64,000 nt of DNA from Pseudaquidulcibacter saccharophilus (lineage in GTDB: Bacteria > Pseudomonadota > Alphaproteobacteria > Caulobacterales > Aquidulcibacteraceae), in contig NZ_JAHWUS010000002.1 in assembly GCF_019455445.1 (NCBI RefSeq), positions 1-64,000 on the forward strand, in the 5' to 3' direction. A program made the position numbers and the translations under genes. The notes under the pieces were generated by a model that made no database searches, was not told where the DNA came from, and worked only from the letters and a program-made list of their open reading frames with translations. Positions 1 through 64,000 of this stretch are shown here, piece by piece (within the stretch, counting starts at the first letter, position 1; every line of letters starts with the position of its first letter).

Positions 1-136
1 CATCAACAACCCAGTGAACCGCAGGTCTATCAAATACCGGAAGCATTTCTTTTGGTAAGCTCTTGGTCGCCGGCAATACTCTTGTCCCAAATCCCGCCAC
101 TGGCAATATCGCCTTACGAATCTTTTTCTTATTCAT
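1..136 (-). CDS. galU: UTP-glucose-1-phosphate uridylyltransferase, N-terminal fragment (GalU)
   Basis: Only the first 45 codons lie in the window; the gene runs off the left edge. The translation starts [17 protein letters not shown] and continues through [17 protein letters not shown]. This is the nucleotide-binding signature (G-x-G-T-R ... P-K-x-M-L-P) of the GalU family, which makes UDP-glucose from UTP and glucose-1-phosphate. I chose the ATG at 136 because a GGA lies a few bases upstream; an in-frame ATG at 148 would add four residues. UDP-glucose is a precursor for the EPS genes that follow, so the position fits. The family call is firm, but the gene cannot be assessed beyond its N-terminus. 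Confidence 0.88.
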
Positions 137-148
137 ATTTTTTTCCAT

Positions 149-480
149 TTTCGAATATTAATTTGTTCTTATTATTATTTTTTCGGGTATTATTACACGA
201 GGAAGTTATGGGCAACTTTGTAGGGTTGGCTATCCTACACATTATCAATAGCGCATTAAATTTAATCAAAATTAGAAATTGGTGCGAAAGTTTTAGCCGA
301 TTTTCACATTTTTCAGCAAAATTATTGTAGTAATATATAAAGTTTATGATTTACCAAAATATTCAGCTTTTATTTTTATGCCCTAGCACTTATAGTGCCA
401 CAAAGTGTCATATTATTCATATAACCAAAACAAACAAATTAAAATTACTGGCAATGACGCTTTAATGACGGGATAGCAAA
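149..480. other. Intergenic region between divergent galU and GH16 gene
   Basis: This very AT-rich stretch separates two divergent genes and must carry both promoters. I see no credible gene, RNA or strong hairpin in it; the open frames here have no ribosome binding site and read as non-coding. Confidence 0.6.
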
Positions 481-1368
481 ATGAAACTTACAACTGCTAT
501 ATTGGTATTTCTTATTGCCGTAGGTGCAATAATTATCAACCGTAAGACTATTGAAGCCGCAGCATTCGAACAGGTTGCAGGTTATAAAAGCAATTTGCCA
601 TCTTATGTTCCCAAAAACTATAAACTAATTTGGGCAGAAGATTTTAATGACGGAACGCGCCCCAATCCGAAATATTGGAATTATAGTACATATGCCAATA
701 ATGTTCTTTGGTGGCATAATGAACGACAATATTATACCGATAATAATGAGAAAAATGCTCGCATTCAAAAAGGCGAATTAATTATAGAGGCGCATAATGA
801 AAAACTTGACCATGCGCCAGGCTGGGTAGGGCAGGAGTTCTCATCAGCTAGGTTGACAACTGAAGGTAAGAAAAATTTCAAATATGGTTTCTTTGATGTA
901 AGGGCAAAGCTAACCTGTGCCAAGGGATCTTGGCCTGCGATATGGATGATGGGTGAAAAGCCACAATCTTCTTGGCCAAAAGATGGCGAAATTGATATTA
1001 TGGAACATGTATCATTTAACCCGCAGACTATTTATGGTTCTGCGCATAATGAATATTCCGAAAAACACGGCATTAAATATACCGGAAGCGCTAATATTAA
1101 AAATCCTTGCGGTGAGTATCATAATTATCAGATTGATTGGCGCCCTGATTATATAGCATATCTTGTGGATGGGAATGAATATTATAGATTTTCAAAAAGC
1201 GTTTCTGGTGATGGTACGCCAGCTGATTATCAAAAATGGCCATTCAACCATAATTTCTATCTAATACTAAACGTGGCTGTCGGTGGTGCGTGGGGTGGGC
1301 AACAAGGAATTGACCCAAGTCAATACCCTGGACAAATGGCAGTAGATTATATTCACGTATATCAATAA
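481..1368 (+). CDS. Secreted glycoside hydrolase family 16 (beta-glucanase / EPS glycanase)
   Basis: This is a 295-residue protein. Residues 1-28 form a hydrophobic export signal ending in Ala-rich IEAAA, followed by a single GH16 jelly-roll domain. The catalytic signature GEIDIME places the nucleophile at E170, the assisting Asp at D172 and the acid/base at E175. Aromatic substrate-cleft residues (WPAIWMM, WWHNERQYYT) are typical of laminarinase-like or lichenase-like GH16 enzymes. The family hydrolyses beta-1,3 or beta-1,3-1,4 bonds retaining the anomeric configuration. Its place beside the EPS initiator suggests a role like ExoK/ExsH, trimming or releasing the polymer outside the cytoplasm, but the exact substrate cannot be read. 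The Shine-Dalgarno is weak (GGGATAG). Confidence 0.9.
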   Translation: MKLTTAILVFLIAVGAIIINRKTIEAAAFEQVAGYKSNLPSYVPKNYKLIWAEDFNDGTRPNPKYWNYSTYANNVLWWHNERQYYTDNNEKNARIQKGELIIEAHNEKLDHAPGWVGQEFSSARLTTEGKKNFKYGFFDVRAKLTCAKGSWPAIWMMGEKPQSSWPKDGEIDIMEHVSFNPQTIYGSAHNEYSEKHGIKYTGSANIKNPCGEYHNYQIDWRPDYIAYLVDGNEYYRFSKSVSGDGTPADYQKWPFNHNFYLILNVAVGGAWGGQQGIDPSQYPGQMAVDYIHVYQ

Positions 1369-1827
1369 AAGTTGAGTCAATGATCCGACAAAAACGCAAC
1401 AAATATAGGCAATCTCGTTAACCATAAAAATTAACTATTAACCTATTACGCAGGGTAATTATAGATATAATCTATTAAAAATGCGCAAATCAATAAAAAT
1501 TATTCATATAAGAAAAATCTAAAATATTTTAACTAAAACGCCGTTTTAACCTTTTAAGTAATTGAATATAAAAAGAAAAAATATGATTTTTGAAAAATTC
1601 CCCAATTTAGGGAATATCAATTTTAAAGAATCCAAGCGCGCGTAATGCTGATGAACTGTAACCAAAGTTTTAACAATATATAATCAAATCTATACAATTA
1701 GGGCTTAAAAATTAAGCAAACCCAGTGATTTTTGCATTGCAGCATGCGATTTGATTGACCTTGGGTTTGTTGGGCATGTATTAAACTGAAAAGACGGATA
1801 ACACCGAAGCTACTAAATGGTAAGAAT
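1369..1827. other. Intergenic region with a long-loop inverted repeat
   Basis: There is no gene in these 459 AT-rich bases. An 8-base inverted repeat (CAAACCCA at 1717-1724, TGGGTTTG at 1762-1769) could form a stem with a 37-base loop about 60 bases before the ExoY-like start. It could be a leader structure, or chance. The region must contain the promoter of the downstream sugar transferase. Confidence 0.4.
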
Positions 1828-2532
1828 ATGATGGAAGCAGTTTTAAGAAAAAGACATAATGTAAATGTTGCTGATGGCGAGAGAAATCAAAGCCAAGCAG
1901 GAAGCAACATTTATGAATCCAATGTTGAGCTGTTTACTCGTGCTTGCGATATTGCTCTAAGCGTTGCCGCCTTGGTTTTCTTGGCGCCAGTTTTGTTTAC
2001 AGTTGCACTATTTGTTTATTTGCAAGATGGCGGCCCGATTTTCTATGGGCAAGACAGAATTGGTAAAAACGGCAAAAAATTTAAGTGCTATAAATTTCGC
2101 TCGATGCTTGTAGATTCTGCGGAGCGTCTTGAGAAACTTTTGGCGACCGATGCAGAAGCTCGTGAAGAGTGGGAAAGGGATCATAAATTAAAAAATGACC
2201 CTCGAATCACAAAGTTCGGCAATTTTATTAGAAAAACAAGCCTTGATGAGTTTCCGCAACTTTGGAACGTAATTAAAGGTGAAATGAGCCTAGTTGGACC
2301 GCGTCCAATTGTTTATAATGAAATTGTTAAATATGGCTCTTCATTCAGATATTATAAATCTGTTAAGCCAGGCATTACAGGCATGTGGCAAGTTTCAGGC
2401 CGTAACAACATTGATTATGTTCGCCGTGTTGCTATTGACCGTAAGTTTGTACAATCAAAAAGCGCGTTCTTGTATCTTTACATTATTTTTGCAACCGTTC
2501 CTGCGGTATTGGCGCAAAAAGGCTCATATTAA
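1828..2532 (+). CDS. ExoY-like undecaprenyl-phosphate sugar-1-phosphate transferase
   Basis: This 234-residue protein belongs to the bacterial sugar transferase family (PF02397). It is predicted to start EPS repeat-unit synthesis by moving a hexose-1-phosphate from a UDP-sugar to undecaprenyl phosphate at the inner membrane. One membrane segment spans about residues 41-65, followed by the cytoplasmic catalytic half. Family motifs are KFRSM (89-93), the [11 protein letters not shown] block with D140/E141, the VGPRP motif at 156-160, and [12 protein letters not shown] (181-192). The length matches ExoY (about 226) rather than the longer WbaP/WcaJ forms with extra N-terminal membrane helices. 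Two consecutive ATGs (1828 and 1831) make the exact start ambiguous. Galactose versus glucose specificity cannot be read. Confidence 0.9.
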
Positions 2533-2557
2533 TATAAAGAATAAATCGCATGAAATT

Positions 2558-2595
2558 CAAGCCCGTTGGTTTACCACGGGCTTGTTCTTCTTTCT
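2558..2595 (+). terminator. Intrinsic terminator after the ExoY-like gene
   Basis: Perfect 9-base arms CAAGCCCGT (2558-2566) and ACGGGCTTG (2576-2584) flank a 9-base loop and are followed by T-rich TTCTTCTTTC. It sits 25 bases after the ExoY-like stop and overlaps the 3' end of the convergent VanZ-like gene. Confidence 0.8.
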
Positions 2596-2960
2596 GGGGC
2601 GCGGTTATTTTTGCTATATATTCCGCGTGAATAAAGTGGAAGTATAGCAAGGGTTATGCCAATTGCATCGGCGCACCAATCATAGAAATTCGCATCACGA
2701 CCAACGAATCCTTGTAGCAATTCGCTCAAGGTTGCGTAGCCAAGCATGATAACAAAAATATCAAATTTTCGAATTGTTTGTAGAACACCAAGTGACATAC
2801 AGGTCACTACATAAAAGGCAACAAAGTGCATAAATTTATCATTTATGCCAATTGCACTTTCTTCTTTGCTAAACGGTCCCAGTAATAAAACCGATAATAA
2901 GACGATCGCTAATGTCAAAATAGAATAGCTGATCACCTTGAAGATGTCACTTCTTTGCAT
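2571..2960 (-). CDS. VanZ-like integral membrane protein
   Basis: This 129-residue protein has about four hydrophobic segments. The VanZ-family pattern is present: DKFMHFVAFYVVT near residues 41-53, then S-E-L-L-Q-G-F and D-W-C-A-D-A-I-G near the C-terminus. VanZ-like proteins are small membrane proteins of poorly defined function, frequent in EPS and cell-envelope loci. A GGTGGG ribosome site precedes the ATG. The last codons run through the terminator of the convergent gene, so the polar C-terminal tail (RAPERRTSPW) is probably not functionally constrained. The family call is good; the role is unknown. Confidence 0.75.
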   Translation of the reverse strand: MQRSDIFKVISYSILTLAIVLLSVLLLGPFSKEESAIGINDKFMHFVAFYVVTCMSLGVLQTIRKFDIFVIMLGYATLSELLQGFVGRDANFYDWCADAIGITLAILPLYSRGIYSKNNRAPERRTSPW

Positions 2961-3089
2961 CTATACCCACCATATTTTTTATATGATTAATCTTTCTGAT
3001 TAAGGGCATTATAGCAGGCAAAGAATAAATTTTACTTAACAATAGCCTTGATTTTATAGGTTTTGGCCACGCAGGCAGATACAAGTGAC

Positions 3090-4376
3090 CTAAGCGCTTT
3101 TTACTCTGTTATTTGCGTAATATCTATATCCACTCATTGCGGCTTTTATAGATGGTTTAAAGGCATAGGTAATGGCAATGATTGAAATGATTGATGACAT
3201 TGAAAATTGAATGAAAAGCGGCACTTCAACCATGCTACGGATGATATAAAAGAATAAAATCACCGCAAAGAATAATGTAATTCTATCAGGTTTTGTAATC
3301 GCATTTTTCAGGCTGATGAAAAAACCGGTATAAAGAAGGAATGATTGGTAAAGCACGCCCAAAATACCAATTTCAACAGCGTTTGAAATATACATATTAT
3401 GGAAGTGGAAGCCGGTTCGGCTTCCGATTAGAAATTTTTGCCAGAAATATTCTGCTGGCGGATTTCCCTTTACCCAAAAAGCTTGGAATCCTAATCCTAA
3501 AACTGGTTTTTCTTTAATAAGGCCAATACCATAATCCCATAATTCAGTTCTCCCGGTAAGGGTTGGGTCTTTGCCCAAAAATGTCAAAACCGCATTTTGA
3601 ATGTAATCAAAATTCATAACAATTATCACACCAATTAATGCAGACAAAACGGCAGTGAAAATAGTTATCAACCAGCGGGCCTGAATATTAACTCCTTGAA
3701 TGAGCATAATATAAACACCAAAACCAATAGTGGGTAAAAGCGCCATAAAGGCACCAGCTGATTGCGATTTAATAAATAGAGGGAAACACAATAGAAATAC
3801 GAAAAATGCGATTACGTTATAAATGCGGTTGTTATGTTTAAACATCATCGCACTAAGTGATAAAATCATAAGGATTGAAATCATATCTGCAAATTGGTTC
3901 TTACTTGCGAAAATACCCTGCCAAGGGCGATCCGGAAGGTTGCGCCCAAAAACCAAGCAAATAATCAATGTGATTATATAGGTGGAAAGTAATACGTTAA
4001 ATAAAAGGGATGGCTTAATCCGAAGTGCTATTAATATTGCAATTACAAATGTCAAAATTAATTGTATTGCGTGCCTAAATGTATCTTGTGGAAAAATTGA
4101 CCACGAAATGCTTGCCAAACAAAAGATCGGGAAAAGTAAAATGAACCAGTTAGATAGCAAATCATGAATACTCTTTTTGATATCGGTCGCAAGAAGCGCT
4201 AAGCCAAAAATCAAGAATATAGCCGCAGAATATTTGCCAAAAAGCGGGTCAAGAATGATGGCAACCAATGATAAGGTGATAAGCGCGCTATCAACAAAAT
4301 CTTGAATAATTTTGTTACGTTTTTGAAGGGCAATCTTTCGCGCAGTGAAAACCTCCTGTGTACTAAAAGTTGCCAT
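3090..4376 (-). CDS. O-antigen ligase/Wzy-like EPS polymerase (ExoQ-like)
   Basis: This 428-residue polytopic protein has roughly ten to twelve membrane segments. The PF04932-type region includes LTGRTELWDYG, the large periplasmic loop with G-L-G-F-Q-A-F-W and F-H-F-H-N-M-Y, and the following E-I-G-I-L-G helix. The R/H-rich loop is the usual catalytic region of WaaL/Wzy enzymes, which use undecaprenyl-linked donors in the periplasm. With an ExoY-like initiator and a Wzx-like flippase nearby, the best reading is the EPS repeat-unit polymerase. A ligase role is less likely without a clear lipid A acceptor context. GAGGG precedes the ATG at suitable spacing. Confidence 0.85.
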   Translation of the reverse strand: MATFSTQEVFTARKIALQKRNKIIQDFVDSALITLSLVAIILDPLFGKYSAAIFLIFGLALLATDIKKSIHDLLSNWFILLFPIFCLASISWSIFPQDTFRHAIQLILTFVIAILIALRIKPSLLFNVLLSTYIITLIICLVFGRNLPDRPWQGIFASKNQFADMISILMILSLSAMMFKHNNRIYNVIAFFVFLLCFPLFIKSQSAGAFMALLPTIGFGVYIMLIQGVNIQARWLITIFTAVLSALIGVIIVMNFDYIQNAVLTFLGKDPTLTGRTELWDYGIGLIKEKPVLGLGFQAFWVKGNPPAEYFWQKFLIGSRTGFHFHNMYISNAVEIGILGVLYQSFLLYTGFFISLKNAITKPDRITLFFAVILFFYIIRSMVEVPLFIQFSMSSIISIIAITYAFKPSIKAAMSGYRYYANNRVKSA

Positions 4377-4584
4377 TCTTAACGCCCTCTTTCACTTCAA
4401 ATATTCCATTTTGCCTTTGGCAAATTATTATGCTTATAACCTGCGACGCTTAAATATGATATAGATTTTATTGTCAAATTTTTGAATTTAAAATCCGACA
4501 AAAAAAGCAATATCCAACATTATTGCATTATTTTAAATCGAAATATGCTATTAATCGTTACACTAAACCCATTGTTTTGCATTT

Positions 4585-5622
4585 TTATAACGTCAACATT
4601 GCCTTAAATCCTAATAGCTTTTTATAAAATTCATGACGGTTAAAACGCAATGTTACTAGCTTGTTTACCAAATCATTTGGCGCGATGAATAGTGCCGAAA
4701 ACCAGGCAATATTTGATAATTTACCCTTTAATGAACTGCACGAGACAAGTGAAAGCTTTATACCGTTTTTGAATAATTTAAAGCTGCTATCGTTTTCATA
4801 GCCACTATATTTTTGCCCTAATTTTCTGGCAATCAGGCGATAGTTTACAAAAACAAGCTCGTTATCAAGAAAATTATCATCGGGCAGGGGATAGTTTAAC
4901 AATTTTGCATTGTTTTTTAAAAGCTCGAATTCTGCGGTTCTTATATCAATGCTATATGAAAAATCTGGAACTTTATGCTGTTCGCCCGATTTGTTGCGCC
5001 GGCTAAGGTTGTTACTATGAACCCGATATTGCCCAAGTGGATAGGGGATTGTTATTATATCACCATAAAGGGGGGCAATGGTGTTTAATGCCCCATCCTG
5101 TGGCCCAACATCTAATGGCATAATTTGGGCCAAGAATTTTTTTGAATAGGCATTTCCAGAAGTAACTGGCCAAATATAAGTTCCGGTTTTGTCAAATTGC
5201 TTTCGCGCGGCGGCTTGATCATAATCATTAGAAAATTTGCAAAAACAACGACCAACTTTTTCACCAGTCGCGTCAATTAATTCTAAATCAAATTGAACCT
5301 TTGCAGCCTTATTATTCCAATGCTTTACAACTTCTTCCATGGCATTTGGGGACAATGCGTCATCGGCATCAAGGAATAAAATTATGTCACCAGTTGCTTT
5401 TTTATAGCCAAAATTACGCGCGTCACTTACACCGCCATTTTCTTTGCTAAGGCTTATAATCTTATTGCCATAGCCTTGAATGATTTTTGGTGAATTATCG
5501 GTTGAACCATCATCAACAACAATAATCTCGTCAACCGCAATAGTTTGTGCCAAGACACTATCAATCGCGTGTGCAACATATTTTTCATAATTATATACGG
5601 TAATAATTATTGTAGTTTTCAA
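4585..5622 (-). CDS. Glycosyltransferase family 2
   Basis: This 345-residue cytosolic GT-A glycosyltransferase starts with TTIIITVYNYEKYV. It carries the nucleotide-binding VVDDGSTDNS motif (about residues 36-45) and the metal-binding D-A-D-D motif in FLDADDAL (about 92-99). GT2 enzymes add one sugar from a nucleotide sugar to the growing lipid-linked repeat unit. The start is TTG, with CGGAA upstream at acceptable spacing. It ends the minus-strand group that also contains the GT8 and two other GT2 genes, after a 152-base gap. The sugar specificity cannot be read. Confidence 0.88.
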   Translation of the reverse strand: MKTTIIITVYNYEKYVAHAIDSVLAQTIAVDEIIVVDDGSTDNSPKIIQGYGNKIISLSKENGGVSDARNFGYKKATGDIILFLDADDALSPNAMEEVVKHWNNKAAKVQFDLELIDATGEKVGRCFCKFSNDYDQAAARKQFDKTGTYIWPVTSGNAYSKKFLAQIMPLDVGPQDGALNTIAPLYGDIITIPYPLGQYRVHSNNLSRRNKSGEQHKVPDFSYSIDIRTAEFELLKNNAKLLNYPLPDDNFLDNELVFVNYRLIARKLGQKYSGYENDSSFKLFKNGIKLSLVSCSSLKGKLSNIAWFSALFIAPNDLVNKLVTLRFNRHEFYKKLLGFKAMLTL

Positions 5623-5774
5623 GCGGTTTCCGAATAATGATGCAATGTATATTTGATTTACAGAGTAGTTTGATTCTATAAATATTTTTTCTTTTAAGAC
5701 ATTAGATAGTTATAATTTAAACAGATTTGCCTATATAAATGAAATATTGCCAATATTTTGAATTATTTTTGACT

Positions 5775-6674
5775 TTATTTAGCTAGTATACTTTTAAGTT
5801 TGTAATACTGGTAAACGGCATAGGATTTAAATATATAAAACCAACTTAATTTCTTTTGTCTTATATATTCATTTGCAAAAGGTGTTTTTAATAGGGCTTT
5901 GACATAAAGCCAACGTAAAGGATGCCACTCATCATTCTTCCAAGGCTTATATGCTTCTGTAAAGTGTATGATATTTGGTTTATATCTTAAGTTGTTATAA
6001 AGATTGTTGTTTTGATTATCTTCATAAAGGAATTTTCGTTGATAGTTCCATGAAATGTCAATTGCTTTCCAATTACCAAATAATGCAACATTTAAGGCAT
6101 CTTGATCTGAATATTCGCATTTTTTTTCGTTTTTTCGCAATACATCAATAGATTTCTTGAAAAAACTATATCTTCTAATCTGTGTCATATCTAAAAGCAT
6201 GATACCAGCGTTAAAATAGCCTGCATCAGTTTCAAAACCCCACTTTTTGGCAAATTCAAATGAATTTACGCCTGGATCAGTAACTGCTGCACATGACTTA
6301 CCATCAAGTTGCTCGTCCCAAAGTAGTCTAACATTTCCGCATACCGTAATATCTACATCAAGATATAGAATTTTATCTAATTGCGTGGGGAGTAAGTCAT
6401 CCATTAAAAGCCTTAAATACGTTGCTTTTGAAATATAACCTACTTCTTTAAAATTGATGTCATCATCATTCTCAACTTTTATCCAATTTATTTTAATCTT
6501 TGGTACAGATTTTTCGACTTTATTTTGAAGTTCTTCATCAATATCACTATGAATTACATAAACTTCGTACGAATTATCCTTACCATAATCTTGAACTGAT
6601 ACGAGCATGGCAGCCAAGTGGGGGGCGTAATTTTTATCAAGTCCGCAGGCAATTCTTATAACATCTAAACTCAT
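5775..6674 (-). CDS. Glycosyltransferase family 8
   Basis: This 299-residue enzyme of the LPS galactosyl/glucosyltransferase type (PF01501) starts with VIRIACGLDKNYAPHLAAML. It has the metal-binding DVD motif at residues 106-108 (ILYLDVDIT), then YFNAGIMLLDM, the SDQDALN motif and the C-terminal IIHFTE...KPWK motif. All are conserved GT8 positions. Retaining GT8 enzymes use UDP-glucose, UDP-galactose or related donors. It starts 11 bases after the stop of the upstream GT2 gene, so the two are very likely co-transcribed. Confidence 0.9.
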   Translation of the reverse strand: MSLDVIRIACGLDKNYAPHLAAMLVSVQDYGKDNSYEVYVIHSDIDEELQNKVEKSVPKIKINWIKVENDDDINFKEVGYISKATYLRLLMDDLLPTQLDKILYLDVDITVCGNVRLLWDEQLDGKSCAAVTDPGVNSFEFAKKWGFETDAGYFNAGIMLLDMTQIRRYSFFKKSIDVLRKNEKKCEYSDQDALNVALFGNWKAIDISWNYQRKFLYEDNQNNNLYNNLRYKPNIIHFTEAYKPWKNDEWHPLRWLYVKALLKTPFANEYIRQKKLSWFYIFKSYAVYQYYKLKSILAK

Positions 6675-6685
6675 TTTTTGTACCG

Positions 6686-7678
6686 TTAATTAGGTTTATA
6701 TATGCCGAATAATTTTGCAAACCCAACCGTACTAAAAAAAAATATTACGTCAGGTATTTGTTTTGGGCTTTCTCTGAGTAAAGATATAAGTTCATCTGGA
6801 ACTTTTCTATTCTTTACAAATTTCCTGATGATGAAAAAGGCATAATCAAAACCAAAATTGAAATAAGTTTTCCTTATCATTTGTTTGTTTTCACTTGATA
6901 AATTTTTTATTTTTAAAACATACCAGAAAGATATAAAGCGATCTCGTGCAATTAATAATCTACTAGGGCTGTCCCAATTAGTATATTCATTAAAAAAAAT
7001 ATTAATCCCATCTGCGCATGTTACCAATTTTTCTTTAGTAAAAATGATTTTATTTGCCCTTGCTATTAACTCTGTGAAAAATAGTATATCTTCACCTGCA
7101 TTTTTTATATTGATATTAAAGATAAGCCCTTCCAAAAGTGCTTTTTTAAATGCAACAGTGGATGCATGGGTAATAAAATAATTTAGGTTGCAATTAATTA
7201 AATCTTCTTTTTCAATTTCAAAGTTGTTATTTCCGATATCTTTTATACTATAACCGCCTTCAAAAAATGCGTTTTTCATTATTGAATCATAAGAACCTAA
7301 TCTTTCGTGGTCACAGAAGAAGAAATCCGCTCCGTTTTTTAATGCATTAATGCTTGATTGAATCTTGTTAGGATGCCAAAAATCATCAGAATCCATAAAG
7401 AGTACAATTTCTGTATTATCAGATATATTCGCAATTCCAGTATTTCTTGCCCCAGAAACTCCCGCGTTTTTTTGTTTTATAATTTTTGGTTTAATGCAAT
7501 TTGTGAAATTTATTCCATCTACTTCTGCTTCTGCGGGTATTGGGGATTCATCGTCAACAATTAAAATTTCTATATTGACGTTATCATCAAGTTTTTGAAG
7601 CGCAATTGAATCAATGGCACGTCTTAAAATGCCAGGCTTCTTTTGATAATATGGTATAATAATTGATATATTTGACAT
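6686..7678 (-). CDS. Glycosyltransferase family 2
   Basis: This 330-residue protein starts MSNISIIIPYYQKKPGILRR. The nucleotide-binding segment is ILIVDDESPIP, the D-S-D-D metal motif lies in LFMDSDDFW, and a G-V-S-G-A-R-N-T-G block sits between them; this is the standard GT2 GT-A layout. The gene begins 8 bases after the preceding GT2 stop and is followed 11 bases later by the GT8 gene. It is notably AT-rich even for this window. Its specificity is unknown. Confidence 0.88.
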   Translation of the reverse strand: MSNISIIIPYYQKKPGILRRAIDSIALQKLDDNVNIEILIVDDESPIPAEAEVDGINFTNCIKPKIIKQKNAGVSGARNTGIANISDNTEIVLFMDSDDFWHPNKIQSSINALKNGADFFFCDHERLGSYDSIMKNAFFEGGYSIKDIGNNNFEIEKEDLINCNLNYFITHASTVAFKKALLEGLIFNINIKNAGEDILFFTELIARANKIIFTKEKLVTCADGINIFFNEYTNWDSPSRLLIARDRFISFWYVLKIKNLSSENKQMIRKTYFNFGFDYAFFIIRKFVKNRKVPDELISLLRESPKQIPDVIFFFSTVGFAKLFGIYKPN

Positions 7679-7686
7679 GTGTAATT

Positions 7687-8619
7687 CTATTTATAAGATA
7701 AAAATCCATTGTAGAAATTATTCTCAATCAAAAACTCTAGAGACTTTTTCGTGTTTTTTAATTGTTTAAACCAGTGGTACTTCAGAAATGTAATGAAATA
7801 TTCTTTATAAACCCAAAAAGGCTTGTTGTTTATCTTATATCTACCACTTACTTGTCTTATAAAATTATATTTACCTTCGGTAGATAAATAAGCAGCAGTT
7901 TCGCCAACTGATTGATAATAAATTGCAATATATTCCTTGGTAAGGCGTTTGGCGGGAATGTAATGGAATACTTTTGAAACAGGATTCCAGATACCCGATT
8001 TGTGTTTTCTCATAAGTTTTATAATTACATCAGTCTCTTCGCCAAGCCTTTTAATTAAAGGGCTGACGCCAAGGTTAATATCATAAATTTCTTCACGCTG
8101 TTCCTTGGCTCTGACTGCAAAATTTGCGCCATACGGCAGCATATTTTTATCAACTGACAGAGAGATATATTCATCACCGAGGTTTCTTGTGGCAACGATA
8201 TGCTCAAGCAATTTTGCATTCTCAACCCACCATTTCGGAAATTCTGTTTCTGCAACTGGTTCTACGACACCACCAAAAACAACGGCATCTGGATATTTTT
8301 TAAAAGCTTCTACATAGCCAACAAGCCATTTTTCATCGACTTTTACGTCGTCATCGGTCCAGCATATATATTCACCAGTGGCATTTTTTACGCCGGTGTT
8401 GCGGGCATTCGATAGGCCAGGGGTTTCTTCAATAACGCTTCTAATTGGAAGTTTGTCTTTATATGAATTTATAACTTCTTGTGTATTATCACTACTGCCG
8501 TTATCGACGAGAAGCATTTCCCAATCTTCGGATGGTTTATCCATCGCAATAAAACTGTCTAATACATTGCAAAGTTGTGAAGCGCGGTTTCTGGTACATA
8601 TTATAACTGTTACAAACAT
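7687..8619 (-). CDS. Glycosyltransferase family 2
   Basis: This 310-residue GT2 enzyme begins MFVTVIICTRNRASQLCNVL. It carries LVDNGSSDNT (nucleotide binding), PGLSNARNTG, and a D-D-D metal motif in CWTDDDVKV. The C-R-N-R variant of the first strand is typical of GT2 enzymes in EPS clusters. GGATAGAGA precedes the ATG. It is the first gene of a minus-strand run of GTs (8619 down to 4585), divergent from the Wzx-like gene at 8848; the promoter should lie in 8620-8847. Confidence 0.88.
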   Translation of the reverse strand: MFVTVIICTRNRASQLCNVLDSFIAMDKPSEDWEMLLVDNGSSDNTQEVINSYKDKLPIRSVIEETPGLSNARNTGVKNATGEYICWTDDDVKVDEKWLVGYVEAFKKYPDAVVFGGVVEPVAETEFPKWWVENAKLLEHIVATRNLGDEYISLSVDKNMLPYGANFAVRAKEQREEIYDINLGVSPLIKRLGEETDVIIKLMRKHKSGIWNPVSKVFHYIPAKRLTKEYIAIYYQSVGETAAYLSTEGKYNFIRQVSGRYKINNKPFWVYKEYFITFLKYHWFKQLKNTKKSLEFLIENNFYNGFLSYK

Positions 8620-8847
8620 TCTCTATCCGTATTTTTGTTTTGAGCTTATAGCCATGGTAAGGGGTAATTGATACGGAATTATTGCAAATTTGCAATAAAT
8701 TAGGCGGATTGACTAATTTTTAGGCTAAATAACAGCGATTAACCATAAAGCTGTTATAATGTTCTGTGTATAAATTGAATTTAACGTGAAACGCTTGCTT
8801 TAAGCACGAATTTTGGCTTGATTGCCAAATTGAGATAGAGGTTGAGT

Positions 8848-10314
8848 ATGAATGAAATGAAGGGCAAATTAGCACAAGGTGCAATTTGGATATTTGCCTC
8901 TCGTATGGTTGTAAACCTCTTGTCACTCATAAGCACCATTTTGCTTGCAAGGTTGCTTACACCCGAAGATTTCGGTTTGGTGGCGATGGCAACAGCAGTT
9001 CTTGCAATTGTTTCTGCGGTTACGGATTTACCAATCAGCTCAGTTTTGGTGCAACGCGACCACGTTGAAGATGTGCATTATGATAATTGTTTTTCAATCG
9101 GGCTTTTGCGTGGCATAATAATAACGATATTGTTTGCATTAATCGCATACCCCGTATCCGTAATGTTTAAAGATCCACGCTTGATTGCGTTGATGTTCGT
9201 GCTTGGCCTAACAAGTTTTATTCCCAATCTGAACAATCCTAAACTAGCAATTTTTACTCGCGATTTAGTTTTTTGGCAGACTTTGGTAATGGATGCATCG
9301 TCAAAGCTAATCGGCCTTATAATTGCTGCTGCAATTGCGATAATTTATAAATCATATTGGGCTTTGGTAATTGGTTCATTGGCAACACAATTGGTATCTC
9401 TTGCAATTTCATATGTCCTTATACCATATCTACCGCGTCTGAACTTTTCTAAATTTAAAGAGTTTTTCCACTACTCTATATGGCTATCCTTGGGGCAGGC
9501 GTTGCAGCAACTAAATTGGAAACTAGACCAATTTTTAATCGGTGTATTTCTTGGCAAGGCGCCACTCGGTATTTATACTTTTGCCGATAATCTTTCTAAT
9601 CTTCCCACGCGTGAGGCAACAATGCCAATTGGGAATACATTGTTTCCGGCATATTCAAGGCTAAAAAATGATAAGGAAAAACTGAAACGGGCGTTTTTGC
9701 TTTCACAAAAAGTTCTTTTGGCCGTCGCTTTGCCAATTGGTTTTGGTTTTGCCGCAATCGCACCTTTGCTTATTAAGCTTGCTGTCGGTACCAAGTGGGA
9801 TCAGGCCATTCCCATGATACAAGTAATGTCAATTGTGTTTGCATATATTACTATAAATACACCAACACAGCATCTTGCGATGGCAATGGGGGAAACAAAA
9901 GAGCTTTTTTACCGTGACATAGTATATTTCGCTATCCGTGTTCCATTTATTATTGCGGGTCTGCTTATGGGTGGACTTATGGGAATTGTTTATGGTCGCT
10001 GTATTTCAAGTGTGATTGGTTCATTGGTTGTGATGAATATTGCAAAGAAAACCATTGATGCAAGCCTATGGGAACAGATGATGGGGTCTTTGCGATACTT
10101 AGTGGCAGCAACATTAATGTTTTTAGGTGTAAGTTGGCTCGGAAATAATAGCGTTTTAATGGGTTTTAACGACTATATAAAAATCACGTTTCAGGTTTTG
10201 GCGGGCGGGATTATATATCCGCTTGTGTCATTAATTCTTTGGTTGATACTAGGAAGACCATCTGGCGTAGAGAATGAAATAATAAAGGTTACAAGTAAAA
10301 TTTTTCAAAAATAA
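8848..10314 (+). CDS. Wzx-like polysaccharide flippase (PST/MOP family)
   Basis: This 488-residue membrane protein has about 12-14 hydrophobic segments. The N-terminal pattern of the polysaccharide transporter family is clear: G-A-I-W-I-F-A-S-R followed by LSTILLARLLTPEDFG and the L-V-Q segment. The family flips undecaprenyl-linked repeat units to the periplasmic face, and this one resembles the WzxC/ExoT-type subgroup. I chose the ATG at 8848 because AGAGG lies six bases upstream; the TTG six bases earlier touches that Shine-Dalgarno and is unlikely to be used. With the ExoY-like, ExoQ-like and ExoP-like genes it completes a Wzx/Wzy-type pathway. Confidence 0.88.
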   Translation: MNEMKGKLAQGAIWIFASRMVVNLLSLISTILLARLLTPEDFGLVAMATAVLAIVSAVTDLPISSVLVQRDHVEDVHYDNCFSIGLLRGIIITILFALIAYPVSVMFKDPRLIALMFVLGLTSFIPNLNNPKLAIFTRDLVFWQTLVMDASSKLIGLIIAAAIAIIYKSYWALVIGSLATQLVSLAISYVLIPYLPRLNFSKFKEFFHYSIWLSLGQALQQLNWKLDQFLIGVFLGKAPLGIYTFADNLSNLPTREATMPIGNTLFPAYSRLKNDKEKLKRAFLLSQKVLLAVALPIGFGFAAIAPLLIKLAVGTKWDQAIPMIQVMSIVFAYITINTPTQHLAMAMGETKELFYRDIVYFAIRVPFIIAGLLMGGLMGIVYGRCISSVIGSLVVMNIAKKTIDASLWEQMMGSLRYLVAATLMFLGVSWLGNNSVLMGFNDYIKITFQVLAGGIIYPLVSLILWLILGRPSGVENEIIKVTSKIFQK

Positions 10315-10371
10315 GCGCATTATGAGCAATTAAATTCGTTAATAATAAAATGTATAGGCTAAGGTTCGGCT

Positions 10372-11385
10372 ATGGAAAATAACATAAAAAAAGAAAGCAA
10401 TATTGAATGTGTGAATCGAATTTCAAGTGAACTTAGAAGAACATACGAATACACAGCTGGCTACAATGAAAATGGGTATTACCTTCTTGATTTTCCCGAC
10501 CATGCAAATGTTGGTGACAGCGCAATTTGGGTGGGAGAAGAAATTGTCTTAAACGAAATTGATGACAGAGATGCAATTAAAACATCTCTTGTAGATGACA
10601 AAGATATCCCAAAAATTAAAGCTGATACAATTATTTACTTGCATGGCGGTGGTAATTTTGGTGATATTTGGCCTGCACATCAAAATTATAGGAATAACGT
10701 CCTAAAAAACTTCAAAAATAATCCTGTGGTTCAGTTACCGCAATCAATTCATTTTGAAAATCACGACAATATAAAAGAAACCGCTGATGCCATTAAAGGG
10801 CATCCGAATTTTACGCTTTTGGTGCGTGACAACGAAAGCTTTGAATTTGCAAACAAGCATTTTGAGTGTCAAACCATCCTTTGCCCAGACAGTGCATTTG
10901 CAATTGGCCCTTTAAATAGAACTGTACCGATTAAGTATGATGTATTGCTGCTTTTGCGAACAGATAAAGAAACAAAATTCGGCAATTCCAAAGTATCGGT
11001 TCCAAATAATTGGCATATTTGCGATTGGCTCGATGACGACCCAAATATGTTTAAAACCGCATTGTGGAAGGTTAGGATAGATGCAATTAAATCATTTAAT
11101 ATTTCCGAATTTTCCAAAGCAAGACGTGAGTTCAATTATTATAATACCCTTGCAAATATGCGTGTTAAACGTGGGCTTGACTTATTATCCAGAGGGAAAA
11201 TTATTATAACGGATCGGCTGCATGTCCATATATTATCGACATTATTGGGCATACCGCATATCGTGTTGGATAATAATTATCAAAAAATAAAGCGTTTTTC
11301 GAATGCATTCAATACATCTTGGGATGGGGTGCATTGGGCATCAACCATTGAAGAAGCAATCGAACTCGCAAAGACTATTGTTTAA
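10372..11385 (+). CDS. Polysaccharide pyruvyl-transferase family protein (ExoV-like)
   Basis: This 337-residue protein matches PF04230. The N-terminal segment includes LDFPDHANVGDSAIW, the central Gly-rich loop is YLHGGGNFGDIWP, and the C-terminal part has IITDRLHVHILSTLLGIPHIVLDN. These are the N-x-G-D, H-G-G-G-N and D-R-L-H blocks of the family. Members transfer pyruvate ketals from phosphoenolpyruvate to EPS sugars, although some relatives act on other acceptors. AAGG lies seven bases before the ATG. It follows the Wzx-like gene after 57 bases on the same strand and is probably in its transcript. Confidence 0.85.
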   Translation: MENNIKKESNIECVNRISSELRRTYEYTAGYNENGYYLLDFPDHANVGDSAIWVGEEIVLNEIDDRDAIKTSLVDDKDIPKIKADTIIYLHGGGNFGDIWPAHQNYRNNVLKNFKNNPVVQLPQSIHFENHDNIKETADAIKGHPNFTLLVRDNESFEFANKHFECQTILCPDSAFAIGPLNRTVPIKYDVLLLLRTDKETKFGNSKVSVPNNWHICDWLDDDPNMFKTALWKVRIDAIKSFNISEFSKARREFNYYNTLANMRVKRGLDLLSRGKIIITDRLHVHILSTLLGIPHIVLDNNYQKIKRFSNAFNTSWDGVHWASTIEEAIELAKTIV

Positions 11386-11417
11386 ATGTTTGTTTTTTTG
11401 CTTTGTTATAATATATT

Positions 11418-11594
11418 CTGACAACAAAGCATGCGAAAAATGATAAAAAAACTATCAATCTGTTAATGGCACAGGTCTTTGCACATCATTATGGGTATAA
11501 ACCTAATTTGAAAGATGTATTAAAGTTCACCATTAATGATTATGGTGATTTGAAGTTAATGATCAGAATGGTCATTAAAATGTTATTGCCATAA
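11418..11594 (+). pseudogene. Possible gene remnant, about 60 residues, no convincing start
   Basis: Between two EPS genes there is an open frame whose translation reads like a real protein C-terminus: KKTINLLMAQVFAHHYG, then YKPNLKDVLKFTINDYGDL and a basic, hydrophobic end with two Met-Ile/Val-rich turns before the stop at 11592-11594. The frame opens just after a stop and has no ATG before residue 16 of the open stretch (ATG at 11466), with no clear ribosome site. It could be the 3' end of a decayed glycosyltransferase or related EPS gene, or a 42-residue small ORF from 11466. I cannot name a family. Confidence 0.35.
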
Positions 11595-11695
11595 TTTAGA
11601 AACTAAAGACATTGTTTTTATGGTGACGGGCTCTGTAAAAACTTAGGTTGGTATTTGGGATAATTCCCAATAATTATAAAATATTGGGTTTTGGG

Positions 11696-12901
11696 ATGAC
11701 AAATTTAATTTCGGTTATAATTGCCAATTATAATTCGGCGTGTTTTATCGAGGAAACAGTAAACAGCATTATTGAGCAAACTCATAAAAATATCGAAATT
11801 ATTATTGTTGACGATATCTCAAGCGATAACAGCATCGATGTCATCACAAAATTGCAATTAAAGCATCCTGAAATCACGCTTTGTGTAAACAAAGTTAATG
11901 GTGGCCCGGCATTCACGCGCAATAATGGCTTTGCCAAAGTGAAAGGGGATTGGGTCGCGATTGTTGATTCTGATGACATAATCCACAAAGACCGCTTTAA
12001 ACGTCTATTAGATTTTGCCACAAAGCAGGGTGCGGATATCGTTGCCGATGATTTATTGCATTTCTATGAAAAAACCAATGAAATCAATTTTTTGCTTGAG
12101 GAAAAGAAGTATTGCACCCCCTATAAAGTAGAGGCTGCGGAATATATCCTTTCAAATTCTACACGAAGTGGCTTGCCGGTTATGGGGTATCTAAAGCCGT
12201 TTTTCCGGCGGGAATTGCTTGAGAAATATTCATATAATCAGGATCTTATAATCGCCGAAGATTATGACTTTTTATTGCGAATGCTGCTTGATGGTAAACA
12301 GTTTTGGATATTGCCAGAGCCATTATATTTCTATCGCAAACATTCAAATTCCATATCATATCGCCTTTCAGAGGGGACGATTGATAAAATGATTTCCGCG
12401 CAAAATCAGCTGCTTGCAACAATTGGAAGTCAGAATAATGAAATAATGGCGGCTTTCAAATATCGTGAAAAATCTTTGTTGCGGGATTTGTATTTTCAAT
12501 CATTAATTACCGCAATAAAACGACCAAAACCTTTGCGGATAATTGGTCTTATTTTTGCGAAACCTGTGATTCTAATTGATTTGTATAATTCTGCGGCTTC
12601 TGGTCTTTTAAGAAGAATAAAGGAATTTTTTGCCAAATTTGATTTTGTTGTTGACCGTGTAAATCGGATTAAAATTAGACGCCAAAGAAAAGTGATTAAT
12701 TCATCGGGTAATAAATATGATTTGGCAAATCCTGAAGCAATAGATTTCTCAGATAATTTTTTGCTAAAAGCTTATTTAAAGCTAGTAAATTTGGTAGGCA
12801 TTGATAAATTTAAAAATCAAAAGGGGCGGGATAAGCTTTATGATTATTTCCGCTGGTCGGCACAGGCGCGCGGAATTACAGAATTAAAGGACAAGATTTG
12901 A
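11696..12901 (+). CDS. Glycosyltransferase family 2
   Basis: This 401-residue protein begins MTNLISVIIANYNSACFI. It has the nucleotide-binding IIVDDISSDNS, the G-G-P-A-F-T-R-N-N-G block and the metal motif D-S-D-D in AIVDSDDII; this is a GT2 catalytic domain in the first 220 residues. The C-terminal about 150 residues are helical and basic, perhaps membrane-proximal. I used the ATG at 11696 because the GT2 beta-strand starts immediately after it; a TTG at 11648 would add 16 residues without family support. The stop overlaps the TTG start of the next GT2 gene by 3-4 bases, so the two are translationally coupled. Confidence 0.87.
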   Translation: MTNLISVIIANYNSACFIEETVNSIIEQTHKNIEIIIVDDISSDNSIDVITKLQLKHPEITLCVNKVNGGPAFTRNNGFAKVKGDWVAIVDSDDIIHKDRFKRLLDFATKQGADIVADDLLHFYEKTNEINFLLEEKKYCTPYKVEAAEYILSNSTRSGLPVMGYLKPFFRRELLEKYSYNQDLIIAEDYDFLLRMLLDGKQFWILPEPLYFYRKHSNSISYRLSEGTIDKMISAQNQLLATIGSQNNEIMAAFKYREKSLLRDLYFQSLITAIKRPKPLRIIGLIFAKPVILIDLYNSAASGLLRRIKEFFAKFDFVVDRVNRIKIRRQRKVINSSGNKYDLANPEAIDFSDNFLLKAYLKLVNLVGIDKFKNQKGRDKLYDYFRWSAQARGITELKDKI

Positions 12902-13845
12902 CAACGGTAACTGTTATTATTGCTGCCAAAAATGCGTCACCTTATATTCGGCGTGCAATTACTTCTGCGCTGGGTGACAAATATATCAAAGAAATTATTG
13001 TTGTTGACGATGGCTCAAGCGATAACACTTCGCAAATTGTCGAAGCCATGATGGCACAAAATGATATAATCCGCCTTATAAAGAATCCAAAAAGCCTTGG
13101 ACCTTCTGCGGCACGCAATGCAGCTATCAAGCAAAGCAAATGTGAATATATATCGATTTTGGATGCCGATGATTACTTCCTTGAGAATCGCTTTGAAAAA
13201 TTCTTCAATTGCCAAGATTGGGATATAATCGCCGACAATATAATTTTTTTTGAGGCAGGGCGTAATGTCGAAATCCCCCAATATGATTCTAGTGGGGTTT
13301 TGACGTTAAATCTGGCGGAGTTCATTGATAATAATATAAGTAAATATGGCAAAAATCGCAAAGAATGGGGCTTTTTGAAGCCTGTGATAAGAAAGCAGTT
13401 TTTACTTGATCATAATATAAAATATGATGAAGCAGTCAAACTTGGTGAAGATTTTGACATTTATTGCCGGCTTTTAATTGCCAATGCACGCTTTAAAATA
13501 CTGAAAGAGTGTGGCTACGCCGCTGAAGTTCGCCCAAATTCGTTAAGCGCCAGCCATAATTCAGCACATCTTTTGGGGCTTTTGAATGTTTATAAAAATC
13601 TGGATGGGCAGATAAAAGATAAAGATGCCGCAAAGGTCCTTAAAACTGCGCTTTATAGACGTAATAAAGCTTATCAACTTGCCAAATTCCTAGAAGAAAA
13701 AAACGAAAAGGGTTGGGGCTTTGCCCTTAAAAGTCTTGCAGGTAATGCGGTGATGTTTGTCGATGTTATCGTAACACTTATACTTTTGAAAATCCCATTG
13801 TTTCGTCATACCGGCACAAGCCTGCATGGGCAAATTCTTATTTAA
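12898..13845 (+). CDS. Glycosyltransferase family 2
   Basis: This 315-residue GT2 enzyme starts MTTVTVIIAAKNASPYIRR. It carries VVDDGSSDNT, the GPSAARNAA block and the D-A-D-D metal motif in SILDADDYF. The start is TTG at 12898; AAAGG lies seven bases upstream and the codon overlaps the stop of the preceding GT2 gene. Its own stop (13843-13845) overlaps the stop codon of the convergent lasso-cluster ABC transporter, leaving no room for a separate terminator between the EPS and lasso operons. Confidence 0.88.
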   Translation: MTTVTVIIAAKNASPYIRRAITSALGDKYIKEIIVVDDGSSDNTSQIVEAMMAQNDIIRLIKNPKSLGPSAARNAAIKQSKCEYISILDADDYFLENRFEKFFNCQDWDIIADNIIFFEAGRNVEIPQYDSSGVLTLNLAEFIDNNISKYGKNRKEWGFLKPVIRKQFLLDHNIKYDEAVKLGEDFDIYCRLLIANARFKILKECGYAAEVRPNSLSASHNSAHLLGLLNVYKNLDGQIKDKDAAKVLKTALYRRNKAYQLAKFLEEKNEKGWGFALKSLAGNAVMFVDVIVTLILLKIPLFRHTGTSLHGQILI

Positions 13846-15557
13846 TTTTGCAATTGCCTTTTTATATTGCCGTTTTCAATCTCATAGACTTCATCAGCTA
13901 TATCGAGCAATTTATGATTATGGGTAATCAATAATATAGAGGTGTCATCCTTTAATTGCGCAATTGTTTCGGTAAGTTTGCGGGTGTTTTCCACATCCAA
14001 CGCGCTTGTAAATTCGTCGAGAATTAAAAGTTTTGGATTTCGCAAAAGGGCGCGTGAGATTGAAATTCTTTGCCGTTCGCCGCCCGATAATCTTATTGCG
14101 CCTTCACCAATTTTGGTTTCGATTCCGTTTGGTAGGTTGTCAACAAATTCATTGGCGCTGGCTTTTATTAATGCCTGCTCAAGTTCTTCGTCTGTGGCAT
14201 CTGGCTTGGCAATCAAAAGGTTATCACGCACGCTTGCCGACATAATGAAGGTATCTTGTGGTACATAGCTTACTTGCGTGCGCCACGCCTTGAATAGATT
14301 TGGCGTTAATGGCATGCGATCAATAATAATTTCCCCCTTGGTAGGAACCATAAGCCCCATAAGAAGGTCCACAAATGTGCTTTTACCGCTTCCCGATGGG
14401 CCAATTAATGCGGTGATTTTTCCGCCCATAATATTTAGATTTACGTTATTTAAAACGGTCCCTGCGCCATAATCAAAACTTAAATCTTTGAAAATAATAC
14501 GGTCATTATAAACAACTTCTGTATTATCATCTTCATTTATATTTTCTTTGTGGCTTTCAAAATATTTGATAATGCTAATAATTTCTGTAAAGGCAGCGAC
14601 GTTTAAAAGCAGGTTTTGTATTTGATTTTGTATTTCACTAAATCGCGGCGCAATTCGCATGAATATTAACAATAATAACAATAATTTAGTGAAATTTATG
14701 TGGAAAATTGCATATGCGACATAGGTGAAAATACATGCAAAGCCGGCGGTTATTGCACTGCTTAGCATGCTTCCATTTGATGATACGCGTGTTGTGTCGA
14801 TGGTTATGTCTTTTAATGTCGCAAGATTATTTGCAAATGTACCAACAAATTGATTTTCCGCATTATAGCTTTTGGTGACTTTTATACCGTCCAAAAAATC
14901 ACCAATAGTACGAAATTGTTTGCTATATTCTTCTGATAATTTACTGCCGATTTTGGCGGTATATTTGCGGAACGGGCTTTGAATTGCAAATGCAATGACC
15001 CCAAATACAATTGCTGTAAGCGTCATTTTTACAGAGATTATCATTGATAAAACAAGATATGCAAATAGGAAAAATGAACTTTGCACAATCATCAAAAGGC
15101 TGGCGAATGCGGCATGTGTGCGGTTGATTTCGCCATTTAACTTATGCTCAATATCGGTGTTCTTATAAATTCCAAGTGCCGACCATTTCGCATTGGCAAT
15201 GCTTTTAAATAAATCAATCCGTAATTTGTTTACTAAATCGGTAATCAGTTCAATCATAAAGATTGATCTGTGCCGCATTAACAGTGCACCAAAAAGAACC
15301 ACTATGAAATAGAATGATAAGATGTGCCATAATGCAAAATTAAATTCATGCCCGGCAATTACAGTCGAAAAATTATCGGTTTGTGATGTCCCATTGGCTA
15401 TTTGGTTTTTACTTAACACCCCAAGCAACGGCAGCAATAAGAATACAGATAAGTTTTCCGTAACGCCATTGGCAATAATAAAAAATATGACCTGAATTGT
15501 CTTACTTTTGGCATTTGAATAAACATAGTTCGCCATATCCAAAATCGGGCGATACAT
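13842..15557 (-). CDS. Lasso-peptide cluster ABC exporter (TMD-NBD fusion, D protein)
   Basis: This is a half-size ABC exporter of about 571 residues. Six membrane segments fill the first about 330 residues. The ATPase domain has Walker A GPSGSGKST at 386-394, signature LSGGERQ at 490-496, Walker B KLLILDEFTSALD and H-loop LLITHNH. It is the last gene of the minus-strand lasso operon, and D-type exporters in lasso clusters move the mature peptide out and often give self-immunity. I chose the ATG at 15557, which leaves 28 bases after the kinase stop; a TTG at 15653 would overlap the kinase by 68 bases and lacks support. A generic MsbA-like lipid exporter is the alternative, but the operon position favours peptide export. 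Confidence 0.85.
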   Translation of the reverse strand: MYRPILDMANYVYSNAKSKTIQVIFFIIANGVTENLSVFLLLPLLGVLSKNQIANGTSQTDNFSTVIAGHEFNFALWHILSFYFIVVLFGALLMRHRSIFMIELITDLVNKLRIDLFKSIANAKWSALGIYKNTDIEHKLNGEINRTHAAFASLLMIVQSSFFLFAYLVLSMIISVKMTLTAIVFGVIAFAIQSPFRKYTAKIGSKLSEEYSKQFRTIGDFLDGIKVTKSYNAENQFVGTFANNLATLKDITIDTTRVSSNGSMLSSAITAGFACIFTYVAYAIFHINFTKLLLLLLIFMRIAPRFSEIQNQIQNLLLNVAAFTEIISIIKYFESHKENINEDDNTEVVYNDRIIFKDLSFDYGAGTVLNNVNLNIMGGKITALIGPSGSGKSTFVDLLMGLMVPTKGEIIIDRMPLTPNLFKAWRTQVSYVPQDTFIMSASVRDNLLIAKPDATDEELEQALIKASANEFVDNLPNGIETKIGEGAIRLSGGERQRISISRALLRNPKLLILDEFTSALDVENTRKLTETIAQLKDDTSILLITHNHKLLDIADEVYEIENGNIKRQLQN

Positions 15558-15585
15558 TCCAATTTTACTATGTGGATTGCCTTTA

Positions 15586-16473
15586 TTATCTGCCAATATC
15601 TTCCCGCACCAATTCAATAGTTTCCTGTATTCTGTCGATATATGCAGGAACAATAAGTTTTTTTACCAAGCCGTTTTTGGCAACTTCGACCGATTTTTTC
15701 ATCACATCAGCAGAGAAACCGCCACCCATGGCATCCCTTTGGTAATAGTATGAAAACCGCATCATTGCTTCAAAACCGTCTTTAACCGAATAATCAATTA
15801 TTTGGGCTTTTTCACCACGTTCCAAAACGTAAGTTCGCCCTAATTTTAAGGCTTCTGACGCAAAATGCGTGCCAAGGCCTAATTGTTGTTTTTCGAGACC
15901 TGGGAATTCAATTTTGGGCAATAAATCCCCAAAACTTAGGTCAATATTGGCAAGCAAATCATCGGTAACTTTCATTTGTGGAAAGCCGGATAAAATCTTG
16001 AAACCATCTTCAAAATTAATTGGCATGACATCGTCGGTAATTAGGTTATAGCCTTTGGAGATGAAGGCGGCAGACGTTGTAGATTTTCCGGCCCCTTTGT
16101 CGCCCATAAAACCAACTGCGAGGCCGTCCATCTCGATTGCATTTGCGTGCATCACTAGATTGCCTCTAAGCTGCAGTATAAGGCCCATAACCATTCCCAT
16201 AAGTGGGTATATTACCAGCTCTTCTGGGCAATCGTACATTTCAACAAAAACTTCACTGGCATTGCGAATGTGGAATTTGGCAACAATCGTAAAGTCTAAA
16301 TATTGCTCATCTGGCGAGAAATACCATGGACAATTGCCAATACGTTCAAGAAAAGTGGGGTCAATTACTGATTTGTGAACGGTAATATCGTGGGGTTGTT
16401 GATTGCATTCTATCAAACCATCGAGTTTGAAATCCGATGCAATTATGAGGTTATACGCCTTATAGTAATACAT
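15586..16473 (-). CDS. HprK-like lasso-peptide kinase (K protein)
   Basis: This 295-residue protein shows the HPr kinase/phosphorylase-type P-loop GDKGAGKST at residues 124-132. It is preceded by the H-A-N-A element (109-112) and followed by TDDVMPI with the acidic pair D147/D148. It lacks the HPr-recognition context of PTS kinases and lies directly after the asparagine-synthetase-like cyclase; its ATG follows the cyclase stop without a gap, and GAGGGG is the Shine-Dalgarno. Related kinases in lasso clusters, established for paeninodin, phosphorylate a C-terminal Ser of the precursor. I infer that it phosphorylates the only Ser in the predicted core. Homologous HprK-related proteins also occur in other PqqD-containing systems, so the substrate remains inferred. 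Confidence 0.83.
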   Translation of the reverse strand: MYYYKAYNLIIASDFKLDGLIECNQQPHDITVHKSVIDPTFLERIGNCPWYFSPDEQYLDFTIVAKFHIRNASEVFVEMYDCPEELVIYPLMGMVMGLILQLRGNLVMHANAIEMDGLAVGFMGDKGAGKSTTSAAFISKGYNLITDDVMPINFEDGFKILSGFPQMKVTDDLLANIDLSFGDLLPKIEFPGLEKQQLGLGTHFASEALKLGRTYVLERGEKAQIIDYSVKDGFEAMMRFSYYYQRDAMGGGFSADVMKKSVEVAKNGLVKKLIVPAYIDRIQETIELVREDIGR

Positions 16474-18348
16474 CTATTTCCCCTCTGCCTTGAATGAATC
16501 TAAAAAATAGCTAAGCGCGACCGCTTTCCAGATGTTTTGTAATAATCTATGCTCTTTAAACTTTTTGCCTCTAAATAACTTGGGCAATTCTTGTCTTAAT
16601 AATTTTGTATCAAGATAATTTTCAAGCATTTTATTGTTTTCTAGAATGTCTTCTATTTCTTTTGCGTGATGAACTTTTAGGCCATTATTAATATGTACTG
16701 AAAAATCGAGTTTGGTTTTACGCCATTGTATTTTTTCTGGCAAAATGCCGTCCATGGCGTTGCGCATTATCAGGCGCGTCCATTCCTCATCCATGCTCTC
16801 TTCGGCACCAAGAGTAACACAAAATTCAATCAATCGTTTGTCATAAAATGGCATCCTTAGCTCAACACCACTTTTTGCCGCAAGAAATTCAAGGCTTTCG
16901 GTAACTATCGTAAAGAACTGGGAATTAAAATAATTTACGCGCGAATCCTGCTCACTATCGGCGGGGGTTTCATGCACAATTGGTTTTTGAAAAGCATAGC
17001 CTTTTTTGAAATAAACACTTACAGGCTTGTTAAATAGGTTGATTAGTTTGTGATATAAGCGCCCAAGTTTATAACTGCCTTTAAAGCCAGAATAACGTAA
17101 GAAGAGGGGGATAAACATCTCCAGGCGCGATTCCGCGAATAAGCCCGATGCCGCCTTAGTGGTTTTCCAAAGTTTGCGCCATTGTTTGGCTTTGGCCAGT
17201 TCAAAAAGGCGAACATTACCAAAAGCAATCACTTCGTCACCACCAGAGCCATCCAATATAACATCAAACCCTTGTTCATTTATTTTTTTATAAAATATTG
17301 CATTCATGGCTTGCCCAGGGGCAAAAACAAGTTTTTTTGAGGTGCTTATTAAATCATTCACACCTTCTAAGGATGGGTAATTATCAAATGCAATAAAATG
17401 CGGGTTAAAATGACCATTGTTTACAAGTGCTTCAATATATTCACGCTCACTTAATTGGGGCGTTTTGTCAAAGACAATTGAAAAAGTATCAAGTTTTGCA
17501 TCTGAATTACGCTCTTTTATAATTGCTGCGCATGCTGATATTGATGAGGAATCAAGACCACCACTGACAAGACTTGCAACCGGTTTTGCCCCGCGTATTC
17601 GGCATTCAACAGCTTGAAAAAACAACTCTTTCAATTTTTGGGTTTTATCAATTGTTTCATCAACATCTGGTGGGCGTTTTAATTGCCAATATTTTGTTAT
17701 TTGCAAACCATTTTTCGGTGAAAAGCAAAGATAGCTTCCGCCATCAAGGCGTAATATATTTCCAAAAGTTACACTTTGTGTCTCAATTAAAAGTGATTGG
17801 GCAAATGCATATATTTGGTCAGGATCAACATCAGAAAGGCCAAGGTCTTGAAATGGTTTGCCTGGCGCAATTAATGATCTTAAATCACTAGAGACAAGGA
17901 AGCCATTATCGTCATGCCGAAAGAATAATGGCTTTAGGCCTAAATGATCGCGGAACGCATAAAGGCAGTTTTGTTTAGTATCGACAATTATCACTGAAAA
18001 ATCACCGACAATATGTGAAACAAAATCAACGCCCCATTTCAAATAGGCTTGTAAAAATAATTCGCCTTCAGAAATTTTATTTTTTTTGATTTTAAGGGCG
18101 GCGATTAATTCGTCACGGTTATCAATACGTGCATCACAGCTAAGATATATTTCATCATTGCTGAAAATTTTTGGTTTTTGCGGGTCTTCTGGTAGGCGGC
18201 GAGTATATGCAAGCCCAAGCCCATGTTTACCAATTTCTATTGTGGCGTTTCCGTCTTTGGCGCGATAATTTTGGGCTTCTAATAGATTGTTTAAAACCGC
18301 GTTGGTCTGTTTTTTATCTTTAAGGTATGTACCAACAACCCCACTCAT
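16474..18348 (-). CDS. Asparagine-synthetase-like lasso macrolactam cyclase (C protein)
   Basis: This 624-residue protein has an N-terminal glutaminase-like half and a C-terminal ATP-pyrophosphatase half with the P-loop SGGLDSS at residues 262-268. The N-terminus reads MSGVVG: Ser2 replaces the catalytic Cys2 of true AsnB (normally MCG), so glutamine hydrolysis is not expected. That substitution and the flanking PqqD/transglutaminase-like genes mark it as a lasso C protein, which adenylates an Asp/Glu side chain of the core and closes the macrolactam with the core N-terminus. The ATG at 18348 is four bases past the B2 stop, with a GGGA ribosome site. An asparagine-synthesis role is unlikely. 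Confidence 0.88.
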   Translation of the reverse strand: MSGVVGTYLKDKKQTNAVLNNLLEAQNYRAKDGNATIEIGKHGLGLAYTRRLPEDPQKPKIFSNDEIYLSCDARIDNRDELIAALKIKKNKISEGELFLQAYLKWGVDFVSHIVGDFSVIIVDTKQNCLYAFRDHLGLKPLFFRHDDNGFLVSSDLRSLIAPGKPFQDLGLSDVDPDQIYAFAQSLLIETQSVTFGNILRLDGGSYLCFSPKNGLQITKYWQLKRPPDVDETIDKTQKLKELFFQAVECRIRGAKPVASLVSGGLDSSSISACAAIIKERNSDAKLDTFSIVFDKTPQLSEREYIEALVNNGHFNPHFIAFDNYPSLEGVNDLISTSKKLVFAPGQAMNAIFYKKINEQGFDVILDGSGGDEVIAFGNVRLFELAKAKQWRKLWKTTKAASGLFAESRLEMFIPLFLRYSGFKGSYKLGRLYHKLINLFNKPVSVYFKKGYAFQKPIVHETPADSEQDSRVNYFNSQFFTIVTESLEFLAAKSGVELRMPFYDKRLIEFCVTLGAEESMDEEWTRLIMRNAMDGILPEKIQWRKTKLDFSVHINNGLKVHHAKEIEDILENNKMLENYLDTKLLRQELPKLFRGKKFKEHRLLQNIWKAVALSYFLDSFKAEGK

Positions 18349-18352
18349 AACA

Positions 18353-18742
18353 TTATCCCATATCCATCAATGATTTATATTTGGCAAGCTGACCTTCTTC
18401 ATTGCCAAGGATAATGGTTTCTCCAGACATAAGCCAGGCGTGGGCGTTTAATTTCCCAGAATCATCTTTATAAACACCGATTCTAATGGTTGAGGTGTAG
18501 CCTTTGTTTTTTAATGCGGCGCGTCCAGCAAGTGCACGTGACAAGCATGTTGCGCCAAAAACAAAGCGTGAGGTTTTGAAAATCATTCTGCCAACCCACT
18601 TTGCATAGCTTTCTGGGGCTATGTTTCCAAATTGGTCGCCTTTGATTTTAATATTCTCAAATGTATTGAAAACAATAAATAATCGATAATAGATATTTAG
18701 GGATGTGAATTTAAGCACTGAGATAAAATTTTTAAAGTCCAT
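18353..18742 (-). CDS. Lasso-peptide leader peptidase, transglutaminase-like (B2 protein)
   Basis: This 129-residue protein matches the transglutaminase-like B2 family. The nucleophile is Cys66 in FGATCLSRALAGRAALK and the catalytic His is H101 in LNAHAWL. The Asp usually found about 12 residues after the His is not obvious; the local sequence is ILGNEEG, so Asn114 or Glu115 may stand in for it. B2 proteins cut the leader from the core, working with the leader-binding B1 protein. I placed the start at the ATG at 18742, one base after the B1 stop and preceded by AGGCGG, rather than the TTG at 18772 inside B1. Confidence 0.85.
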   Translation of the reverse strand: MDFKNFISVLKFTSLNIYYRLFIVFNTFENIKIKGDQFGNIAPESYAKWVGRMIFKTSRFVFGATCLSRALAGRAALKNKGYTSTIRIGVYKDDSGKLNAHAWLMSGETIILGNEEGQLAKYKSLMDMG

Positions 18743-18743
18743 T

Positions 18744-19034
18744 TCAGACCGCCTGCTGTGAAACCTCAACAAGTCCGAAATTTGACAGGTCGTTGAGAAT
18801 TTTGATTAAATCATTCTCTATAATCTCTGCTTTTACATCATATTGTTCTAATAACTTTTCTGTCAAACTTGCAACCTTTGTAGGTTCCGCAATATTTGCC
18901 CAGATAAAATTTGTTGTACCGTTCAGGTTGAAATAACTTCCAGATTTAAGATCCAGCAAAGCTGCGCCAGAATCAAGTTCACACACCACAACATCTTTTG
19001 ATGCGCACACAACAGTCTCTGCATTAATCTCCAA
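18744..19034 (-). CDS. PqqD-like leader-peptide recognition protein (lasso B1)
   Basis: This 96-residue protein has the PqqD/RRE fold pattern: VVVCELDSGAALLDLKSG followed by SYFNLNGTTNFIW, then a helical C-terminus ending NDLSNFGLVEV. RRE-type proteins bind the RiPP leader through a beta-strand and deliver it to the peptidase and cyclase. The start is TTG at 19034, supported by GGAG seven bases upstream. It lies between the precursor gene and B2, as expected in split-B lasso clusters. A PQQ-cofactor role is rejected because no PqqA, PqqC or PqqE is nearby. Confidence 0.87.
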   Translation of the reverse strand: MEINAETVVCASKDVVVCELDSGAALLDLKSGSYFNLNGTTNFIWANIAEPTKVASLTEKLLEQYDVKAEIIENDLIKILNDLSNFGLVEVSQQAV

Positions 19035-19080
19035 GTAGTTACTCCGTTTATTATAAGCCGTTAAAGCTTATGATTATAGG

Positions 19081-19110
19081 TCAGGGTTGGGGGATTATGC
19101 CCAACCCTGA
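19081..19110 (-). promoter_or_regulatory. Intercistronic hairpin between lasso precursor and B1
   Basis: This is a perfect 11-base-pair stem (TCAGGGTTGGG at 19081-19091, CCCAACCCTGA at 19100-19110) with an 8-base loop. It lies 9 bases after the precursor stop and about 46 bases before the B1 start. No T-run follows on the minus strand, so it is more likely an attenuating or 3'-end-protecting hairpin than a full terminator. It would raise the amount of precursor transcript relative to enzymes. Confidence 0.75.
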
Positions 19111-19119
19111 AAGCCCATA

Positions 19120-19272
19120 TTAGTTTGAAAATGTAAGTTGATCTTTTGGAGTTTTTGGAGGGAATACAGCATCTGTATAAGTGCCGTCGCCCGCAGCCAA
19201 AGTAACTGAACCAAAATCACCTACTTTTTCGATAGAAGGTGCTTCATAAGCAATTTTTGAATTGGTAACCAT
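19120..19272 (-). CDS. Lasso-peptide precursor (A peptide), 50 residues
   Basis: A strong ribosome site (AAGGA, eight bases upstream) precedes ATG 19272. The leader is MVTNSKIAYEAPSIEKVG followed by DFGSVTL. It matches the lasso leader pattern Y-x2-P-x-[LI]-x3-G-x5-T with Y9, P12, I14, G18 and T24. With the conserved Thr at -2, the core starts at Ala26: ring AAGDGTYTD, tail AVFPPKTPKDQLTFSN. Asp34 is core position 9, the right place for a nine-residue macrolactam between the Ala1 amine and the Asp9 side chain. The core resembles paeninodin (Ala1, Asp9, Ala10, Pro-rich tail). By my own addition the unmodified cyclic core is about 2622.3 Da, and one phosphate would add 79.97. The only Ser is the penultimate residue. 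Confidence 0.88.
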   Translation of the reverse strand: MVTNSKIAYEAPSIEKVGDFGSVTLAAGDGTYTDAVFPPKTPKDQLTFSN

Positions 19273-19293
19273 CGATTTTTTCCTTGTTTAAGA

Positions 19294-19312
19294 TGGCGGG
19301 ATAATCCCACCA
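19294..19312 (-). promoter_or_regulatory. 5' leader hairpin of the lasso operon
   Basis: An 8-base-pair stem with a three-base loop (TGGCGGGA at 19294-19301, TCCCACCA at 19305-19312 on the plus strand, one G-U wobble in the minus-strand RNA) sits immediately upstream of the AAGGA ribosome site of the precursor. It could stabilise the 5' end or modulate access to the ribosome site. Confidence 0.5.
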
Positions 19313-19353
19313 TTAGTAATTGCACCATAACGGTGAAATTTAATCAATCATTA

Positions 19354-19383
19354 ACTATAAACTTTATATGAATTTTTTGTGAA
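19354..19383 (-). promoter_or_regulatory. Candidate sigma70-type promoter of the lasso operon
   Basis: Read on the minus strand, TTCACA (19378-19383) is separated by 18 bases from TATAGT (19354-19359). Both are one mismatch from the sigma70 consensus. Transcription from here would give a leader of about 75 bases containing the hairpin at 19294-19312. The region is AT-rich, so chance matches are possible. Confidence 0.35.
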
Positions 19384-19957
19384 TCGCAAAAAAATGGCAA
19401 ATGCGACCATTTCGTGCAAAAAATGGATGCAAATTCCCCTTATACGCGAGTTATATTGGTTAATATGCTTGCAATTGGCTACCATCTAGTAGAGTGGGCG
19501 CGGTTCCACTTGTCACTAAACGCTAAAAGCGGTTTAAAAACGGTGCTTTTAGTCTGTAATTTTATCAGTTTCTCCTGCTATTTTACTGCATAAAAAAATC
19601 AAAAGACTGATTTTTGTGCAAATAAAACTACTAAAACTAGTAATTAGCACTGAAATTCGATACTCAAAAAAGCAAAGATTGCGATTTTGATGTTGCTTTT
19701 TGCGAATCTATATCACCATTTTTATAGCTTGAGTAACAAATCTGGCGAGAATGAGGCGCGCTACAAAAAAGATTCTTGTATGGTGTAGATTATATTAAAT
19801 TTGTCGTAATTGCCTATTATGTAATCATCGACCGCCAATGTTGTTAATGAGCACCGCTAAATGTACTAAGTTTTAACGGTTTTGTTTATAAACAAATATA
19901 TTCTTTATGGTAATTATATAATTACGGACATTTATCCAGAATTGTGGAAGCTTTAGT
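19384..19957. other. Intergenic region upstream of the lasso operon and the GT4 gene
   Basis: The non-coding stretch between divergent transcription units totals about 685 bases, starting at 19273. It contains an inverted repeat CTAAAAGC (19523-19530) / GCTTTTAG (19545-19552). An unsupported 42-codon open frame at 19465-19593 overlaps that repeat and has no ribosome site. No second lasso-precursor-like peptide with the Y-x2-P leader pattern was found here. Confidence 0.5.
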
Positions 19958-21073
19958 TTGAAAATATTATATCTGGTTCATGATTTGAATGACGCTGCGG
20001 TGGCAAAGCGTACCACAATGTTTAAAGCAGGACGCGCAGATATATTAATTGCCGGTTTTCGGCGTGGTCAGGAAGTTGTATCTAATATAAATGGTAATGT
20101 TCCAATTAATTTGGGGCAGACTTTTAATGGTAAGTTTTTTCAAAGAATAAAATTAGCAATAACAAAATTCGGATTTTTAAAATCCCAAATCGGGCAGGGG
20201 CGTTTTGATGTCATTGTTGCCCGTAATTTAGAAACCTTGGGGATTGGTTATTATCTTTTAAAGGCTGGTTATGCCGATAAGTTGGTTTACGAATGTCTTG
20301 ATATTCATAAGATGATGCTAAGGGGTGACTTTATTGGTAAGGTATTACGCTTTATTGAGCGGCACTTTTTAAAAAAATGCGATGCAATAATGACAAGTTC
20401 ACCCGCGTTTATCGAAAACTATTTTTCTGCACTTCAAAAGGTTACTAACAGGGTTATTTTGCTTGAAAATAAGGTTTTTAATGAAAAACCTTTGGGTGCA
20501 AAAATTGCAAAAATAAATAAAACTTATGCAAACCCTTTGCAAATTGGCTGGTTTGGGGTTTTACGTTGTAAAAAATCGCTTAAAATACTTTCCGAATTTG
20601 CGTTAAATATGAAAGGCGCGGTTGAGATTATTCTGCGTGGTAAGCCTGCATATGAAATTATGACTGATTTCGATGAAGTTGTTGCGCAAAACCCTTATCT
20701 AAAGTTTTGTGGCCCTTATAAAGCGCCAGATGATTTATATGATATATATAATGAGGTTAACTTTACCTGGGCGATAGATTTTTATGAGGAAGGACAAAAT
20801 TCGAAATGGCTTTTGCCAAACCGACTATATGAGGGGTGTTTGTATAAAAGCATCCCAATAGTACAGGATGGAACCGAAACCGCAAATTATTTAAATAAAT
20901 TGGGAATTGGCATTATGTTAGAAGATGTTTCACCTAACTCATTGGCGAAACTTTTTACAAATTTGGATGCTAATGTTTATAATAATCTACAAACGAAACT
21001 GATGAATGTGGATCCAAAATGCTTTATTGCGGACGAGGGGGATTGCATAAGTTTGATCAGGGATTTGAATTAA
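19958..21073 (+). CDS. Glycosyltransferase family 4-like
   Basis: This 371-residue GT-B type glycosyltransferase has an N-terminal Rossmann half that begins MKILYLVHDLNDAAVAKRT, with an I-V-A-R-N-L-E-T-L block. A linker TSSPAFIENYF follows, then a C-terminal donor-binding half with IGWFGVLRCKKSL and the KWLLPNRLYEG region. It resembles the GT4 enzymes of EPS loci that act on a lipid-linked acceptor. The start is TTG, with GGAAG seven bases upstream. Its stop is six bases before the ExoA-like gene, so this begins an operon of four plus-strand genes reaching 24403. Confidence 0.8.
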   Translation: MKILYLVHDLNDAAVAKRTTMFKAGRADILIAGFRRGQEVVSNINGNVPINLGQTFNGKFFQRIKLAITKFGFLKSQIGQGRFDVIVARNLETLGIGYYLLKAGYADKLVYECLDIHKMMLRGDFIGKVLRFIERHFLKKCDAIMTSSPAFIENYFSALQKVTNRVILLENKVFNEKPLGAKIAKINKTYANPLQIGWFGVLRCKKSLKILSEFALNMKGAVEIILRGKPAYEIMTDFDEVVAQNPYLKFCGPYKAPDDLYDIYNEVNFTWAIDFYEEGQNSKWLLPNRLYEGCLYKSIPIVQDGTETANYLNKLGIGIMLEDVSPNSLAKLFTNLDANVYNNLQTKLMNVDPKCFIADEGDCISLIRDLN

Positions 21074-21079
21074 AACAAA

Positions 21080-22081
21080 ATGACAATTAAAAAGAATGAA
21101 GAATTAAAAGACACATTAATAATTATTCCTTGTTTAAATGAGGAAGCCCATATCGCACATTTATTGGAATGGCTAACTTCTGAATATCAAGATAAAGGGG
21201 CAACAATTATCGTTGCCGATGGCGGTAGTACGGACAGCACGATTACGATTATTAAAGATATCGCAAGCCGTAATCCATCGCTTAAATATCTTCATAACCC
21301 TAAAAAACTACAAAGTGCGGCGGTTAATCTTGCGGTTAAAGAATATAGTAACGGCAAAAAATATTTAATTCGTATTGATGCGCACTCAAAATATCCCAAA
21401 GATTATTGTAGCAAATTAATTGAAGAAGCAGAAAAAATTGATTGCGATTCAATTACTGTTTCAATGCTATCGATTGGTAGTGATGGGTTTCAGATGCTTG
21501 CTGCATTGGCGCAAAACTCCAAACTTGGGAATGGTGGTTCTGTTCATCGCCTTTTGTCAGAGGGCCAATATGTTGACCACGGGCACCACGCGTTAATGAA
21601 GATTGAGGCGTTTAGTGCGGTTGGTGGCTATGATGAAACTTATTCACATAATGAAGATGCCGAACTTGACATAAGGCTTCGTCAGGCAAACTTTAAGATT
21701 TGGCACACTGCGACAACCTTCATTGAATATTTCCCGCGCGATAATCCCGCACGGCTTTTCCGCCAATATGTTTCATATGGTAAGGGGCGTGCCAAAAGCT
21801 ATCTAAAGCATAAGTATAAGCTTAAATTACGACAATTATTACCAATAATGGTTTTTCCTGCGGCAGTTTTGGCTCTAATTGGTGTTTTCACTAATATTAT
21901 TCTGGCTTTGCCATTTGTTTTATGGTTATTGGCAAGCGTTTTATTGGCATTGGATCTTGCAATTAAAGAAAAGAAAATAGCTGGGTTCTTTGCAATATTT
22001 CCTGCTGTGATAATGCACTTTTCATGGTCATTTGGCTTCTGGGCGGGGCTGTTTTTAGAGAAACTAAAGAATGATAAATAA
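21080..22081 (+). CDS. ExoA-like glycosyltransferase family 2
   Basis: This 333-residue GT2 enzyme has IIPCLNEEAHI, VADGGSTDST, a D-A-H metal motif in LIRIDAHSKYP, and the conserved G-N-G-G-S block followed by the E-D-A-E-L-D-I-R-L-R motif. Two or three C-terminal membrane segments (about residues 255-325) complete the ExoA layout. In succinoglycan synthesis ExoA adds the first beta-1,3-glucose to the lipid-linked galactose made by ExoY, so this gene and the ExoY-like one probably act in consecutive steps. Its stop overlaps the start of the next GT gene by 11 bases. Confidence 0.85.
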   Translation: MTIKKNEELKDTLIIIPCLNEEAHIAHLLEWLTSEYQDKGATIIVADGGSTDSTITIIKDIASRNPSLKYLHNPKKLQSAAVNLAVKEYSNGKKYLIRIDAHSKYPKDYCSKLIEEAEKIDCDSITVSMLSIGSDGFQMLAALAQNSKLGNGGSVHRLLSEGQYVDHGHHALMKIEAFSAVGGYDETYSHNEDAELDIRLRQANFKIWHTATTFIEYFPRDNPARLFRQYVSYGKGRAKSYLKHKYKLKLRQLLPIMVFPAAVLALIGVFTNIILALPFVLWLLASVLLALDLAIKEKKIAGFFAIFPAVIMHFSWSFGFWAGLFLEKLKNDK

Positions 22082-23324
22082 CAAAGAACCAAAAACCTAT
22101 ATATTAACCAATCAACGGGTGTTTCGTTCCGAATCTGGCAGTACAAAATATTTACTAGGAATTGCATCATACTTGCATAATGCAGGATGCAAAATGAACC
22201 TTATTTATTGCTCAAAATCTATGTTTGGGCGTTTGCCGTTTTTTACCTTATCTGAAGAAATGAAAATTTTTGAAACCATTAGGGTACGTGAAGGCATTAA
22301 AATTGGTAATTTGGTTTTCACACTTAATCTAAAATCTTATTTTGATGCTTTTATTTATTTAACCGAACGGGTTTTGCAAAAGCTTAAAATAATAAAAGAA
22401 GGCTTTACAGAGCCTGCACCATATTCGGTTTCATACCCGTTATCGCAAAATGATATTAAATTTGTGGACGATATCATTGCAGGTGATGCCGATATTTTAA
22501 TTGCGGATTATTGCTATCTTACCAAGGCATTTCCCAAGCCAAGTGGCGGCTTCAACCCGCGCAAATATGTCGTAATGCATGACTTTATATCTCAAAGATT
22601 TGATGATTTTAAAGCATCTGGCACAAAAGAAAAAACCAGCTTCTTAACATTTGAAGATGAAATGGCATTGTTATCAAATGCTGATATTGTTATCGCAATT
22701 CAAAAAGAAGAGGCCGACAAGATAAAAAATGGGCTTCACGCCGGAACCGATGTCGTGGTTTGCCCGATTGCTGCCGATATATATGATAAATTTAATGCAA
22801 AAGACGCCAATAATGTTTTGTTTCTTGGTTCTGGTGCTGCGCCCAATGTTGACGGTATTTTGTGGTTCATTAGTGAGGTTTGGCCAAAGATAATTGAAAA
22901 AAATCCAAATGCCAGATTGAAAATTGCCGGCTCGGTTTGTTCAAAAATCAATGTCGATAACCCTACAATTGAATTAATGGGCATTGTTGACGATTTGGTT
23001 GGATTTTACCAATCAGGAAACATTGTTATTTCACCACTTAGATTGGGCTCTGGGTTAAAAGTAAAGCTTATTGAGGCCGCAGGGCATGCGAAGGCTGTTG
23101 TTGCTACCACAATCACACTTCAGGGCGTATATGACGAATTTAAAGATGCGCTTGTAATAGCTGATGAAGCAAATGATTTTGCAAATGCAATTATAAATCT
23201 GCTTGACGATAATAAAAAGCGTGAAATATTATCAGAAAATATACTTAATGTTGCTAAACAATATTTCTCTAATGAAGCAGTAAACCGCCCGTTATTGGAA
23301 GATTTATCTTTGCACATCAAATAG
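22071..23324 (+). CDS. Glycosyltransferase family 4
   Basis: This 417-residue GT-B glycosyltransferase has an N-terminal acceptor domain that starts with ILTNQRVFRSESGSTKYLL. The C-terminal nucleotide-sugar domain carries NVLFLGSGAAPNVDGILWF, the LRLGSGLKVKLIEAAGHAK motif (the E-x7-E equivalent region) and a C-terminal helix. The GSGLKVKLIE block is typical of GT4 proteins from EPS clusters. It overlaps the ExoA-like gene by 11 bases and is followed 20 bases later by the nucleotidyltransferase gene, so translation is probably coupled. Confidence 0.85.
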   Translation: MINNKEPKTYILTNQRVFRSESGSTKYLLGIASYLHNAGCKMNLIYCSKSMFGRLPFFTLSEEMKIFETIRVREGIKIGNLVFTLNLKSYFDAFIYLTERVLQKLKIIKEGFTEPAPYSVSYPLSQNDIKFVDDIIAGDADILIADYCYLTKAFPKPSGGFNPRKYVVMHDFISQRFDDFKASGTKEKTSFLTFEDEMALLSNADIVIAIQKEEADKIKNGLHAGTDVVVCPIAADIYDKFNAKDANNVLFLGSGAAPNVDGILWFISEVWPKIIEKNPNARLKIAGSVCSKINVDNPTIELMGIVDDLVGFYQSGNIVISPLRLGSGLKVKLIEAAGHAKAVVATTITLQGVYDEFKDALVIADEANDFANAIINLLDDNKKREILSENILNVAKQYFSNEAVNRPLLEDLSLHIK

Positions 23325-23344
23325 TATTTATTATTGGGGTTTTT

Positions 23345-24403
23345 TTGTACAATATCTGTGACTTAATTTTGGGGCATATTGAGGGGCAATCAATTAAAAA
23401 TGAATTGTTTGACGATGACGCCGCTTTGTCAGGTCTTATAAATATTGCCAGAAAGAATAAATTGCCATTGTTGTTACGCTCTGCGCTATTATCAATTGAT
23501 GGCGTTAAGGTGCCACAAGAACTGGAAAGCCTTTACCGCGCAACTTGTTTCACCAATATGCAACTTATTCACATGGCAAAATATATTAGTGGTGTCCTTA
23601 AACAAGAGGGGATTGACCACTTTTTTTATAAAGGACCATTGCAACAAAAAACGCTTTATGGAAACTTCTTTTCGAAACCTAGTGTTGATATTGATTTTAA
23701 TGTAAGGCTCAAGGATTTTTCCGCCGCTCGTGAACTGTTGATTAAAAATGGCTTCGAGCTACAAAATAGAACCCAAGGAATATGGTGGACTTATTTTTTG
23801 GGCGAACAAACTCTTTTCAATTACAAAATCACAAATCAATCAGTGGATATTCACCATCGCTTGCAGCAGCCCGGTGCACCACAACCACATAATTATGATT
23901 TTTTCTTTGAAAACAATGACTTTATAGAGTTTGGTGATATTTCATTACGGGTTTTAAACGTCAAACAGACGTTGGTGGTTGCTGCAATGAATATGATTAA
24001 AAGCCTGCTACACCGTGAACATATGGGGGGGCATGCGCTTGATATTATAATGTGCCTTCGTAAACTTGGTGCGGATGATATACGTGATCTAAAGCAAAGA
24101 TTACGTCAATATGGGCTTTATAATTCTGTTAGCATTTGTTCGCGAATGGCGTGTTTATTATTTAAGATCAGCGATAATTTCAATGATACCGAGATTGAGA
24201 TCGCTTATGATGAAAAAAATCTATATGAGGTTATGATTGCAAATCCGCAAAACATCAAGCTTCATCCAAAGCGCAAATTATTCATGATGAAATTATGTGA
24301 TGACAAGGGTGGGCAATATTTTAAAGAACTAATCCGACTTATTGCCTCGGATACCGCCCACTTTGTTCTGCATGGAAATGAAACGAGCATTAAAAACGAT
24401 TAA
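23345..24403 (+). CDS. PF14907-type nucleotidyltransferase family protein
   Basis: This 352-residue protein has the nucleotidyltransferase pattern of the PF14907 family: FFYKGPLQQKTLYG (K96-G97) followed by the metal-binding D-x-D in SVDIDFNVRL (D115, D117), and a later VDIHHRL segment. The start is TTG with GGGG five bases upstream. Such proteins occur in some lasso clusters, where a homologue has been linked to sugar or nucleotide-type tailoring, and also in EPS-linked PqqD/HprK-related systems. Here it lies 4 kb from the lasso operon, on the opposite strand, at the end of a GT operon. It may act on the lasso peptide or on the polysaccharide. Confidence 0.75.
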   Translation: MYNICDLILGHIEGQSIKNELFDDDAALSGLINIARKNKLPLLLRSALLSIDGVKVPQELESLYRATCFTNMQLIHMAKYISGVLKQEGIDHFFYKGPLQQKTLYGNFFSKPSVDIDFNVRLKDFSAARELLIKNGFELQNRTQGIWWTYFLGEQTLFNYKITNQSVDIHHRLQQPGAPQPHNYDFFFENNDFIEFGDISLRVLNVKQTLVVAAMNMIKSLLHREHMGGHALDIIMCLRKLGADDIRDLKQRLRQYGLYNSVSICSRMACLLFKISDNFNDTEIEIAYDEKNLYEVMIANPQNIKLHPKRKLFMMKLCDDKGGQYFKELIRLIASDTAHFVLHGNETSIKND

Positions 24404-24415
24404 TGCCCGTTTTTC
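24382..24415 (+). terminator. Intrinsic terminator of the GT4-ExoA-GT4-nucleotidyltransferase operon
   Basis: A 12-base-pair stem with one mismatch (AACGAGCATTAA at 24382-24393, TTAATGCCCGTT at 24400-24411) is followed by TTTT. It overlaps the last codons of the nucleotidyltransferase gene and ends just before the convergent ExoP-like stop. Confidence 0.75.
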
Positions 24416-24419
24416 ATTA

Positions 24420-26570
24420 TTAATTCTTCAAATAACGTAGATACTCGTCACTCTTGTAATATGAGCCTTCTTTGTGGCCATAATAGCTTGATTGACGGTA
24501 ATTAACCTGGGTAAGAACCAAGCCAGCAAGGTTTGCATTTGAATCTTCAATAATGTTTGCCGCAGCACTTGTGGCACGTTTTGGTGTCTTTCGCCAACGT
24601 GACAATAGAATTGTTGCATCAGCCAATTTAGTCAATGGACGGCTATCTGAAACCGGAAGCAAAGGTGCGGTATCAAAGATAATAAGGTCATAGCGGCCTT
24701 TTAAAACTTCAATTGCTTTTTTCATGCCTTCAGAGCCAAAAATATCACGTGCGGTCGCAGAGCCTTCTGACATCAGGATATAATCAACACCAGTTTTGTC
24801 ATGTTGTATGATTTCATCAAGAGACGCATCATTGTTCAAATATTCAAGCAAACCTGCCTGCGGGCGTGAAGCAACAGTAGAACTTAGCGATTGTCTTCTG
24901 ATATCACAATCCACAACTAAAACAGACTGACCAGACAATGCGGCAACGGTCGCCATACAAATTGAAGTCGTTGTTTTACCTTCTTTCGGGAACGCAGAAG
25001 TGATAGCAACAGTTTTTACGGATTCACCGGCCTTGGAATACAAAATTGTTGCACGCAAAGAACGGAAACCTTCAGCAAATGTTGAAAGCGGGTTTTGGAT
25101 AATATAATCGCGCGGCGTGCCTTTAAACTTGCTCATAAGTTTAAGGGTTGAGCGAAGGTCATAGATACTGCCAAGGTATTGAATGCCAAGTTTTTGTTCA
25201 ACATCATTTGCAGAATTTATGCCAACATCAAATAATTTGCGGATTATGAAATAAACCAAACCTGCAAATATACCACACATTATGCCAAGTAGGATTACAA
25301 GTGATTTAATAGGTGAACTAGGGCGGCTTGGAACAGCTGCATTTGAAACTATTCTCGCATCGGCCTTGATACCGCCTTCACGAGCCGCGATTTCTTTGGA
25401 TTTATCCAAATAAGTCTCATAAAGAGTTTGTGCAGAGTTCGCCTGTGTTTGTAAATTGTTCAATTGGCTTGCGTATTGGTTGTTATGCGCCAAAGTTGAT
25501 TGGGCGTTTGCCAATGCGCTTTGCATAGATGCTAGCTTATCACGTTTAACAATATACTGCCCATATAAGTCATTTACGATACGGTTGGTTTCAGCATTGA
25601 TGTTTTTATCAATTACAATAACCTTCTGCGAGGCTTCCATATATTTAGGGTGTTTAGGGCCATAACGTGTTGCAAGGCTTGCAAGATCAGATGCTGCTTC
25701 GGCACGTCTTGTTTTAAGGCTTTGAATAACGCTTGAATCAAGTGCGTCCGAACCATTAGCCATACTTCTGCCAGATGTAGCTTTGGCAACTTCCCAACGT
25801 GATTTTGCTTCGGCAGCTTCAGAAGAAAGTTGTGCAACTTGCTGCGAATACAAGGAAATATCTTGCTCAATCATTCTGATGCCATCAGGGCTTCTTAGTT
25901 GATTAGAAAGCTTAAAGTTTTCCAAAGTTTCTTTGGCAGCAAAAGCCTGATCGCGAAGTTTGCTTTCGTTTTGTGAAACTAGCAATTTAGCATTATTGGT
26001 TGCGACCAATTTTGCATCCAATTGTTGTTCGATATATAGGCGCGCCCACTCATTCGCAATTCGTGCCGATTTTTCAGCAGAAAGTGAATTATAATTGATA
26101 TCGATAACGCGGGTTAAGCCAACACGTTTAACCAAAAGTCCAGCTAATACACGGTTTACAACGCGTTCTTTCAATAATTGAGAGTTTGCATTCTGTGCAG
26201 CAGTACCCGCATATTGACCTGCAAATTCTGGATCGTCATATAATCTAAGTGAATTTATTACGGCTTCGGCAATTGACGAAGATTTTAAAACCTCAACCTC
26301 GGTATCAACCTGCGCGGTGTCGGTAGGCAAACCAGATACAACTGAATCATTGGTAAGTTCGTTATAAGGTCTTGGATCAATGATGATTGATGATGTCGCA
26401 GTATATCTTTTAGGTGCTTGAAGATTGGGAACGATTACCGCAACCGCCACAATTGCAGAGATAAGCAATATAGACGCCAAAAAGCGCATAAAATCAGCAA
26501 ACAAAGACCCTAAATCAAAGGGCGATATCATCGGCAGATTTTCGTCAACAGTATCTTGTTTTCTTATCAT
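24420..26570 (-). CDS. ExoP/Wzc-like polysaccharide co-polymerase and tyrosine autokinase
   Basis: This is a protein of about 716 residues. A Wzz-type domain between two membrane segments (near residues 30-50 and 425-445) holds a long periplasmic coiled coil. The BY-kinase domain has Walker A FPKEGKTTT (around 527-535), Walker A' VLVVDCDIRR and Walker B LIIFDTAPLLPVSD. The C-terminal 26 residues contain seven Tyr (YRQSSYYGHKEGSYY, then Y-L-R-Y), the expected autophosphorylation cluster. It controls EPS chain length and export. I used the ATG at 26570; a GTG at 26615 would add 15 residues without a ribosome site. It is downstream of the Wza-like and beta-barrel genes. Confidence 0.9.
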   Translation of the reverse strand: MIRKQDTVDENLPMISPFDLGSLFADFMRFLASILLISAIVAVAVIVPNLQAPKRYTATSSIIIDPRPYNELTNDSVVSGLPTDTAQVDTEVEVLKSSSIAEAVINSLRLYDDPEFAGQYAGTAAQNANSQLLKERVVNRVLAGLLVKRVGLTRVIDINYNSLSAEKSARIANEWARLYIEQQLDAKLVATNNAKLLVSQNESKLRDQAFAAKETLENFKLSNQLRSPDGIRMIEQDISLYSQQVAQLSSEAAEAKSRWEVAKATSGRSMANGSDALDSSVIQSLKTRRAEAASDLASLATRYGPKHPKYMEASQKVIVIDKNINAETNRIVNDLYGQYIVKRDKLASMQSALANAQSTLAHNNQYASQLNNLQTQANSAQTLYETYLDKSKEIAAREGGIKADARIVSNAAVPSRPSSPIKSLVILLGIMCGIFAGLVYFIIRKLFDVGINSANDVEQKLGIQYLGSIYDLRSTLKLMSKFKGTPRDYIIQNPLSTFAEGFRSLRATILYSKAGESVKTVAITSAFPKEGKTTTSICMATVAALSGQSVLVVDCDIRRQSLSSTVASRPQAGLLEYLNNDASLDEIIQHDKTGVDYILMSEGSATARDIFGSEGMKKAIEVLKGRYDLIIFDTAPLLPVSDSRPLTKLADATILLSRWRKTPKRATSAAANIIEDSNANLAGLVLTQVNYRQSSYYGHKEGSYYKSDEYLRYLKN

Positions 26571-26737
26571 TTCCAACTCTTCTGTACCGTCCTGATAATC
26601 CACACGGATTACCACACTAAATTTGTCTGGACACTTACTATTTCTATTTAGTTAATCGCAATTATAACGACTGAATAGCAATACAATCTGCCCGTTTTTT
26701 ATCGCAATATGCCAACATTAAGTCACTTTTTGACTTT

Positions 26738-27994
26738 TTAATAAGCATAAACCAAACCCAAGCCAATTACATTTGAGGTGTAATCAGCCACCGAATTGGC
26801 GCCTTTTGAGTCAAGTTTAGAATATTTATACATAAACTTTGCGACATAATTTCTATTAATTCTGTATATTGCATCAAGTGATACAGAGTTACGGTTATCA
26901 TTCCTGTCAATCAAAGAATAATCACCGGCTGAATTAGAAAAACCAACAGAAATTATTGAATTTCTGAAAAGCTCATAATCAACTTTGATGCCATAATTCG
27001 TGTATTTATAGCCAGGTAGCGCCGCAACCGTGCTTTCCTCTGTGCTTTGAGAGAAATCTACGGTAACGCTTGTTCTTCTTGTTGGATACCAACTTGCTTT
27101 ACCTGAATATGGTGAGCTGGAACGTGTTCCATAAAGTGGGTTATCGTAATTTTGATCCTGTTTACCAACTTTGATTTCACCAGTTATAAGGTCCGTAATG
27201 TCAAAACTTGTTCCAAGGTAAACGGCGTTACTTGTTGAATCTAGATTATTGACATTGTTGTCATAGCTTATTTTTCTAGGCTCATAAGAAACAAAAAATG
27301 ATAGGCTAGGGGAGGAGGCATATTCCGCACGAATTGAACCGCTAATTTCACTTCTGTCGCGATACGATTGATCGATTATTGTACCTTGAAACGATTTCAC
27401 ATTGCTGAATGAATATTTATCGTTATTGATTGTAAAAACGGTTCTTAGGCGGTTAAATTCTTTATTATAAGATAATTGGGAATTAAACCTTCTTACATCG
27501 ATGGTTTCTGCAGCATCAGTTACAGAATAGGTTTCGCCGCGCGGCTCACCATAACCAGAATAACCTAATTGGCCGCTAAGATAGTCAAAACCAATAATAT
27601 CAAGCTTTCCATTGGCCTGTGCTTTGAAATCGCTGAAGCTATTGGAGCTATTGCTAGTATATTCGCTATAGCCATAATTACCAAGGAACGACAAACTATG
27701 ACGTCCCCAATCAGAACTAATTCTAATTTCTGGTTTAATTGTAATTATGCTGTCTGATGTTTTATTGCTATTTAGATAATAAATATTGTCATTATATGCC
27801 GCATTAACCGCAATCTGTGGGAATGCGGTGAAACCACCCATTTTTATGCCAAGTGGTGCATATTCGTTTGGTACACGATTAGATACTGTTGCGTTTCTAT
27901 CACGAGCAAATGATGATTGAGCATAAGATGCATTAACAAAGCCAAGGCTTGTCGCCAGCATCAAAGACCCCAATAATAACCGCTTCGAAATCAT
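26738..27994 (-). CDS. Outer-membrane beta-barrel protein of the EPS operon
   Basis: This 418-residue protein has a signal peptide ending ASYA-QSS (residues 1-26). The rest has alternating short amphipathic strands rich in Tyr, Ser and Asn, and the C-terminus ends VIGLGLVYAY, a typical beta-barrel closing strand. It resembles the outer-membrane beta-barrel family (PF10082-like) often encoded next to Wza and Wzc genes in EPS clusters. Its role is inferred: an outer-membrane channel or assembly partner for polymer secretion. AGGG lies nine bases before the ATG. It sits 63 bases after the Wza-like gene and upstream of the ExoP-like gene on the same strand. Confidence 0.82.
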   Translation of the reverse strand: MISKRLLLGSLMLATSLGFVNASYAQSSFARDRNATVSNRVPNEYAPLGIKMGGFTAFPQIAVNAAYNDNIYYLNSNKTSDSIITIKPEIRISSDWGRHSLSFLGNYGYSEYTSNSSNSFSDFKAQANGKLDIIGFDYLSGQLGYSGYGEPRGETYSVTDAAETIDVRRFNSQLSYNKEFNRLRTVFTINNDKYSFSNVKSFQGTIIDQSYRDRSEISGSIRAEYASSPSLSFFVSYEPRKISYDNNVNNLDSTSNAVYLGTSFDITDLITGEIKVGKQDQNYDNPLYGTRSSSPYSGKASWYPTRRTSVTVDFSQSTEESTVAALPGYKYTNYGIKVDYELFRNSIISVGFSNSAGDYSLIDRNDNRNSVSLDAIYRINRNYVAKFMYKYSKLDSKGANSVADYTSNVIGLGLVYAY

Positions 27995-28057
27995 TAGATA
28001 TACCCTAGTAACAAATCCGTTTAAATCGCAGGATGTTGTTTGAAATTATATTAAACC

Positions 28058-28957
28058 TTAGAAAATTCGTTCCGCAATTCTTATGGTATCGCCAGGACTT
28101 ACGTAAATAATACCATTGATTGGAACTTCGGTTTCGACTTGCTCTTTTTCGTGTTTTACAAAAAACTTACGTTTGTCGGCACGGTATGTATATCCCCCGC
28201 CGATTGCGATTGCGTTATCAAGTACGAGGCCGGAACTATATGGGTACATTCCAGGTTTATTAACCTCACCAAGGATATAGAACGGTCTAAAGCCTATCAC
28301 TTCTGCGGTAACTTGTGGGTCACGCAAATATTCGCCTTTTAAAGCTTTGGTAACTGCCATACGAACTTGTTCAAGTGTTTTTCCAGATGCCTGAACTTCG
28401 CCGATAAGTGGGAAAGATACATTTCCTTCGCTTGAAACCGCGAATTCACCGCTAAGATCGGGTTCGCCGTAAACGCTAATACGAACCTTGTCACCTACAC
28501 CAAGTTTATAGAAATTTTTAACATCAATTGGTTCTGGGTCGGGACGTGTAGAATATGTGATGTTATTTTGTGATGTTGTATAGGCTTGATTGGCAATAGC
28601 ATCCATTTCCGCCGGATTTTTTGCCTCGGCCACGATTGCATTAGGCTGCGGCGCAGCTTGCACTGGTGGGGCAACATCTGCAGGCTTTTTCATAAAGCCA
28701 AGCATAGGTTTTTTTTCAGGCTTTGGCGCTTTTACTGGTTTTGCTTGTGGTGCAGGTGCCGCCACAACTTCAGCAGAAGGGGAAGACACTTCTTCTGAGC
28801 TATAATTACCACTAACTTTAATTGAATTTGCACGCGCCAACTGATCTTTCGCAATTACATCTTCGCTAAACGGTTTTAGCGCAGCATCAGTCGATTGGCA
28901 GCCCGCTACGCAAAGCACAGCCGAGCATATAAAAAGTTTAATAAACTTCTTGTGCAT
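28058..28957 (-). CDS. Wza/ExoF-type polysaccharide export lipoprotein
   Basis: This is a protein of about 299 residues. Its lipobox VAGC gives lipidation at Cys20, followed by a Pro/Ala/Lys-rich linker of about 60 residues (KPVKAPKPEKKP, VAPPVQAAPQP). The poly-export domain (KLGVGDKVRISVYGEPDLSG) and one SLBB-like domain (GEVNKPGMYPYSSG) come next. The family forms the periplasmic/outer-membrane channel for EPS export. The long low-complexity linker between the lipid anchor and the poly-export domain is unusual. I chose the ATG at 28957 (MHKKFIKLF) because it places the lipobox correctly; upstream GTG/ATG/TTG codons are alternatives. Confidence 0.87.
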   Translation of the reverse strand: MHKKFIKLFICSAVLCVAGCQSTDAALKPFSEDVIAKDQLARANSIKVSGNYSSEEVSSPSAEVVAAPAPQAKPVKAPKPEKKPMLGFMKKPADVAPPVQAAPQPNAIVAEAKNPAEMDAIANQAYTTSQNNITYSTRPDPEPIDVKNFYKLGVGDKVRISVYGEPDLSGEFAVSSEGNVSFPLIGEVQASGKTLEQVRMAVTKALKGEYLRDPQVTAEVIGFRPFYILGEVNKPGMYPYSSGLVLDNAIAIGGGYTYRADKRKFFVKHEKEQVETEVPINGIIYVSPGDTIRIAERIF

Positions 28958-28991
28958 TACCAATATCCCCATCACCAATTTATACTTTTAG

Positions 28992-29759
28992 TTACACGTT
29001 AGAATCATTTAAATCAATCTTTAAATTATTCTGATTCACTTGTATTATTTTATATTTATCAGATTTAATATAGATTGCAGAAAGTTTTCCAGTCGCAAAT
29101 GCCCCTGTATCAATCCCAATTCTGGTTCTTGTTACAACAGGATCAGTAACAATAGTATGACCATGAACGACCATATATGAGCTTGGTTTGCGATGGTTTA
29201 GAAATTCATCCCTTATTCCGGTTAAATCTTGTTCGTTTTGCTTGTCTAATGACACACTTGGACGCACGCCAGCATGGACAAAAAGAAAGTCGCCGGCAAC
29301 AAAATAATTCTCCAAATTATTGTAGAAAACATAATGTTTTTGCGGCAAGTTTTTGGTTAATTCCTCTTGCACCTGATGCCAATAGGTTTCATTATTTGTA
29401 CGTGAAATTATTGGCACGCCATAAGACGCAAGGCACGTATCACCACCATATTTACACCACGATAACCCGAAACTATAATCTTCTAGGAAATAAAGGATGG
29501 CGCGTTCATGATTTCCTTTTAGAAATATAGTTTCACCGAATGAACTTCTATTGGGGTGATTGTCAAAATTGCTAAGAAAATCAATAACTTCTTTTGACTT
29601 CATGCCGCGGTCTATATAATCACCAAGAAAAATTAGCCGTGGTTTTACGGAAGATTTGGCGAATTCATCGACCAATCTGTCAATCATCATTTCTAATAGA
29701 TCCAACCGGCCATGAATGTCGCCAATTGCTACGGTTGGGAAGTCGATATTGTAATTCAT
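28992..29759 (-). CDS. Serine/threonine-phosphatase-like metallophosphoesterase
   Basis: This 255-residue cytosolic protein has the full metallophosphoesterase signature: AIGDIHGRLDLL (GDxHG), IFLGDYIDRG (GDxxDRG), LKGNHER (GNHE), then VHAGVRPS and the late VHGHTIV. It resembles bacterial PPP-family phosphatases such as PrpA/PrpB and Ap4A-hydrolase relatives. As the first gene of the Wza/beta-barrel/ExoP operon it may remove phosphate from EPS regulatory proteins, but that is inference. I set the start at the ATG at 29759, after a TTG six codons upstream, because the conserved domain begins shortly after it. The ribosome site is weak. Confidence 0.85.
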   Translation of the reverse strand: MNYNIDFPTVAIGDIHGRLDLLEMMIDRLVDEFAKSSVKPRLIFLGDYIDRGMKSKEVIDFLSNFDNHPNRSSFGETIFLKGNHERAILYFLEDYSFGLSWCKYGGDTCLASYGVPIISRTNNETYWHQVQEELTKNLPQKHYVFYNNLENYFVAGDFLFVHAGVRPSVSLDKQNEQDLTGIRDEFLNHRKPSSYMVVHGHTIVTDPVVTRTRIGIDTGAFATGKLSAIYIKSDKYKIIQVNQNNLKIDLNDSNV

Positions 29760-29828
29760 AATTCGATTATAAACCAAAAATAAAACACATAATTACCATA
29801 TTAAAAAAATTGCAGCAAATTTTTCAAG

Positions 29829-29866
29829 CGCTATTATTTAAGCGATTTATGCCTAAATAATAAGCG
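29829..29866. promoter_or_regulatory. Imperfect inverted repeat upstream of the EPS export operon
   Basis: CGCTATTATTTA (29829-29840) and TAAATAATAAGCG (29854-29866) are complementary apart from one bulged base, with a 13-base spacer. The site is about 70-105 bases before the phosphoesterase start, where an operator would be expected. Operator function is inferred from position and symmetry. Confidence 0.4.
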
Positions 29867-29974
29867 AATTTCCGCCTAATTAGACAATAGTAATTTATAA
29901 AATAAAAGAATTTAATAACGCATATCTAAGCTTTATAAAAAAGTGTAATTCTGCTCACCCTAAAATTTAACAAT

Positions 29975-30000
29975 AAAAAAAGCCCCCTTGCGGGGGCTTC
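29975..30000 (-). terminator. Intrinsic terminator of the tRNA-Ser gene
   Basis: On the minus strand an 8-base-pair stem, with GCCCCC (29982-29987) and GGGGGC (29992-29997) as its core arms and a four-base loop, is followed by seven T. It lies directly downstream of tRNA-Ser. Confidence 0.88.
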
Positions 30001-30007
30001 TTGATTA

Positions 30008-30097
30008 TGGCGGACAGGGTGGGATTCGAACCCACGGTAGACTTCCACCTACGGCGGTTTTCAAGACCGCTGCCTTAAACCGCTCGGCCACCTGTCC
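30008..30097 (-). tRNA. tRNA-Ser, anticodon TGA
   Basis: This is a 90-nucleotide type II tRNA on the minus strand. The 5' acceptor strand GGACAGG pairs with CCTGTCC, the discriminator base is G and a CCA end is encoded. The anticodon stem-loop GCGGTCTTGAAAACCGC gives anticodon TGA (reads UCA and related Ser codons). A long variable arm (GTAGGTGGAAGTCTACC) and the T-loop GGTTCGAATCC are present. Confidence 0.95.
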
Positions 30098-30202
30098 TTG
30101 CCTATAAAGCGGTTGAAACGACATATAGATAAGGCAAAAACCTTGCAAGCCCTAATCGCAGCATTTTGGTGTGCCGTTGCAGACAAATAGCTGTTTTGGT
30201 GC

Positions 30203-30232
30203 AAAAAAAGCGGCGGTTATTACACCGCCGCT
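30203..30232 (-). terminator. Intrinsic terminator of the MHS transporter gene
   Basis: Perfect 9-base arms AGCGGCGGT (30209-30217) and ACCGCCGCT (30224-30232) flank a six-base loop. On the minus strand the stem is followed by seven T (30203-30209). It lies about 80 bases past the transporter stop. Confidence 0.87.
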
Positions 30233-30310
30233 GAAAAGAGGGACTAATGATATATAAAGCATCGTGCGAAAAATTGGATACCGATTTCCCGCACATTGAT
30301 GCGATATAGA

Positions 30311-31981
30311 CTAGTCAATATTGCGCTTATAAGTTTCTGGTAGGAATAGCATACCAAGAACAAAAGTCGCAGCCGCAATAATGACTGGGTACCAAAGGCC
30401 ATGATAAATATCGCCTTTGGCCGCCACCATCGCAAATGAGATGGTAGGCAAGAATCCGCCGAACCAGCCGTTACCGATGTGATATGGCAATGACATAGAG
30501 GTGTAGCGAATATTGGTAGGGAACAATTCGACAAGCATCGCCGCGATTGGTCCATAAACCATGGTTACAAGCAGAACCAAATAGAACAGAATTGCAATAA
30601 CCATTGGTTTATTCATGGTTTTTGGATCTGCTTTTTCAGGATAGCCTGCAGTTTTAAGATCGCCTTTAACAGCGTCTTGGAACTTTTTGATTGCGTCTTT
30701 TTTCGCGTCACCTTTTAATGTTTCCACTTTTGGTGCTTCGAAAACTTTATCGCCAATTTTAACAACCGCTGTTGTGCCAGCAGGTGCATCTTGTTGAGCA
30801 TAGCTTACAGCTTGTTTAGCAAGGAAGTTCTTCGCAACGTCGCAAGATTTGCTATCAAATTTTTGTTTACCCACAGGGTCAAACTGAATAGAGCAATCTG
30901 CTTTGTTCACGACAACTGTTACTGGTGAAGATGAAACCGCTTTCGCATATGCAGGGTTAGCGGCCGCAGTTAATGCCTTAAATACTGGGAAATAAGTCAC
31001 AGCAGCAAGGATCAAGCCAACCATAATGATTGGTTTACGACCAATTTTATCAGACAACCAACCAAAGATTACGAAGAATGGTGTGCCAAGTGCCAATGCA
31101 ATTGCAATTAGGATGTTGGCTTCAAGAGAGTCGATTTTAAGCGTTTTTTCAAGGAAGAATAACGCATAGAATTGACCAGAATACCAAACAACTGCCTGAC
31201 CTGCTACTGCACCAAACAAGCAGATTAGAACGTATTTCAAATTGCCCCATTTACCAAATGCTTCGGTAAGAGGTGCTTTTGAACGTGTGCCTTCATCTTT
31301 CATTTTTTGGTAAACAGGTGACTCGCTTAGTTTCAAGCGGATAACCATAGATACGGCAAGCAAGAAAATGGAAACAAGGAATGGAATACGCCAGCCCCAG
31401 TTTTCAAAGGTTTCTTTTGGCATACCAACTTTACATGCCATAACCACCAAAAGTGCTGCAAACAAACCGAATGTTGCGGTTGTTTGGATCCAAGAGGTGT
31501 AAAGACCACGTTTGTCGTTTGGCGCGTGTTCCGCAACATAGGTTGCCGCACCACCGTATTCACCACCCAATGCAAGACCTTGGATAAGGCGCATTACAAG
31601 CAATAGGATTGGTGCACCGATGTTAAGAACATCAAAACCAGGAAGAACACCAACGCCAAATGTTGATAGACCCATTAAACCCATTGTTACCAAGAAGGTA
31701 TTTTTACGACCAACAAGGTCGCCGATGCGTCCAAAAACGATTGCACCGAACGGACGAACCGCAAAGCCAGCAGCAAATGCAGCAAGTGCAAAAATAAAGC
31801 CGGTGGTTTCGTCAACGTTTGAGAAGAAATGTTTTGAGATTTGAGAAGCAAGAAGACCATAAAGATAGAAATCATACCATTCAAAAACTGTACCTAATGA
31901 GGATGCCCCGATAACAAGCTTTTCGTCTTGTAGCGCCTTGTGGTGCTTCGGCAGGTCCTCATATTCTTTTTCTGTAATCAT
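30311..31981 (-). CDS. MFS transporter, metabolite:H+ symporter (MHS) family, with large inserted loop
   Basis: This 556-residue permease begins with the MHS pattern GTVFEWYDFYLYGLLAS and RPFGAIVFGRIGDLVGRK, and ends with FPTNIRYTSMSLPYHIGNGWFGG, all strongly conserved in the family of organic-acid and osmolyte symporters. Typical MHS proteins are about 430-450 residues. The extra length is a hydrophilic Lys/Ala-rich segment at about 339-455 between late membrane helices, containing two Cys (KADCSIQF, SKSCDVAK). The substrate is not evident. It is downstream of a DcaP-like porin on the same strand, so the two may form one uptake route across both membranes. Confidence 0.87.
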   Translation of the reverse strand: MITEKEYEDLPKHHKALQDEKLVIGASSLGTVFEWYDFYLYGLLASQISKHFFSNVDETTGFIFALAAFAAGFAVRPFGAIVFGRIGDLVGRKNTFLVTMGLMGLSTFGVGVLPGFDVLNIGAPILLLVMRLIQGLALGGEYGGAATYVAEHAPNDKRGLYTSWIQTTATFGLFAALLVVMACKVGMPKETFENWGWRIPFLVSIFLLAVSMVIRLKLSESPVYQKMKDEGTRSKAPLTEAFGKWGNLKYVLICLFGAVAGQAVVWYSGQFYALFFLEKTLKIDSLEANILIAIALALGTPFFVIFGWLSDKIGRKPIIMVGLILAAVTYFPVFKALTAAANPAYAKAVSSSPVTVVVNKADCSIQFDPVGKQKFDSKSCDVAKNFLAKQAVSYAQQDAPAGTTAVVKIGDKVFEAPKVETLKGDAKKDAIKKFQDAVKGDLKTAGYPEKADPKTMNKPMVIAILFYLVLLVTMVYGPIAAMLVELFPTNIRYTSMSLPYHIGNGWFGGFLPTISFAMVAAKGDIYHGLWYPVIIAAATFVLGMLFLPETYKRNID

Positions 31982-32098
31982 TAAAATACTCCCTTGTATT
32001 TATAGGTATAGTCATACCATTGGCGTTGACGCCAAATGGCAGAAGCCTCTTTGGGCATATTATTTATGCCTCTATTTAAATTATATTATGGGGAGGAG

Positions 32099-32125
32099 TT
32101 CAGGCTGAAATAAATTCAGCCTGAA
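32099..32125 (-). promoter_or_regulatory. Perfect hairpin between porin and MHS transporter genes
   Basis: Perfect 11-base arms TTCAGGCTGAA (32099-32109) and TTCAGCCTGAA (32115-32125) flank a five-base loop. There is no T-run on either strand. It lies 20 bases after the porin stop and probably acts as a processing or partial termination signal that keeps porin mRNA above transporter mRNA. Confidence 0.65.
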
Positions 32126-32145
32126 ACAAATTAGTTTGATAGCAA

Positions 32146-33477
32146 TTAGAATGCGTATTTTGCAGCGAATTCAATTCTATCAATTGTGCCATTAACGCCG
32201 CCAAATAATTCTCTTTCGGCGTGGCGATATTCAACACCGAAATCAACTTTTGGAACCGGTGAATAGAAATAGTTGATGGCAATGCTATCAAGGCGTTTTG
32301 TGATTGATGATGGGTTTGTAACCACATCTGGTAAATCAGCCTGATGCAAACCTGCCATAATGTTGATGCGTGAAGTTGGTGAAACCGCAAATTTAACAGA
32401 TGCAAATGCGTTAGTTGTCGCAATTGCTTCAAGGCTGTTTGCAGTTGTAATCGCATCAGGCGTTGCCGCAGCAGCCATATAACGACCAATACCTTCACCA
32501 TAAGTAACCATGAAGGTTGCTTTATGTTGTTTTTTCGCACCAAATGGAATTGCACCCGCCGCAGAAACACCGGCACCGGTTGCAGTTTCATCAAATGTGC
32601 CGCTTGCGTTTACAACGCGCAATTGGCGACCAACAGCAGCAATCGAGAACTCACCAATAGAGTTTTTAAAGTTCAAACGTGCTGCAATATCTGGAACATT
32701 ATCGTCATCGTTTGAAGTCACAGAAGCCGAGTTAATAGCAGATGTAAGGGTTTGCGGGTTTTCAAGTGAAACCATGAAGTTCGCATTGTTTGAAATCTTT
32801 TTGGTATAACGAACAAGTGCTTGGCGAACGAACACTGTACCATCCAAAGTGCCTGCATAATCAGTTGATTCAGGAAGAACCGCAGGGTTTTGGAAAGTTG
32901 ACCAATCTTGACCAACAGTAATGTTATCAAGGGTTACGAATGCGCGGCGAAGGGCAGGGGCATACGCGTTGGTTGCGTTTTGTGTACCTGCACCAGGGCT
33001 CGCTTGGAAGTCGCCTTCGATATATGCAGTAAGCGTGTGACCAGCAAGGTTTGAGTTAACAGTTGCCGTCATACGGGTTTGTTTTGCGTTTGCAGTAAAC
33101 GCATTATAGCTTTTGCCATTGCCAACCGCGATACCCTGACCAAGGTAGAAATCGCGCAATGTGTCACTTGTTGGTTTGCCCGCAGAATATTCGGTGAAAG
33201 ATCCAACAGTTTTAACAAAGCCGCTAAATTTAACGGTTGGACCAGATGGCGCAGCAGCAGCAGCAGGTGCCGGAGCAGCGGCAGCAGCAGGCAACATATC
33301 CGGTTGATGTTTTGCTTTTGCAAGTTCGGTTTGAAGAACCGATACGGTTGCTTCTAATTGTTTAAGCCTAGCTTCTAATTCTACTTCTTTTGCAGATTGT
33401 GCAAACGCCGCAGCAGGTGCAGAAAGAGCAACCGCAGCAGTAGTAGCCAATAGAATCATTTTATTTCTAAGTTTCAT
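32146..33477 (-). CDS. DcaP-like outer-membrane porin
   Basis: This 443-residue protein has a signal peptide ending AAAFA-Q (about residue 26), then a short coiled-coil (EVELEARLKQLEATVSVLQ, about 31-49). An Ala/Pro-rich linker (62-80) leads to a beta-barrel that starts TVKFSGFVKTVGSF and ends IEFAAKYAF. A coiled-coil stalk plus barrel is the arrangement of DcaP-type trimeric porins, which take up anionic small molecules. I used the ATG at 33477, supported by GGGGAG seven bases upstream, not an upstream start at 33504. The linked MHS transporter suggests a shared substrate, perhaps an organic acid. Confidence 0.83.
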   Translation of the reverse strand: MKLRNKMILLATTAAVALSAPAAAFAQSAKEVELEARLKQLEATVSVLQTELAKAKHQPDMLPAAAAAPAPAAAAAPSGPTVKFSGFVKTVGSFTEYSAGKPTSDTLRDFYLGQGIAVGNGKSYNAFTANAKQTRMTATVNSNLAGHTLTAYIEGDFQASPGAGTQNATNAYAPALRRAFVTLDNITVGQDWSTFQNPAVLPESTDYAGTLDGTVFVRQALVRYTKKISNNANFMVSLENPQTLTSAINSASVTSNDDDNVPDIAARLNFKNSIGEFSIAAVGRQLRVVNASGTFDETATGAGVSAAGAIPFGAKKQHKATFMVTYGEGIGRYMAAAATPDAITTANSLEAIATTNAFASVKFAVSPTSRINIMAGLHQADLPDVVTNPSSITKRLDSIAINYFYSPVPKVDFGVEYRHAERELFGGVNGTIDRIEFAAKYAF

Positions 33478-33578
33478 GTTTCGCTCCCCTAAGGAATCCG
33501 GCAAATATTCTTTTGCATACTCTTATAGTTAGTATTACGGATTTGTATAATAATTGCTTTGAGAAACGTTTTCCGATA

Positions 33579-33596
33579 GATAGACAATGGTCTATC
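33579..33596. promoter_or_regulatory. Operator-like palindrome upstream of the porin gene
   Basis: GATAGAC (33579-33585) and GTCTATC (33590-33596) form a perfect 7-4-7 inverted repeat. It lies about 100 bases before the porin start, within the divergent promoter region shared with the LuxR-type regulator. Confidence 0.5.
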
Positions 33597-33608
33597 ATCC
33601 GAAAGACT

Positions 33609-33641
33609 GATAAAGCGCAGATAAAGCGCAGATAAAGCGCA
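33609..33641. repeat. Three tandem copies of an 11-base repeat
   Basis: GATAAAGCGCA is repeated three times without spacing (33609-33619, 33620-33630, 33631-33641). Eleven bases is close to one helical turn, so a protein bound to each copy would lie on one face of the DNA. It sits between divergent porin and response-regulator genes. Confidence 0.85.
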
Positions 33642-33642
33642 A

Positions 33643-33658
33643 ATTCGCAAGTGCGAAT
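33643..33658. promoter_or_regulatory. Operator-like palindrome next to the tandem repeat
   Basis: ATTCGCA (33643-33649) and TGCGAAT (33652-33658) form a perfect inverted repeat with a two-base spacer, directly after the 11-base tandem array. Symmetry and location suggest a dimeric regulator site. Confidence 0.5.
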
Positions 33659-33784
33659 GTATTGATAAATATTGTGAAATATTTATAACAGCGATTGAAA
33701 CATAAAGTGTGTCGGGGTTAATGGGGTTTTAATATGCCTGTGTTATGCAATCCGAAATACTTAATATCTATGCTAGGATAAGGC

Positions 33785-34411
33785 ATGAAAAACGAAATTC
33801 TGATTGTTGATGATCACCCGCTTTTTCGTCAGGCTTTGGTGATTGCGGCATCTAATATTGACGCAAACGCAAATATTTTAGAGGCCGGAACCCTTGATGA
33901 GGCATTGTCTGCCGCTGGTAATGCAAAAAATCTTAAGCTTGTCTTGCTTGATTTAAAAATTCCGGGTGCCAATGGTTATTCTGGTGTCGCCCTTATCCAT
34001 GCCGAAGTTCCTAATACGCCAATCTTGGTAATTTCTGGTGCCGATGCCCAAAAAGCGGCACAAGAAGCAAAACGATTCGGCGCAATTGGCTTTATTGGCA
34101 AAGACAACGACCTTGGCAAAATTGAAGAAGCCATCGGAACCGCGCTTAAGGATGGCAAGATTGACGATTCCTCTAGTGCCGGCGATAGCGAACTTGACGC
34201 AATGGCACAAAAAGTTGCCTCATTAACACCAATGCAATTACGCGTGCTTTTGGGGGTTCTAAACGGTCGCCTGAACAAACAAATCGCCTATGATTTGGGT
34301 ATTTCAGAAGCAACAGTAAAGGCGCATTTAACCGCCATTTTCAAAAAACTTGATGTCGGCAATCGCACCCAAGCCGCCCTTGCCGCCCAGGCATTGGGAA
34401 TTGGGAACTAG
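33785..34411 (+). CDS. LuxR/NarL-type response regulator
   Basis: This 208-residue protein has a receiver domain with the acidic pocket VDDHP (D9, D10) and phospho-acceptor D56 (LVLLDLKIPG). The late F-I-G-K-D supplies the conserved Lys. A C-terminal LuxR-type helix-turn-helix follows (SLTPMQLRVLLGVLNGRLNKQIAYDLGISEATVKAHL). It resembles CrbR/ErdR-class regulators, whose cognate kinases have SLC5 transporter-like sensor domains. Just such a kinase is encoded at 35933-39304. It is divergent from the porin gene; operator-like repeats lie between them. Confidence 0.88.
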   Translation: MKNEILIVDDHPLFRQALVIAASNIDANANILEAGTLDEALSAAGNAKNLKLVLLDLKIPGANGYSGVALIHAEVPNTPILVISGADAQKAAQEAKRFGAIGFIGKDNDLGKIEEAIGTALKDGKIDDSSSAGDSELDAMAQKVASLTPMQLRVLLGVLNGRLNKQIAYDLGISEATVKAHLTAIFKKLDVGNRTQAALAAQALGIGN

Positions 34412-34430
34412 AATTAATAATTCAGAATTA

Positions 34431-34490
34431 ACTCCTTCCCTTTAGGGAAGGTGGACGCGAAGCGGACGGAAGGGTGGCTTTGTCACCCCA
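34431..34490. repeat. GC-rich palindromic intergenic repeat, short copy
   Basis: It begins CTCCTTCCC-TTTA-GGGAAGG and continues through GTGGACGCGAAGCGGACGG to a GGGTGGC...GTCACCC arm pair. This nested-palindrome structure, with CCTTCCC and GTCCGCTTCGC-type cores, resembles extragenic palindromic repeats common in alphaproteobacterial genomes. It lies directly after the response-regulator stop and may also act as its terminator. Confidence 0.6.
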
Positions 34491-34777
34491 ATAACAAAAT
34501 ATTATCATTCAACATAACTAGCCCCAATATTTACAATGTGTAACAGCGATTATTTTTTAAAAAATAATTGATAATCAATTGGTTAATCTGATTATCGGTG
34601 CATTTCTTTTGAATTACCCCAAAACGTTGACATTTGTTGACATCCACCAAATTTAACACCGGCAAAAAACCTGACATTTCCTGACATACCCAAGCCACAC
34701 CAATCAATTTAGCAAAAACCAACGCACATGAATATTAAAGGCATTTATTCAGGTGGGGATAGATGGATTAAGGATTT

Positions 34778-34896
34778 GCCCCCTCAGTCACGATAAATCG
34801 TGACAGCTCCCCCGTAAACAGGGGAGCATGGCAGCAATCTTTGTTCTCCCCTGCATTAGCGGAGGAGGTGGCTTACGAAGCAAGTCGGAGGGGGGC
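34778..34896. repeat. GC-rich palindromic intergenic repeat, long copy
   Basis: The outer arms GCCCCC (34778-34783) and GGGGGC (34891-34896) enclose several internal hairpins: GTCACGAT/ATCGTGAC (34787-34804), GCTCCCC/GGGGAGC (from 34806) and further CTCCCC/GGAG elements. It stands out as GC-rich in an AT-rich region. It reads as an extragenic palindromic or MITE-like element with no coding capacity. Confidence 0.65.
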
Positions 34897-35113
34897 TGCT
34901 TCCCCCTTTAAGGGAAATGTCCATAATGGAATTAAGTATGCAAAACATAAAATAATAAAAATATGGCAGCTTTAATTGATATCATGTTACCGCTTTAGTA
35001 ATAATGTTAACAAGAAACACGCCCTTGTTTGTTGAACGATTATATGCGTCCATATAAAGAATGGTATTCAATTAAATCATTTGACGAACTAATTGGCGTA
35101 TCTGTCATTTCAA

Positions 35114-35812
35114 TCATTCCTTAATAAAATCAATAAAGCTTAAACCCCTATAAACTATATCAACTTCAGGTCTTTTTTCATTTTCAAGCGTATCAAAGGT
35201 AAAATATTTTCCACGAAATGTCTTTTTAAATGAAGTTATCTCGTCCCTTATCCAAGGAATGACTTGCTCAACTTGCCCATAAGTCGCAGGCTCATTGGTT
35301 TTCGCAACCTCAATAGAAGTAATTTCCACACCTTCGCCAAAGTATTGCTCAATATTGTCTTTCATAACTGCTTTAACAGTATAAGGGTCATTAACGTCAG
35401 TAAAAGTGACGAACCTATATCTATAATCCGTATAATCACCTGATTTCACTTTGCCAGTTTCCCAAACATCACTTACCCGCCATGGGCTATAGCCATCTCG
35501 ATAATTTGGGTCATCACTAATAAAATAGGTAAACAACAAAAACAGATATTTCCCATCAACATTGACAACTACGGCTTCGCCTTTTTTCTCACTGCTATCG
35601 CCACCGCCCAAGCCCAATAAAGGTGTTGCCCAATCTTTTACTTTGTAATTTATTATTTGTTGAATTGTTGAGCCCGAATAAGTTCTGCCATTTGCCTCGA
35701 CACTGACAGTTATTTTATAATTATATTCGTACTTATCAGCAGTGTCACAGCCAGAAACCAATAAACCGAAAAAAAAGGCAATAACACTTCGCTTTCGTAA
35801 GTTTATAAACAT
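35114..35812 (-). CDS. Hypothetical lipoprotein
   Basis: This 232-residue protein has a basic N-terminus, a hydrophobic stretch and a lipobox LVSGC (Cys22), so it should be a membrane-anchored lipoprotein. The mature part starts with an extended, beta-like segment (YEYNYKITVSVEANGRTYSG) and ends in an acidic/aromatic helical part. I do not recognise a family. It stands alone on the minus strand between the response regulator region and the hybrid kinase gene; its promoter would lie in 35813-35932. Confidence 0.75.
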   Translation of the reverse strand: MFINLRKRSVIAFFFGLLVSGCDTADKYEYNYKITVSVEANGRTYSGSTIQQIINYKVKDWATPLLGLGGGDSSEKKGEAVVVNVDGKYLFLLFTYFISDDPNYRDGYSPWRVSDVWETGKVKSGDYTDYRYRFVTFTDVNDPYTVKAVMKDNIEQYFGEGVEITSIEVAKTNEPATYGQVEQVIPWIRDEITSFKKTFRGKYFTFDTLENEKRPEVDIVYRGLSFIDFIKE

Positions 35813-35932
35813 AAACTATATCCCTTGATATTAAAACTGCGCCACCAACCTAACATAGTTCAATGTAGGAAATGTAAACATTTTACGCATAGTCAATTGC
35901 TTCAGGAACGATAATCAATCATCCCCGATGGA

Positions 35933-38900
35933 CTACAAATTATCATCAATCCATTGCGTAAGGAATTTTGCTTTTAGGGGTTTGCGGAAAATATCTATCC
36001 CAAGTTCTAATGCCTGCGCCTGTGCCACCTCAATTGGTTTGGCGGTAATGATTGCGGCCTTTGCGCTTGGGTTGGTTTTTAATAATTCCTGCGCCAAATC
36101 CAGCCCGTTTTTATCGCCGCCCAATTCATAATCAAGCAACATGGCGTTATATGTGCCATTTTTGGCGATTGCCTCGTCATAAGAACCCGCAATATCAAAA
36201 TCATAACCAAGCGCAGAAATTAATTCATTCATGCCTTTGCGTACGCGGGCATCATCATCAACAATAAGGAATTTCTTTTTATCTGTGGTGATTTTTGGTG
36301 CATCGGGTTTTATTATGCGTGTTTCTTCTTCTTTTAGTTTTTCACCATCTTCGGGTTTTTTAATCAATGGCAATGATAATGAGAAACGGCTGCCTTGATC
36401 CTCAATACTTTTAAGGTCGATTTTACCACCAATAAGGCGTGCGGTTCGTTCCACAATTGAAAGGCCAAGGCCCATCCCCGGTTCAACCTCCCGTGGGAGG
36501 CGTTCAAACTCACGGAAGATTTTTTCCTGAAAGCTTTGTGGAATGCCTTCTCCGGTATCGTAAACCTCTATTGAAACGGTTTTTCCGCGTTTGCGCACCC
36601 CAAGTAAGACCCCGCCGTCTTTTGTATATTTAATCGCATTGGAAACAAGGTTTTGCACAATAGAGCGGAATAGGGTGGGGTCGGTGTTAACCCATAAATC
36701 ATTGGCGATGAATTTTAATTTTAACCCCTTTTCCAAAGCCACGGGGGTCAAAAGATTGATAATCTCTTGGCATTTATCTTTAACAGACATGTCGCGCGGT
36801 TGCGGCACAATCCCACCGGCATCAAGTTTGGAAATATCAAGCAGGCGACGCAAAAGCTTTTCGGCGCCCTCAATTGATTGGTCAATATTATGCAATAATT
36901 GTTTGTTTTGCGCCTCAATCTTTCTATCGAGTGCCGAAGTGAAAAGACGCGCAGCATGAAGTGGTTGCAACAGATCGTGGCTTGCCGCCGCCAAGAAACG
37001 GGTTTTATCTGATGCCGCTTGGGATAAGGCTTTGTTGGCGACTTTTAACTCTTTGGTGCGGGCGTCAACGCGGCGTTCAAGTTCACCACGGGCTTTTTCA
37101 AGTGCTTGGCGGGCGCGGGCTTCTGCGGTGATGTCGGTAAAACAGCTAACATAACCACCACCCGGCATTGGGCCACCAACGGTTTTAAAAACCCGACCGT
37201 CTTCACGCACCCGCTCAAAAGAGTGGCGTTGGCGGCGACGCATGTGGTTAAGGCGGCGTTCAACATGGTTTTCAACCTCACCTGGGCCGCATTCACCGTG
37301 CATTGCGTTATATCTTATAAGGTCGGCAACTGGTGCGCCAACCCGCACCATTCCAGGTGGATAATTGAATAAATCAAGATAACGACTATTCCACGCCACA
37401 AGTCTTTGGTGGCGATCAATAACGCTTACGCCGGGGTCGATGTGTTCAAGAGTTGCGGCAAGAATATCCTTGGAAAAACGTAAAGATTGTCCAGAATAAT
37501 CAAGCATTTGCGCAACATCGGAAATGGTAAGACTTGAACCCGATAATGCCGACGACATCAATGCGCGTGCCGATGGTGCACCGATTACTGATGCAATCAA
37601 ACGTTCGGCCTCGCGGGCGGTGGCGCGGTCGATTGGGGCGTGAATATCTTTGATATTGGCGAAATGCTCATTGGTTTGCTCTTCGCCAACAAAGCGGCGC
37701 ACCAATTCAAGAAGGTCATTTTTTGTGGTTACTTTGCCAACCCGAACTTTTGAGCCAAATTCAATTAAAATCCTTGGAACCTGTAATTTGCGCGCACTGG
37801 TTAGGAAATGCACAAATAAATTTGCCCCGATTGACCACAATGTTCCATGGGTAATCGGGCTAAGACCATTGAAACCAAAAAGTCCATAGGGGTTGAAAAT
37901 AGTTCCTTCGAGTGGGTGTAAAATCACTTGTGGCAGGATGGTTGGTAATAATAATGTATAGGCCCAAACCACCAAACCAGTTACAAGTGCGGATTTTGCG
38001 GCAATTGGATCACGATTTGGGGAATAAACCGCCATTATCAAAACTGGCGCAAATTGTGCCACGGCGGCAAAGCCAATCAAACCAATGGTTGCGAGTGATG
38101 ATGAGTCTGGAATTAGGCTCGCATAAATAAAGGCAATCGCCATAAGTGCGAAAATGGTAAGGCGGCGAATAAGCAACATGGTCTCGCCAAAATTGGCATT
38201 TTTCGACCAGCGCGGGTTTTGCAAAAGAATTGGCGCAATCAAATCATTGGAAACCATGGTCGAAAGCGCGATGGTTTCGACCATAACCATGCCGGTTGCC
38301 GCCGAAAAGCCACCTACAAACACAAATAACGCAAGCGAGTTAAAACCCTGATGCAATGGCATATCAATTACCAACATATCCGCACTTTTGCCGCCGGGCA
38401 TAATGGCAAAACTTGCAAGGGCGATTGGCAAAACAATCAAGGTTGTAAGCAAAAGATAAGTTATAAAACCCGTCCTTGCATTGGAAATGTCTGACGATGC
38501 GTTTGATTGGATAATCCCAATATAAAATTGGCGCGGAAGACAAATAATTGCGACTGCTGCCAATGCGCCAAAAACAAAGAAATCAATTGATAAATTGGCA
38601 GGGGAAAAATTATTCAACATCTGCCCAAGGGCAAAATTTTGCGATGCGGCAGGGGCCTTTAAAAACACAAAAATCGCAAATACACCTATGGAAATAAAGG
38701 CCGCAAGTTTTACAATCGATTCAACAGAAATCGCGAATAAAACCCCGTCATTGCGACTTGCAGAATCATAAGTTCGCGTTCCAAAAACCGTTGCGAAAAG
38801 GGTTAATGTAACGGCGGTAATTGCCATTGGGCCAACAATATCTTCGGCGCCCGAAAGGCGGGCATATGATGTGCCAACCGAGCGTAGTTGCAATGCCAAA

Positions 38901-39304
38901 TATGGCACAATCCCCAATAGCGCCAATATGGTTACAAGTGCGGCGATGCCGCGTGAATTGGAAAATCGTGATCCAATAAAATGGGAAATCGAGGTTGCGT
39001 TTTCAAACTTTACCGCCTCGATTAAGCGTTCAAGGAATGGTGTGGCAAAACCAAATAATAATATTGGCCCCAAATAAATTGGCAAATAGTTCCAACCTTC
39101 GGCAACCGCAGTACCTACTGCGCCATAAAATGTCCAAGAAGTACAAAAAACCGCAAGCGCAAGATTATAGGCAATAAAACGCAAGCGGTTTGAATAACGT
39201 GGTGCGCCATTGTTTTGCATGCGCGGGCTTTTGGCCCAAAATGCAAGGGCAAAAAGCGCCATTGCATAAAGCGCCGCAACGATAAAGATTACTGTTCCTG
39301 ACAT
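35933..39304 (-). CDS. Hybrid histidine kinase with SLC5/PutP-like sensor domain (CrbS-like)
   Basis: This 1123-residue protein has a sodium:solute-symporter-like membrane domain with about 12-13 helices at residues 1-500, including FCTSWTFYGAVGTAV and LGIVPYLALQLRS. A linker and a PAS domain (VSVIDRHQRLVAWN) follow, then a coiled coil. The HisKA domain has H776 (AASHDLLQPLHAARL) and the HATPase domain has N-, G1- and G2-boxes (DTGEGIP, GMGLGLSI). The C-terminal receiver has phospho-acceptor D1058 (MLLDYELGG). This layout matches CrbS/MxtR-type kinases, which control acetate use with a LuxR-type regulator. The LuxR-type regulator at 33785 is the likely partner. Confidence 0.9.
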   Translation of the reverse strand: MSGTVIFIVAALYAMALFALAFWAKSPRMQNNGAPRYSNRLRFIAYNLALAVFCTSWTFYGAVGTAVAEGWNYLPIYLGPILLFGFATPFLERLIEAVKFENATSISHFIGSRFSNSRGIAALVTILALLGIVPYLALQLRSVGTSYARLSGAEDIVGPMAITAVTLTLFATVFGTRTYDSASRNDGVLFAISVESIVKLAAFISIGVFAIFVFLKAPAASQNFALGQMLNNFSPANLSIDFFVFGALAAVAIICLPRQFYIGIIQSNASSDISNARTGFITYLLLTTLIVLPIALASFAIMPGGKSADMLVIDMPLHQGFNSLALFVFVGGFSAATGMVMVETIALSTMVSNDLIAPILLQNPRWSKNANFGETMLLIRRLTIFALMAIAFIYASLIPDSSSLATIGLIGFAAVAQFAPVLIMAVYSPNRDPIAAKSALVTGLVVWAYTLLLPTILPQVILHPLEGTIFNPYGLFGFNGLSPITHGTLWSIGANLFVHFLTSARKLQVPRILIEFGSKVRVGKVTTKNDLLELVRRFVGEEQTNEHFANIKDIHAPIDRATAREAERLIASVIGAPSARALMSSALSGSSLTISDVAQMLDYSGQSLRFSKDILAATLEHIDPGVSVIDRHQRLVAWNSRYLDLFNYPPGMVRVGAPVADLIRYNAMHGECGPGEVENHVERRLNHMRRRQRHSFERVREDGRVFKTVGGPMPGGGYVSCFTDITAEARARQALEKARGELERRVDARTKELKVANKALSQAASDKTRFLAAASHDLLQPLHAARLFTSALDRKIEAQNKQLLHNIDQSIEGAEKLLRRLLDISKLDAGGIVPQPRDMSVKDKCQEIINLLTPVALEKGLKLKFIANDLWVNTDPTLFRSIVQNLVSNAIKYTKDGGVLLGVRKRGKTVSIEVYDTGEGIPQSFQEKIFREFERLPREVEPGMGLGLSIVERTARLIGGKIDLKSIEDQGSRFSLSLPLIKKPEDGEKLKEEETRIIKPDAPKITTDKKKFLIVDDDARVRKGMNELISALGYDFDIAGSYDEAIAKNGTYNAMLLDYELGGDKNGLDLAQELLKTNPSAKAAIITAKPIEVAQAQALELGIDIFRKPLKAKFLTQWIDDNL

Positions 39305-39360
39305 TTATTTTCCCACCGGATATTAGTAATTAATGCCTAAAACCCAGTATGGCAAGACGC

Positions 39361-39810
39361 TTATGTTACTGGCTCAATAACCAAGGTTGCGCCGTCAACC
39401 GCAACTACTTTTAGGCTTTCACCGGCTTTGGGATTGGTTTTTGCGGTGGCCCGCCACCGTGTATCGCCATGTTTTACCGCGCCGATACCACCAACAAAAT
39501 CATCGCTTACTATAACCATTTGCCCAATAAGGCGGACATTTGGATTATTAATATCTTCATTGACTTGTTTTGGCGGTGGTGGGAATAATTTACGCCCAAA
39601 AACCACCGTGATTACAGAAATAATTGAGAATATAATTACCTCACCGGTCATGCCAATATTGGGAAATATGGCGACAATTAAGGTTGTTATAAATGCCGCC
39701 ACCGCAATCCAAAGAAGATACATGGTTCCGGTAAAAAGCTCTGCCACCAAAAGGAAAACGCCAATCGTTGCCCAAACCCAAATCCCACTTTGTAAAAAAG
39801 TCTCAAGCAT
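39361..39810 (-). CDS. NfeD-family membrane protein
   Basis: This 149-residue protein has two to three hydrophobic segments in the first about 75 residues (IGVFLLVAELFTGTMYLLWI, then a second span) and a C-terminal soluble OB-fold-like domain ending L-K-V-V-A-V-D-G-A-T-L-V-I-E-P. This is the short NfeD/YbbK type that partners with stomatin-like SPFH proteins in membrane-domain organisation. It begins 15 bases after the SPFH gene on the same strand, as is usual for the pair. Confidence 0.87.
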   Translation of the reverse strand: MLETFLQSGIWVWATIGVFLLVAELFTGTMYLLWIAVAAFITTLIVAIFPNIGMTGEVIIFSIISVITVVFGRKLFPPPPKQVNEDINNPNVRLIGQMVIVSDDFVGGIGAVKHGDTRWRATAKTNPKAGESLKVVAVDGATLVIEPVT

Positions 39811-39824
39811 ATATTCTTCCCAAT

Positions 39825-40820
39825 TTATTTTTTAACCGAAGGAATTGATGTCGAATTATCGGCACTTGTTTTTGAACTATCGATTAGTGTTTTAATCCCC
39901 TCAACCGCACCGGCAAGTGATGCCATATCCGCAGGGACAATAACCGTTCTCTGTTGCGGTGAAGATGCAAGTTTTCCAAATGCCTCAATATATTTTTGGG
40001 CAAGGAAATAGTTAATTGCTTGAACGTCACCACTTGCAATTGCTTCTGATACGGCCTTGGTTGCGTTGGCTTCGGCTTCGGCTGAACGTTCGCGTGCTTC
40101 GGCATCGCGGAATGCGGCTTCTTTGCGGGCTTCTGCTTCAAGGATGGTTGCCTGTTTCAATCCTTCGGCACGAAGAATTGCGGCAGCTCTTGAACCCTCT
40201 GCTTCGGTGATATCGGCACGTTTGTCACGCTCTGCCTTCATTTGGCGCGCCATGGCTTCGGACAAATTCGCAGGTGGCGTAATATCCTTAATTTCAATAC
40301 GCACAACTTTTACGCCCCAAGGGGTCGTTGCGGCATCAATTGTATGCAGCAACTTGCCATTGATTGTGTCGCGTTGTGATAATACCTCATCAAGCTCCAT
40401 CGAGCCGATAACGGTACGCAAATTGGTAAGTACAAGGTTGGAAATCGCCATACGAAGATTTTCGACTTCATACGCTGCTTTGGCGGCGTCATATACTTGG
40501 GTAAATACTACGGCATCGCATGAAACCATCGCGTTATCGCGCGTGATAACTTCTTGACGCGGAACATCAAAAACCGATTCCATTATCGAGATTTTATGCC
40601 CCACCGTCTCAACAAAGGGTAACAGAAAACTAATGCCTGGATGAAGAGTTCTTGTATAACGCCCAAATTGTTCAACTGTGAATTGATAACCTTGCGGAAC
40701 AATCTTTACTGTTGAAGAAACCAAGGCAATTGCCAAGACGAAAAATACCAAAGAGAAAATTCCTGCACCAAATTCACCAAGAATTGATGGGATTAATGCA
40801 AGATTAGACAATATAGCCAT
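39825..40820 (-). CDS. SPFH/band-7 domain protein (QmcA/stomatin-like)
   Basis: This 331-residue protein has one N-terminal membrane segment (residues 17-38) followed by the SPFH domain: VPQGYQFTVEQFGRY, HPGISFLLPFV, then DAVVFTQVYDAAKAAYEV and the R-T-V-I-G-S-M-E-L-D-E block. A long Ala/Glu-rich coiled coil (ADITEAEGSRAAAILRAEG and following) follows. The family forms membrane microdomain scaffolds and modulates proteases. It is co-transcribed with the NfeD-type gene downstream. Confidence 0.9.
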   Translation of the reverse strand: MAILSNLALIPSILGEFGAGIFSLVFFVLAIALVSSTVKIVPQGYQFTVEQFGRYTRTLHPGISFLLPFVETVGHKISIMESVFDVPRQEVITRDNAMVSCDAVVFTQVYDAAKAAYEVENLRMAISNLVLTNLRTVIGSMELDEVLSQRDTINGKLLHTIDAATTPWGVKVVRIEIKDITPPANLSEAMARQMKAERDKRADITEAEGSRAAAILRAEGLKQATILEAEARKEAAFRDAEARERSAEAEANATKAVSEAIASGDVQAINYFLAQKYIEAFGKLASSPQQRTVIVPADMASLAGAVEGIKTLIDSSKTSADNSTSIPSVKK

Positions 40821-41445
40821 TTATAACACCTTTACTAAGAGTTTGTAATTTTGCAATTTCTATGAATCTTTGCAAGCAAAATCGCATATTTTGCCTGTCA
40901 AATTATTTGAAGCATAGATTCCAATTGCTCTAAATTTTCTGTGGATAAGTTTTGAGGGTGATTAATAAGACGCTGATTCGTTTTGATTTTATGATTCGCA
41001 ATATTGTTCACTTTTTTCTTGCAAATTTTGCTTTTTGTAATACACTTTTTCTCAAGAGCAAAGTAATAATTTGCCAATACCAAAAGCAGACTAGCGCGTA
41101 TTTATGTATTGCAGACGCAATATCTATGACGCAGTCGGTGGGCGTGTTTGGAAATGTTGTTTTATACTTAAACAATACTTAATCATTATTATGATTATTA
41201 GTGTTATTACTTTGCTCCCTTATTCCCTATCATGAGGGATGGCGGGGGATGTCTTGGGTGTTTATTACAACCGCGGCATCCCCAAAATTATTTTGGCTCA
41301 AAATTATATGCCCCAAAATTCATTTTAAACGGTAGGTCGCGATACCATATACTTTATTCTCTTTGCGCAATCTAAAATTATTCAATAAATAGGAATTTGT
41401 GATTCAAATTAGTTTGTTTTTGAACGTGTTTTTAGATTGCGTGTT
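40821..41445. other. Intergenic region with palindromes
   Basis: About 625 AT-rich bases without a supported gene. It contains a TAATCAT-TATT-ATGATTA palindrome (41180-41197) and a hairpin with arms GGGGATG (41245-41251) and CATCCCC (41277-41283). The promoters of the minus-strand SPFH gene and the plus-strand peptidase gene should be here. Confidence 0.55.
41180..41197. promoter_or_regulatory. AT-rich operator-like palindrome
   Basis: TAATCAT (41180-41186) and ATGATTA (41191-41197) form a perfect 7-4-7 inverted repeat. It superficially resembles Fur-type sites, but there is no adjacent iron-uptake gene. Confidence 0.35.
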
Positions 41446-43398
41446 ATGAATTATAAAATTGTCCCTGCGTTGGTCTCGGTTGCTTCTATATTTGTTGGTT
41501 CGGTTGCATTTGCAGAAGAGGGGATGTGGTCATATGACAAATTACCAACAGAGCAAATGGCCAATAAATACGGTGTCAAATTCACACCACAAGAAATTGA
41601 TAAAATTATGCGCGCAAGTGTACGGGTCAATGAGGTTTGTTCGGGCGCATTTGTTTCGCCAAATGGTTTAATTCAAACCAATAGTCATTGTCTTTTCGAT
41701 ATTTATGCCGAAAATGATGATTTTGGCAAACAAACAACGGATAACGGCTATATTGCCCAATCACCAAAAAATGAGCGCAAGCTTCAAGACTTTTCAATAC
41801 AGTTTTTTGATGGCTCAATTTACCCAGATATGGGTGCTGAAAAGGTGGTTGCCAGCGAACTTGCAACATATCACGTTAAATTTTGCGGCAATAAAGAAAT
41901 TTCCGAATGTAAAGTTTTTATCGAGGGTAAATCCGGCAGATTACGTGTCGATAGCTATAAAACCATAAAAGATGTTCGATTAGCTTTTTTACCGGAAATG
42001 AATGTTGGGCTATTTGGCTTTATGAAGGATAATTTCCGCTTTCCGCATTATTCGGTGGATGTGGCCTATATTCGTGCCTATGATAAAGATGGCAAGCCAT
42101 TAAATTCAAACAATTATTTTAAATGGTCAACCATAGAGCCAAAAAGGGACGATGTAATGTTTACATCAGGATATCCTGGGGTTTCGTTCCGCAATCGTAC
42201 CTATAATCAAATATTGTTTGAATTTAATACAATGCACAAAGTATTGATGGAGTTGAATGGCGCCGCCATCAGTAAAATAATAAAAAATAATAAAGCACCA
42301 AACAAAGGCGAAATTTTTGAACTTAAAAACTCATATGATGCATTTAGTGCGGTTCAAGATAGTATTGATAATGGCGCAATAAAAAAATCCAAAGATGAAG
42401 AAGAAGCGATTGTTAGAAATTATCTTTCAAAAAAGCCTAATGAATTGAGTGCTGCGGCGGATCCTTGGATAAAATCGCAAGATGCCGGAGATGTGGCAAC
42501 AATGAAAACATTGCACGGTCTATTCATGAAATTGGCATTGATGGAAGTTTCGCCATACGTCATGAAAATTGCAATGCCTGAAGAAGTATTGATGCATGAT
42601 GGCCACGACATCTTAAACAAACCATCAAGTTTTGACGCAGCAAGTGAAAAAATAAAAATTGCAAGTTGGGGCGATGCAATTGTTAAAACGCTTGATAAGG
42701 ATGATGTACCATTATTTTTGCAAAATAATACGCCCGACGAGTTTGCAGATAAATTAATTGCCGAATGCCCAGAGTTTTTTGATGCGAAAAATCCCGTGGC
42801 AAAGAAACCAAAGTCATGTGATAAACAACCACTGTTAAAACAATTAAGCCGCATGATGAACTTTACCGCAATGAAATATGGTATGATTTACAGTAATATT
42901 GCGGACGGCGTAGGGTCGCATGAAGTTATCGAACAAATAAAAGAATTAAAAGCAAAGTCAGATCCCGCGCGCTTTGATTATAGCGATGCCGATAACGAAT
43001 TGCGCTTTTCATATGGAATAATTCGCCCTGATGAGAATTCAGATGTAATAAGCACCAAACTTGGCGATTTTTATGGGCAAGAAAATAAAGAATTTGATCG
43101 GATTTTGCCAAAAAAATGGAAAGATGCAAAGACAAAACTAAACCGCGAAACCACAATGAACTTTCTTTCAACCAATGATGTTGTGGGCGGTAATTCAGGA
43201 TCCCCAATTTTTAACAAAGATTTGGTTATGATTGGTTCTGTCTTTGATGGTAATCAGGAATCAGCAGGGAACATGTATTTCTTTAGCAATAAAATGCGGA
43301 CAATTTCTGTTTCTAATGCAGCTATTTCAGAAGCATTGAGCAAAGTTTATAATGATAACTGGCTAATTGATGAACTAAAGACAGGGATAATTCAATAA
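41446..43398 (+). CDS. S46-family dipeptidyl-peptidase-like serine protease
   Basis: This 650-residue exported protein has a signal peptide ending SVAFA-EEG (residues 1-23). The DPP7/DPP11 family layout is visible: the start GMWSYDKLPTEQMANKYG, the catalytic His in QTNSHCLFDIY (H81), and the Ser in GGNSGSPIF (S584). The His loop reads N-S-H-C instead of the more common N-H-H-C. S46 enzymes remove dipeptides from peptide N-termini in the periplasm. The length is somewhat below the usual about 700. I used the ATG at 41446; a TTG three codons earlier is possible. Confidence 0.87.
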   Translation: MNYKIVPALVSVASIFVGSVAFAEEGMWSYDKLPTEQMANKYGVKFTPQEIDKIMRASVRVNEVCSGAFVSPNGLIQTNSHCLFDIYAENDDFGKQTTDNGYIAQSPKNERKLQDFSIQFFDGSIYPDMGAEKVVASELATYHVKFCGNKEISECKVFIEGKSGRLRVDSYKTIKDVRLAFLPEMNVGLFGFMKDNFRFPHYSVDVAYIRAYDKDGKPLNSNNYFKWSTIEPKRDDVMFTSGYPGVSFRNRTYNQILFEFNTMHKVLMELNGAAISKIIKNNKAPNKGEIFELKNSYDAFSAVQDSIDNGAIKKSKDEEEAIVRNYLSKKPNELSAAADPWIKSQDAGDVATMKTLHGLFMKLALMEVSPYVMKIAMPEEVLMHDGHDILNKPSSFDAASEKIKIASWGDAIVKTLDKDDVPLFLQNNTPDEFADKLIAECPEFFDAKNPVAKKPKSCDKQPLLKQLSRMMNFTAMKYGMIYSNIADGVGSHEVIEQIKELKAKSDPARFDYSDADNELRFSYGIIRPDENSDVISTKLGDFYGQENKEFDRILPKKWKDAKTKLNRETTMNFLSTNDVVGGNSGSPIFNKDLVMIGSVFDGNQESAGNMYFFSNKMRTISVSNAAISEALSKVYNDNWLIDELKTGIIQ

Positions 43399-43485
43399 AA
43401 TAAGGGGGTGAAATATTTCCCCTAAACTATAAAGCAAATTAACGCTTGACCGTTTTAAATTAAACTGGCAAGAGCAAAATCATTA

Positions 43486-43661
43486 AGCGGGAGAGTGTTT
43501 TAAAAACCGCCGAAGGAGCAACCGCCCCGGAAACTCTCAGGCAAAAGGACCGCTTGATACATATATCGCTGGAGAGCGTGGGCAACCACCGCCGAAGGAG
43601 CAAATCGGAATGATTCAATAGGATAATTTCGGCTAAAACTCTCAGGTCCAAAACAGCAGGG
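43486..43661 (+). promoter_or_regulatory. Tandem glycine riboswitch
   Basis: Two aptamers stand in series. The first (about 43486-43557) has GCGGGAGAGTG, CCGCCGAAGGAGCAA and AACTCTCAGGCAAAAGGAC. The second (about 43566-43661) repeats GCTGGAGAGCG, CCGCCGAAGGAGCAA and AACTCTCAGGTCCAAAACAGC. The paired GGAGAG / CCGAAGG / CTCAGG blocks are diagnostic for the glycine aptamer. The second has an extended P3 arm (AATCGGAATGATTCAATAGG region). The riboswitch precedes gcvT and should turn the operon on when glycine is high. Confidence 0.95.
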
Positions 43662-43691
43662 GCGCAAGTTGGCGGGTAAAACCGCATGCGC
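43662..43691 (+). promoter_or_regulatory. Candidate expression-platform hairpin of the glycine riboswitch
   Basis: Nested arms GCGCA (43662-43666) / TGCGC (43687-43691) and GCGG (43672-43675) / CCGC (43682-43685) lie between the second aptamer and the gcvT start. There is no T-run, so a translational control mode is more likely than termination. Confidence 0.45.
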
Positions 43692-43720
43692 AATTGACTC
43701 AAAGTTTTGGAATGGGCGGT

Positions 43721-44866
43721 ATGACAGAAAATCTAAAAGCAACAATCTTATCAAATTTATGGGCCGAAATGGGCGGTAAAATGGTCGGCTTTGCCGGCTA
43801 TAATATGCCTGTGCAATTTAAAGAAGGCGTTGTCAAAGAACATCTTTGGACACGTGAAAACGCAGGTCTTTTTGATGTTTCCCACATGGGACCTTGTTAT
43901 ATTCATTTAAAAGATAAAGGCGATTTAAACCCCGAAGAATCGCATATCAAAATTGCCAAAATCCTTGAACAGGTTTTACCATGCGATATTCAAGGGCTTA
44001 AAATCGGGCAAATCCGTTATACCACATTGCTAAATGATGATGGTGGCGTGATTGATGATTTGATGGTGGCACGCGATGCACGGGGAAGCCTTTATGTGGT
44101 TGTTAATGCAGGCGGCAAAGAAGAAGATTTTGCGATTTTTGAAAAAGTTGGCGCTGGAGAGCTTGTGGTTGAACGCCTTGATATGAATGGCCTTATCGCC
44201 CTTCAAGGGCCAAAGGCAAAAGAGGTTATTAAATCTGTTGCCGTCGAAGCAACCAATCTAAACTTTATGAATTTCGCGCATTTCAAAAGCGAATTTGGCG
44301 CGCTTATTATTGCCCGTTCAGGCTATACCGGCGAAGATGGTTTTGAAATTCTTGTATTGGCGGATAATGGCGTAAAATTATGCGAATTCCTGCTGGCAAA
44401 TGATGATGTAAAGCCGATTGGCCTTGGTGCACGTGACAGCTTGCGCCTAGAAGCGGGGCTTTGCCTTTATGGTCATGACCTTGACCAAACAATTTCACCA
44501 ATCGAAGCTGATTTGAAATGGACCATTCAAAAATGCCGCCGCGAACGCGGTGATTTCAATGGTTCGGCACGTATCCTTGATGAACTTGCCAATAAGCCAA
44601 AACGTTTGCGAGTTGGCATAGAATTTTTGGACAAAGCCCCAGCGCGTGAAGGCGTTGAAATTCATTCAAAAGATGGTCGTAAAATTGGTGTGATTACATC
44701 TGGTGGCTTTGGGCCATCTGTTGGGACACCGATTGCAATGGGCTATGTTGAAACCGAATTTGCCGCAATTGGCACTGAAATAGATCTAATTGTGCGTGGT
44801 ACGCCGCGCCCTGCGAAAATTGGTGCATTACCTTATGTGCCGCATAATTATTACAAACCTGCATAA
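43721..44866 (+). CDS. gcvT: Glycine cleavage system T protein (aminomethyltransferase)
   Basis: This is a protein of about 381 residues. GcvT takes the aminomethyl group from the lipoyl arm of GcvH and forms 5,10-methylene-THF plus ammonia. The sequence shows [10 protein letters not shown] near the N-terminus, GLFDVSHMG, the [14 protein letters not shown] block, and [18 protein letters not shown]; all are conserved GcvT positions. I chose the ATG at 43721 because it begins the conserved N-terminus; ATG 43712 and TTG 43694 are upstream alternatives. It is the first gene of the riboswitch-controlled gcvT-gcvH-gcvPA-gcvPB operon, with gcvH starting 17 bases later. Confidence 0.96.
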
Positions 44867-44883
44867 ACTTCCGGAGAGTTGAG

Positions 44884-45255
44884 ATGACTGTTAAATTTAC
44901 CCAAGAACATGAATGGATTAAAATCGAAGGCGATGTGGCGTCATTTGGTATTACTGCCTATGCCGCAGAGCAATTGGGCGACGTGGTTTATGTTGAACTG
45001 CCAGAAGTTGGCAAAACCATCAAAACCGGTGATGCTGTTGCGGTTGTTGAAAGCGTGAAAGCTGCATCGGACGTTTATGCGCCAGTTTCTGGTGAAGTTG
45101 TTGAAGCCAATGAAGAGCTTTCAGCAAGCCCAGAAAAAGTTTCCGAAGATGCCGAAGGCGAAGGTTGGTTTGCAAAAATCAAATTATCGGATGCGTCTGA
45201 ACTTGATGGCTTAATGGACGTTGATGCCTACAAAGCCTTTCTTGAAAGCCTATAA
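44884..45255 (+). CDS. gcvH: Glycine cleavage system H protein
   Basis: This 123-residue protein carries the lipoyl-lysine at K59 in [14 protein letters not shown], within the conserved [12 protein letters not shown] motif. The N-terminal half, [17 protein letters not shown], is also typical. GcvH shuttles the aminomethyl group between the P and T proteins. CGGAGAG precedes the ATG. It lies between gcvT and gcvPA with short gaps (17 and 9 bases). Confidence 0.97.
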
Positions 45256-45264
45256 GGACTAAAA

Positions 45265-46623
45265 ATGCGTTATTTGCCGCTTAATGATGATGACCGCAAA
45301 TCAATGCTTGAGACCATTGGGGTTTCAAACATTGATGAATTGTTCAAAGATATTCCTGAAAGTGCGCGCCTTGATGGCCCCGTTCACGGTTTGCCAATGG
45401 TGCAAAGTGAAATGGCGGTTGCCCGCACTTTGGGGAAAATGGCGGGTAAGAACACACCTGCTGCAAATGTTCCGTTTTTCTGTGGGGCGGGGGCGTATAA
45501 GCACCATGTTCCGGCAACTGTTGATCATATTATTCAACGTTCGGAATTTTTGACATCCTATACCCCTTATCAGCCAGAAATCGCACAAGGCACATTGCAA
45601 AGCCTGTTTGAATTCCAAACCCAGGTGGCGCGCCTTTTGGATTGCGATGTTGCCAATGCCTCTATGTATGACGGTTCAACCGCTTGTGCAGAGGCGGTGG
45701 TAATGGCGGCACGGGTTACCAAACGTAAAAAGGTCATTTTCTCTGGCGGTATTCATCCGCATTATTTTGCGGCGGCGCATATTCTTGCCGATAATATCGG
45801 GATTGAAATTGTGGCTCTGGACCCTGCTGTTGACGGCGAAAAAGCGGTTATTGAACATATCGATGCCGACACTGCTGCTGTGGTGGTTTCATGCCCGAAT
45901 GTGTTCGGTACAATTACAGATTTGTCTGATATTGCTCAGGCGGCAACCGCCAAGGGCGCATTATCAATCGGTGTTTTCACCGAGGTGATGGCATTCGGCC
46001 TTATCGAACCTTTGGGTGCGATGGGCATTGATATTGTGGTCGGTGAGGGGCAGTCAATTGGCAACGCCCTAAACTTTGGCGGTCCTTATGTTGGGCTATT
46101 TGCAACGCGCGAAAAATTCATTCGCCAAATGCCGGGTCGCCTTGCAGGGCAAACCGTGGATTTGGATGGAAAGCGTGGTTTTGTTCTTACCCTTTCCACC
46201 CGCGAGCAGCATATTCGCCGTGAAAAAGCGACATCAAACATTTGCACAAACTCCGGTCTTTGTGCGCTTGCCTTTACCATTCACATGACTTTGTTGGGTG
46301 AAAAGGGGCTTGAACAAACTGCAATTCTAAACCATGAGGCAGCAATCAAAACGGCCAAGGCATTAGGCGAAATTGCGGGTGTTGAGGTTTTGACCAAAAC
46401 TTTCTTCAATGAAATTGCGGTTAAATTGCCAATGAACGCCACCGAAGTGGTGCAAAAAATGGCGGATGCTGGTGTGTTGGGCGGCGTTCCATTCAGCCGT
46501 CTTAACAAAGACGCTACTGATTTTGAAAACGTTCTTCTAATCGCGGCAACCGAAGTAACAACCGATGACGATATTGCCGAATTGGTATCAGTTTTGACCA
46601 ACATTTTGAAAGGTGCAATCTAA
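45265..46623 (+). CDS. gcvPA: Glycine decarboxylase P protein subunit 1
   Basis: This 452-residue protein is the N-terminal-type subunit of a two-subunit glycine decarboxylase. Recognisable blocks are [57 protein letters not shown] and the [21 protein letters not shown] loop. It pairs with GcvPB to decarboxylate glycine using PLP held by GcvPB. Its stop overlaps the gcvPB start by one base (TAATG), so translation is coupled. Confidence 0.96.
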
Positions 46624-48110
46624 TGACAATTGAAACTTTCACTGGTGCAAAGGCACTTTTGCAAAAAACTGAATTATTATTCGAATATGGTAGTGTTGAT
46701 AAAACCGGCATTGATACCGTAAAGCCAGAAGGATTGGCAGACAATCTTGGCGGTTTAAAACGTAAAGCAAAGCCAAATTTGCCAGCCTTAACCGAGCCAG
46801 AGGCAATGCGCCATTATATTCGCCTGTCACAGCGTAATTATGCGATTGATTTAGGTATGTTCCCACTTGGAAGCTGCACAATGAAGCATAACCCGCGCCT
46901 AAACGAGGCCATGGCAAGATTGCCAGGGTTTAGCGATATTCACCCACTTCAGCCGCAATCAACCGTTCAGGGTGCTTTAGAACTTATTGATACATTGTCT
47001 GATTGGTTGTTGAAACTTACTGGTATGAAGGCGGTTGCAATGTCGCCAAAAGCTGGTGCGCACGGCGAATTATGTGGTATGTTGGCAATCCGTGCGGCAC
47101 TTGATGCCCGTGGATTACAGGCACGAAAAAAGGTTCTTGTGCCAAAATCAGCACATGGCACCAACCCTGCAACCGCTGCCCAAGCGGGCTTTGAAGTGGT
47201 TGAGGTTGCCCAAACTGCGGACGGTCGCGTTGATGTTGAAGATTTCAAAGCAAAAATCACCGAAGATACTGCGGCCTGTATGATTACCAACCCCAACACT
47301 TGCGGTCTTTTTGAACACCAAATCAAAGAAATTGCCGACCTTATCCATGCGGCTGGCGGTTATTTTTATTGCGATGGCGCGAACTTTAACGCCATTGTTG
47401 GCAAGGTTCGTGTGGCGGATTTAGGCGTTGATGCCATGCACATCAATCTTCACAAAACCTTCTCAACCCCGCATGGCGGCGGTGGCCCTGGTTCTGGTCC
47501 GACTGTTTTGTCGGATGCATTGGCGGCATTTGCCCCGGTTCCTTGGGTGGTTAATGATGGTGATGGCTTTAAACTTCTTGAGCATAAGGAAGGTGAAGCA
47601 GCACAGGCATTCGGGCGTATGGTTGCATTCCATGGGCAAATGGGAATGTATGTTCGTGCATTGTCTTATATGATGTCACATGGCGCGGACGGCCTGAAAC
47701 AAGTTTCCGAAGATGCGGTTTTGAATGCCAATTATATCCTTGCATCCCTAAAAGATGTTATGACACCGGCGTTTGACGGCTATTGCATGCACGAAGCCTT
47801 GTTTGATGACAAATTCCTAGAAGGAACAGGCGTTACCACACTAGATTTCGCCAAGGCGATGATTGATGAAGGTTTCCACCCAATGACCATGTATTTCCCA
47901 TTGGTTGTTCATGGTGCAATGCTTATCGAGCCAACCGAAACCGAGAGCAAACATACATTGGATGATTTCATCAAATCAATGCGTGGCTTGGCTGCGGCGG
48001 CAAAATCAAACGACAAGTCACGGTTTGATCACGCACCACACCTTGCCCCAAGCAAGCGTTTGGATGAGACACAAGCGGCACGCAAGCCTGTGTTGAAAAT
48101 GGCTGATTAG
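46623..48110 (+). CDS. gcvPB: Glycine decarboxylase P protein subunit 2 (PLP-binding)
   Basis: This 495-residue subunit binds PLP through K278 in the conserved NLHKTFSTPHGGGGPGSGP motif. Other family blocks are DLGMFPLGSCTMKHNPR, SPKAGAHGELCGM and KSAHGTNPATAAQAGFEVV. With GcvPA it forms the P protein of the glycine cleavage complex. It is the last gene of the operon; a GC-rich hairpin follows 11 bases after the stop. Confidence 0.97.
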   Translation: MTIETFTGAKALLQKTELLFEYGSVDKTGIDTVKPEGLADNLGGLKRKAKPNLPALTEPEAMRHYIRLSQRNYAIDLGMFPLGSCTMKHNPRLNEAMARLPGFSDIHPLQPQSTVQGALELIDTLSDWLLKLTGMKAVAMSPKAGAHGELCGMLAIRAALDARGLQARKKVLVPKSAHGTNPATAAQAGFEVVEVAQTADGRVDVEDFKAKITEDTAACMITNPNTCGLFEHQIKEIADLIHAAGGYFYCDGANFNAIVGKVRVADLGVDAMHINLHKTFSTPHGGGGPGSGPTVLSDALAAFAPVPWVVNDGDGFKLLEHKEGEAAQAFGRMVAFHGQMGMYVRALSYMMSHGADGLKQVSEDAVLNANYILASLKDVMTPAFDGYCMHEALFDDKFLEGTGVTTLDFAKAMIDEGFHPMTMYFPLVVHGAMLIEPTETESKHTLDDFIKSMRGLAAAAKSNDKSRFDHAPHLAPSKRLDETQAARKPVLKMAD

Positions 48111-48120
48111 TTCGTCCTCT

Positions 48121-48148
48121 TCTCCTTCCCCGAAAACGGGGGAGGAGA
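48121..48148 (+). terminator. Hairpin after gcvPB, probable operon end
   Basis: A 12-base-pair stem with one wobble (TCTCCTTCCCCG at 48121-48132, CGGGGGAGGAGA at 48137-48148) is closed by an AAAA loop. Only TTT follows, so it may be a weak terminator, or a half-copy of the CCTTCCC-type palindromic repeats at 34 kb. Confidence 0.6.
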
Positions 48149-48284
48149 TTTGCGCTTCATAGGCAGTCATACTGCTAAGGCAAATTGCCATGCTTTATAG
48201 GCAATAATTGAACTTTCACAAACAAAAGCTATCAAAAGACTAAAAAAGCTTGCACCAATTGCAAAGCTATGGGACATTAACTCC

Positions 48285-48647
48285 ATGAGTCTTGAGGATA
48301 TAAAAAACAAAATCTTGGCTTTCGAGCCTATTTTCCACCATCCCGAATTGGGCACAAAACGGGAAGATTTCGCGCGCGTAATGGGTGATGATTATTGGGA
48401 AACCGGCGCAAGCGGTAAACGCTATGACCGTGAATATATCCTTGATGTCCTTGAAGAAAGATATTCAAAGCCATTTGAAGACGAATGGAAAATTACTGAT
48501 GCCAAGGTGCAACCACTAAAGACGAATTTATATTTATTCACCTATATACTTGATAAAGGTGGTCGCACTTCTAGCCGTTCAACAATTTGGGAAGAAACCG
48601 AAAACGGCTTTATTGCCCATTACCATCAAGGAACGATTGTGGAATAA
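48285..48647 (+). CDS. DUF4440/NTF2-like small protein
   Basis: This 120-residue cytosolic protein has the NTF2-like alpha+beta pattern, with IFHHPELGTKREDFARVMGD near residues 16-35, DYWETGASGKRYDREYIL next, and a C-terminal TIWEETENGFIAHYHQGT. These blocks match small DUF4440-type proteins of unknown function. Its last 38 bases overlap the 3' end of the convergent ABC-F gene. No strong ribosome site is visible beyond a weak purine-rich stretch. Function is not known. Confidence 0.75.
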   Translation: MSLEDIKNKILAFEPIFHHPELGTKREDFARVMGDDYWETGASGKRYDREYILDVLEERYSKPFEDEWKITDAKVQPLKTNLYLFTYILDKGGRTSSRSTIWEETENGFIAHYHQGTIVE

Positions 48648-50019
48648 ATCCGCCAATTTGTTCAACAAAACCTTCATCATGGCTTATAAGTAATATTGCG
48701 CCGCCAAACCCTTGTAGTGCTTGGATTAATATTTCACGCGAGTTGATATCTAAATTATTGGTTGGCTCATCAAGTAATAATATTTGTGGCGGGTTTGGTG
48801 CGCAAAACGCGATTGCTAATGCCGCGCGTAATTTTTCCCCGCCCGACAATGTCCCCGTAATTTTTAGCGCGTCTTTGTTGCGGAATTTGAAACGCGCCAA
48901 TTTAGCATAAATTTGATTATCATTTAATTCGGGGTGATAGTGGCGCACATTGTCAAAAATCGACAATTCACTTTTCATAAGCCCAAGGTTTTGATCAAGA
49001 TAGGCAAATGGTGCATTTATTTTTATCTGCCCGCGTTGTGGAAATAATTCACCCATAATATGGCGTAATAATGTGGTTTTTCCTGAACCATTTTTACCGC
49101 GCAACCATATACGTTCGTTCCCCACAATTTGCATTGAGAAATTGCTTAAGATTTGGGTTTGGTATCCAAAGCTAATGTTTTGAATATCAATCATAATTTT
49201 GCTGTTTGGGACCGTAATTTCGGGCAAATCAAAATGAAGTGGGGCAATAATTTCAAGCTGTGATCTGGCATTATTTAATGCGTCTTGTGCCAATTCGTTT
49301 TGCCGTGCATTAAGGCCGATATTGCGCCCCGCACTTTGTTCAGCGCGGTTCTTTTGCGCATCAAGCAAGATTTTAGGGGCATCGTTTTTCGCACGCTTTT
49401 TATTTCCCATTGCATTGCGCTTTTGTTGCTTTTCAATGCGTTTTTGGTTTTCAAGCCTTGTGCGCTTTTCATTATTTTGTGCGGATTTTAAATCATGCGT
49501 GGCTTTGGCAATTTGGCGTTGTTTTAAAGCCTTAAATTCATGATAATTACCGCTAAAAACCTGAATACCCAAGTGCGTGATTTCGATAATAATTTCGGCA
49601 AGGTTTAGAATCCGCTCATCATGGCTAATGAAGATTATGCCGCCAATGTAGTTTGAAATTTCGCGCGAAAGCCATTTGACGGCATCACTATCAAGATTGT
49701 TTGACGGCTCATCAAGCAATATGAAATCACTATTGCCCATGAAAGCCTCACGCAATCTAGCAATTTGGATTTGTCCGCCTGATTTTGCGTCACGGCTTTG
49801 TGGGAATTGCGGGCAAAATTGGGTTGTGCCATCAATTTTGATTTTGCCATCACTTGGCAAAATTTCCCCCATAATAAGGCGTAAAAACGTGGTTTTACCA
49901 ACCCCATTATTGCCAATAATCGCAATTTTTGTGGGCGGCAAAGATAGGGTGATATTATCAAAAATTTTTATGAAATTAGGGGTGTTATAGGAAACACCCG
50001 ATAAAGAAATATGCGGCAT
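48610..50019 (-). CDS. ABC-F family ATPase with reduced first nucleotide-binding domain
   Basis: This 469-residue soluble protein has two ABC domains and no membrane segments. NBD1 has Walker A GNNGVGKT (36-43), SGGQ at 80-83 and LLDEP at 101-105. NBD2 has GKNGSGKT, LSGGEKLR and LLLDEPTNNLD. A basic linker rich in Lys/Arg/Gln joins them. In NBD1 only about 36 residues separate the Walker A end from SGGQ, against about 76 in NBD2, so the helical subdomain of NBD1 is largely missing. ABC-F proteins act on ribosomes or give antibiotic protection. The ATG at 50019 is preceded by GGAGG; an upstream start at 50076 is less likely. Confidence 0.85.
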   Translation of the reverse strand: MPHISLSGVSYNTPNFIKIFDNITLSLPPTKIAIIGNNGVGKTTFLRLIMGEILPSDGKIKIDGTTQFCPQFPQSRDAKSGGQIQIARLREAFMGNSDFILLDEPSNNLDSDAVKWLSREISNYIGGIIFISHDERILNLAEIIIEITHLGIQVFSGNYHEFKALKQRQIAKATHDLKSAQNNEKRTRLENQKRIEKQQKRNAMGNKKRAKNDAPKILLDAQKNRAEQSAGRNIGLNARQNELAQDALNNARSQLEIIAPLHFDLPEITVPNSKIMIDIQNISFGYQTQILSNFSMQIVGNERIWLRGKNGSGKTTLLRHIMGELFPQRGQIKINAPFAYLDQNLGLMKSELSIFDNVRHYHPELNDNQIYAKLARFKFRNKDALKITGTLSGGEKLRAALAIAFCAPNPPQILLLDEPTNNLDINSREILIQALQGFGGAILLISHDEGFVEQIGGFIPQSFLDGNGQ

Positions 50020-50152
50020 AATCCCTCCAAAAAGATTGTTAAACAAAATTTTCAAAGCAATTAATTCATCTCGCACCTTTGGTTAGGGTTTACGGTTAGC
50101 AATTTATTCGATTGGCAAATCATATTTCAAATATTTGAAAATGTAAATTATT

Positions 50153-50719
50153 TTATTCTTCTTTCTTAAATTTAATGCTAAGGTTACCGCTTAAATTATG
50201 AGTGTCTATACAGGTTTTTTGGTTAAAAAAACTGTGTTCAATAGGTGCGGTATCATTCTTTGTTTCAATTAGGTAGGGAATATAATAATTCGATGGAAAA
50301 TTGTTTACTTCAAGCCAAATTATTTCATCTTTGGCTAAAGCAATTACCGAGAATGTGTTATTAACATCGTTATTATTATACGTGTTTGCATTGGCAATAT
50401 AATATTTTCTTTTTCCGACCTCTTTATACTTCTTTAAATATTTTTCCAATTTTGATGCTTCTACTTCCCAATCATTTTGCTCATCAAAGAAAGGGGAGTG
50501 AACGCAAATTGCGTCAAATTTTTTGCTAATGCTAAATTCACAGTCTTTAATGGCTGAAGCATTATATTTTTGGGTTTCGGAAAAGGCTTTGCTTATTTCT
50601 GAGCAACTTTTAATTACAACATAATTGCCAGATTTTATTGCGTTTTTATGTGAGTTCTGACCATTATCGCAACCAGTTTGCAAGATGATAAGTAACAATA
50701 AAAACCATTTAAGTTTCAT
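50153..50719 (-). CDS. Hypothetical lipoprotein in the petPR operon
   Basis: This 188-residue protein has a lipobox LQTGC (Cys17) and a very Lys/Asn/Tyr-rich mature part with four further Cys (CSEIS, DCEF, AICVHS, KTCID), possibly two disulfides. I do not recognise a family. GAGGTG lies six bases before the ATG and overlaps the stop region of the response regulator gene (gap of 9 bases), so it is co-transcribed with petP-petR. Its function may be periplasmic sensing or envelope-related, but that is speculative. Confidence 0.78.
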   Translation of the reverse strand: MKLKWFLLLLIILQTGCDNGQNSHKNAIKSGNYVVIKSCSEISKAFSETQKYNASAIKDCEFSISKKFDAICVHSPFFDEQNDWEVEASKLEKYLKKYKEVGKRKYYIANANTYNNNDVNNTFSVIALAKDEIIWLEVNNFPSNYYIPYLIETKNDTAPIEHSFFNQKTCIDTHNLSGNLSIKFKKEE

Positions 50720-50728
50720 ATAAACACC

Positions 50729-51409
50729 TCAAATATCGGGTGCCAATCTATAACCCTGTCCGCGTATGGTTTGCAGATACATTGGTTCGGCGGAATTGGG
50801 TTCTAGTTTGCGCCTAAGGCGCGCCACCTGTACGTCAATTGAGCGATCGGCGGCAACACCCGCTTTGCGCGCCAATTCTTCACGCGTAACCACTGCACCG
50901 GAACGGGTTGCAAGTTCGCGCATAAGTGACTTTTCAGTTTCGGTAAGGCGGATAATTATCCCCTCACGCTTTAATTCATCGCGTGTAAGGTCATAGGTGG
51001 TGTCACCAAATGTCATGGCGGTTTGCACCGGTGCAGGTTTTACACGACGCAAAATATTGGCAATCCGTAGTGCCAATTCTTCGGGTTCAAATGGTTTAGG
51101 AAGGTAATCATCCGCGCCCGCCGATAATCCTTCAATCCTATCATTGGCTTCGCCGCGTGCGGTCAAAAGTAGGATAGGGGTGTTGCGTTCATTGCGCACA
51201 AATTTGGTCAATGAAATGCCATCTTCGCCCGGCATCATGATGTCAAAAATCAAAAGGTCAAAATCAATGGCGTCAATCAACTCGCGTGCTTCGGCGGCAT
51301 CTTTGGCGGTGGAAACACCATAGTTTTTGGACATTAAAAAACGCTTCAAAAGCTGACGTATGCGGTCGTCATCATCAACAATTAGTAGATGCGCATTTTG
51401 TGTTCCCAT
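50729..51409 (-). CDS. petR: OmpR-family response regulator (PetR-like)
   Basis: This 226-residue protein has a receiver domain with acidic residues DDDD (12-15), phospho-acceptor D56 in LLIFDIMMPGEDG and the K in YLPKPFEPEEL. A C-terminal winged-helix domain follows (RSIDVQVARLRRKLEP, TIRGQGYRL). It begins 25 bases after the MarR-type gene, the arrangement known as petP-petR in Rhodobacter and other alphaproteobacteria. No linked histidine kinase gene is present. The gene name is given by synteny and domain layout, so it is a probable ortholog call. Confidence 0.85.
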   Translation of the reverse strand: MGTQNAHLLIVDDDDRIRQLLKRFLMSKNYGVSTAKDAAEARELIDAIDFDLLIFDIMMPGEDGISLTKFVRNERNTPILLLTARGEANDRIEGLSAGADDYLPKPFEPEELALRIANILRRVKPAPVQTAMTFGDTTYDLTRDELKREGIIIRLTETEKSLMRELATRSGAVVTREELARKAGVAADRSIDVQVARLRRKLEPNSAEPMYLQTIRGQGYRLAPDI

Positions 51410-51434
51410 GATTTCCTCTTGTTACAAATTCATT

Positions 51435-51935
51435 TTATATATTTTTGGCAATATGGCTTTCGCCCAAAATTGCCCACAATACTTGATCCGAGCCATAAAC
51501 CGCATCCGCACCGGCATTACGATAGGCGCGGGCGATAATATCGCGCATTGGTGTTGTTATACGCGCCAGCTCATTTGTGCCATTAACACTTAATTGCAAT
51601 ATTTTACGGCGTTTGTCACGGCGGTCCGTGGTGATTATAACCAAATCTTCGGCAATTAATTTGCGCAGGATTTTATTCAATGCCTGTTTGGTCATGGCAA
51701 GGCGGGAGGCAAGGTTTAAAACCGTATCATTGCGGGCATGAATTGCGATTAATGTCCTTATGTCGGCCCAATTATATTTTGAATTTTCGTCATCACTTTC
51801 GCAAATTGCCTTTAGCTTGGCGGCAACTTCAAAAATTGTGGCAATGCCAAAGCCCAATTCAGAATCACGAAGGAATAATCGTGAATGGCTTTCGGCATCA
51901 GGAATAGAAAGGTTAAAGGGGTTTATAACTGCCAT
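51435..51935 (-). CDS. petP: MarR-family transcriptional regulator (PetP-like)
   Basis: This 166-residue winged-helix regulator has the MarR-type DNA-binding segment NDTVLNLASRLAMTKQALNK followed by ILRKLIAEDLV and the wing TTDRRDKRRKILQLSV. It is upstream of the OmpR-type regulator and divergent from ilvE; the three genes together form a conserved alphaproteobacterial neighbourhood. The ligand is unknown. No strong Shine-Dalgarno is visible before the ATG at 51935. Confidence 0.82.
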   Translation of the reverse strand: MAVINPFNLSIPDAESHSRLFLRDSELGFGIATIFEVAAKLKAICESDDENSKYNWADIRTLIAIHARNDTVLNLASRLAMTKQALNKILRKLIAEDLVIITTDRRDKRRKILQLSVNGTNELARITTPMRDIIARAYRNAGADAVYGSDQVLWAILGESHIAKNI

Positions 51936-52066
51936 ATTTTTTTTAAAATCTTGCGAAAATCAAAACAAGGGTGCATAGGTTTTTTGTTATTACAGAATAT
52001 CGCATTCGCCATGCGAAGCAATGTTCTAAATGTAAAATCACATATATTTAAAATAAAGGTATAATT

Positions 52067-52936
52067 ATGGATTTTGTTGCCTATGATGATCGTGATGGAT
52101 GGATTTGGCTTGATGGAAGTTTTGTTCCTTGGCGTGAAGCAAAAGTCCATGTCTTAACCCATGCACTTCACTATGGTTCATCAGTATTTGAAGGCGAACG
52201 TGCCTATGATGGCACTATTTTTGAATGTCATCGCCATTCCGAACGTTTGATTAATTCTGGCAATATTTTGGGCATGAAGGCACCTTTTACCGCCGATGAA
52301 ATGGACAAGGTAAAATATGAAGCCATGGCAAAAAATGGTTTTGATAATTGCTATGTTCGTGCCTTTATGTGGCGTGGTTCGGAAATGATGGGCGTTTCGG
52401 CGCAAAAAAATACTATTCATACGGCTGTGGCGGTGTGGCAATGGGGTGATTATTATTCCGATAAAATGAAGGGCATCAAAATGGGCAAGGCCAAATGGAA
52501 ACGCCCGCACCCTGAAACTGCGCCATATAATGCAAAGGCCGCAGGTCTTTATATGATTTGCACCCTTTCAAAACATGCTGCCGAAGATGAAGGTTATGCC
52601 GATGCACTTATGCTTGATTGGCGTGGACAAATTGCCGAGGCGACATCTGCCAATATTTTCTTTATCAAAGACGGCGCAATTCATACCCCGACCCCTGATT
52701 GTTTCTTGAACGGTATTACCCGCCAAACCGTGATAAAAATCGCACAAGAAAAGGGATATGAAGTGATTGAACGCGCAATTTTCCCTGATGAATTGCCATC
52801 CTTCACTGAGTGTTTTACTACTGGCTCTGCTGCCGAGGTTACGCCGGTTCGTGAAATCGCAGGCATTGAGTTTAAGCCAGGGGCAATTTGCGAAGACCTT
52901 ATGACTTCTTATGAAAAGTTGGTGCGCGGTAAATAA
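52067..52936 (+). CDS. ilvE: Branched-chain amino-acid aminotransferase
   Basis: This 289-residue fold-type IV PLP enzyme has PLP-lysine K157 in YNAKAAGLYM. The N-terminal HALHYGSSVFEGERAY and the C-terminal ATSANIFFIKDG and GITRQTV blocks are typical of IlvE. It catalyses the last step of Leu, Ile and Val synthesis and the first of their breakdown. A D-amino-acid transaminase reading is less likely given the YGSSVFEGERAY motif and the length. It is divergent from petP. Confidence 0.92.
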   Translation: MDFVAYDDRDGWIWLDGSFVPWREAKVHVLTHALHYGSSVFEGERAYDGTIFECHRHSERLINSGNILGMKAPFTADEMDKVKYEAMAKNGFDNCYVRAFMWRGSEMMGVSAQKNTIHTAVAVWQWGDYYSDKMKGIKMGKAKWKRPHPETAPYNAKAAGLYMICTLSKHAAEDEGYADALMLDWRGQIAEATSANIFFIKDGAIHTPTPDCFLNGITRQTVIKIAQEKGYEVIERAIFPDELPSFTECFTTGSAAEVTPVREIAGIEFKPGAICEDLMTSYEKLVRGK

Positions 52937-52955
52937 TATTGAGCTGGGGGGCGAT

Positions 52956-53669
52956 ATGAAGTTAAAATCGATTGTAACAAAATTTTTGCTGTATATTGCC
53001 CCTGTTTTGGCTTTCGCCCCATCTATTACCTATGCAAAAGAGCCTGATATTAAGGTTCTTATGGAAAAAGGTAAGGCGGCATACGAAGCAATTGACGAGG
53101 CTTCACGTGATGCCTTTACAATTTCTTTTCCAAAATATCCGGGCAATGTGACCTTTGGTAAAATAGAACATACTGCATCTGGTCTTGTTTGTGAGTTTGG
53201 TGTGAATGATGAGGTTAAACTAATTGTTTTTGGGAAAGATGAGAATAATGTCCCAAATGACGTTGGTTGCGATGTTGTTTCACAATTTTCTGGAACGCGA
53301 ACATTCTATGCGTTCAAGCCTAAAGGAACGCAGCAAGAATATTTTGACTATGCTAAAGCAGCGATAATAGCTCGGTTTGAAGGTGCGGTTGAAGATAACC
53401 AAGCACCAATGGATAGACTAAACAATTTATTCAATATTAAATATGAGTGGGAAGTTACCAAAGGCACACTCGCTGCCGCATATACCACCCCAAATGGAAT
53501 GCATACTTCGGTATGGGTAAAGCCAAAAGGGGATTGGATGATTAAAATGCGCTATACTGATTATGGCGGTTTAGGGCATGCAGAATTTATATGGATGAAT
53601 GAATGGAAGCAATTAGAACCAGAAAATGCCATAAAAGATGATGCCAATATTAAAAATATGCGGAAATAG
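52956..53669 (+). CDS. Exported hypothetical protein
   Basis: This 237-residue protein has a signal peptide ending ITYA-KEP (about residue 27). The mature part begins IKVLMEKGKAAYEAIDEAS and continues with a mixed alpha/beta pattern and conserved-looking aromatic blocks (NIKYEWEVTKG, HTSVWVKPKGDWMIKMRY). I do not recognise the family. I used the ATG at 52956, with a GGGGGG run just upstream, instead of an in-frame start at 52911 that would overlap ilvE. It probably acts in the periplasm. Confidence 0.75.
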   Translation: MKLKSIVTKFLLYIAPVLAFAPSITYAKEPDIKVLMEKGKAAYEAIDEASRDAFTISFPKYPGNVTFGKIEHTASGLVCEFGVNDEVKLIVFGKDENNVPNDVGCDVVSQFSGTRTFYAFKPKGTQQEYFDYAKAAIIARFEGAVEDNQAPMDRLNNLFNIKYEWEVTKGTLAAAYTTPNGMHTSVWVKPKGDWMIKMRYTDYGGLGHAEFIWMNEWKQLEPENAIKDDANIKNMRK

Positions 53670-53889
53670 TGTTTGGCCTTATTGGTCTATTGAATAGATT
53701 TCGTGCATCTATGGATGCTGTATGCAAATTTTACGCGCATAATATCTTAAAAGTTGCGGCAAAGGGTCGCAAAATTGCCTTTGCTTTAATTTTTTACTTG
53801 TCAATTTAAAAACTTTATTAAACATTTGTCCTTGCTCGAAAGGCGGCCTGCTGAAAATGCAGCCTGAGATGCAGAATAAGGAGGGATAA

Positions 53890-54231
53890 ATGTCTCTTGA
53901 TACTTTATTATTCTCGTATGGCACATTAAATCACCCAAATGTGCAGATTGCCACCTTTGGTCGTGTTCTTGAAGGTGAAGAAGACGCCGCGATTGGCTAT
54001 GAACTTCAAGATATTCTCATCAATGATTTTGATGTGATTTCAAAAAGCGGAAAAACAACACACCAAATCCTTGTTGCCACTGATAAAAAGGATTCTGTGG
54101 TTTCCGGTAAATTATATTATGTTAGCCCACAAGAATTGCGCCATGCCGATGATTATGAGGTTGAACAATATGGTCGCCGTGAAATTACGCTTAAATCTGG
54201 CAAAAAGGCATGGGTTTATATGGCGATATAG
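53890..54231 (+). CDS. Gamma-glutamylcyclotransferase-family (AIG2-like) protein
   Basis: This 113-residue protein opens with LLFSYGTLNHPNVQ, carrying the Y10-G-T-L substrate loop of the GGCT/AIG2 fold. The candidate catalytic Glu is E90 in ADDYEVEQYGRRE. G-K-L-Y-Y-V (73-78) precedes the Glu motif as in the family. Members cyclise gamma-glutamyl groups or act on related amines. The substrate cannot be read here. AAGGAGGG lies just before the ATG. Confidence 0.85.
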   Translation: MSLDTLLFSYGTLNHPNVQIATFGRVLEGEEDAAIGYELQDILINDFDVISKSGKTTHQILVATDKKDSVVSGKLYYVSPQELRHADDYEVEQYGRREITLKSGKKAWVYMAI

Positions 54232-54232
54232 A

Positions 54233-54691
54233 TTACCAATCGGGTGAAATTGATTGTTGTCCCAATGCCTCTTTAATGCGGCATAGTGTTCCTTTTGTCG
54301 TGTCTGTTGGCAGATCATTAATTGCGAAAAACCCGCATTCCGCAATTTCATGGGCGCGGTTGGTTGGCTCACTTTCCCAAACATTGGTGTGATAAACCAA
54401 AACATGATCACCTTTAAAATTTGCAAAATTGGCGTGAATTGAGACAAGGTTCAAATTTTCTGGTGCAATCACAAGCCCGGCTTCTTCGCGTGCTTCCTTC
54501 ATTGCCGCATAAAGTGCGGTTTCGCCTTTTTCAACGCCGCCACCAGGCAAGTGCCAGCCAGGGGTATAGGTATGTTTTACAAGACAAACCTTATTTTCCG
54601 CATTAATTGCAACAATCCTAACCCCCAATGTCATTGGGCGTTTTAGGCGGAAATAATTCTGAACCAAAAATTTGGTAATTGATTTTAACAT
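54233..54691 (-). CDS. NUDIX hydrolase
   Basis: This is a protein of about 152 residues. The NUDIX box GGGVEKGETALYAAMKEAREEAG gives the catalytic G-x5-E-x7-R-E-x2-E-E-x-G pattern, within a fold that starts LGVRIVAINAENKVCLVKHTY. NUDIX enzymes hydrolyse nucleoside diphosphate derivatives, but the substrate is not predictable. I chose the ATG at 54691; a longer reading to 54805 would run across the promoter and ribosome site of the divergent GST gene. It converges with the AIG2-like gene with a one-base gap. Confidence 0.85.
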   Translation of the reverse strand: MLKSITKFLVQNYFRLKRPMTLGVRIVAINAENKVCLVKHTYTPGWHLPGGGVEKGETALYAAMKEAREEAGLVIAPENLNLVSIHANFANFKGDHVLVYHTNVWESEPTNRAHEIAECGFFAINDLPTDTTKGTLCRIKEALGQQSISPDW

Positions 54692-54775
54692 ATTGTGGAA
54701 ATAAACAATTATTTTATAAAAAGCAACTTGCATGTTCGCTATATGTTCTGTAATGTGAGCATAAGGGAGGCAAAT

Positions 54776-55393
54776 ATGTCTGATAAATTGATATTGTTTA
54801 CACATCCACGTTCACGTGGGCGAATTGCACGCAGAATGTTAGAAGAGCTTGGCGTTGATTATGAGGCGCGCGTTCTTGAATATGGTACACACAAAGAGGA
54901 ATTGTTGAAATATAACCCAATGGGCAAGTTTCCAACCCTTTTGCATGGTGAAACTGTGGTTACAGAGGCGGCGGCAATCATAACCTATCTTGCGGATGCT
55001 TTTTGTGAAAAAGGGCTTGCGCCTGATGTTGGTTCAAAAGAGCGTGGTACCTATTATCGTTGGCTTTATTTTGCTTCCGGCCCAATGGAAGCGGCAATTA
55101 TTGATAAGGTTTTGGGCGTAAATATTGACGCCGAAAAGAAGGCCTTTGTTGGCTATGGCTGCTATGATGATGTGGTCGCGACATTGGACAAAAAACTTAG
55201 CGCGGATGAATATGTTTTAGGTGACAGGTTCTCGGCGGCGGATGTCTATGTTGGTTCTAGCGTGCATTTCGGCCTACAATTTAAAACTTTGCCTGAATTG
55301 CCTAGTTTTGAACGTTACGCCAAACAGATTTTCTCGCGTGAGGCATTTATTCGGTCTGAAGCAATTGATGATAGACTATTGGGTATAAAATAA
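54776..55393 (+). CDS. Glutathione S-transferase family protein
   Basis: This 205-residue protein has the thioredoxin-like N-terminal half with LFTHPRSRGRIARRMLEEL, the conserved cis-Pro region GKFPTLLHGETVVTEAAAI, and the helical C-terminal GST domain (GDRFSAADVYVGSSVHF). It resembles alphaproteobacterial GSTs with the S-R-G-x-I/R active-site helix. GGGAGG lies seven bases before the ATG at 54776. An earlier in-frame ATG at 54695 is in the divergent promoter region and is unlikely to be used. Confidence 0.88.
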   Translation: MSDKLILFTHPRSRGRIARRMLEELGVDYEARVLEYGTHKEELLKYNPMGKFPTLLHGETVVTEAAAIITYLADAFCEKGLAPDVGSKERGTYYRWLYFASGPMEAAIIDKVLGVNIDAEKKAFVGYGCYDDVVATLDKKLSADEYVLGDRFSAADVYVGSSVHFGLQFKTLPELPSFERYAKQIFSREAFIRSEAIDDRLLGIK

Positions 55394-55478
55394 ACGCAGG
55401 TTTTTACAAATTTGCGCACTTGATAAATTGCCCCAATACCGCTATGCGAATTGTGTTAGTTTTTATAGGGGAAACCAG

Positions 55479-55559
55479 ATGGCAGCACTTTATGGTCTTT
55501 TGGCAATCGTAGTATTGTTTGCGGCATTAAACTTTGCCGAATACGGACGCCTTGATTAA
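55479..55559 (+). CDS. Single-span membrane microprotein, 26 residues
   Basis: A good ribosome site (AGGGGAA, about six bases upstream) precedes an ATG. The 26-residue product starts MAALYGLLAIVVLFAALN and ends FAEYGRLD: one hydrophobic segment (about residues 2-18) with a short charged C-terminus. Size and layout resemble small alphaproteobacterial membrane proteins, but I cannot name a family. It lies alone between GST and a convergent hybrid kinase gene. Confidence 0.6.
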   Translation: MAALYGLLAIVVLFAALNFAEYGRLD

Positions 55560-55567
55560 TCTTTGAA

Positions 55568-57025
55568 TTAATTAATTGCAGATTTTTTTAGATTAACGCC
55601 ATAACCAGCAAGGTTGTGGCGTTTTTCTTGTACCACTATCAATGCTTCATAAAGCTGATCAATCATTAGCGGCTTGGTTAAAAAGCCGTCCATTCCTGCT
55701 TCTTCACATAAAATCCGCGCTTCGGGTCTATTATCGGCAGTAAGCGCAAATATTGGGATTGTTTGATTAAATTTGCGAATTATTTTCGCCGCGTCCCAAC
55801 CATTCATGATTGGCATGTGTAAATCCATTAATACCAAGTCAAAGTTCTGAATGCTAAACTTTTCAACGCAATCTTGTCCATTTTCGGTAATAACAACATT
55901 ATGCCCAAGCTGGCTAAGGATTAGATTAATAACGCGCTGATTGGTTGGGTTATCTTCGGCAACCAAAATATCAAGGCATTCATTCTCATAATCGTCTGTA
56001 TTTTCTTCACTACGCTCAAACGGCAAGACTACTTTTGCGATTGTGCCGCCATCTGGATTGGCGTTGATAAAGACTTCACCACCCAAAAGGCGCGCCATAC
56101 GTTGTGATAATGCAAGACCCATATTAATGCCGCCATTATTGCGTGTGGTCGGATCTTTTTCAAAGCGGAACGGGTCGAAAATATGTTCAAGAACTTTTTC
56201 GTCAATTCCTGTGCCGGTGTCGGTAACAAGGAAAGTTACGCCATTCTCATCATAATTAGCTTCGACACAAACTTTGCCTTTTGCAGTGAATTTCACCGCA
56301 TTATCACACAAATGCGAAACAATCCGCTCTGCATATTGTGGTGAGCCAATGAATTCAGCGTCCAAATCGTCACTGATTTCATATTCAAATCCAATATTTT
56401 TATCTTTTGCCAAGTTTTTGAATTGCTTGAAAATGGAAAGTAAAAGAGTTTTCGGATTAAAACTAATTAAATCAGGGGTTATTGGCTTGGTTCTGATATT
56501 TGAATAATCAAGAATGTCATCAATGCGCTGGGTAAGGTTTCTTGCCGCGTGCGATGTCATATCAAGAATTTCAATCTGGCTTTCAGTTAATCCAGTGGCG
56601 CGAAGCATAGCCGACAAATTCATAAGACTGTTAAGAGGGGTCTTTAATTCATGTGACATAGCGGCGATAAAGCGGCTGCGTGACAAATCCTCTTCATTAG
56701 ATTCTTCATTGGAATTTGTTACTTCGTTATGGCTACGGCTTAGGTAGGCAACTTCAAGATTTGAATCCGTAGGAACAATATTTAAGAAATATTCGTGGCG
56801 TTTTCCATCTCGCCCTTGAATAGAGCAAACTTTTTCACCATGGCTTACTTGTAGGGCACGCAGAATATGAATTTGTGACCTTAAAGATGCAATGTTGTTA
56901 TATCCCAACATCTTAAGTGCCGCTTTATTGGCAAATACAATTTCCCTGTCGCTAAAGACAACAATTGCCAGCGGAGAATGTTCGATAATGAACTCTAAGT
57001 TAAGTAATTTAACTTTATCAGTCAT
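55568..57025 (-). CDS. Cytosolic hybrid histidine kinase (PAS-HisKA-HATPase-REC)
   Basis: This is a protein of about 485 residues without membrane segments. An N-terminal PAS domain (AIVVFSDREIVFANKAALKML) is followed by HisKA with H125 (AAMSHELKTPLNSL). The HATPase domain (DNAVKFT, DTGTGIDE, G-L-A-L-S) comes next, then a C-terminal receiver with D401 (LVLMDLHMPIMNG) and the K in FLTKPL. It reads as a soluble hybrid kinase that may feed phosphate to a separate phosphotransferase. I used the ATG at 57025 (MTDKVKLL); an ATG at 57103 would add 26 residues without a ribosome site. It is divergent from folB. Confidence 0.87.
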   Translation of the reverse strand: MTDKVKLLNLEFIIEHSPLAIVVFSDREIVFANKAALKMLGYNNIASLRSQIHILRALQVSHGEKVCSIQGRDGKRHEYFLNIVPTDSNLEVAYLSRSHNEVTNSNEESNEEDLSRSRFIAAMSHELKTPLNSLMNLSAMLRATGLTESQIEILDMTSHAARNLTQRIDDILDYSNIRTKPITPDLISFNPKTLLLSIFKQFKNLAKDKNIGFEYEISDDLDAEFIGSPQYAERIVSHLCDNAVKFTAKGKVCVEANYDENGVTFLVTDTGTGIDEKVLEHIFDPFRFEKDPTTRNNGGINMGLALSQRMARLLGGEVFINANPDGGTIAKVVLPFERSEENTDDYENECLDILVAEDNPTNQRVINLILSQLGHNVVITENGQDCVEKFSIQNFDLVLMDLHMPIMNGWDAAKIIRKFNQTIPIFALTADNRPEARILCEEAGMDGFLTKPLMIDQLYEALIVVQEKRHNLAGYGVNLKKSAIN

Positions 57026-57231
57026 GTTTCTGTTTACTGCTTTCTGCCGAAAACAGGGTAAAATTCCGATACCCAGTTTATTTATTTTTGGACACGCTAC
57101 CATGATATCGTTAACACTCTGTATAGAGCGCTGATTTTAATTGAAAAAATTCAGATTTATAATTTTCCGTCTCTTTTGGTTGCTTAAAAAACCAAAATTC
57201 GCTAAACGGTGTGCAAGAAAATAGGTGATAT

Positions 57232-57744
57232 ATGAAGGCGGATGCAATTACTGAAATGGGTGTTATTATGCGGCCTGGAATGAAAATTCGCCGCCCAAAA
57301 AGCATCACAAAAACTTCTGATGAAGTTGTTCAACCACCTGTGACAGGAACAATTGCTGAAACTGTGGCGCCAATAAATGTCACCACCAAGATTTATGTGA
57401 AATCATTGGAAATCAGCGCGCAATGCGGGGTTTATTCGCATGAATTTGGCAAAGACAGAAGCCTATTTATCGATATTGAAATTGATATGGTATCAAACAA
57501 TATGGTCAGTGTTGATGACCTTAATCAGACCTATGATTATGATAGGCTGGCACAAATTGCACAGGATGTTGCATCATCAAAGCATTTTTATCTTATTGAA
57601 TCCTATGCCGGTGAAGTGGCACAGACAATTTTGAATGATGCCCGCATTAGCGCGGTTAAGGTAAGGGTCGAAAAGCCCAATTCGGTTAAAAATGCGGCGG
57701 CTGCGGGCACTGAAATATATTGCACCCGCAACGTAACCCCGTAA
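57232..57744 (+). CDS. folB: Dihydroneopterin aldolase (FolB) with N-terminal extension
   Basis: This is a 170-residue protein. Residues 53-165 carry the FolB domain: IYVKSLEISAQCGVYSHEFG, then the D-L-N-Q-T-Y-D-Y-D-R-L core and the C-terminal VKVRVEKPNSVKNA. The first about 50 residues (MKADAITEMG ... KIRRPKSITK) are not part of the usual about 120-residue enzyme and are Thr/Val/Pro-rich. FolB converts dihydroneopterin to 6-hydroxymethyl-dihydropterin in folate synthesis. The ATG at 57232 has a modest GGTGAT site; ATGs at codons 9, 13 and 17 are later alternatives. It converges with the chemoreceptor gene with almost no gap. Confidence 0.85.
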   Translation: MKADAITEMGVIMRPGMKIRRPKSITKTSDEVVQPPVTGTIAETVAPINVTTKIYVKSLEISAQCGVYSHEFGKDRSLFIDIEIDMVSNNMVSVDDLNQTYDYDRLAQIAQDVASSKHFYLIESYAGEVAQTILNDARISAVKVRVEKPNSVKNAAAAGTEIYCTRNVTP

Positions 57745-57745
57745 T

Positions 57746-59107
57746 TTATGCCGCGATAATATCGTGCATAAATGATTGTACTTCTGAACGTAGTATTTCT
57801 GCTTGTCTGCTAAGGTCTTGTGCCGCATAGACTACGTCTCGTGCGGCCGATCCGGTCTCCTCAGAACTCGCGGTGATTTCAACAATTTCACGCGATACCA
57901 TCTCTGTGCCGATTGATGCTTCTTGGGTATTCCGTGAAATTTCAGCGGTGGTTGCGGTTTGCTCTTCAATTGCGGCATTTATCGCGATTGATACGGTATT
58001 TATTTCATCAATAGTTTTTTGAATTGATGAAATTGCATCGACGGCATTACTAGTAGCAGCCTGCATTTGATGGATTTGTTTTGATATTTCCTCGGTTGCC
58101 TGTGCGGTTTGTCCTGCAAGACTTTTAACCTCTGTGGCAACAACGGCAAAACCTTTTCCGGCTTCACCTGCGCGCGCGCTTTCGATTGTAGCATTTAATG
58201 CCAAAAGGTTTGTTTGTGCGGCAATGTCGGCAATTAATGAAACCACGGCGCCAATTTTGTCCGCAGCAGCCGATAATTCGTTCAATGTTTGCGATGAATG
58301 GCTGACCATTACAACCGCCTCTGAAGCAACTTTTGTATTTAATGCCACCTGTGATGCGATTTCTTGCACCGATGCCGACATTTCCTTTGTCGAGCTTGCA
58401 ATTATGCTAACGTTTTCATTGGTTTGCTCTGCTGCGGCGGCCACATTGGTTGCTTTTTCAGAGCTTGATTCCGCAATTTCCGACATTGCCTTTGCGGTTA
58501 CTGATAATTCAGTAGAGGCGGCGGCAACGGTCTCTACCACTTTTGAAACGCTGCTTTCAAATTTTCCTGCAATATCCTGAACCAGATGATCACGCTTTTT
58601 GGTTTCTTCTTCCAGATAAATGGAGATTGCAAAATCCATATCAAGCATTGCGGCTTTGGTAAAAGCGGAAACTTGTTGTTGCACTTTTTCGACAATATTA
58701 TTTTTGTTGAACATCGATTTTGAATTATCGATTTGCGCAATAATTGCCTTCGAAATTTCGCTTATAATATAAGTATAACCACCAATATACCAACGAGGTT
58801 CAAGCCCAATGCGGGAGTGTGCTTGGCCAATTCGGCGAACAGAATTTACATAGTCTGTTGAAAATTCGCCTTCGGCAATTGCCGTCCAGTGTTTTAATTG
58901 CGCATTTTTTGCACCATCCATATGTGCACCATTTGCAAAGAATTTTGAAACATCTCCCCAGATTTTCACGTGATTATAAAAGCCATCAAGAACCGCTGGG
59001 AGCGCTTCCTTTATTATTGGTATCATCTCACGTAAAATTGATTTCGTTTCATCATCGATTTTGAGAAAACTAGTGCGTTGAGATATATTATAGTCGTTAT
59101 TTGTCAT
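57746..59107 (-). CDS. Globin-coupled methyl-accepting chemotaxis protein (HemAT-like)
   Basis: This 453-residue soluble protein without membrane segments has an N-terminal protoglobin domain (residues 10-160): [16 protein letters not shown], then [21 protein letters not shown] with the likely proximal haem His at H97. A long MCP signalling coiled coil follows. Its hairpin tip reads [20 protein letters not shown], followed by [18 protein letters not shown]. It should sense oxygen or another gas and control CheA. No che genes lie in the window. Confidence 0.9.
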
Positions 59108-59285
59108 TTTGCCCTCGCGAATTCGAAGGCGCTTGCAATCGTTTGTGCGCCTGATATAGGCTGATTATTGCCTCAAAGGTTTATGTATTATTAACAAAAT
59201 CTAATATTGCGGTGCGACAAAAAGGCTTGTTTTGCCTATTTTTATTCAGGCATTGCTAAATGTTTATGCAGTGCTTTGTTTAGCT

Positions 59286-59873
59286 TTAAATTTTTTTATT
59301 TGCATTGAATTTTTGCAAATATTGCACGCCTGTAAAAAGTGACATAAGCGCGCCAACCAAAGTAACCAAAATTCCAACCATAATTAAATTTTTAAACCCA
59401 AATGCCATCGCACCGAGATAAATTGCCATTCCCAGCATGATAACTGCGGTCTTGGTTTTGGCGAGAAATGTTGCAGGCATTGAAAAACCGGTTTTTTCCG
59501 CCTCGCTGCGCATTTGCGTAACGAAATAGTCGCGTGCAGTTGTTGCCAAAAGCATGAAAACAATTGCACCCATAATTATAATTTTATCGAATTGTCCCGC
59601 CAACATTTCATAAATGCCGATACCAACTATGGTTAGGCCAACCAATAATTTATCGGCAAATAAATCAAGTTTTGCCCCAAGTTCAGATTTGGCATCCAAA
59701 GCACGTGCCAAAAAGCCATCAACCCAATCGGTTAAAGACGCAAATACGAATATCCCAAATGCCCAAACCACATAATCATGATTGCCGCCCAAGCTAAGGA
59801 CAAGCAATATTACCAAAAGCGGAGTAAGGGCAATACGAAAAATCGTAAATATATTCGGTAGATGCTTCATCAT
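59286..59873 (-). CDS. pgsA: CDP-diacylglycerol-glycerol-3-phosphate 3-phosphatidyltransferase
   Basis: This 195-residue membrane protein has about six segments. The CDP-alcohol phosphotransferase motif is complete: D52-G53-x2-A56-R57 followed by G66-x3-D70-x3-D74 in VDGFLARALDAKSELGAK. N-terminal MKHLPNIFTIFRI is typical of PgsA. It makes phosphatidylglycerol-phosphate. Two ATGs in series (59873 and 59870) overlap the uvrC stop by four bases, so pgsA is translationally coupled to uvrC, a known alphaproteobacterial arrangement. Confidence 0.93.
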   Translation of the reverse strand: MMKHLPNIFTIFRIALTPLLVILLVLSLGGNHDYVVWAFGIFVFASLTDWVDGFLARALDAKSELGAKLDLFADKLLVGLTIVGIGIYEMLAGQFDKIIIMGAIVFMLLATTARDYFVTQMRSEAEKTGFSMPATFLAKTKTAVIMLGMAIYLGAMAFGFKNLIMVGILVTLVGALMSLFTGVQYLQKFNANKKI

Positions 59874-61783
59874 TCACTCTGAAAATGGGCGTGGATTCGC
59901 TTTGCAATCTCTTCGCTTATATGTGGGGTTTCTGCAAGCTCTTTTACACTTGCGCCCGCAACACCTTTTGCCGAACCAAAGCGCGACATCAATGATTTTT
60001 TACGTAATGGGCCGATTCCTTCGATTTCATCCAATGGGTTTTTAACAAATTCCTTGCCCCGTTTTTGACGGTGCGCACCAATAACAAACCGGTGGGATTC
60101 ATCGCGCAATCTTTGTAGGTAATAAAGAACCGGTGAATTAAGCTCAAGACGATAGGGGGCTTTGCCAACCTCGTGAAACTCTTCACGTCCGGCATTCCTA
60201 TCAACACCTTTGGACATGGCAACGATTTTAAACATTTTATCGACCTCTAACTCACGGGCAACATCCAAAACGGCTGCAAGCTGTATCTGTCCACCGTCAA
60301 TAATGATTAAATCAGGGCGGCTTTCATAGTCGTTTAAATCTTCTTTTATGCGGTTAAAACGGCGGGTGAAAACTTCGCGCATCATGGCAAAGTCATCGCC
60401 ACCTTTGGCATTTTTTATCGTCCATTTGCGATATTGGTTTTTCATAAAACCTTCTGGACCCGCAACAATCATTGCGCCAACCGCATTTGTCCCTTGAATG
60501 TGGGAGTTATCGTAAACCTCGATACGTTCGGGTCGGGTTTCAAGATTGAATTGCTTTTGCACTTCGTCCAAAATTTTGCCGATTGCCCCTGTTTCAGAAA
60601 GACGGCGGCTAAGGGTGATTTGCGCATTTTTGATAACTTGTTCAAGAATATCTTTTTTATCGCCCTGTTTAGGGACAGATATACGCACTTTTGAACCCGC
60701 AAGCATTGAAAGCGCATCTTCCATCAATTGCTTTTGCAATGGCGGTTCATTCATAATTATCAAATCGGGTGGTGGGTTGGATTGGTAAAACTGCCCGATA
60801 AAACTATCCAAAACTTCTTGTGTTGATAATGATTTATCGTGTTTTGGGAAATATGCGCGGTTGCCCCAATGTTGGGTCGCACGGAAAAATGCAACTTCGA
60901 TAATTGTCATGCCACCTTGTGAATGAATGGCGAATATATCGGCGTTTGCAAATGTTTGCGGATAAATGGATTGATTGGTGCGAATGCTTGCCAATGCCTT
61001 GATACGATCGCGTAGGATTGCCGCTTTTTCATAATCATAGACTTGGGCGGCATTATTCATCTGTTCGGCTAATTCATCTTGTAAAGCGCTTGATTTACCA
61101 CGCAAAAACATGCGCGCACCGTCCACAAGTTCACGATAATCCAACTGATTGGTAAGATTTACACACGGTGCGGCACAGCGTTTAATTTGATAAAGCATAC
61201 ATGGGCGGGAGCGGTTCTCAAACTCCGCATCCGAACAGGTGCGCAGCATGAATGCCTTTTGCAAAATCGTGATGGAATCATTAACCGCCTGCCCACTGGC
61301 AAAGGGACCAAAATATTCGACACCTTTTTCGCGTGGGCCGCGATGTTTGGCAAGATAGGGGGAAGGGTGGTTAAGGCCGATTGCGATATATGGAAAACTC
61401 TTATCATCGCGCATCAATACGTTATAGCGTGGTTTAAGGCGGCGGATTAAATTCGCCTCAAGCAATAATGCCTCGGATTCGGTGTGCGTTATGGTGAATT
61501 CCATTGAACGCACCATTGCCAAAACCCGTGTTAATTGGTTGGTATGTGCCGCGCCGCGGGCATAGGTCGCCACCCGTTTTTTAAGGCTTTTGGCCTTGCC
61601 GACATAAAGAACCGCACCATCGGCACCAATCATTCGATAAACCCCCGGCGAATTAGGCAGGGTTTTATGATGTTCTTTGATGATTTCGATGCCAGTTTTT
61701 AAATCAAGATTTGCTTCAGGTATATTTCCACCCGTAGGCAAAGTGCCAATATCAATTTCTTCGGGTTTGTTTGCCTTATTCAT
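59870..61783 (-). CDS. uvrC: Excinuclease ABC subunit C
   Basis: This 637-residue protein has an N-terminal GIY-YIG nuclease (PGVYRMIGADGAVLYVGKAK, residues about 44-63) and a Cys-rich region (TCSDAEFENRSRPCMLYQIK). A UVR domain (AAILRDRIKALASI) follows, then the RNase-H-like UvrC domain (IEVYDNSHIQGTNAVGAMIV) and C-terminal helix-hairpin-helix motifs (EIEGIGPLRKKSL). UvrC makes both incisions in nucleotide excision repair. It ends in an ATGA overlap with pgsA. Confidence 0.96.
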   Translation of the reverse strand: MNKANKPEEIDIGTLPTGGNIPEANLDLKTGIEIIKEHHKTLPNSPGVYRMIGADGAVLYVGKAKSLKKRVATYARGAAHTNQLTRVLAMVRSMEFTITHTESEALLLEANLIRRLKPRYNVLMRDDKSFPYIAIGLNHPSPYLAKHRGPREKGVEYFGPFASGQAVNDSITILQKAFMLRTCSDAEFENRSRPCMLYQIKRCAAPCVNLTNQLDYRELVDGARMFLRGKSSALQDELAEQMNNAAQVYDYEKAAILRDRIKALASIRTNQSIYPQTFANADIFAIHSQGGMTIIEVAFFRATQHWGNRAYFPKHDKSLSTQEVLDSFIGQFYQSNPPPDLIIMNEPPLQKQLMEDALSMLAGSKVRISVPKQGDKKDILEQVIKNAQITLSRRLSETGAIGKILDEVQKQFNLETRPERIEVYDNSHIQGTNAVGAMIVAGPEGFMKNQYRKWTIKNAKGGDDFAMMREVFTRRFNRIKEDLNDYESRPDLIIIDGGQIQLAAVLDVARELEVDKMFKIVAMSKGVDRNAGREEFHEVGKAPYRLELNSPVLYYLQRLRDESHRFVIGAHRQKRGKEFVKNPLDEIEGIGPLRKKSLMSRFGSAKGVAGASVKELAETPHISEEIAKRIHAHFQSE

Positions 61784-61860
61784 AGAATTTAAATAAGCTG
61801 TCTCGTATAATTTTTAAAGATTGAATTGCAACAATATTTCTATTAAGAATAATTCTCAAT

Positions 61861-62247
61861 ATGACCAAAAACACAATTCTTAAAGCAATTGCCGGGTTAT
61901 TTTTTGCATTAGGCTCCGTGGGGGCGTTTTTACCTGCCTTGCCAACCGTGCCGTTTTGGATTGTGGCGGCAATAATTTACCTAAAAGCCGATCCCGTAAT
62001 GGCGCATAAAATCTTTGAACATAAGGTTTTTGGGAAAATAGTCGAAAATTTTGTTCGCCATGGTATAATAACCCGTAAATCAAAAATCGCGGCAATTGGC
62101 GGCTCATTATTGGTTGGCAGTATATCGCTTTATTTCATGCGCAATCATGCTTGGGGCTTTTGGTTTATGATTATCGGGCTTTTGATTGGAATGGTTTTTG
62201 TGGCGACACGACCGGAAACCATTAAAATTGAAACTAATGCGGAATAG
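61861..62247 (+). CDS. DUF454 (YbaN-like) membrane protein
   Basis: This 128-residue protein has about three to four hydrophobic segments and the family blocks AGLFFALGSVGAFLPALPTV near residues 11-30 and H-K-V-F-G-K at about 53-58. DUF454/YbaN proteins are inner-membrane proteins of unknown function. It lies 37 bases before murB on the same strand and may share its transcript. A weak AGAAT-A-ATTCT palindrome lies just upstream. Confidence 0.85.
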   Translation: MTKNTILKAIAGLFFALGSVGAFLPALPTVPFWIVAAIIYLKADPVMAHKIFEHKVFGKIVENFVRHGIITRKSKIAAIGGSLLVGSISLYFMRNHAWGFWFMIIGLLIGMVFVATRPETIKIETNAE

Positions 62248-62284
62248 CCCTTTTGTTTGGCTATAAATTTGCTATTACGAATCC

Positions 62285-63211
62285 ATGTCTTTACTTGAAA
62301 AATTATCCCCTGCCTTAGTTTCGTCTGTTCGCGGTAAAATCGAAGAGAATATCAGCCTTGCACCCTTTACATGGTTTCGTGTTGGTGGCGCGGCAGAGCT
62401 GTTGTTTCAGCCTGCGGATACACAGGATTTGGCGGATTTTTTAAAAGCACTGCCCAAAGAAATTCCGGTTTATGTGATTGGTGTTGGCTCAAACCTTATT
62501 ATCCGTGATGGTGGGGTAAAAGGGGTTGTTATTCGCCTTACGCCCAAGGGATTTGGCGGCATTAGTGTTGACGGGCTTCGTATTACTTCGGGGACAATGG
62601 TTCTTGATTCTATGCTTGCCAAAAAGGCGGCAGAGGCGGGGATTGCGGGCCTTGAATTTTACCGTGGCGTCCCTGGAACAATTGGCGGCGCATTGCGCAT
62701 GAATGCCGGCTGCTATGAACAAGAAACCAAGGATGTATTGGTGGAATGTCAGGCGGTCAACCGTGACGGTGATATCATCACCTTTAAAAATGCCGATATG
62801 GGCTATACTTATCGCCATTGCGCATTGCCAGATGATTTGATTTTTGTTTCGGCAACTTTTGAAGGCACAAAGGATGCGCCGGAAGCGATTTTAGCGCGCA
62901 TGGACGCCATTACTGCACGCCGCGAGAATTCCCAGCCAATTCGCGAAAAAACCGGCGGTTCAACCTTTAAAAACCCTGATCAGGTGCAATCGGGCGGCCG
63001 TAAGTCATGGCAAGTTATTGATGACGCTGGGCTACGCGGTTTTTCAATTGGCGATGCACAAATGAGTGAGAAGCATTGCAACTTCATGATTAACAAGGGT
63101 AATGCCAAAGCTTCCGATCTTGAGGCATTGGGCGAACATGTTATTAAAACCGTGAAAGAAACCCAAGGGGTTGACCTTCATTGGGAAATTAAACGCATCG
63201 GCGAAAAATAA
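62285..63211 (+). CDS. murB: UDP-N-acetylenolpyruvoylglucosamine reductase
   Basis: This 308-residue FAD enzyme carries [15 protein letters not shown] and [14 protein letters not shown] in the FAD domain, the [20 protein letters not shown] block, and the catalytic Ser region [11 protein letters not shown] with S226. It makes UDP-MurNAc in peptidoglycan synthesis. In many alphaproteobacteria murB sits inside the murC-ddl-ftsQ cluster; here its neighbours are DUF454 and an acyltransferase, so it is detached from that cluster. Its stop directly abuts the stop of the convergent acyltransferase gene. Confidence 0.95.
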
Positions 63212-64000
63212 TTATTTCTTCAATAGCTTATGTGCCAGTTTTAATATTGGTTTTTCAAACATAATATGCAGAATTGCCGATGCAATGATTGCGGCAACGA
63301 ATGCAATCGCACAGAATAAAAAATTATCTAAAAGCCCTTCGCGCGAGAAGCGTGCAAATATGCGCCCGGTGGCGGCAAAAATCGGCACGTGGATGAGGTA
63401 TAAGGCATAGGACCAATCACCCAATTTGATTAATGGCTTTTTGGCTTTGAAGCCATCAAGTTCCAATACCACCATGCCATAAAGCAAAATTGCTGACGGA
63501 AGGCCGAAGTAAAAGACGCGCTCCCACTTAAGGGCAAAGAAATCCTGTGCAAAGCCTGCTACACGGGCAAAACTAAAGAAAAGCAATACTGCACCCAAAA
63601 TTGCGGCAACGTCGCCATAGGGACGTTCTTTGCGGTTTTTGATGATGATTGCGACACCGGCACCCATAATAAATTCAAGCGTAAGTGGGTGAATAACAAT
63701 TGCAAGAAATGGCGTCGGATTTTGGTTTGCCAGTGAAGCAAATGCAACCAATAAAGCCCAGCCAACAAGAAACGCTGGCATTAATTTTTTGGGCGCAAAT
63801 AATATAAAGCCAAAAACGATATAAAACCAAAGCTCGTGAATAAGGGTCCAGCCAACAGCATGAAGCGGCAATGTTGCTTGTGGGATTAAAAGAAAAGATT
63901 TTAAAATATCGGGCGTTTCTTTATGGCTTTGGTAAACCCAATCTGGGTGGATGGTATAAACCACAAAAATTGCCCCCATCACCAACCACCATAATGGATA
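63212..64000 (-). CDS. Membrane acyltransferase (acyltransferase 3 type), 5' end outside the window
   Basis: At least 262 residues are visible and the frame stays open to the right edge, so the N-terminus lies beyond 64000. About eight hydrophobic segments are seen, with GWTLIHELWFYIVFGFIL (typical of PF01757 acyltransferases, with the H/E pair), and the late LGDWSYALYLIHVPIF and MFEKPIL motifs. This family O-acetylates sugars of LPS, EPS or peptidoglycan. The catalytic His of the first motif may lie in the missing part. The substrate is unknown. Its stop abuts murB. Confidence 0.85.
   Translation of the reverse strand, partial: YPLWWLVMGAIFVVYTIHPDWVYQSHKETPDILKSFLLIPQATLPLHAVGWTLIHELWFYIVFGFILFAPKKLMPAFLVGWALLVAFASLANQNPTPFLAIVIHPLTLEFIMGAGVAIIIKNRKERPYGDVAAILGAVLLFFSFARVAGFAQDFFALKWERVFYFGLPSAILLYGMVVLELDGFKAKKPLIKLGDWSYALYLIHVPIFAATGRIFARFSREGLLDNFLFCAIAFVAAIIASAILHIMFEKPILKLAHKLLKK

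What the first reader, a model, noticed from the sequence alone, without database searches (positions are those of the whole stretch)
13842..19383. Lasso-peptide biosynthetic operon A-B1-B2-C-K-D embedded in an EPS locus
Six consecutive minus-strand genes encode a 50-residue precursor with the canonical lasso leader pattern, a PqqD-like leader binder, a Cys/His transglutaminase-like peptidase, an asparagine-synthetase-like cyclase with Ser2 in place of Cys2, an HprK-like kinase and an ABC exporter. Gene order and tight spacing fit a single operon. Kinase-containing (paeninodin-type) lasso clusters are a known class. One inserted between exopolysaccharide glycosyltransferase genes in an AT-rich alphaproteobacterium looks new to me, but I could not search.
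Basis: partly seen in the sequence, partly recalled or inferred. Interest (0 to 1): 0.92.

Follow-up and report, generated by a model that had tools for sequence, protein, structure and literature searches.

The report
Lasso-peptide operon in a sugar-coat island
A real, intact set of genes for making a knotted, probably phosphorylated peptide sits inside a block of sugar-coat genes that close relatives lack; distant relatives keep the same partnership, but here the peptide has one extra residue just past the spot that is normally phosphorylated.

Summary
The operon is real: A, B1, B2, cyclase C, HprK-like kinase K and exporter D are intact and in order. It belongs to a known kind, kinase-type (paeninodin-like) lasso clusters. 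Added here: (1) The sugar-coat setting is no one-off. In Alphaproteobacteria this operon type travels with an NTP_transf_5 nucleotidyltransferase (79 of 80 named loci; window 23345-24403, the only copy in the genome) and with polysaccharide genes; 12 kinase-free lasso loci show none among their commonest neighbours. One relative fuses the nucleotidyltransferase to a homologue of the window's glycosyltransferase next to D. PMC13381572 reports such a setting in Bacilli; my ten searches listed no report for Alphaproteobacteria. (2) The block (at least 29 kb) lies beside tRNA-Ser and is not found there in the stretches read of four genus-mates, whose genomes gave no B2 or K match. (3) All 86 relatives of this operon type end in Ser, the family's known phosphorylation site; the window's peptide alone ends Ser-Asn, though its kinase keeps its catalytic residues. 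Verdict: new variant of a known kind.

The parts
19120..19272 (-). A: lasso precursor, 50 aa; leader 1-25, core 26-50 AAGDGTYTDAVFPPKTPKDQLTFSN; predicted ring Ala1-Asp9; Ser24-Asn25 at the C-terminus
   Evidence: NF033521 over cut-off; aligns with precursors of 86 related loci, Asp9 in register by eye
19030..19125 (-). A-B1 intergenic hairpin, perhaps setting the ratio of A to the enzymes
   Evidence: fold -34 kcal/mol, z -4.76; 12 of 12 relatives tested also fold below their shuffle mean, z -1.8 to -4.9
18744..19034 (-). B1: PqqD-like leader-binding protein
   Evidence: PF05402 56 bits
18353..18772 (-). B2: leader peptidase (Cys76, His111 in the listed ORF); likely start ATG 18742
   Evidence: NF033537 over cut-off; Cys and His invariant in 6 aligned proteins
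16474..18348 (-). C: lasso macrolactam cyclase (Asn synthetase-like), Ser2, intact SGGLDS
15586..16473 (-). K: HprK-like precursor kinase; His109, Lys130, Asp147, Asp148 intact
   Evidence: model with PEPCK/HprK-like fold
13842..15653 (-). D: ABC exporter; likely start ATG 15557
23345..24403 (+). N: NTP_transf_5 nucleotidyltransferase-fold protein, probable further tailoring enzyme; only copy in the genome
   Evidence: PF14907 90 bits, single in genome; linked to this operon type
12898..13845 (+). GT2 glycosyltransferase, convergent with D and overlapping its stop; possible tailoring partner of N
   Evidence: PF00535 103 bits; homologue over 50 bits in 69 of 80 named loci; fused to N in L138/L206
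481..12901 (.). left part of the polysaccharide locus: GH16, priming sugar transferase, Wzy, GTs, Wzx, pyruvyl transferase
19958..29777 (.). right part of the polysaccharide locus: GT-like 19958, GTs 21080 and 22071; N; Wzz/tyrosine kinase 24420; BBP2 26738; Wza-like 28058; phosphoesterase 28992
30008..30097 (-). tRNA-Ser(TGA), right border of the island; sister genome G003 is similar only down to 29963

Best explanation
An acquired island beside tRNA-Ser carries a polysaccharide locus and, inside it, a kinase-type lasso operon. B1 binds the leader, K phosphorylates the linear precursor near its C-terminus, B2 cuts after Thr24-Leu25, C closes the Ala1-Asp9 lactam around the tail, and D exports the product. 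N (23345-24403), perhaps with the GT2 at 12898-13845, probably adds a further group to the phosphate, as the nucleotidyltransferase of pseudomycoidin does. Because the peptide carries one Asn after the conserved Ser, either K here tolerates Ser24-Asn25, or the Asn is trimmed, or this lineage has lost the usual phosphorylation. I take 'K acts on Ser24' as somewhat more likely, since K and N look intact. Shown: gene content, order, linkage, absence from the genus-mates, intact catalytic residues, the exception at the C-terminus. Inferred: lasso fold, phosphorylation, roles of N and the GT2, any link to the polysaccharide.
For: Family hits for A, B1, B2, C, K, D. Order B1-B2-C-K-D in 83 of 84 window-type loci by stop positions; the other, L055, has B1-B2-C-K and ends at its contig end before D. 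The Paracoccus plasmid has the same order, the Sulfitobacter plasmid has D in front. C-terminal Ser in 86 of 86 of these precursors. N over 50 bits in 79 of 80 named loci; the miss, L113, starts at a contig end with A only about 420 bases in. In 385 Alphaproteobacteria, N (E 1e-10) occurs in 20 of 21 genomes with K (E 1e-25) against 55 of 364 without, p = 1e-14 without correction for kinship. Polysaccharide families flank 12 kinase-type loci. In L138/L206 N is one 743-745 aa ORF with a GT2 domain that is a 200-bit relative of window 12898-13845. Genus-mates: B2 in 0 of 4, K in 0 of 4. Passages read: C-terminal Ser phosphorylation on the linear precursor and nucleotidyltransferase-dependent hexose addition (PMC9266682, PMC8498205).
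Against: No product is known. C and K score below their curated cut-offs. C departs at 5 of 31 otherwise invariant positions, equal to the most deviant relative, and D at 5 of 57, equal to two others. The Ser that the family's kinases use is not terminal here. N is 4 kb away with three genes between, so its membership is by analogy. N also occurs without K (55 genomes). The relatives share descent: 65 of the 80 named loci are Mesorhizobium; at 60% kinase identity 15 distinct relatives remain. The fusion is seen in one assembly from a metagenome only.
Confidence: 0.65

Rival explanations
1. The lasso peptide is made but no longer phosphorylated: the extra Asn blocks K, and K and N are on the way out or act on something else.
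For: Review text says the kinase specifically recognises the C-terminal Ser (PMC8498205). The window alone of 87 window-type precursors breaks that rule. A loss of one base in a TCA-TAA end would give TCA-AAC-TAA, so the change could be recent and unselected (inference).
Against: K keeps 18 of 19 positions invariant among representatives, the catalytic ones included; N keeps the invariant Lys96, Asp115, Asp117, His170. Neither looks decayed.
Confidence: 0.25
2. Assembly error at the stop codon: the true precursor ends in Ser and this is an ordinary family member.
For: One missing base is enough; no second genome of the species was found; every window-type relative ends in Ser.
Against: All six ORFs are intact, the genome is rated 100% complete in 12 contigs, and the site is not a homopolymer.
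Confidence: 0.1
3. The polysaccharide setting is neutral: hypervariable sugar loci on islands simply collect RiPP clusters, with no functional link.
For: The genes next to the operon differ between lineages; no shared enzyme is proven.
Against: The 25 commonest of 38 families around 12 kinase-free lasso loci of the same order hold no glycosyltransferase. The setting spans Caulobacterales, Rhizobiales, Sphingomonadales, Rhodobacterales (orders recalled), a Butyrivibrio plasmid and, in part, a haloarchaeal plasmid, and is reported for Bacilli. N is fused to a GT2 once.
Confidence: 0.3
4. Not a lasso peptide: B1, B2, C act on another peptide or leave A linear.
For: C is below the curated lasso-cyclase cut-off.
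Against: A has the lasso leader, Thr at -2 and an acceptor Asp at core position 9 in register with relatives; B2 is over its cut-off.
Confidence: 0.04

Closest known systems
Paeninodin-type phosphorylated lasso clusters (PadeK, ThcoK, SyanK)
   Same: A, B1, B2, C, D and an HprK-like kinase with the His-Lys-Asp-Asp residues; tailoring of the linear precursor expected
   Different: Precursor ends Ser-Asn, not Ser; N lies 4 kb away; sits in a polysaccharide island of an alphaproteobacterium
Pseudomycoidin (psm) phosphoglycosylated lasso peptide
   Same: Kinase plus a nucleotidyltransferase in the neighbourhood
   Different: N is divergent from the operon and behind three other genes; product unknown; similarity of N to PsmN itself not tested
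Paeninodin-like and LPP clusters in capsular polysaccharide loci of Bacilli (PMC13381572)
   Same: RiPP cluster with kinase and NTP transferase embedded in a polysaccharide locus
   Different: Other phylum; one RRE gene; no signal peptidase noticed among the window genes scanned
Bradymonas bsf cluster (BsfK, PMC10368454)
   Same: Kinase and nucleotidyltransferase, and a precursor that does not end in Ser
   Different: BsfK acts on core Ser3; the window core has Gly3 and no Ser in the predicted ring; Thr at leader -2 is kept here
Asticcacaulis endophyticus locus (L051/L068)
   Same: Among the nearest relatives for the lasso proteins and N, with homologues of the GTs at 19958 and 21080 and Wzz genes beside
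   Different: Lasso proteins only 37-40% identical, N 33%; gene blocks rearranged; precursor ends LTFS

Membership tests
Lasso peptide biosynthetic cluster | Precursor with YxxPxLxxxG leader, Thr at -2, Asp/Glu at core 7-9 | tested here: met
   NF033521 over cut-off; sequence
Lasso peptide biosynthetic cluster | B1, B2 and cyclase C beside the precursor | tested here: met
   C under its curated cut-off
Lasso peptide biosynthetic cluster | Threaded lactam product | not testable with these tools
   needs expression and MS
Paeninodin-type (kinase) lasso cluster | HprK-like kinase with His, P-loop Lys and Asp-Asp | tested here: met
Paeninodin-type (kinase) lasso cluster | C-terminal Ser on the precursor | tested here: not met
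   ends ...LTFSN; 86 of 86 window-type relatives end in Ser
Phosphoglycosylated lasso (pseudomycoidin-like) | Nucleotidyltransferase gene with the cluster | tested here: inconclusive
   PF14907 gene 4 kb upstream, single in genome; PsmN itself was not fetched or compared
Phosphoglycosylated lasso (pseudomycoidin-like) | Hexose on phosphoserine | not testable with these tools
   needs MS
Isopeptidase/TonB-type proteobacterial lasso cluster | Isopeptidase and TonB receptor beside the cluster | tested here: not met
   none among the window genes scanned; S9 peptidases and TonB receptors are common in the control loci

The most novel reading that the evidence does not exclude
Kinase-N lasso operons of Alphaproteobacteria make peptides that are joined through a Ser phosphate to sugars of the co-encoded exopolysaccharide, so that the island builds a lasso-decorated polysaccharide; in the window lineage the link has moved from a terminal to a penultimate Ser.
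Probability: 0.1. Interest if true: 0.9.

Novelty: new variant of a known kind. Interest (0 to 1): 0.52.

Why it matters
PMC13381572 states that the biological roles of paeninodins are unknown and that their place in capsular loci of Bacilli is only suggestive. A similar kinase, nucleotidyltransferase and polysaccharide partnership in distant Alphaproteobacteria, once on a 42-kb plasmid and once with the nucleotidyltransferase fused to a glycosyltransferase, makes a role in the sugar coat a concrete hypothesis in bacteria such as Mesorhizobium, Paracoccus and Asticcacaulis. The Ser-Asn tail is a natural experiment on how these kinases read the C-terminus.

Tried and rejected
One-off insertion of a lasso operon into an EPS locus: rejected, because the linkage recurs and the block as a whole is missing from the genus-mates at this site.

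A second precursor in 19273-19957: none seen among ORFs of 40 aa or more. Known RNA families in 8000-30000: none at gathering score. Viral origin: no kinase relative in viral contigs with the one pattern used. A promoter at 19383: not above chance.

The first genome-contig scan with C alone found no relative; the kinase alignment worked (159 relatives, best 80 kept). The class-wide kinase search gave, apart from the window, loci of a different arrangement, most with K next to B1 or apart from the rest. There the C-terminal residue is mixed: many precursor candidates end in Ser, but L063 (...TAMM), L239 (...MAMP), L240 (...TPTV...GSTP) and the haloarchaeal L245 (...PAPT) do not, and for several loci none was recognised. 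So the Ser rule is claimed for the window type only.

Structure models of N and K are confident (pLDDT 91 and 90), but the fold matches only support a nucleotidyltransferase core for N (best hits FKRP, MenT1, ANT(2''); TM-score 0.30-0.37 on the query) and a PEPCK/HprK-like fold for K; they do not settle the reaction of N.
Full report
Observation. NCBIfam and Pfam name them lasso leader peptide, PqqD-like protein, lasso B2 protein, Asn-synthetase-like cyclase, HprK-like kinase and ABC exporter. The C and K matches lie below their curated cut-offs, but the key residues are there: SGGLDS in C, Cys76 and His111 in B2, His109, P-loop Lys130, Asp147 and Asp148 in K. The predicted mass of 2622.26 Da for a 25-residue core with one lactam is right. 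Between A and B1 lies a strong hairpin (z -4.76); 12 of 12 relatives tested fold below their shuffle means there too.

Relatives. The genome is a 2.84-Mb assembly in 12 contigs, and the window is the start of contig 5. A kinase alignment found 80 named loci: 65 Mesorhizobium, 4 Asticcacaulis, and Sphingomonas, Rhizorhabdus, Brevundimonas, Salinarimonas, Pseudaestuariivita, Porphyrobacter and three less closely named records (159 relatives existed, the best 80 were kept). All 80 carry B1, B2, C, K and D in that order and a recognisable precursor.

The tail. All 86 of these precursors end in Ser, 78 of them in LTFS. The window's ends LTFSN. Review passages say that kinases of this type modify the C-terminal Ser (PMC9266682, PMC8498205). 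In what I read, other sites are described for BsfK (core Ser3 of a precursor ending in Asp; PMC10368454) and for LppK of the linear LPP peptides (Ser3; PMC13381572). The window kinase departs at 1 of 19 invariant positions (residue 8) in a leave-one-out test over 16 representatives; other members depart at 0-3. So the kinase looks functional while its usual target is no longer terminal. A one-base loss in an ancestral TCA-TAA would explain the end (inference). An assembly error cannot be excluded.

The nucleotidyltransferase. The island holds an NTP_transf_5 protein at 23345-24403, the only one in the genome. A homologue over 50 bits lies within the fetched locus in 79 of 80 named loci; the miss, L113, starts at a contig end. 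With the Pfam model, 25 of 25 kinase-type genomes tested have it; by coordinates it falls inside the fetched locus in 21 of 21 named ones and next to the operon in G153 and G214, but it is 25 kb away in G026 and on another contig in G029. In 35 of the 37 lasso-positive genomes, a match over 90 bits occurs in 9 of 9 with a kinase and 0 of 26 without; 7 of the 26 have weak matches of 32 bits or less, and for G033 and G035 the kinase call rests on 19-bit matches. Across 385 Alphaproteobacteria it occurs in 20 of 21 genomes with the kinase (E 1e-25) against 55 of 364 without (E 1e-10; G461 is the miss; kinship is not corrected for, and weaker kinases count as absent). Pairwise distances of N follow those of C (rho 0.88), B2 (0.71), K (0.66), D (0.66) and B1 (0.44) over 12 taxa. 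In one relative (L138/L206, a metagenome-assembled alphaproteobacterium) N is the front part of a 743-745 aa ORF whose rear is a GT2 domain, a 200-bit relative of window 12898-13845. That gene sits tail to tail with D in the window, and homologues over 50 bits lie in 69 of the 80 loci. I therefore list it as a possible tailoring partner rather than only an EPS gene.

Polysaccharide genes. The window's neighbours form a polysaccharide locus: GH16, priming transferase, Wzy, several GTs, Wzx, pyruvyl transferase, Wzz with tyrosine kinase, Wza-like export protein. Among 80 flanking ORFs of 12 kinase-type loci, Pfam finds Glycos_transf_2 in 16, NTP_transf_5 in 10, GH16 in 6, sugar transferase in 4, Wzy_C in 4, Poly_export in 3. 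Among 100 flanking ORFs of 12 kinase-free lasso loci none of the 25 families shown (of 38) is a glycosyltransferase; S9 peptidases, the isopeptidase type (recalled), (10), TonB receptors (8), autoinducer-binding domains (8) and autoinducer synthases (5) lead. Homologues of the window's gene pair 19958 and 21080 recur beside Asticcacaulis, Pseudaestuariivita, Brevundimonas and Mesorhizobium microcysteis operons. A Paracoccus plasmid carries the operon among nucleotidyltransferase, GT, GH16, O-antigen ligase, sugar transferase and GNVR genes; Sulfitobacter, Butyrivibrio and haloarchaeal plasmids show related settings.

The island. In all four genus-mates the transporter at 30311-31981 sits beside tRNA-Ser(TGA) as in the window. 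In the nearest (G003, 93% DNA identity over the aligned part) similarity stops at 29963, just past the tRNA. No window protein left of it gave a tblastn match at 1e-8 in about 38 kb read beyond the tRNA in each of G003, G001 and G002, and in about 7 kb in G004. Whole-genome searches gave B2 in 0 of 4 and K in 0 of 4; the gene at 19958 has one faint match (20 bits) in G002 and none in the others, while the GT2 at 12898 has only part-length matches of 41 bits or less, as expected of paralogues. The block is poorer in G+C (0.31-0.40) than the DNA to its right (0.38-0.47). Its left end lies beyond the contig.

Literature. PMC13381572 (section 6 and passages) reports paeninodin-like lasso clusters embedded in capsular loci of Bacilli, names kinase and NTP transferase as typical, and says the roles are unknown. 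PMC7533575 (passages) notes kinases and glycosyltransferases with rumen clusters. PMC9266682, PMC8498205, PMC10368454 and PMC13352647 were seen in passages. Ten full-text searches showed no account of the alphaproteobacterial linkage in their listings; most subscription papers are not held, so this is weak evidence of absence.

Verdict. A true kinase-type lasso operon, part of a recurrent and mobile partnership with polysaccharide genes, with a one-residue tail that no window-type relative seen here shares. Ordinary as a lasso cluster, interesting as a test case for what phosphorylated lasso peptides do.

Noticed in passing
window 29963-30097: tRNA-Ser(TGA) marks the right edge of the polysaccharide and lasso island; the left edge lies beyond the contig start.
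   Followed up: partly
L206 14194-16425 (same locus as L138): One ORF joins an NTP_transf_5 domain to a GT2 domain beside a kinase-type lasso operon.
   Followed up: partly
L243 1-25887 (NZ_CP067230.1): A 41.8-kb Paracoccus plasmid holds a lasso-kinase-nucleotidyltransferase-polysaccharide block in the 25.9 kb read.
   Followed up: partly
L245 4213-11848 (NC_015658.1): Haloarchaeal plasmid of Halopiger xanaduensis with flippase, nucleotidyltransferase, a kinase-like match split over two annotated genes, and lasso C, B2, B1; a precursor-like ORF at 8920-9081 ends in Thr.
   Followed up: no
L056-L065, L215-L241: Divergent kinase-lasso loci of another arrangement are spread over Alphaproteobacteria; some precursor candidates do not end in Ser.
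   Followed up: partly
L072-L146: 65 Mesorhizobium genomes, one per species in the collection, carry the same operon type, most with cores ending FPAHTP..LTFS.
   Followed up: partly
window 19958-21073: Protein without a Pfam or NCBIfam match at the cut-offs used that recurs beside lasso operons in Asticcacaulis, Brevundimonas and others; perhaps a glycosyltransferase.
   Followed up: no
L147 3082-3333: Porphyrobacter MAG precursor with a different tail (LTCGPEDGMS) and Cys in the core, still ending in Ser.
   Followed up: no
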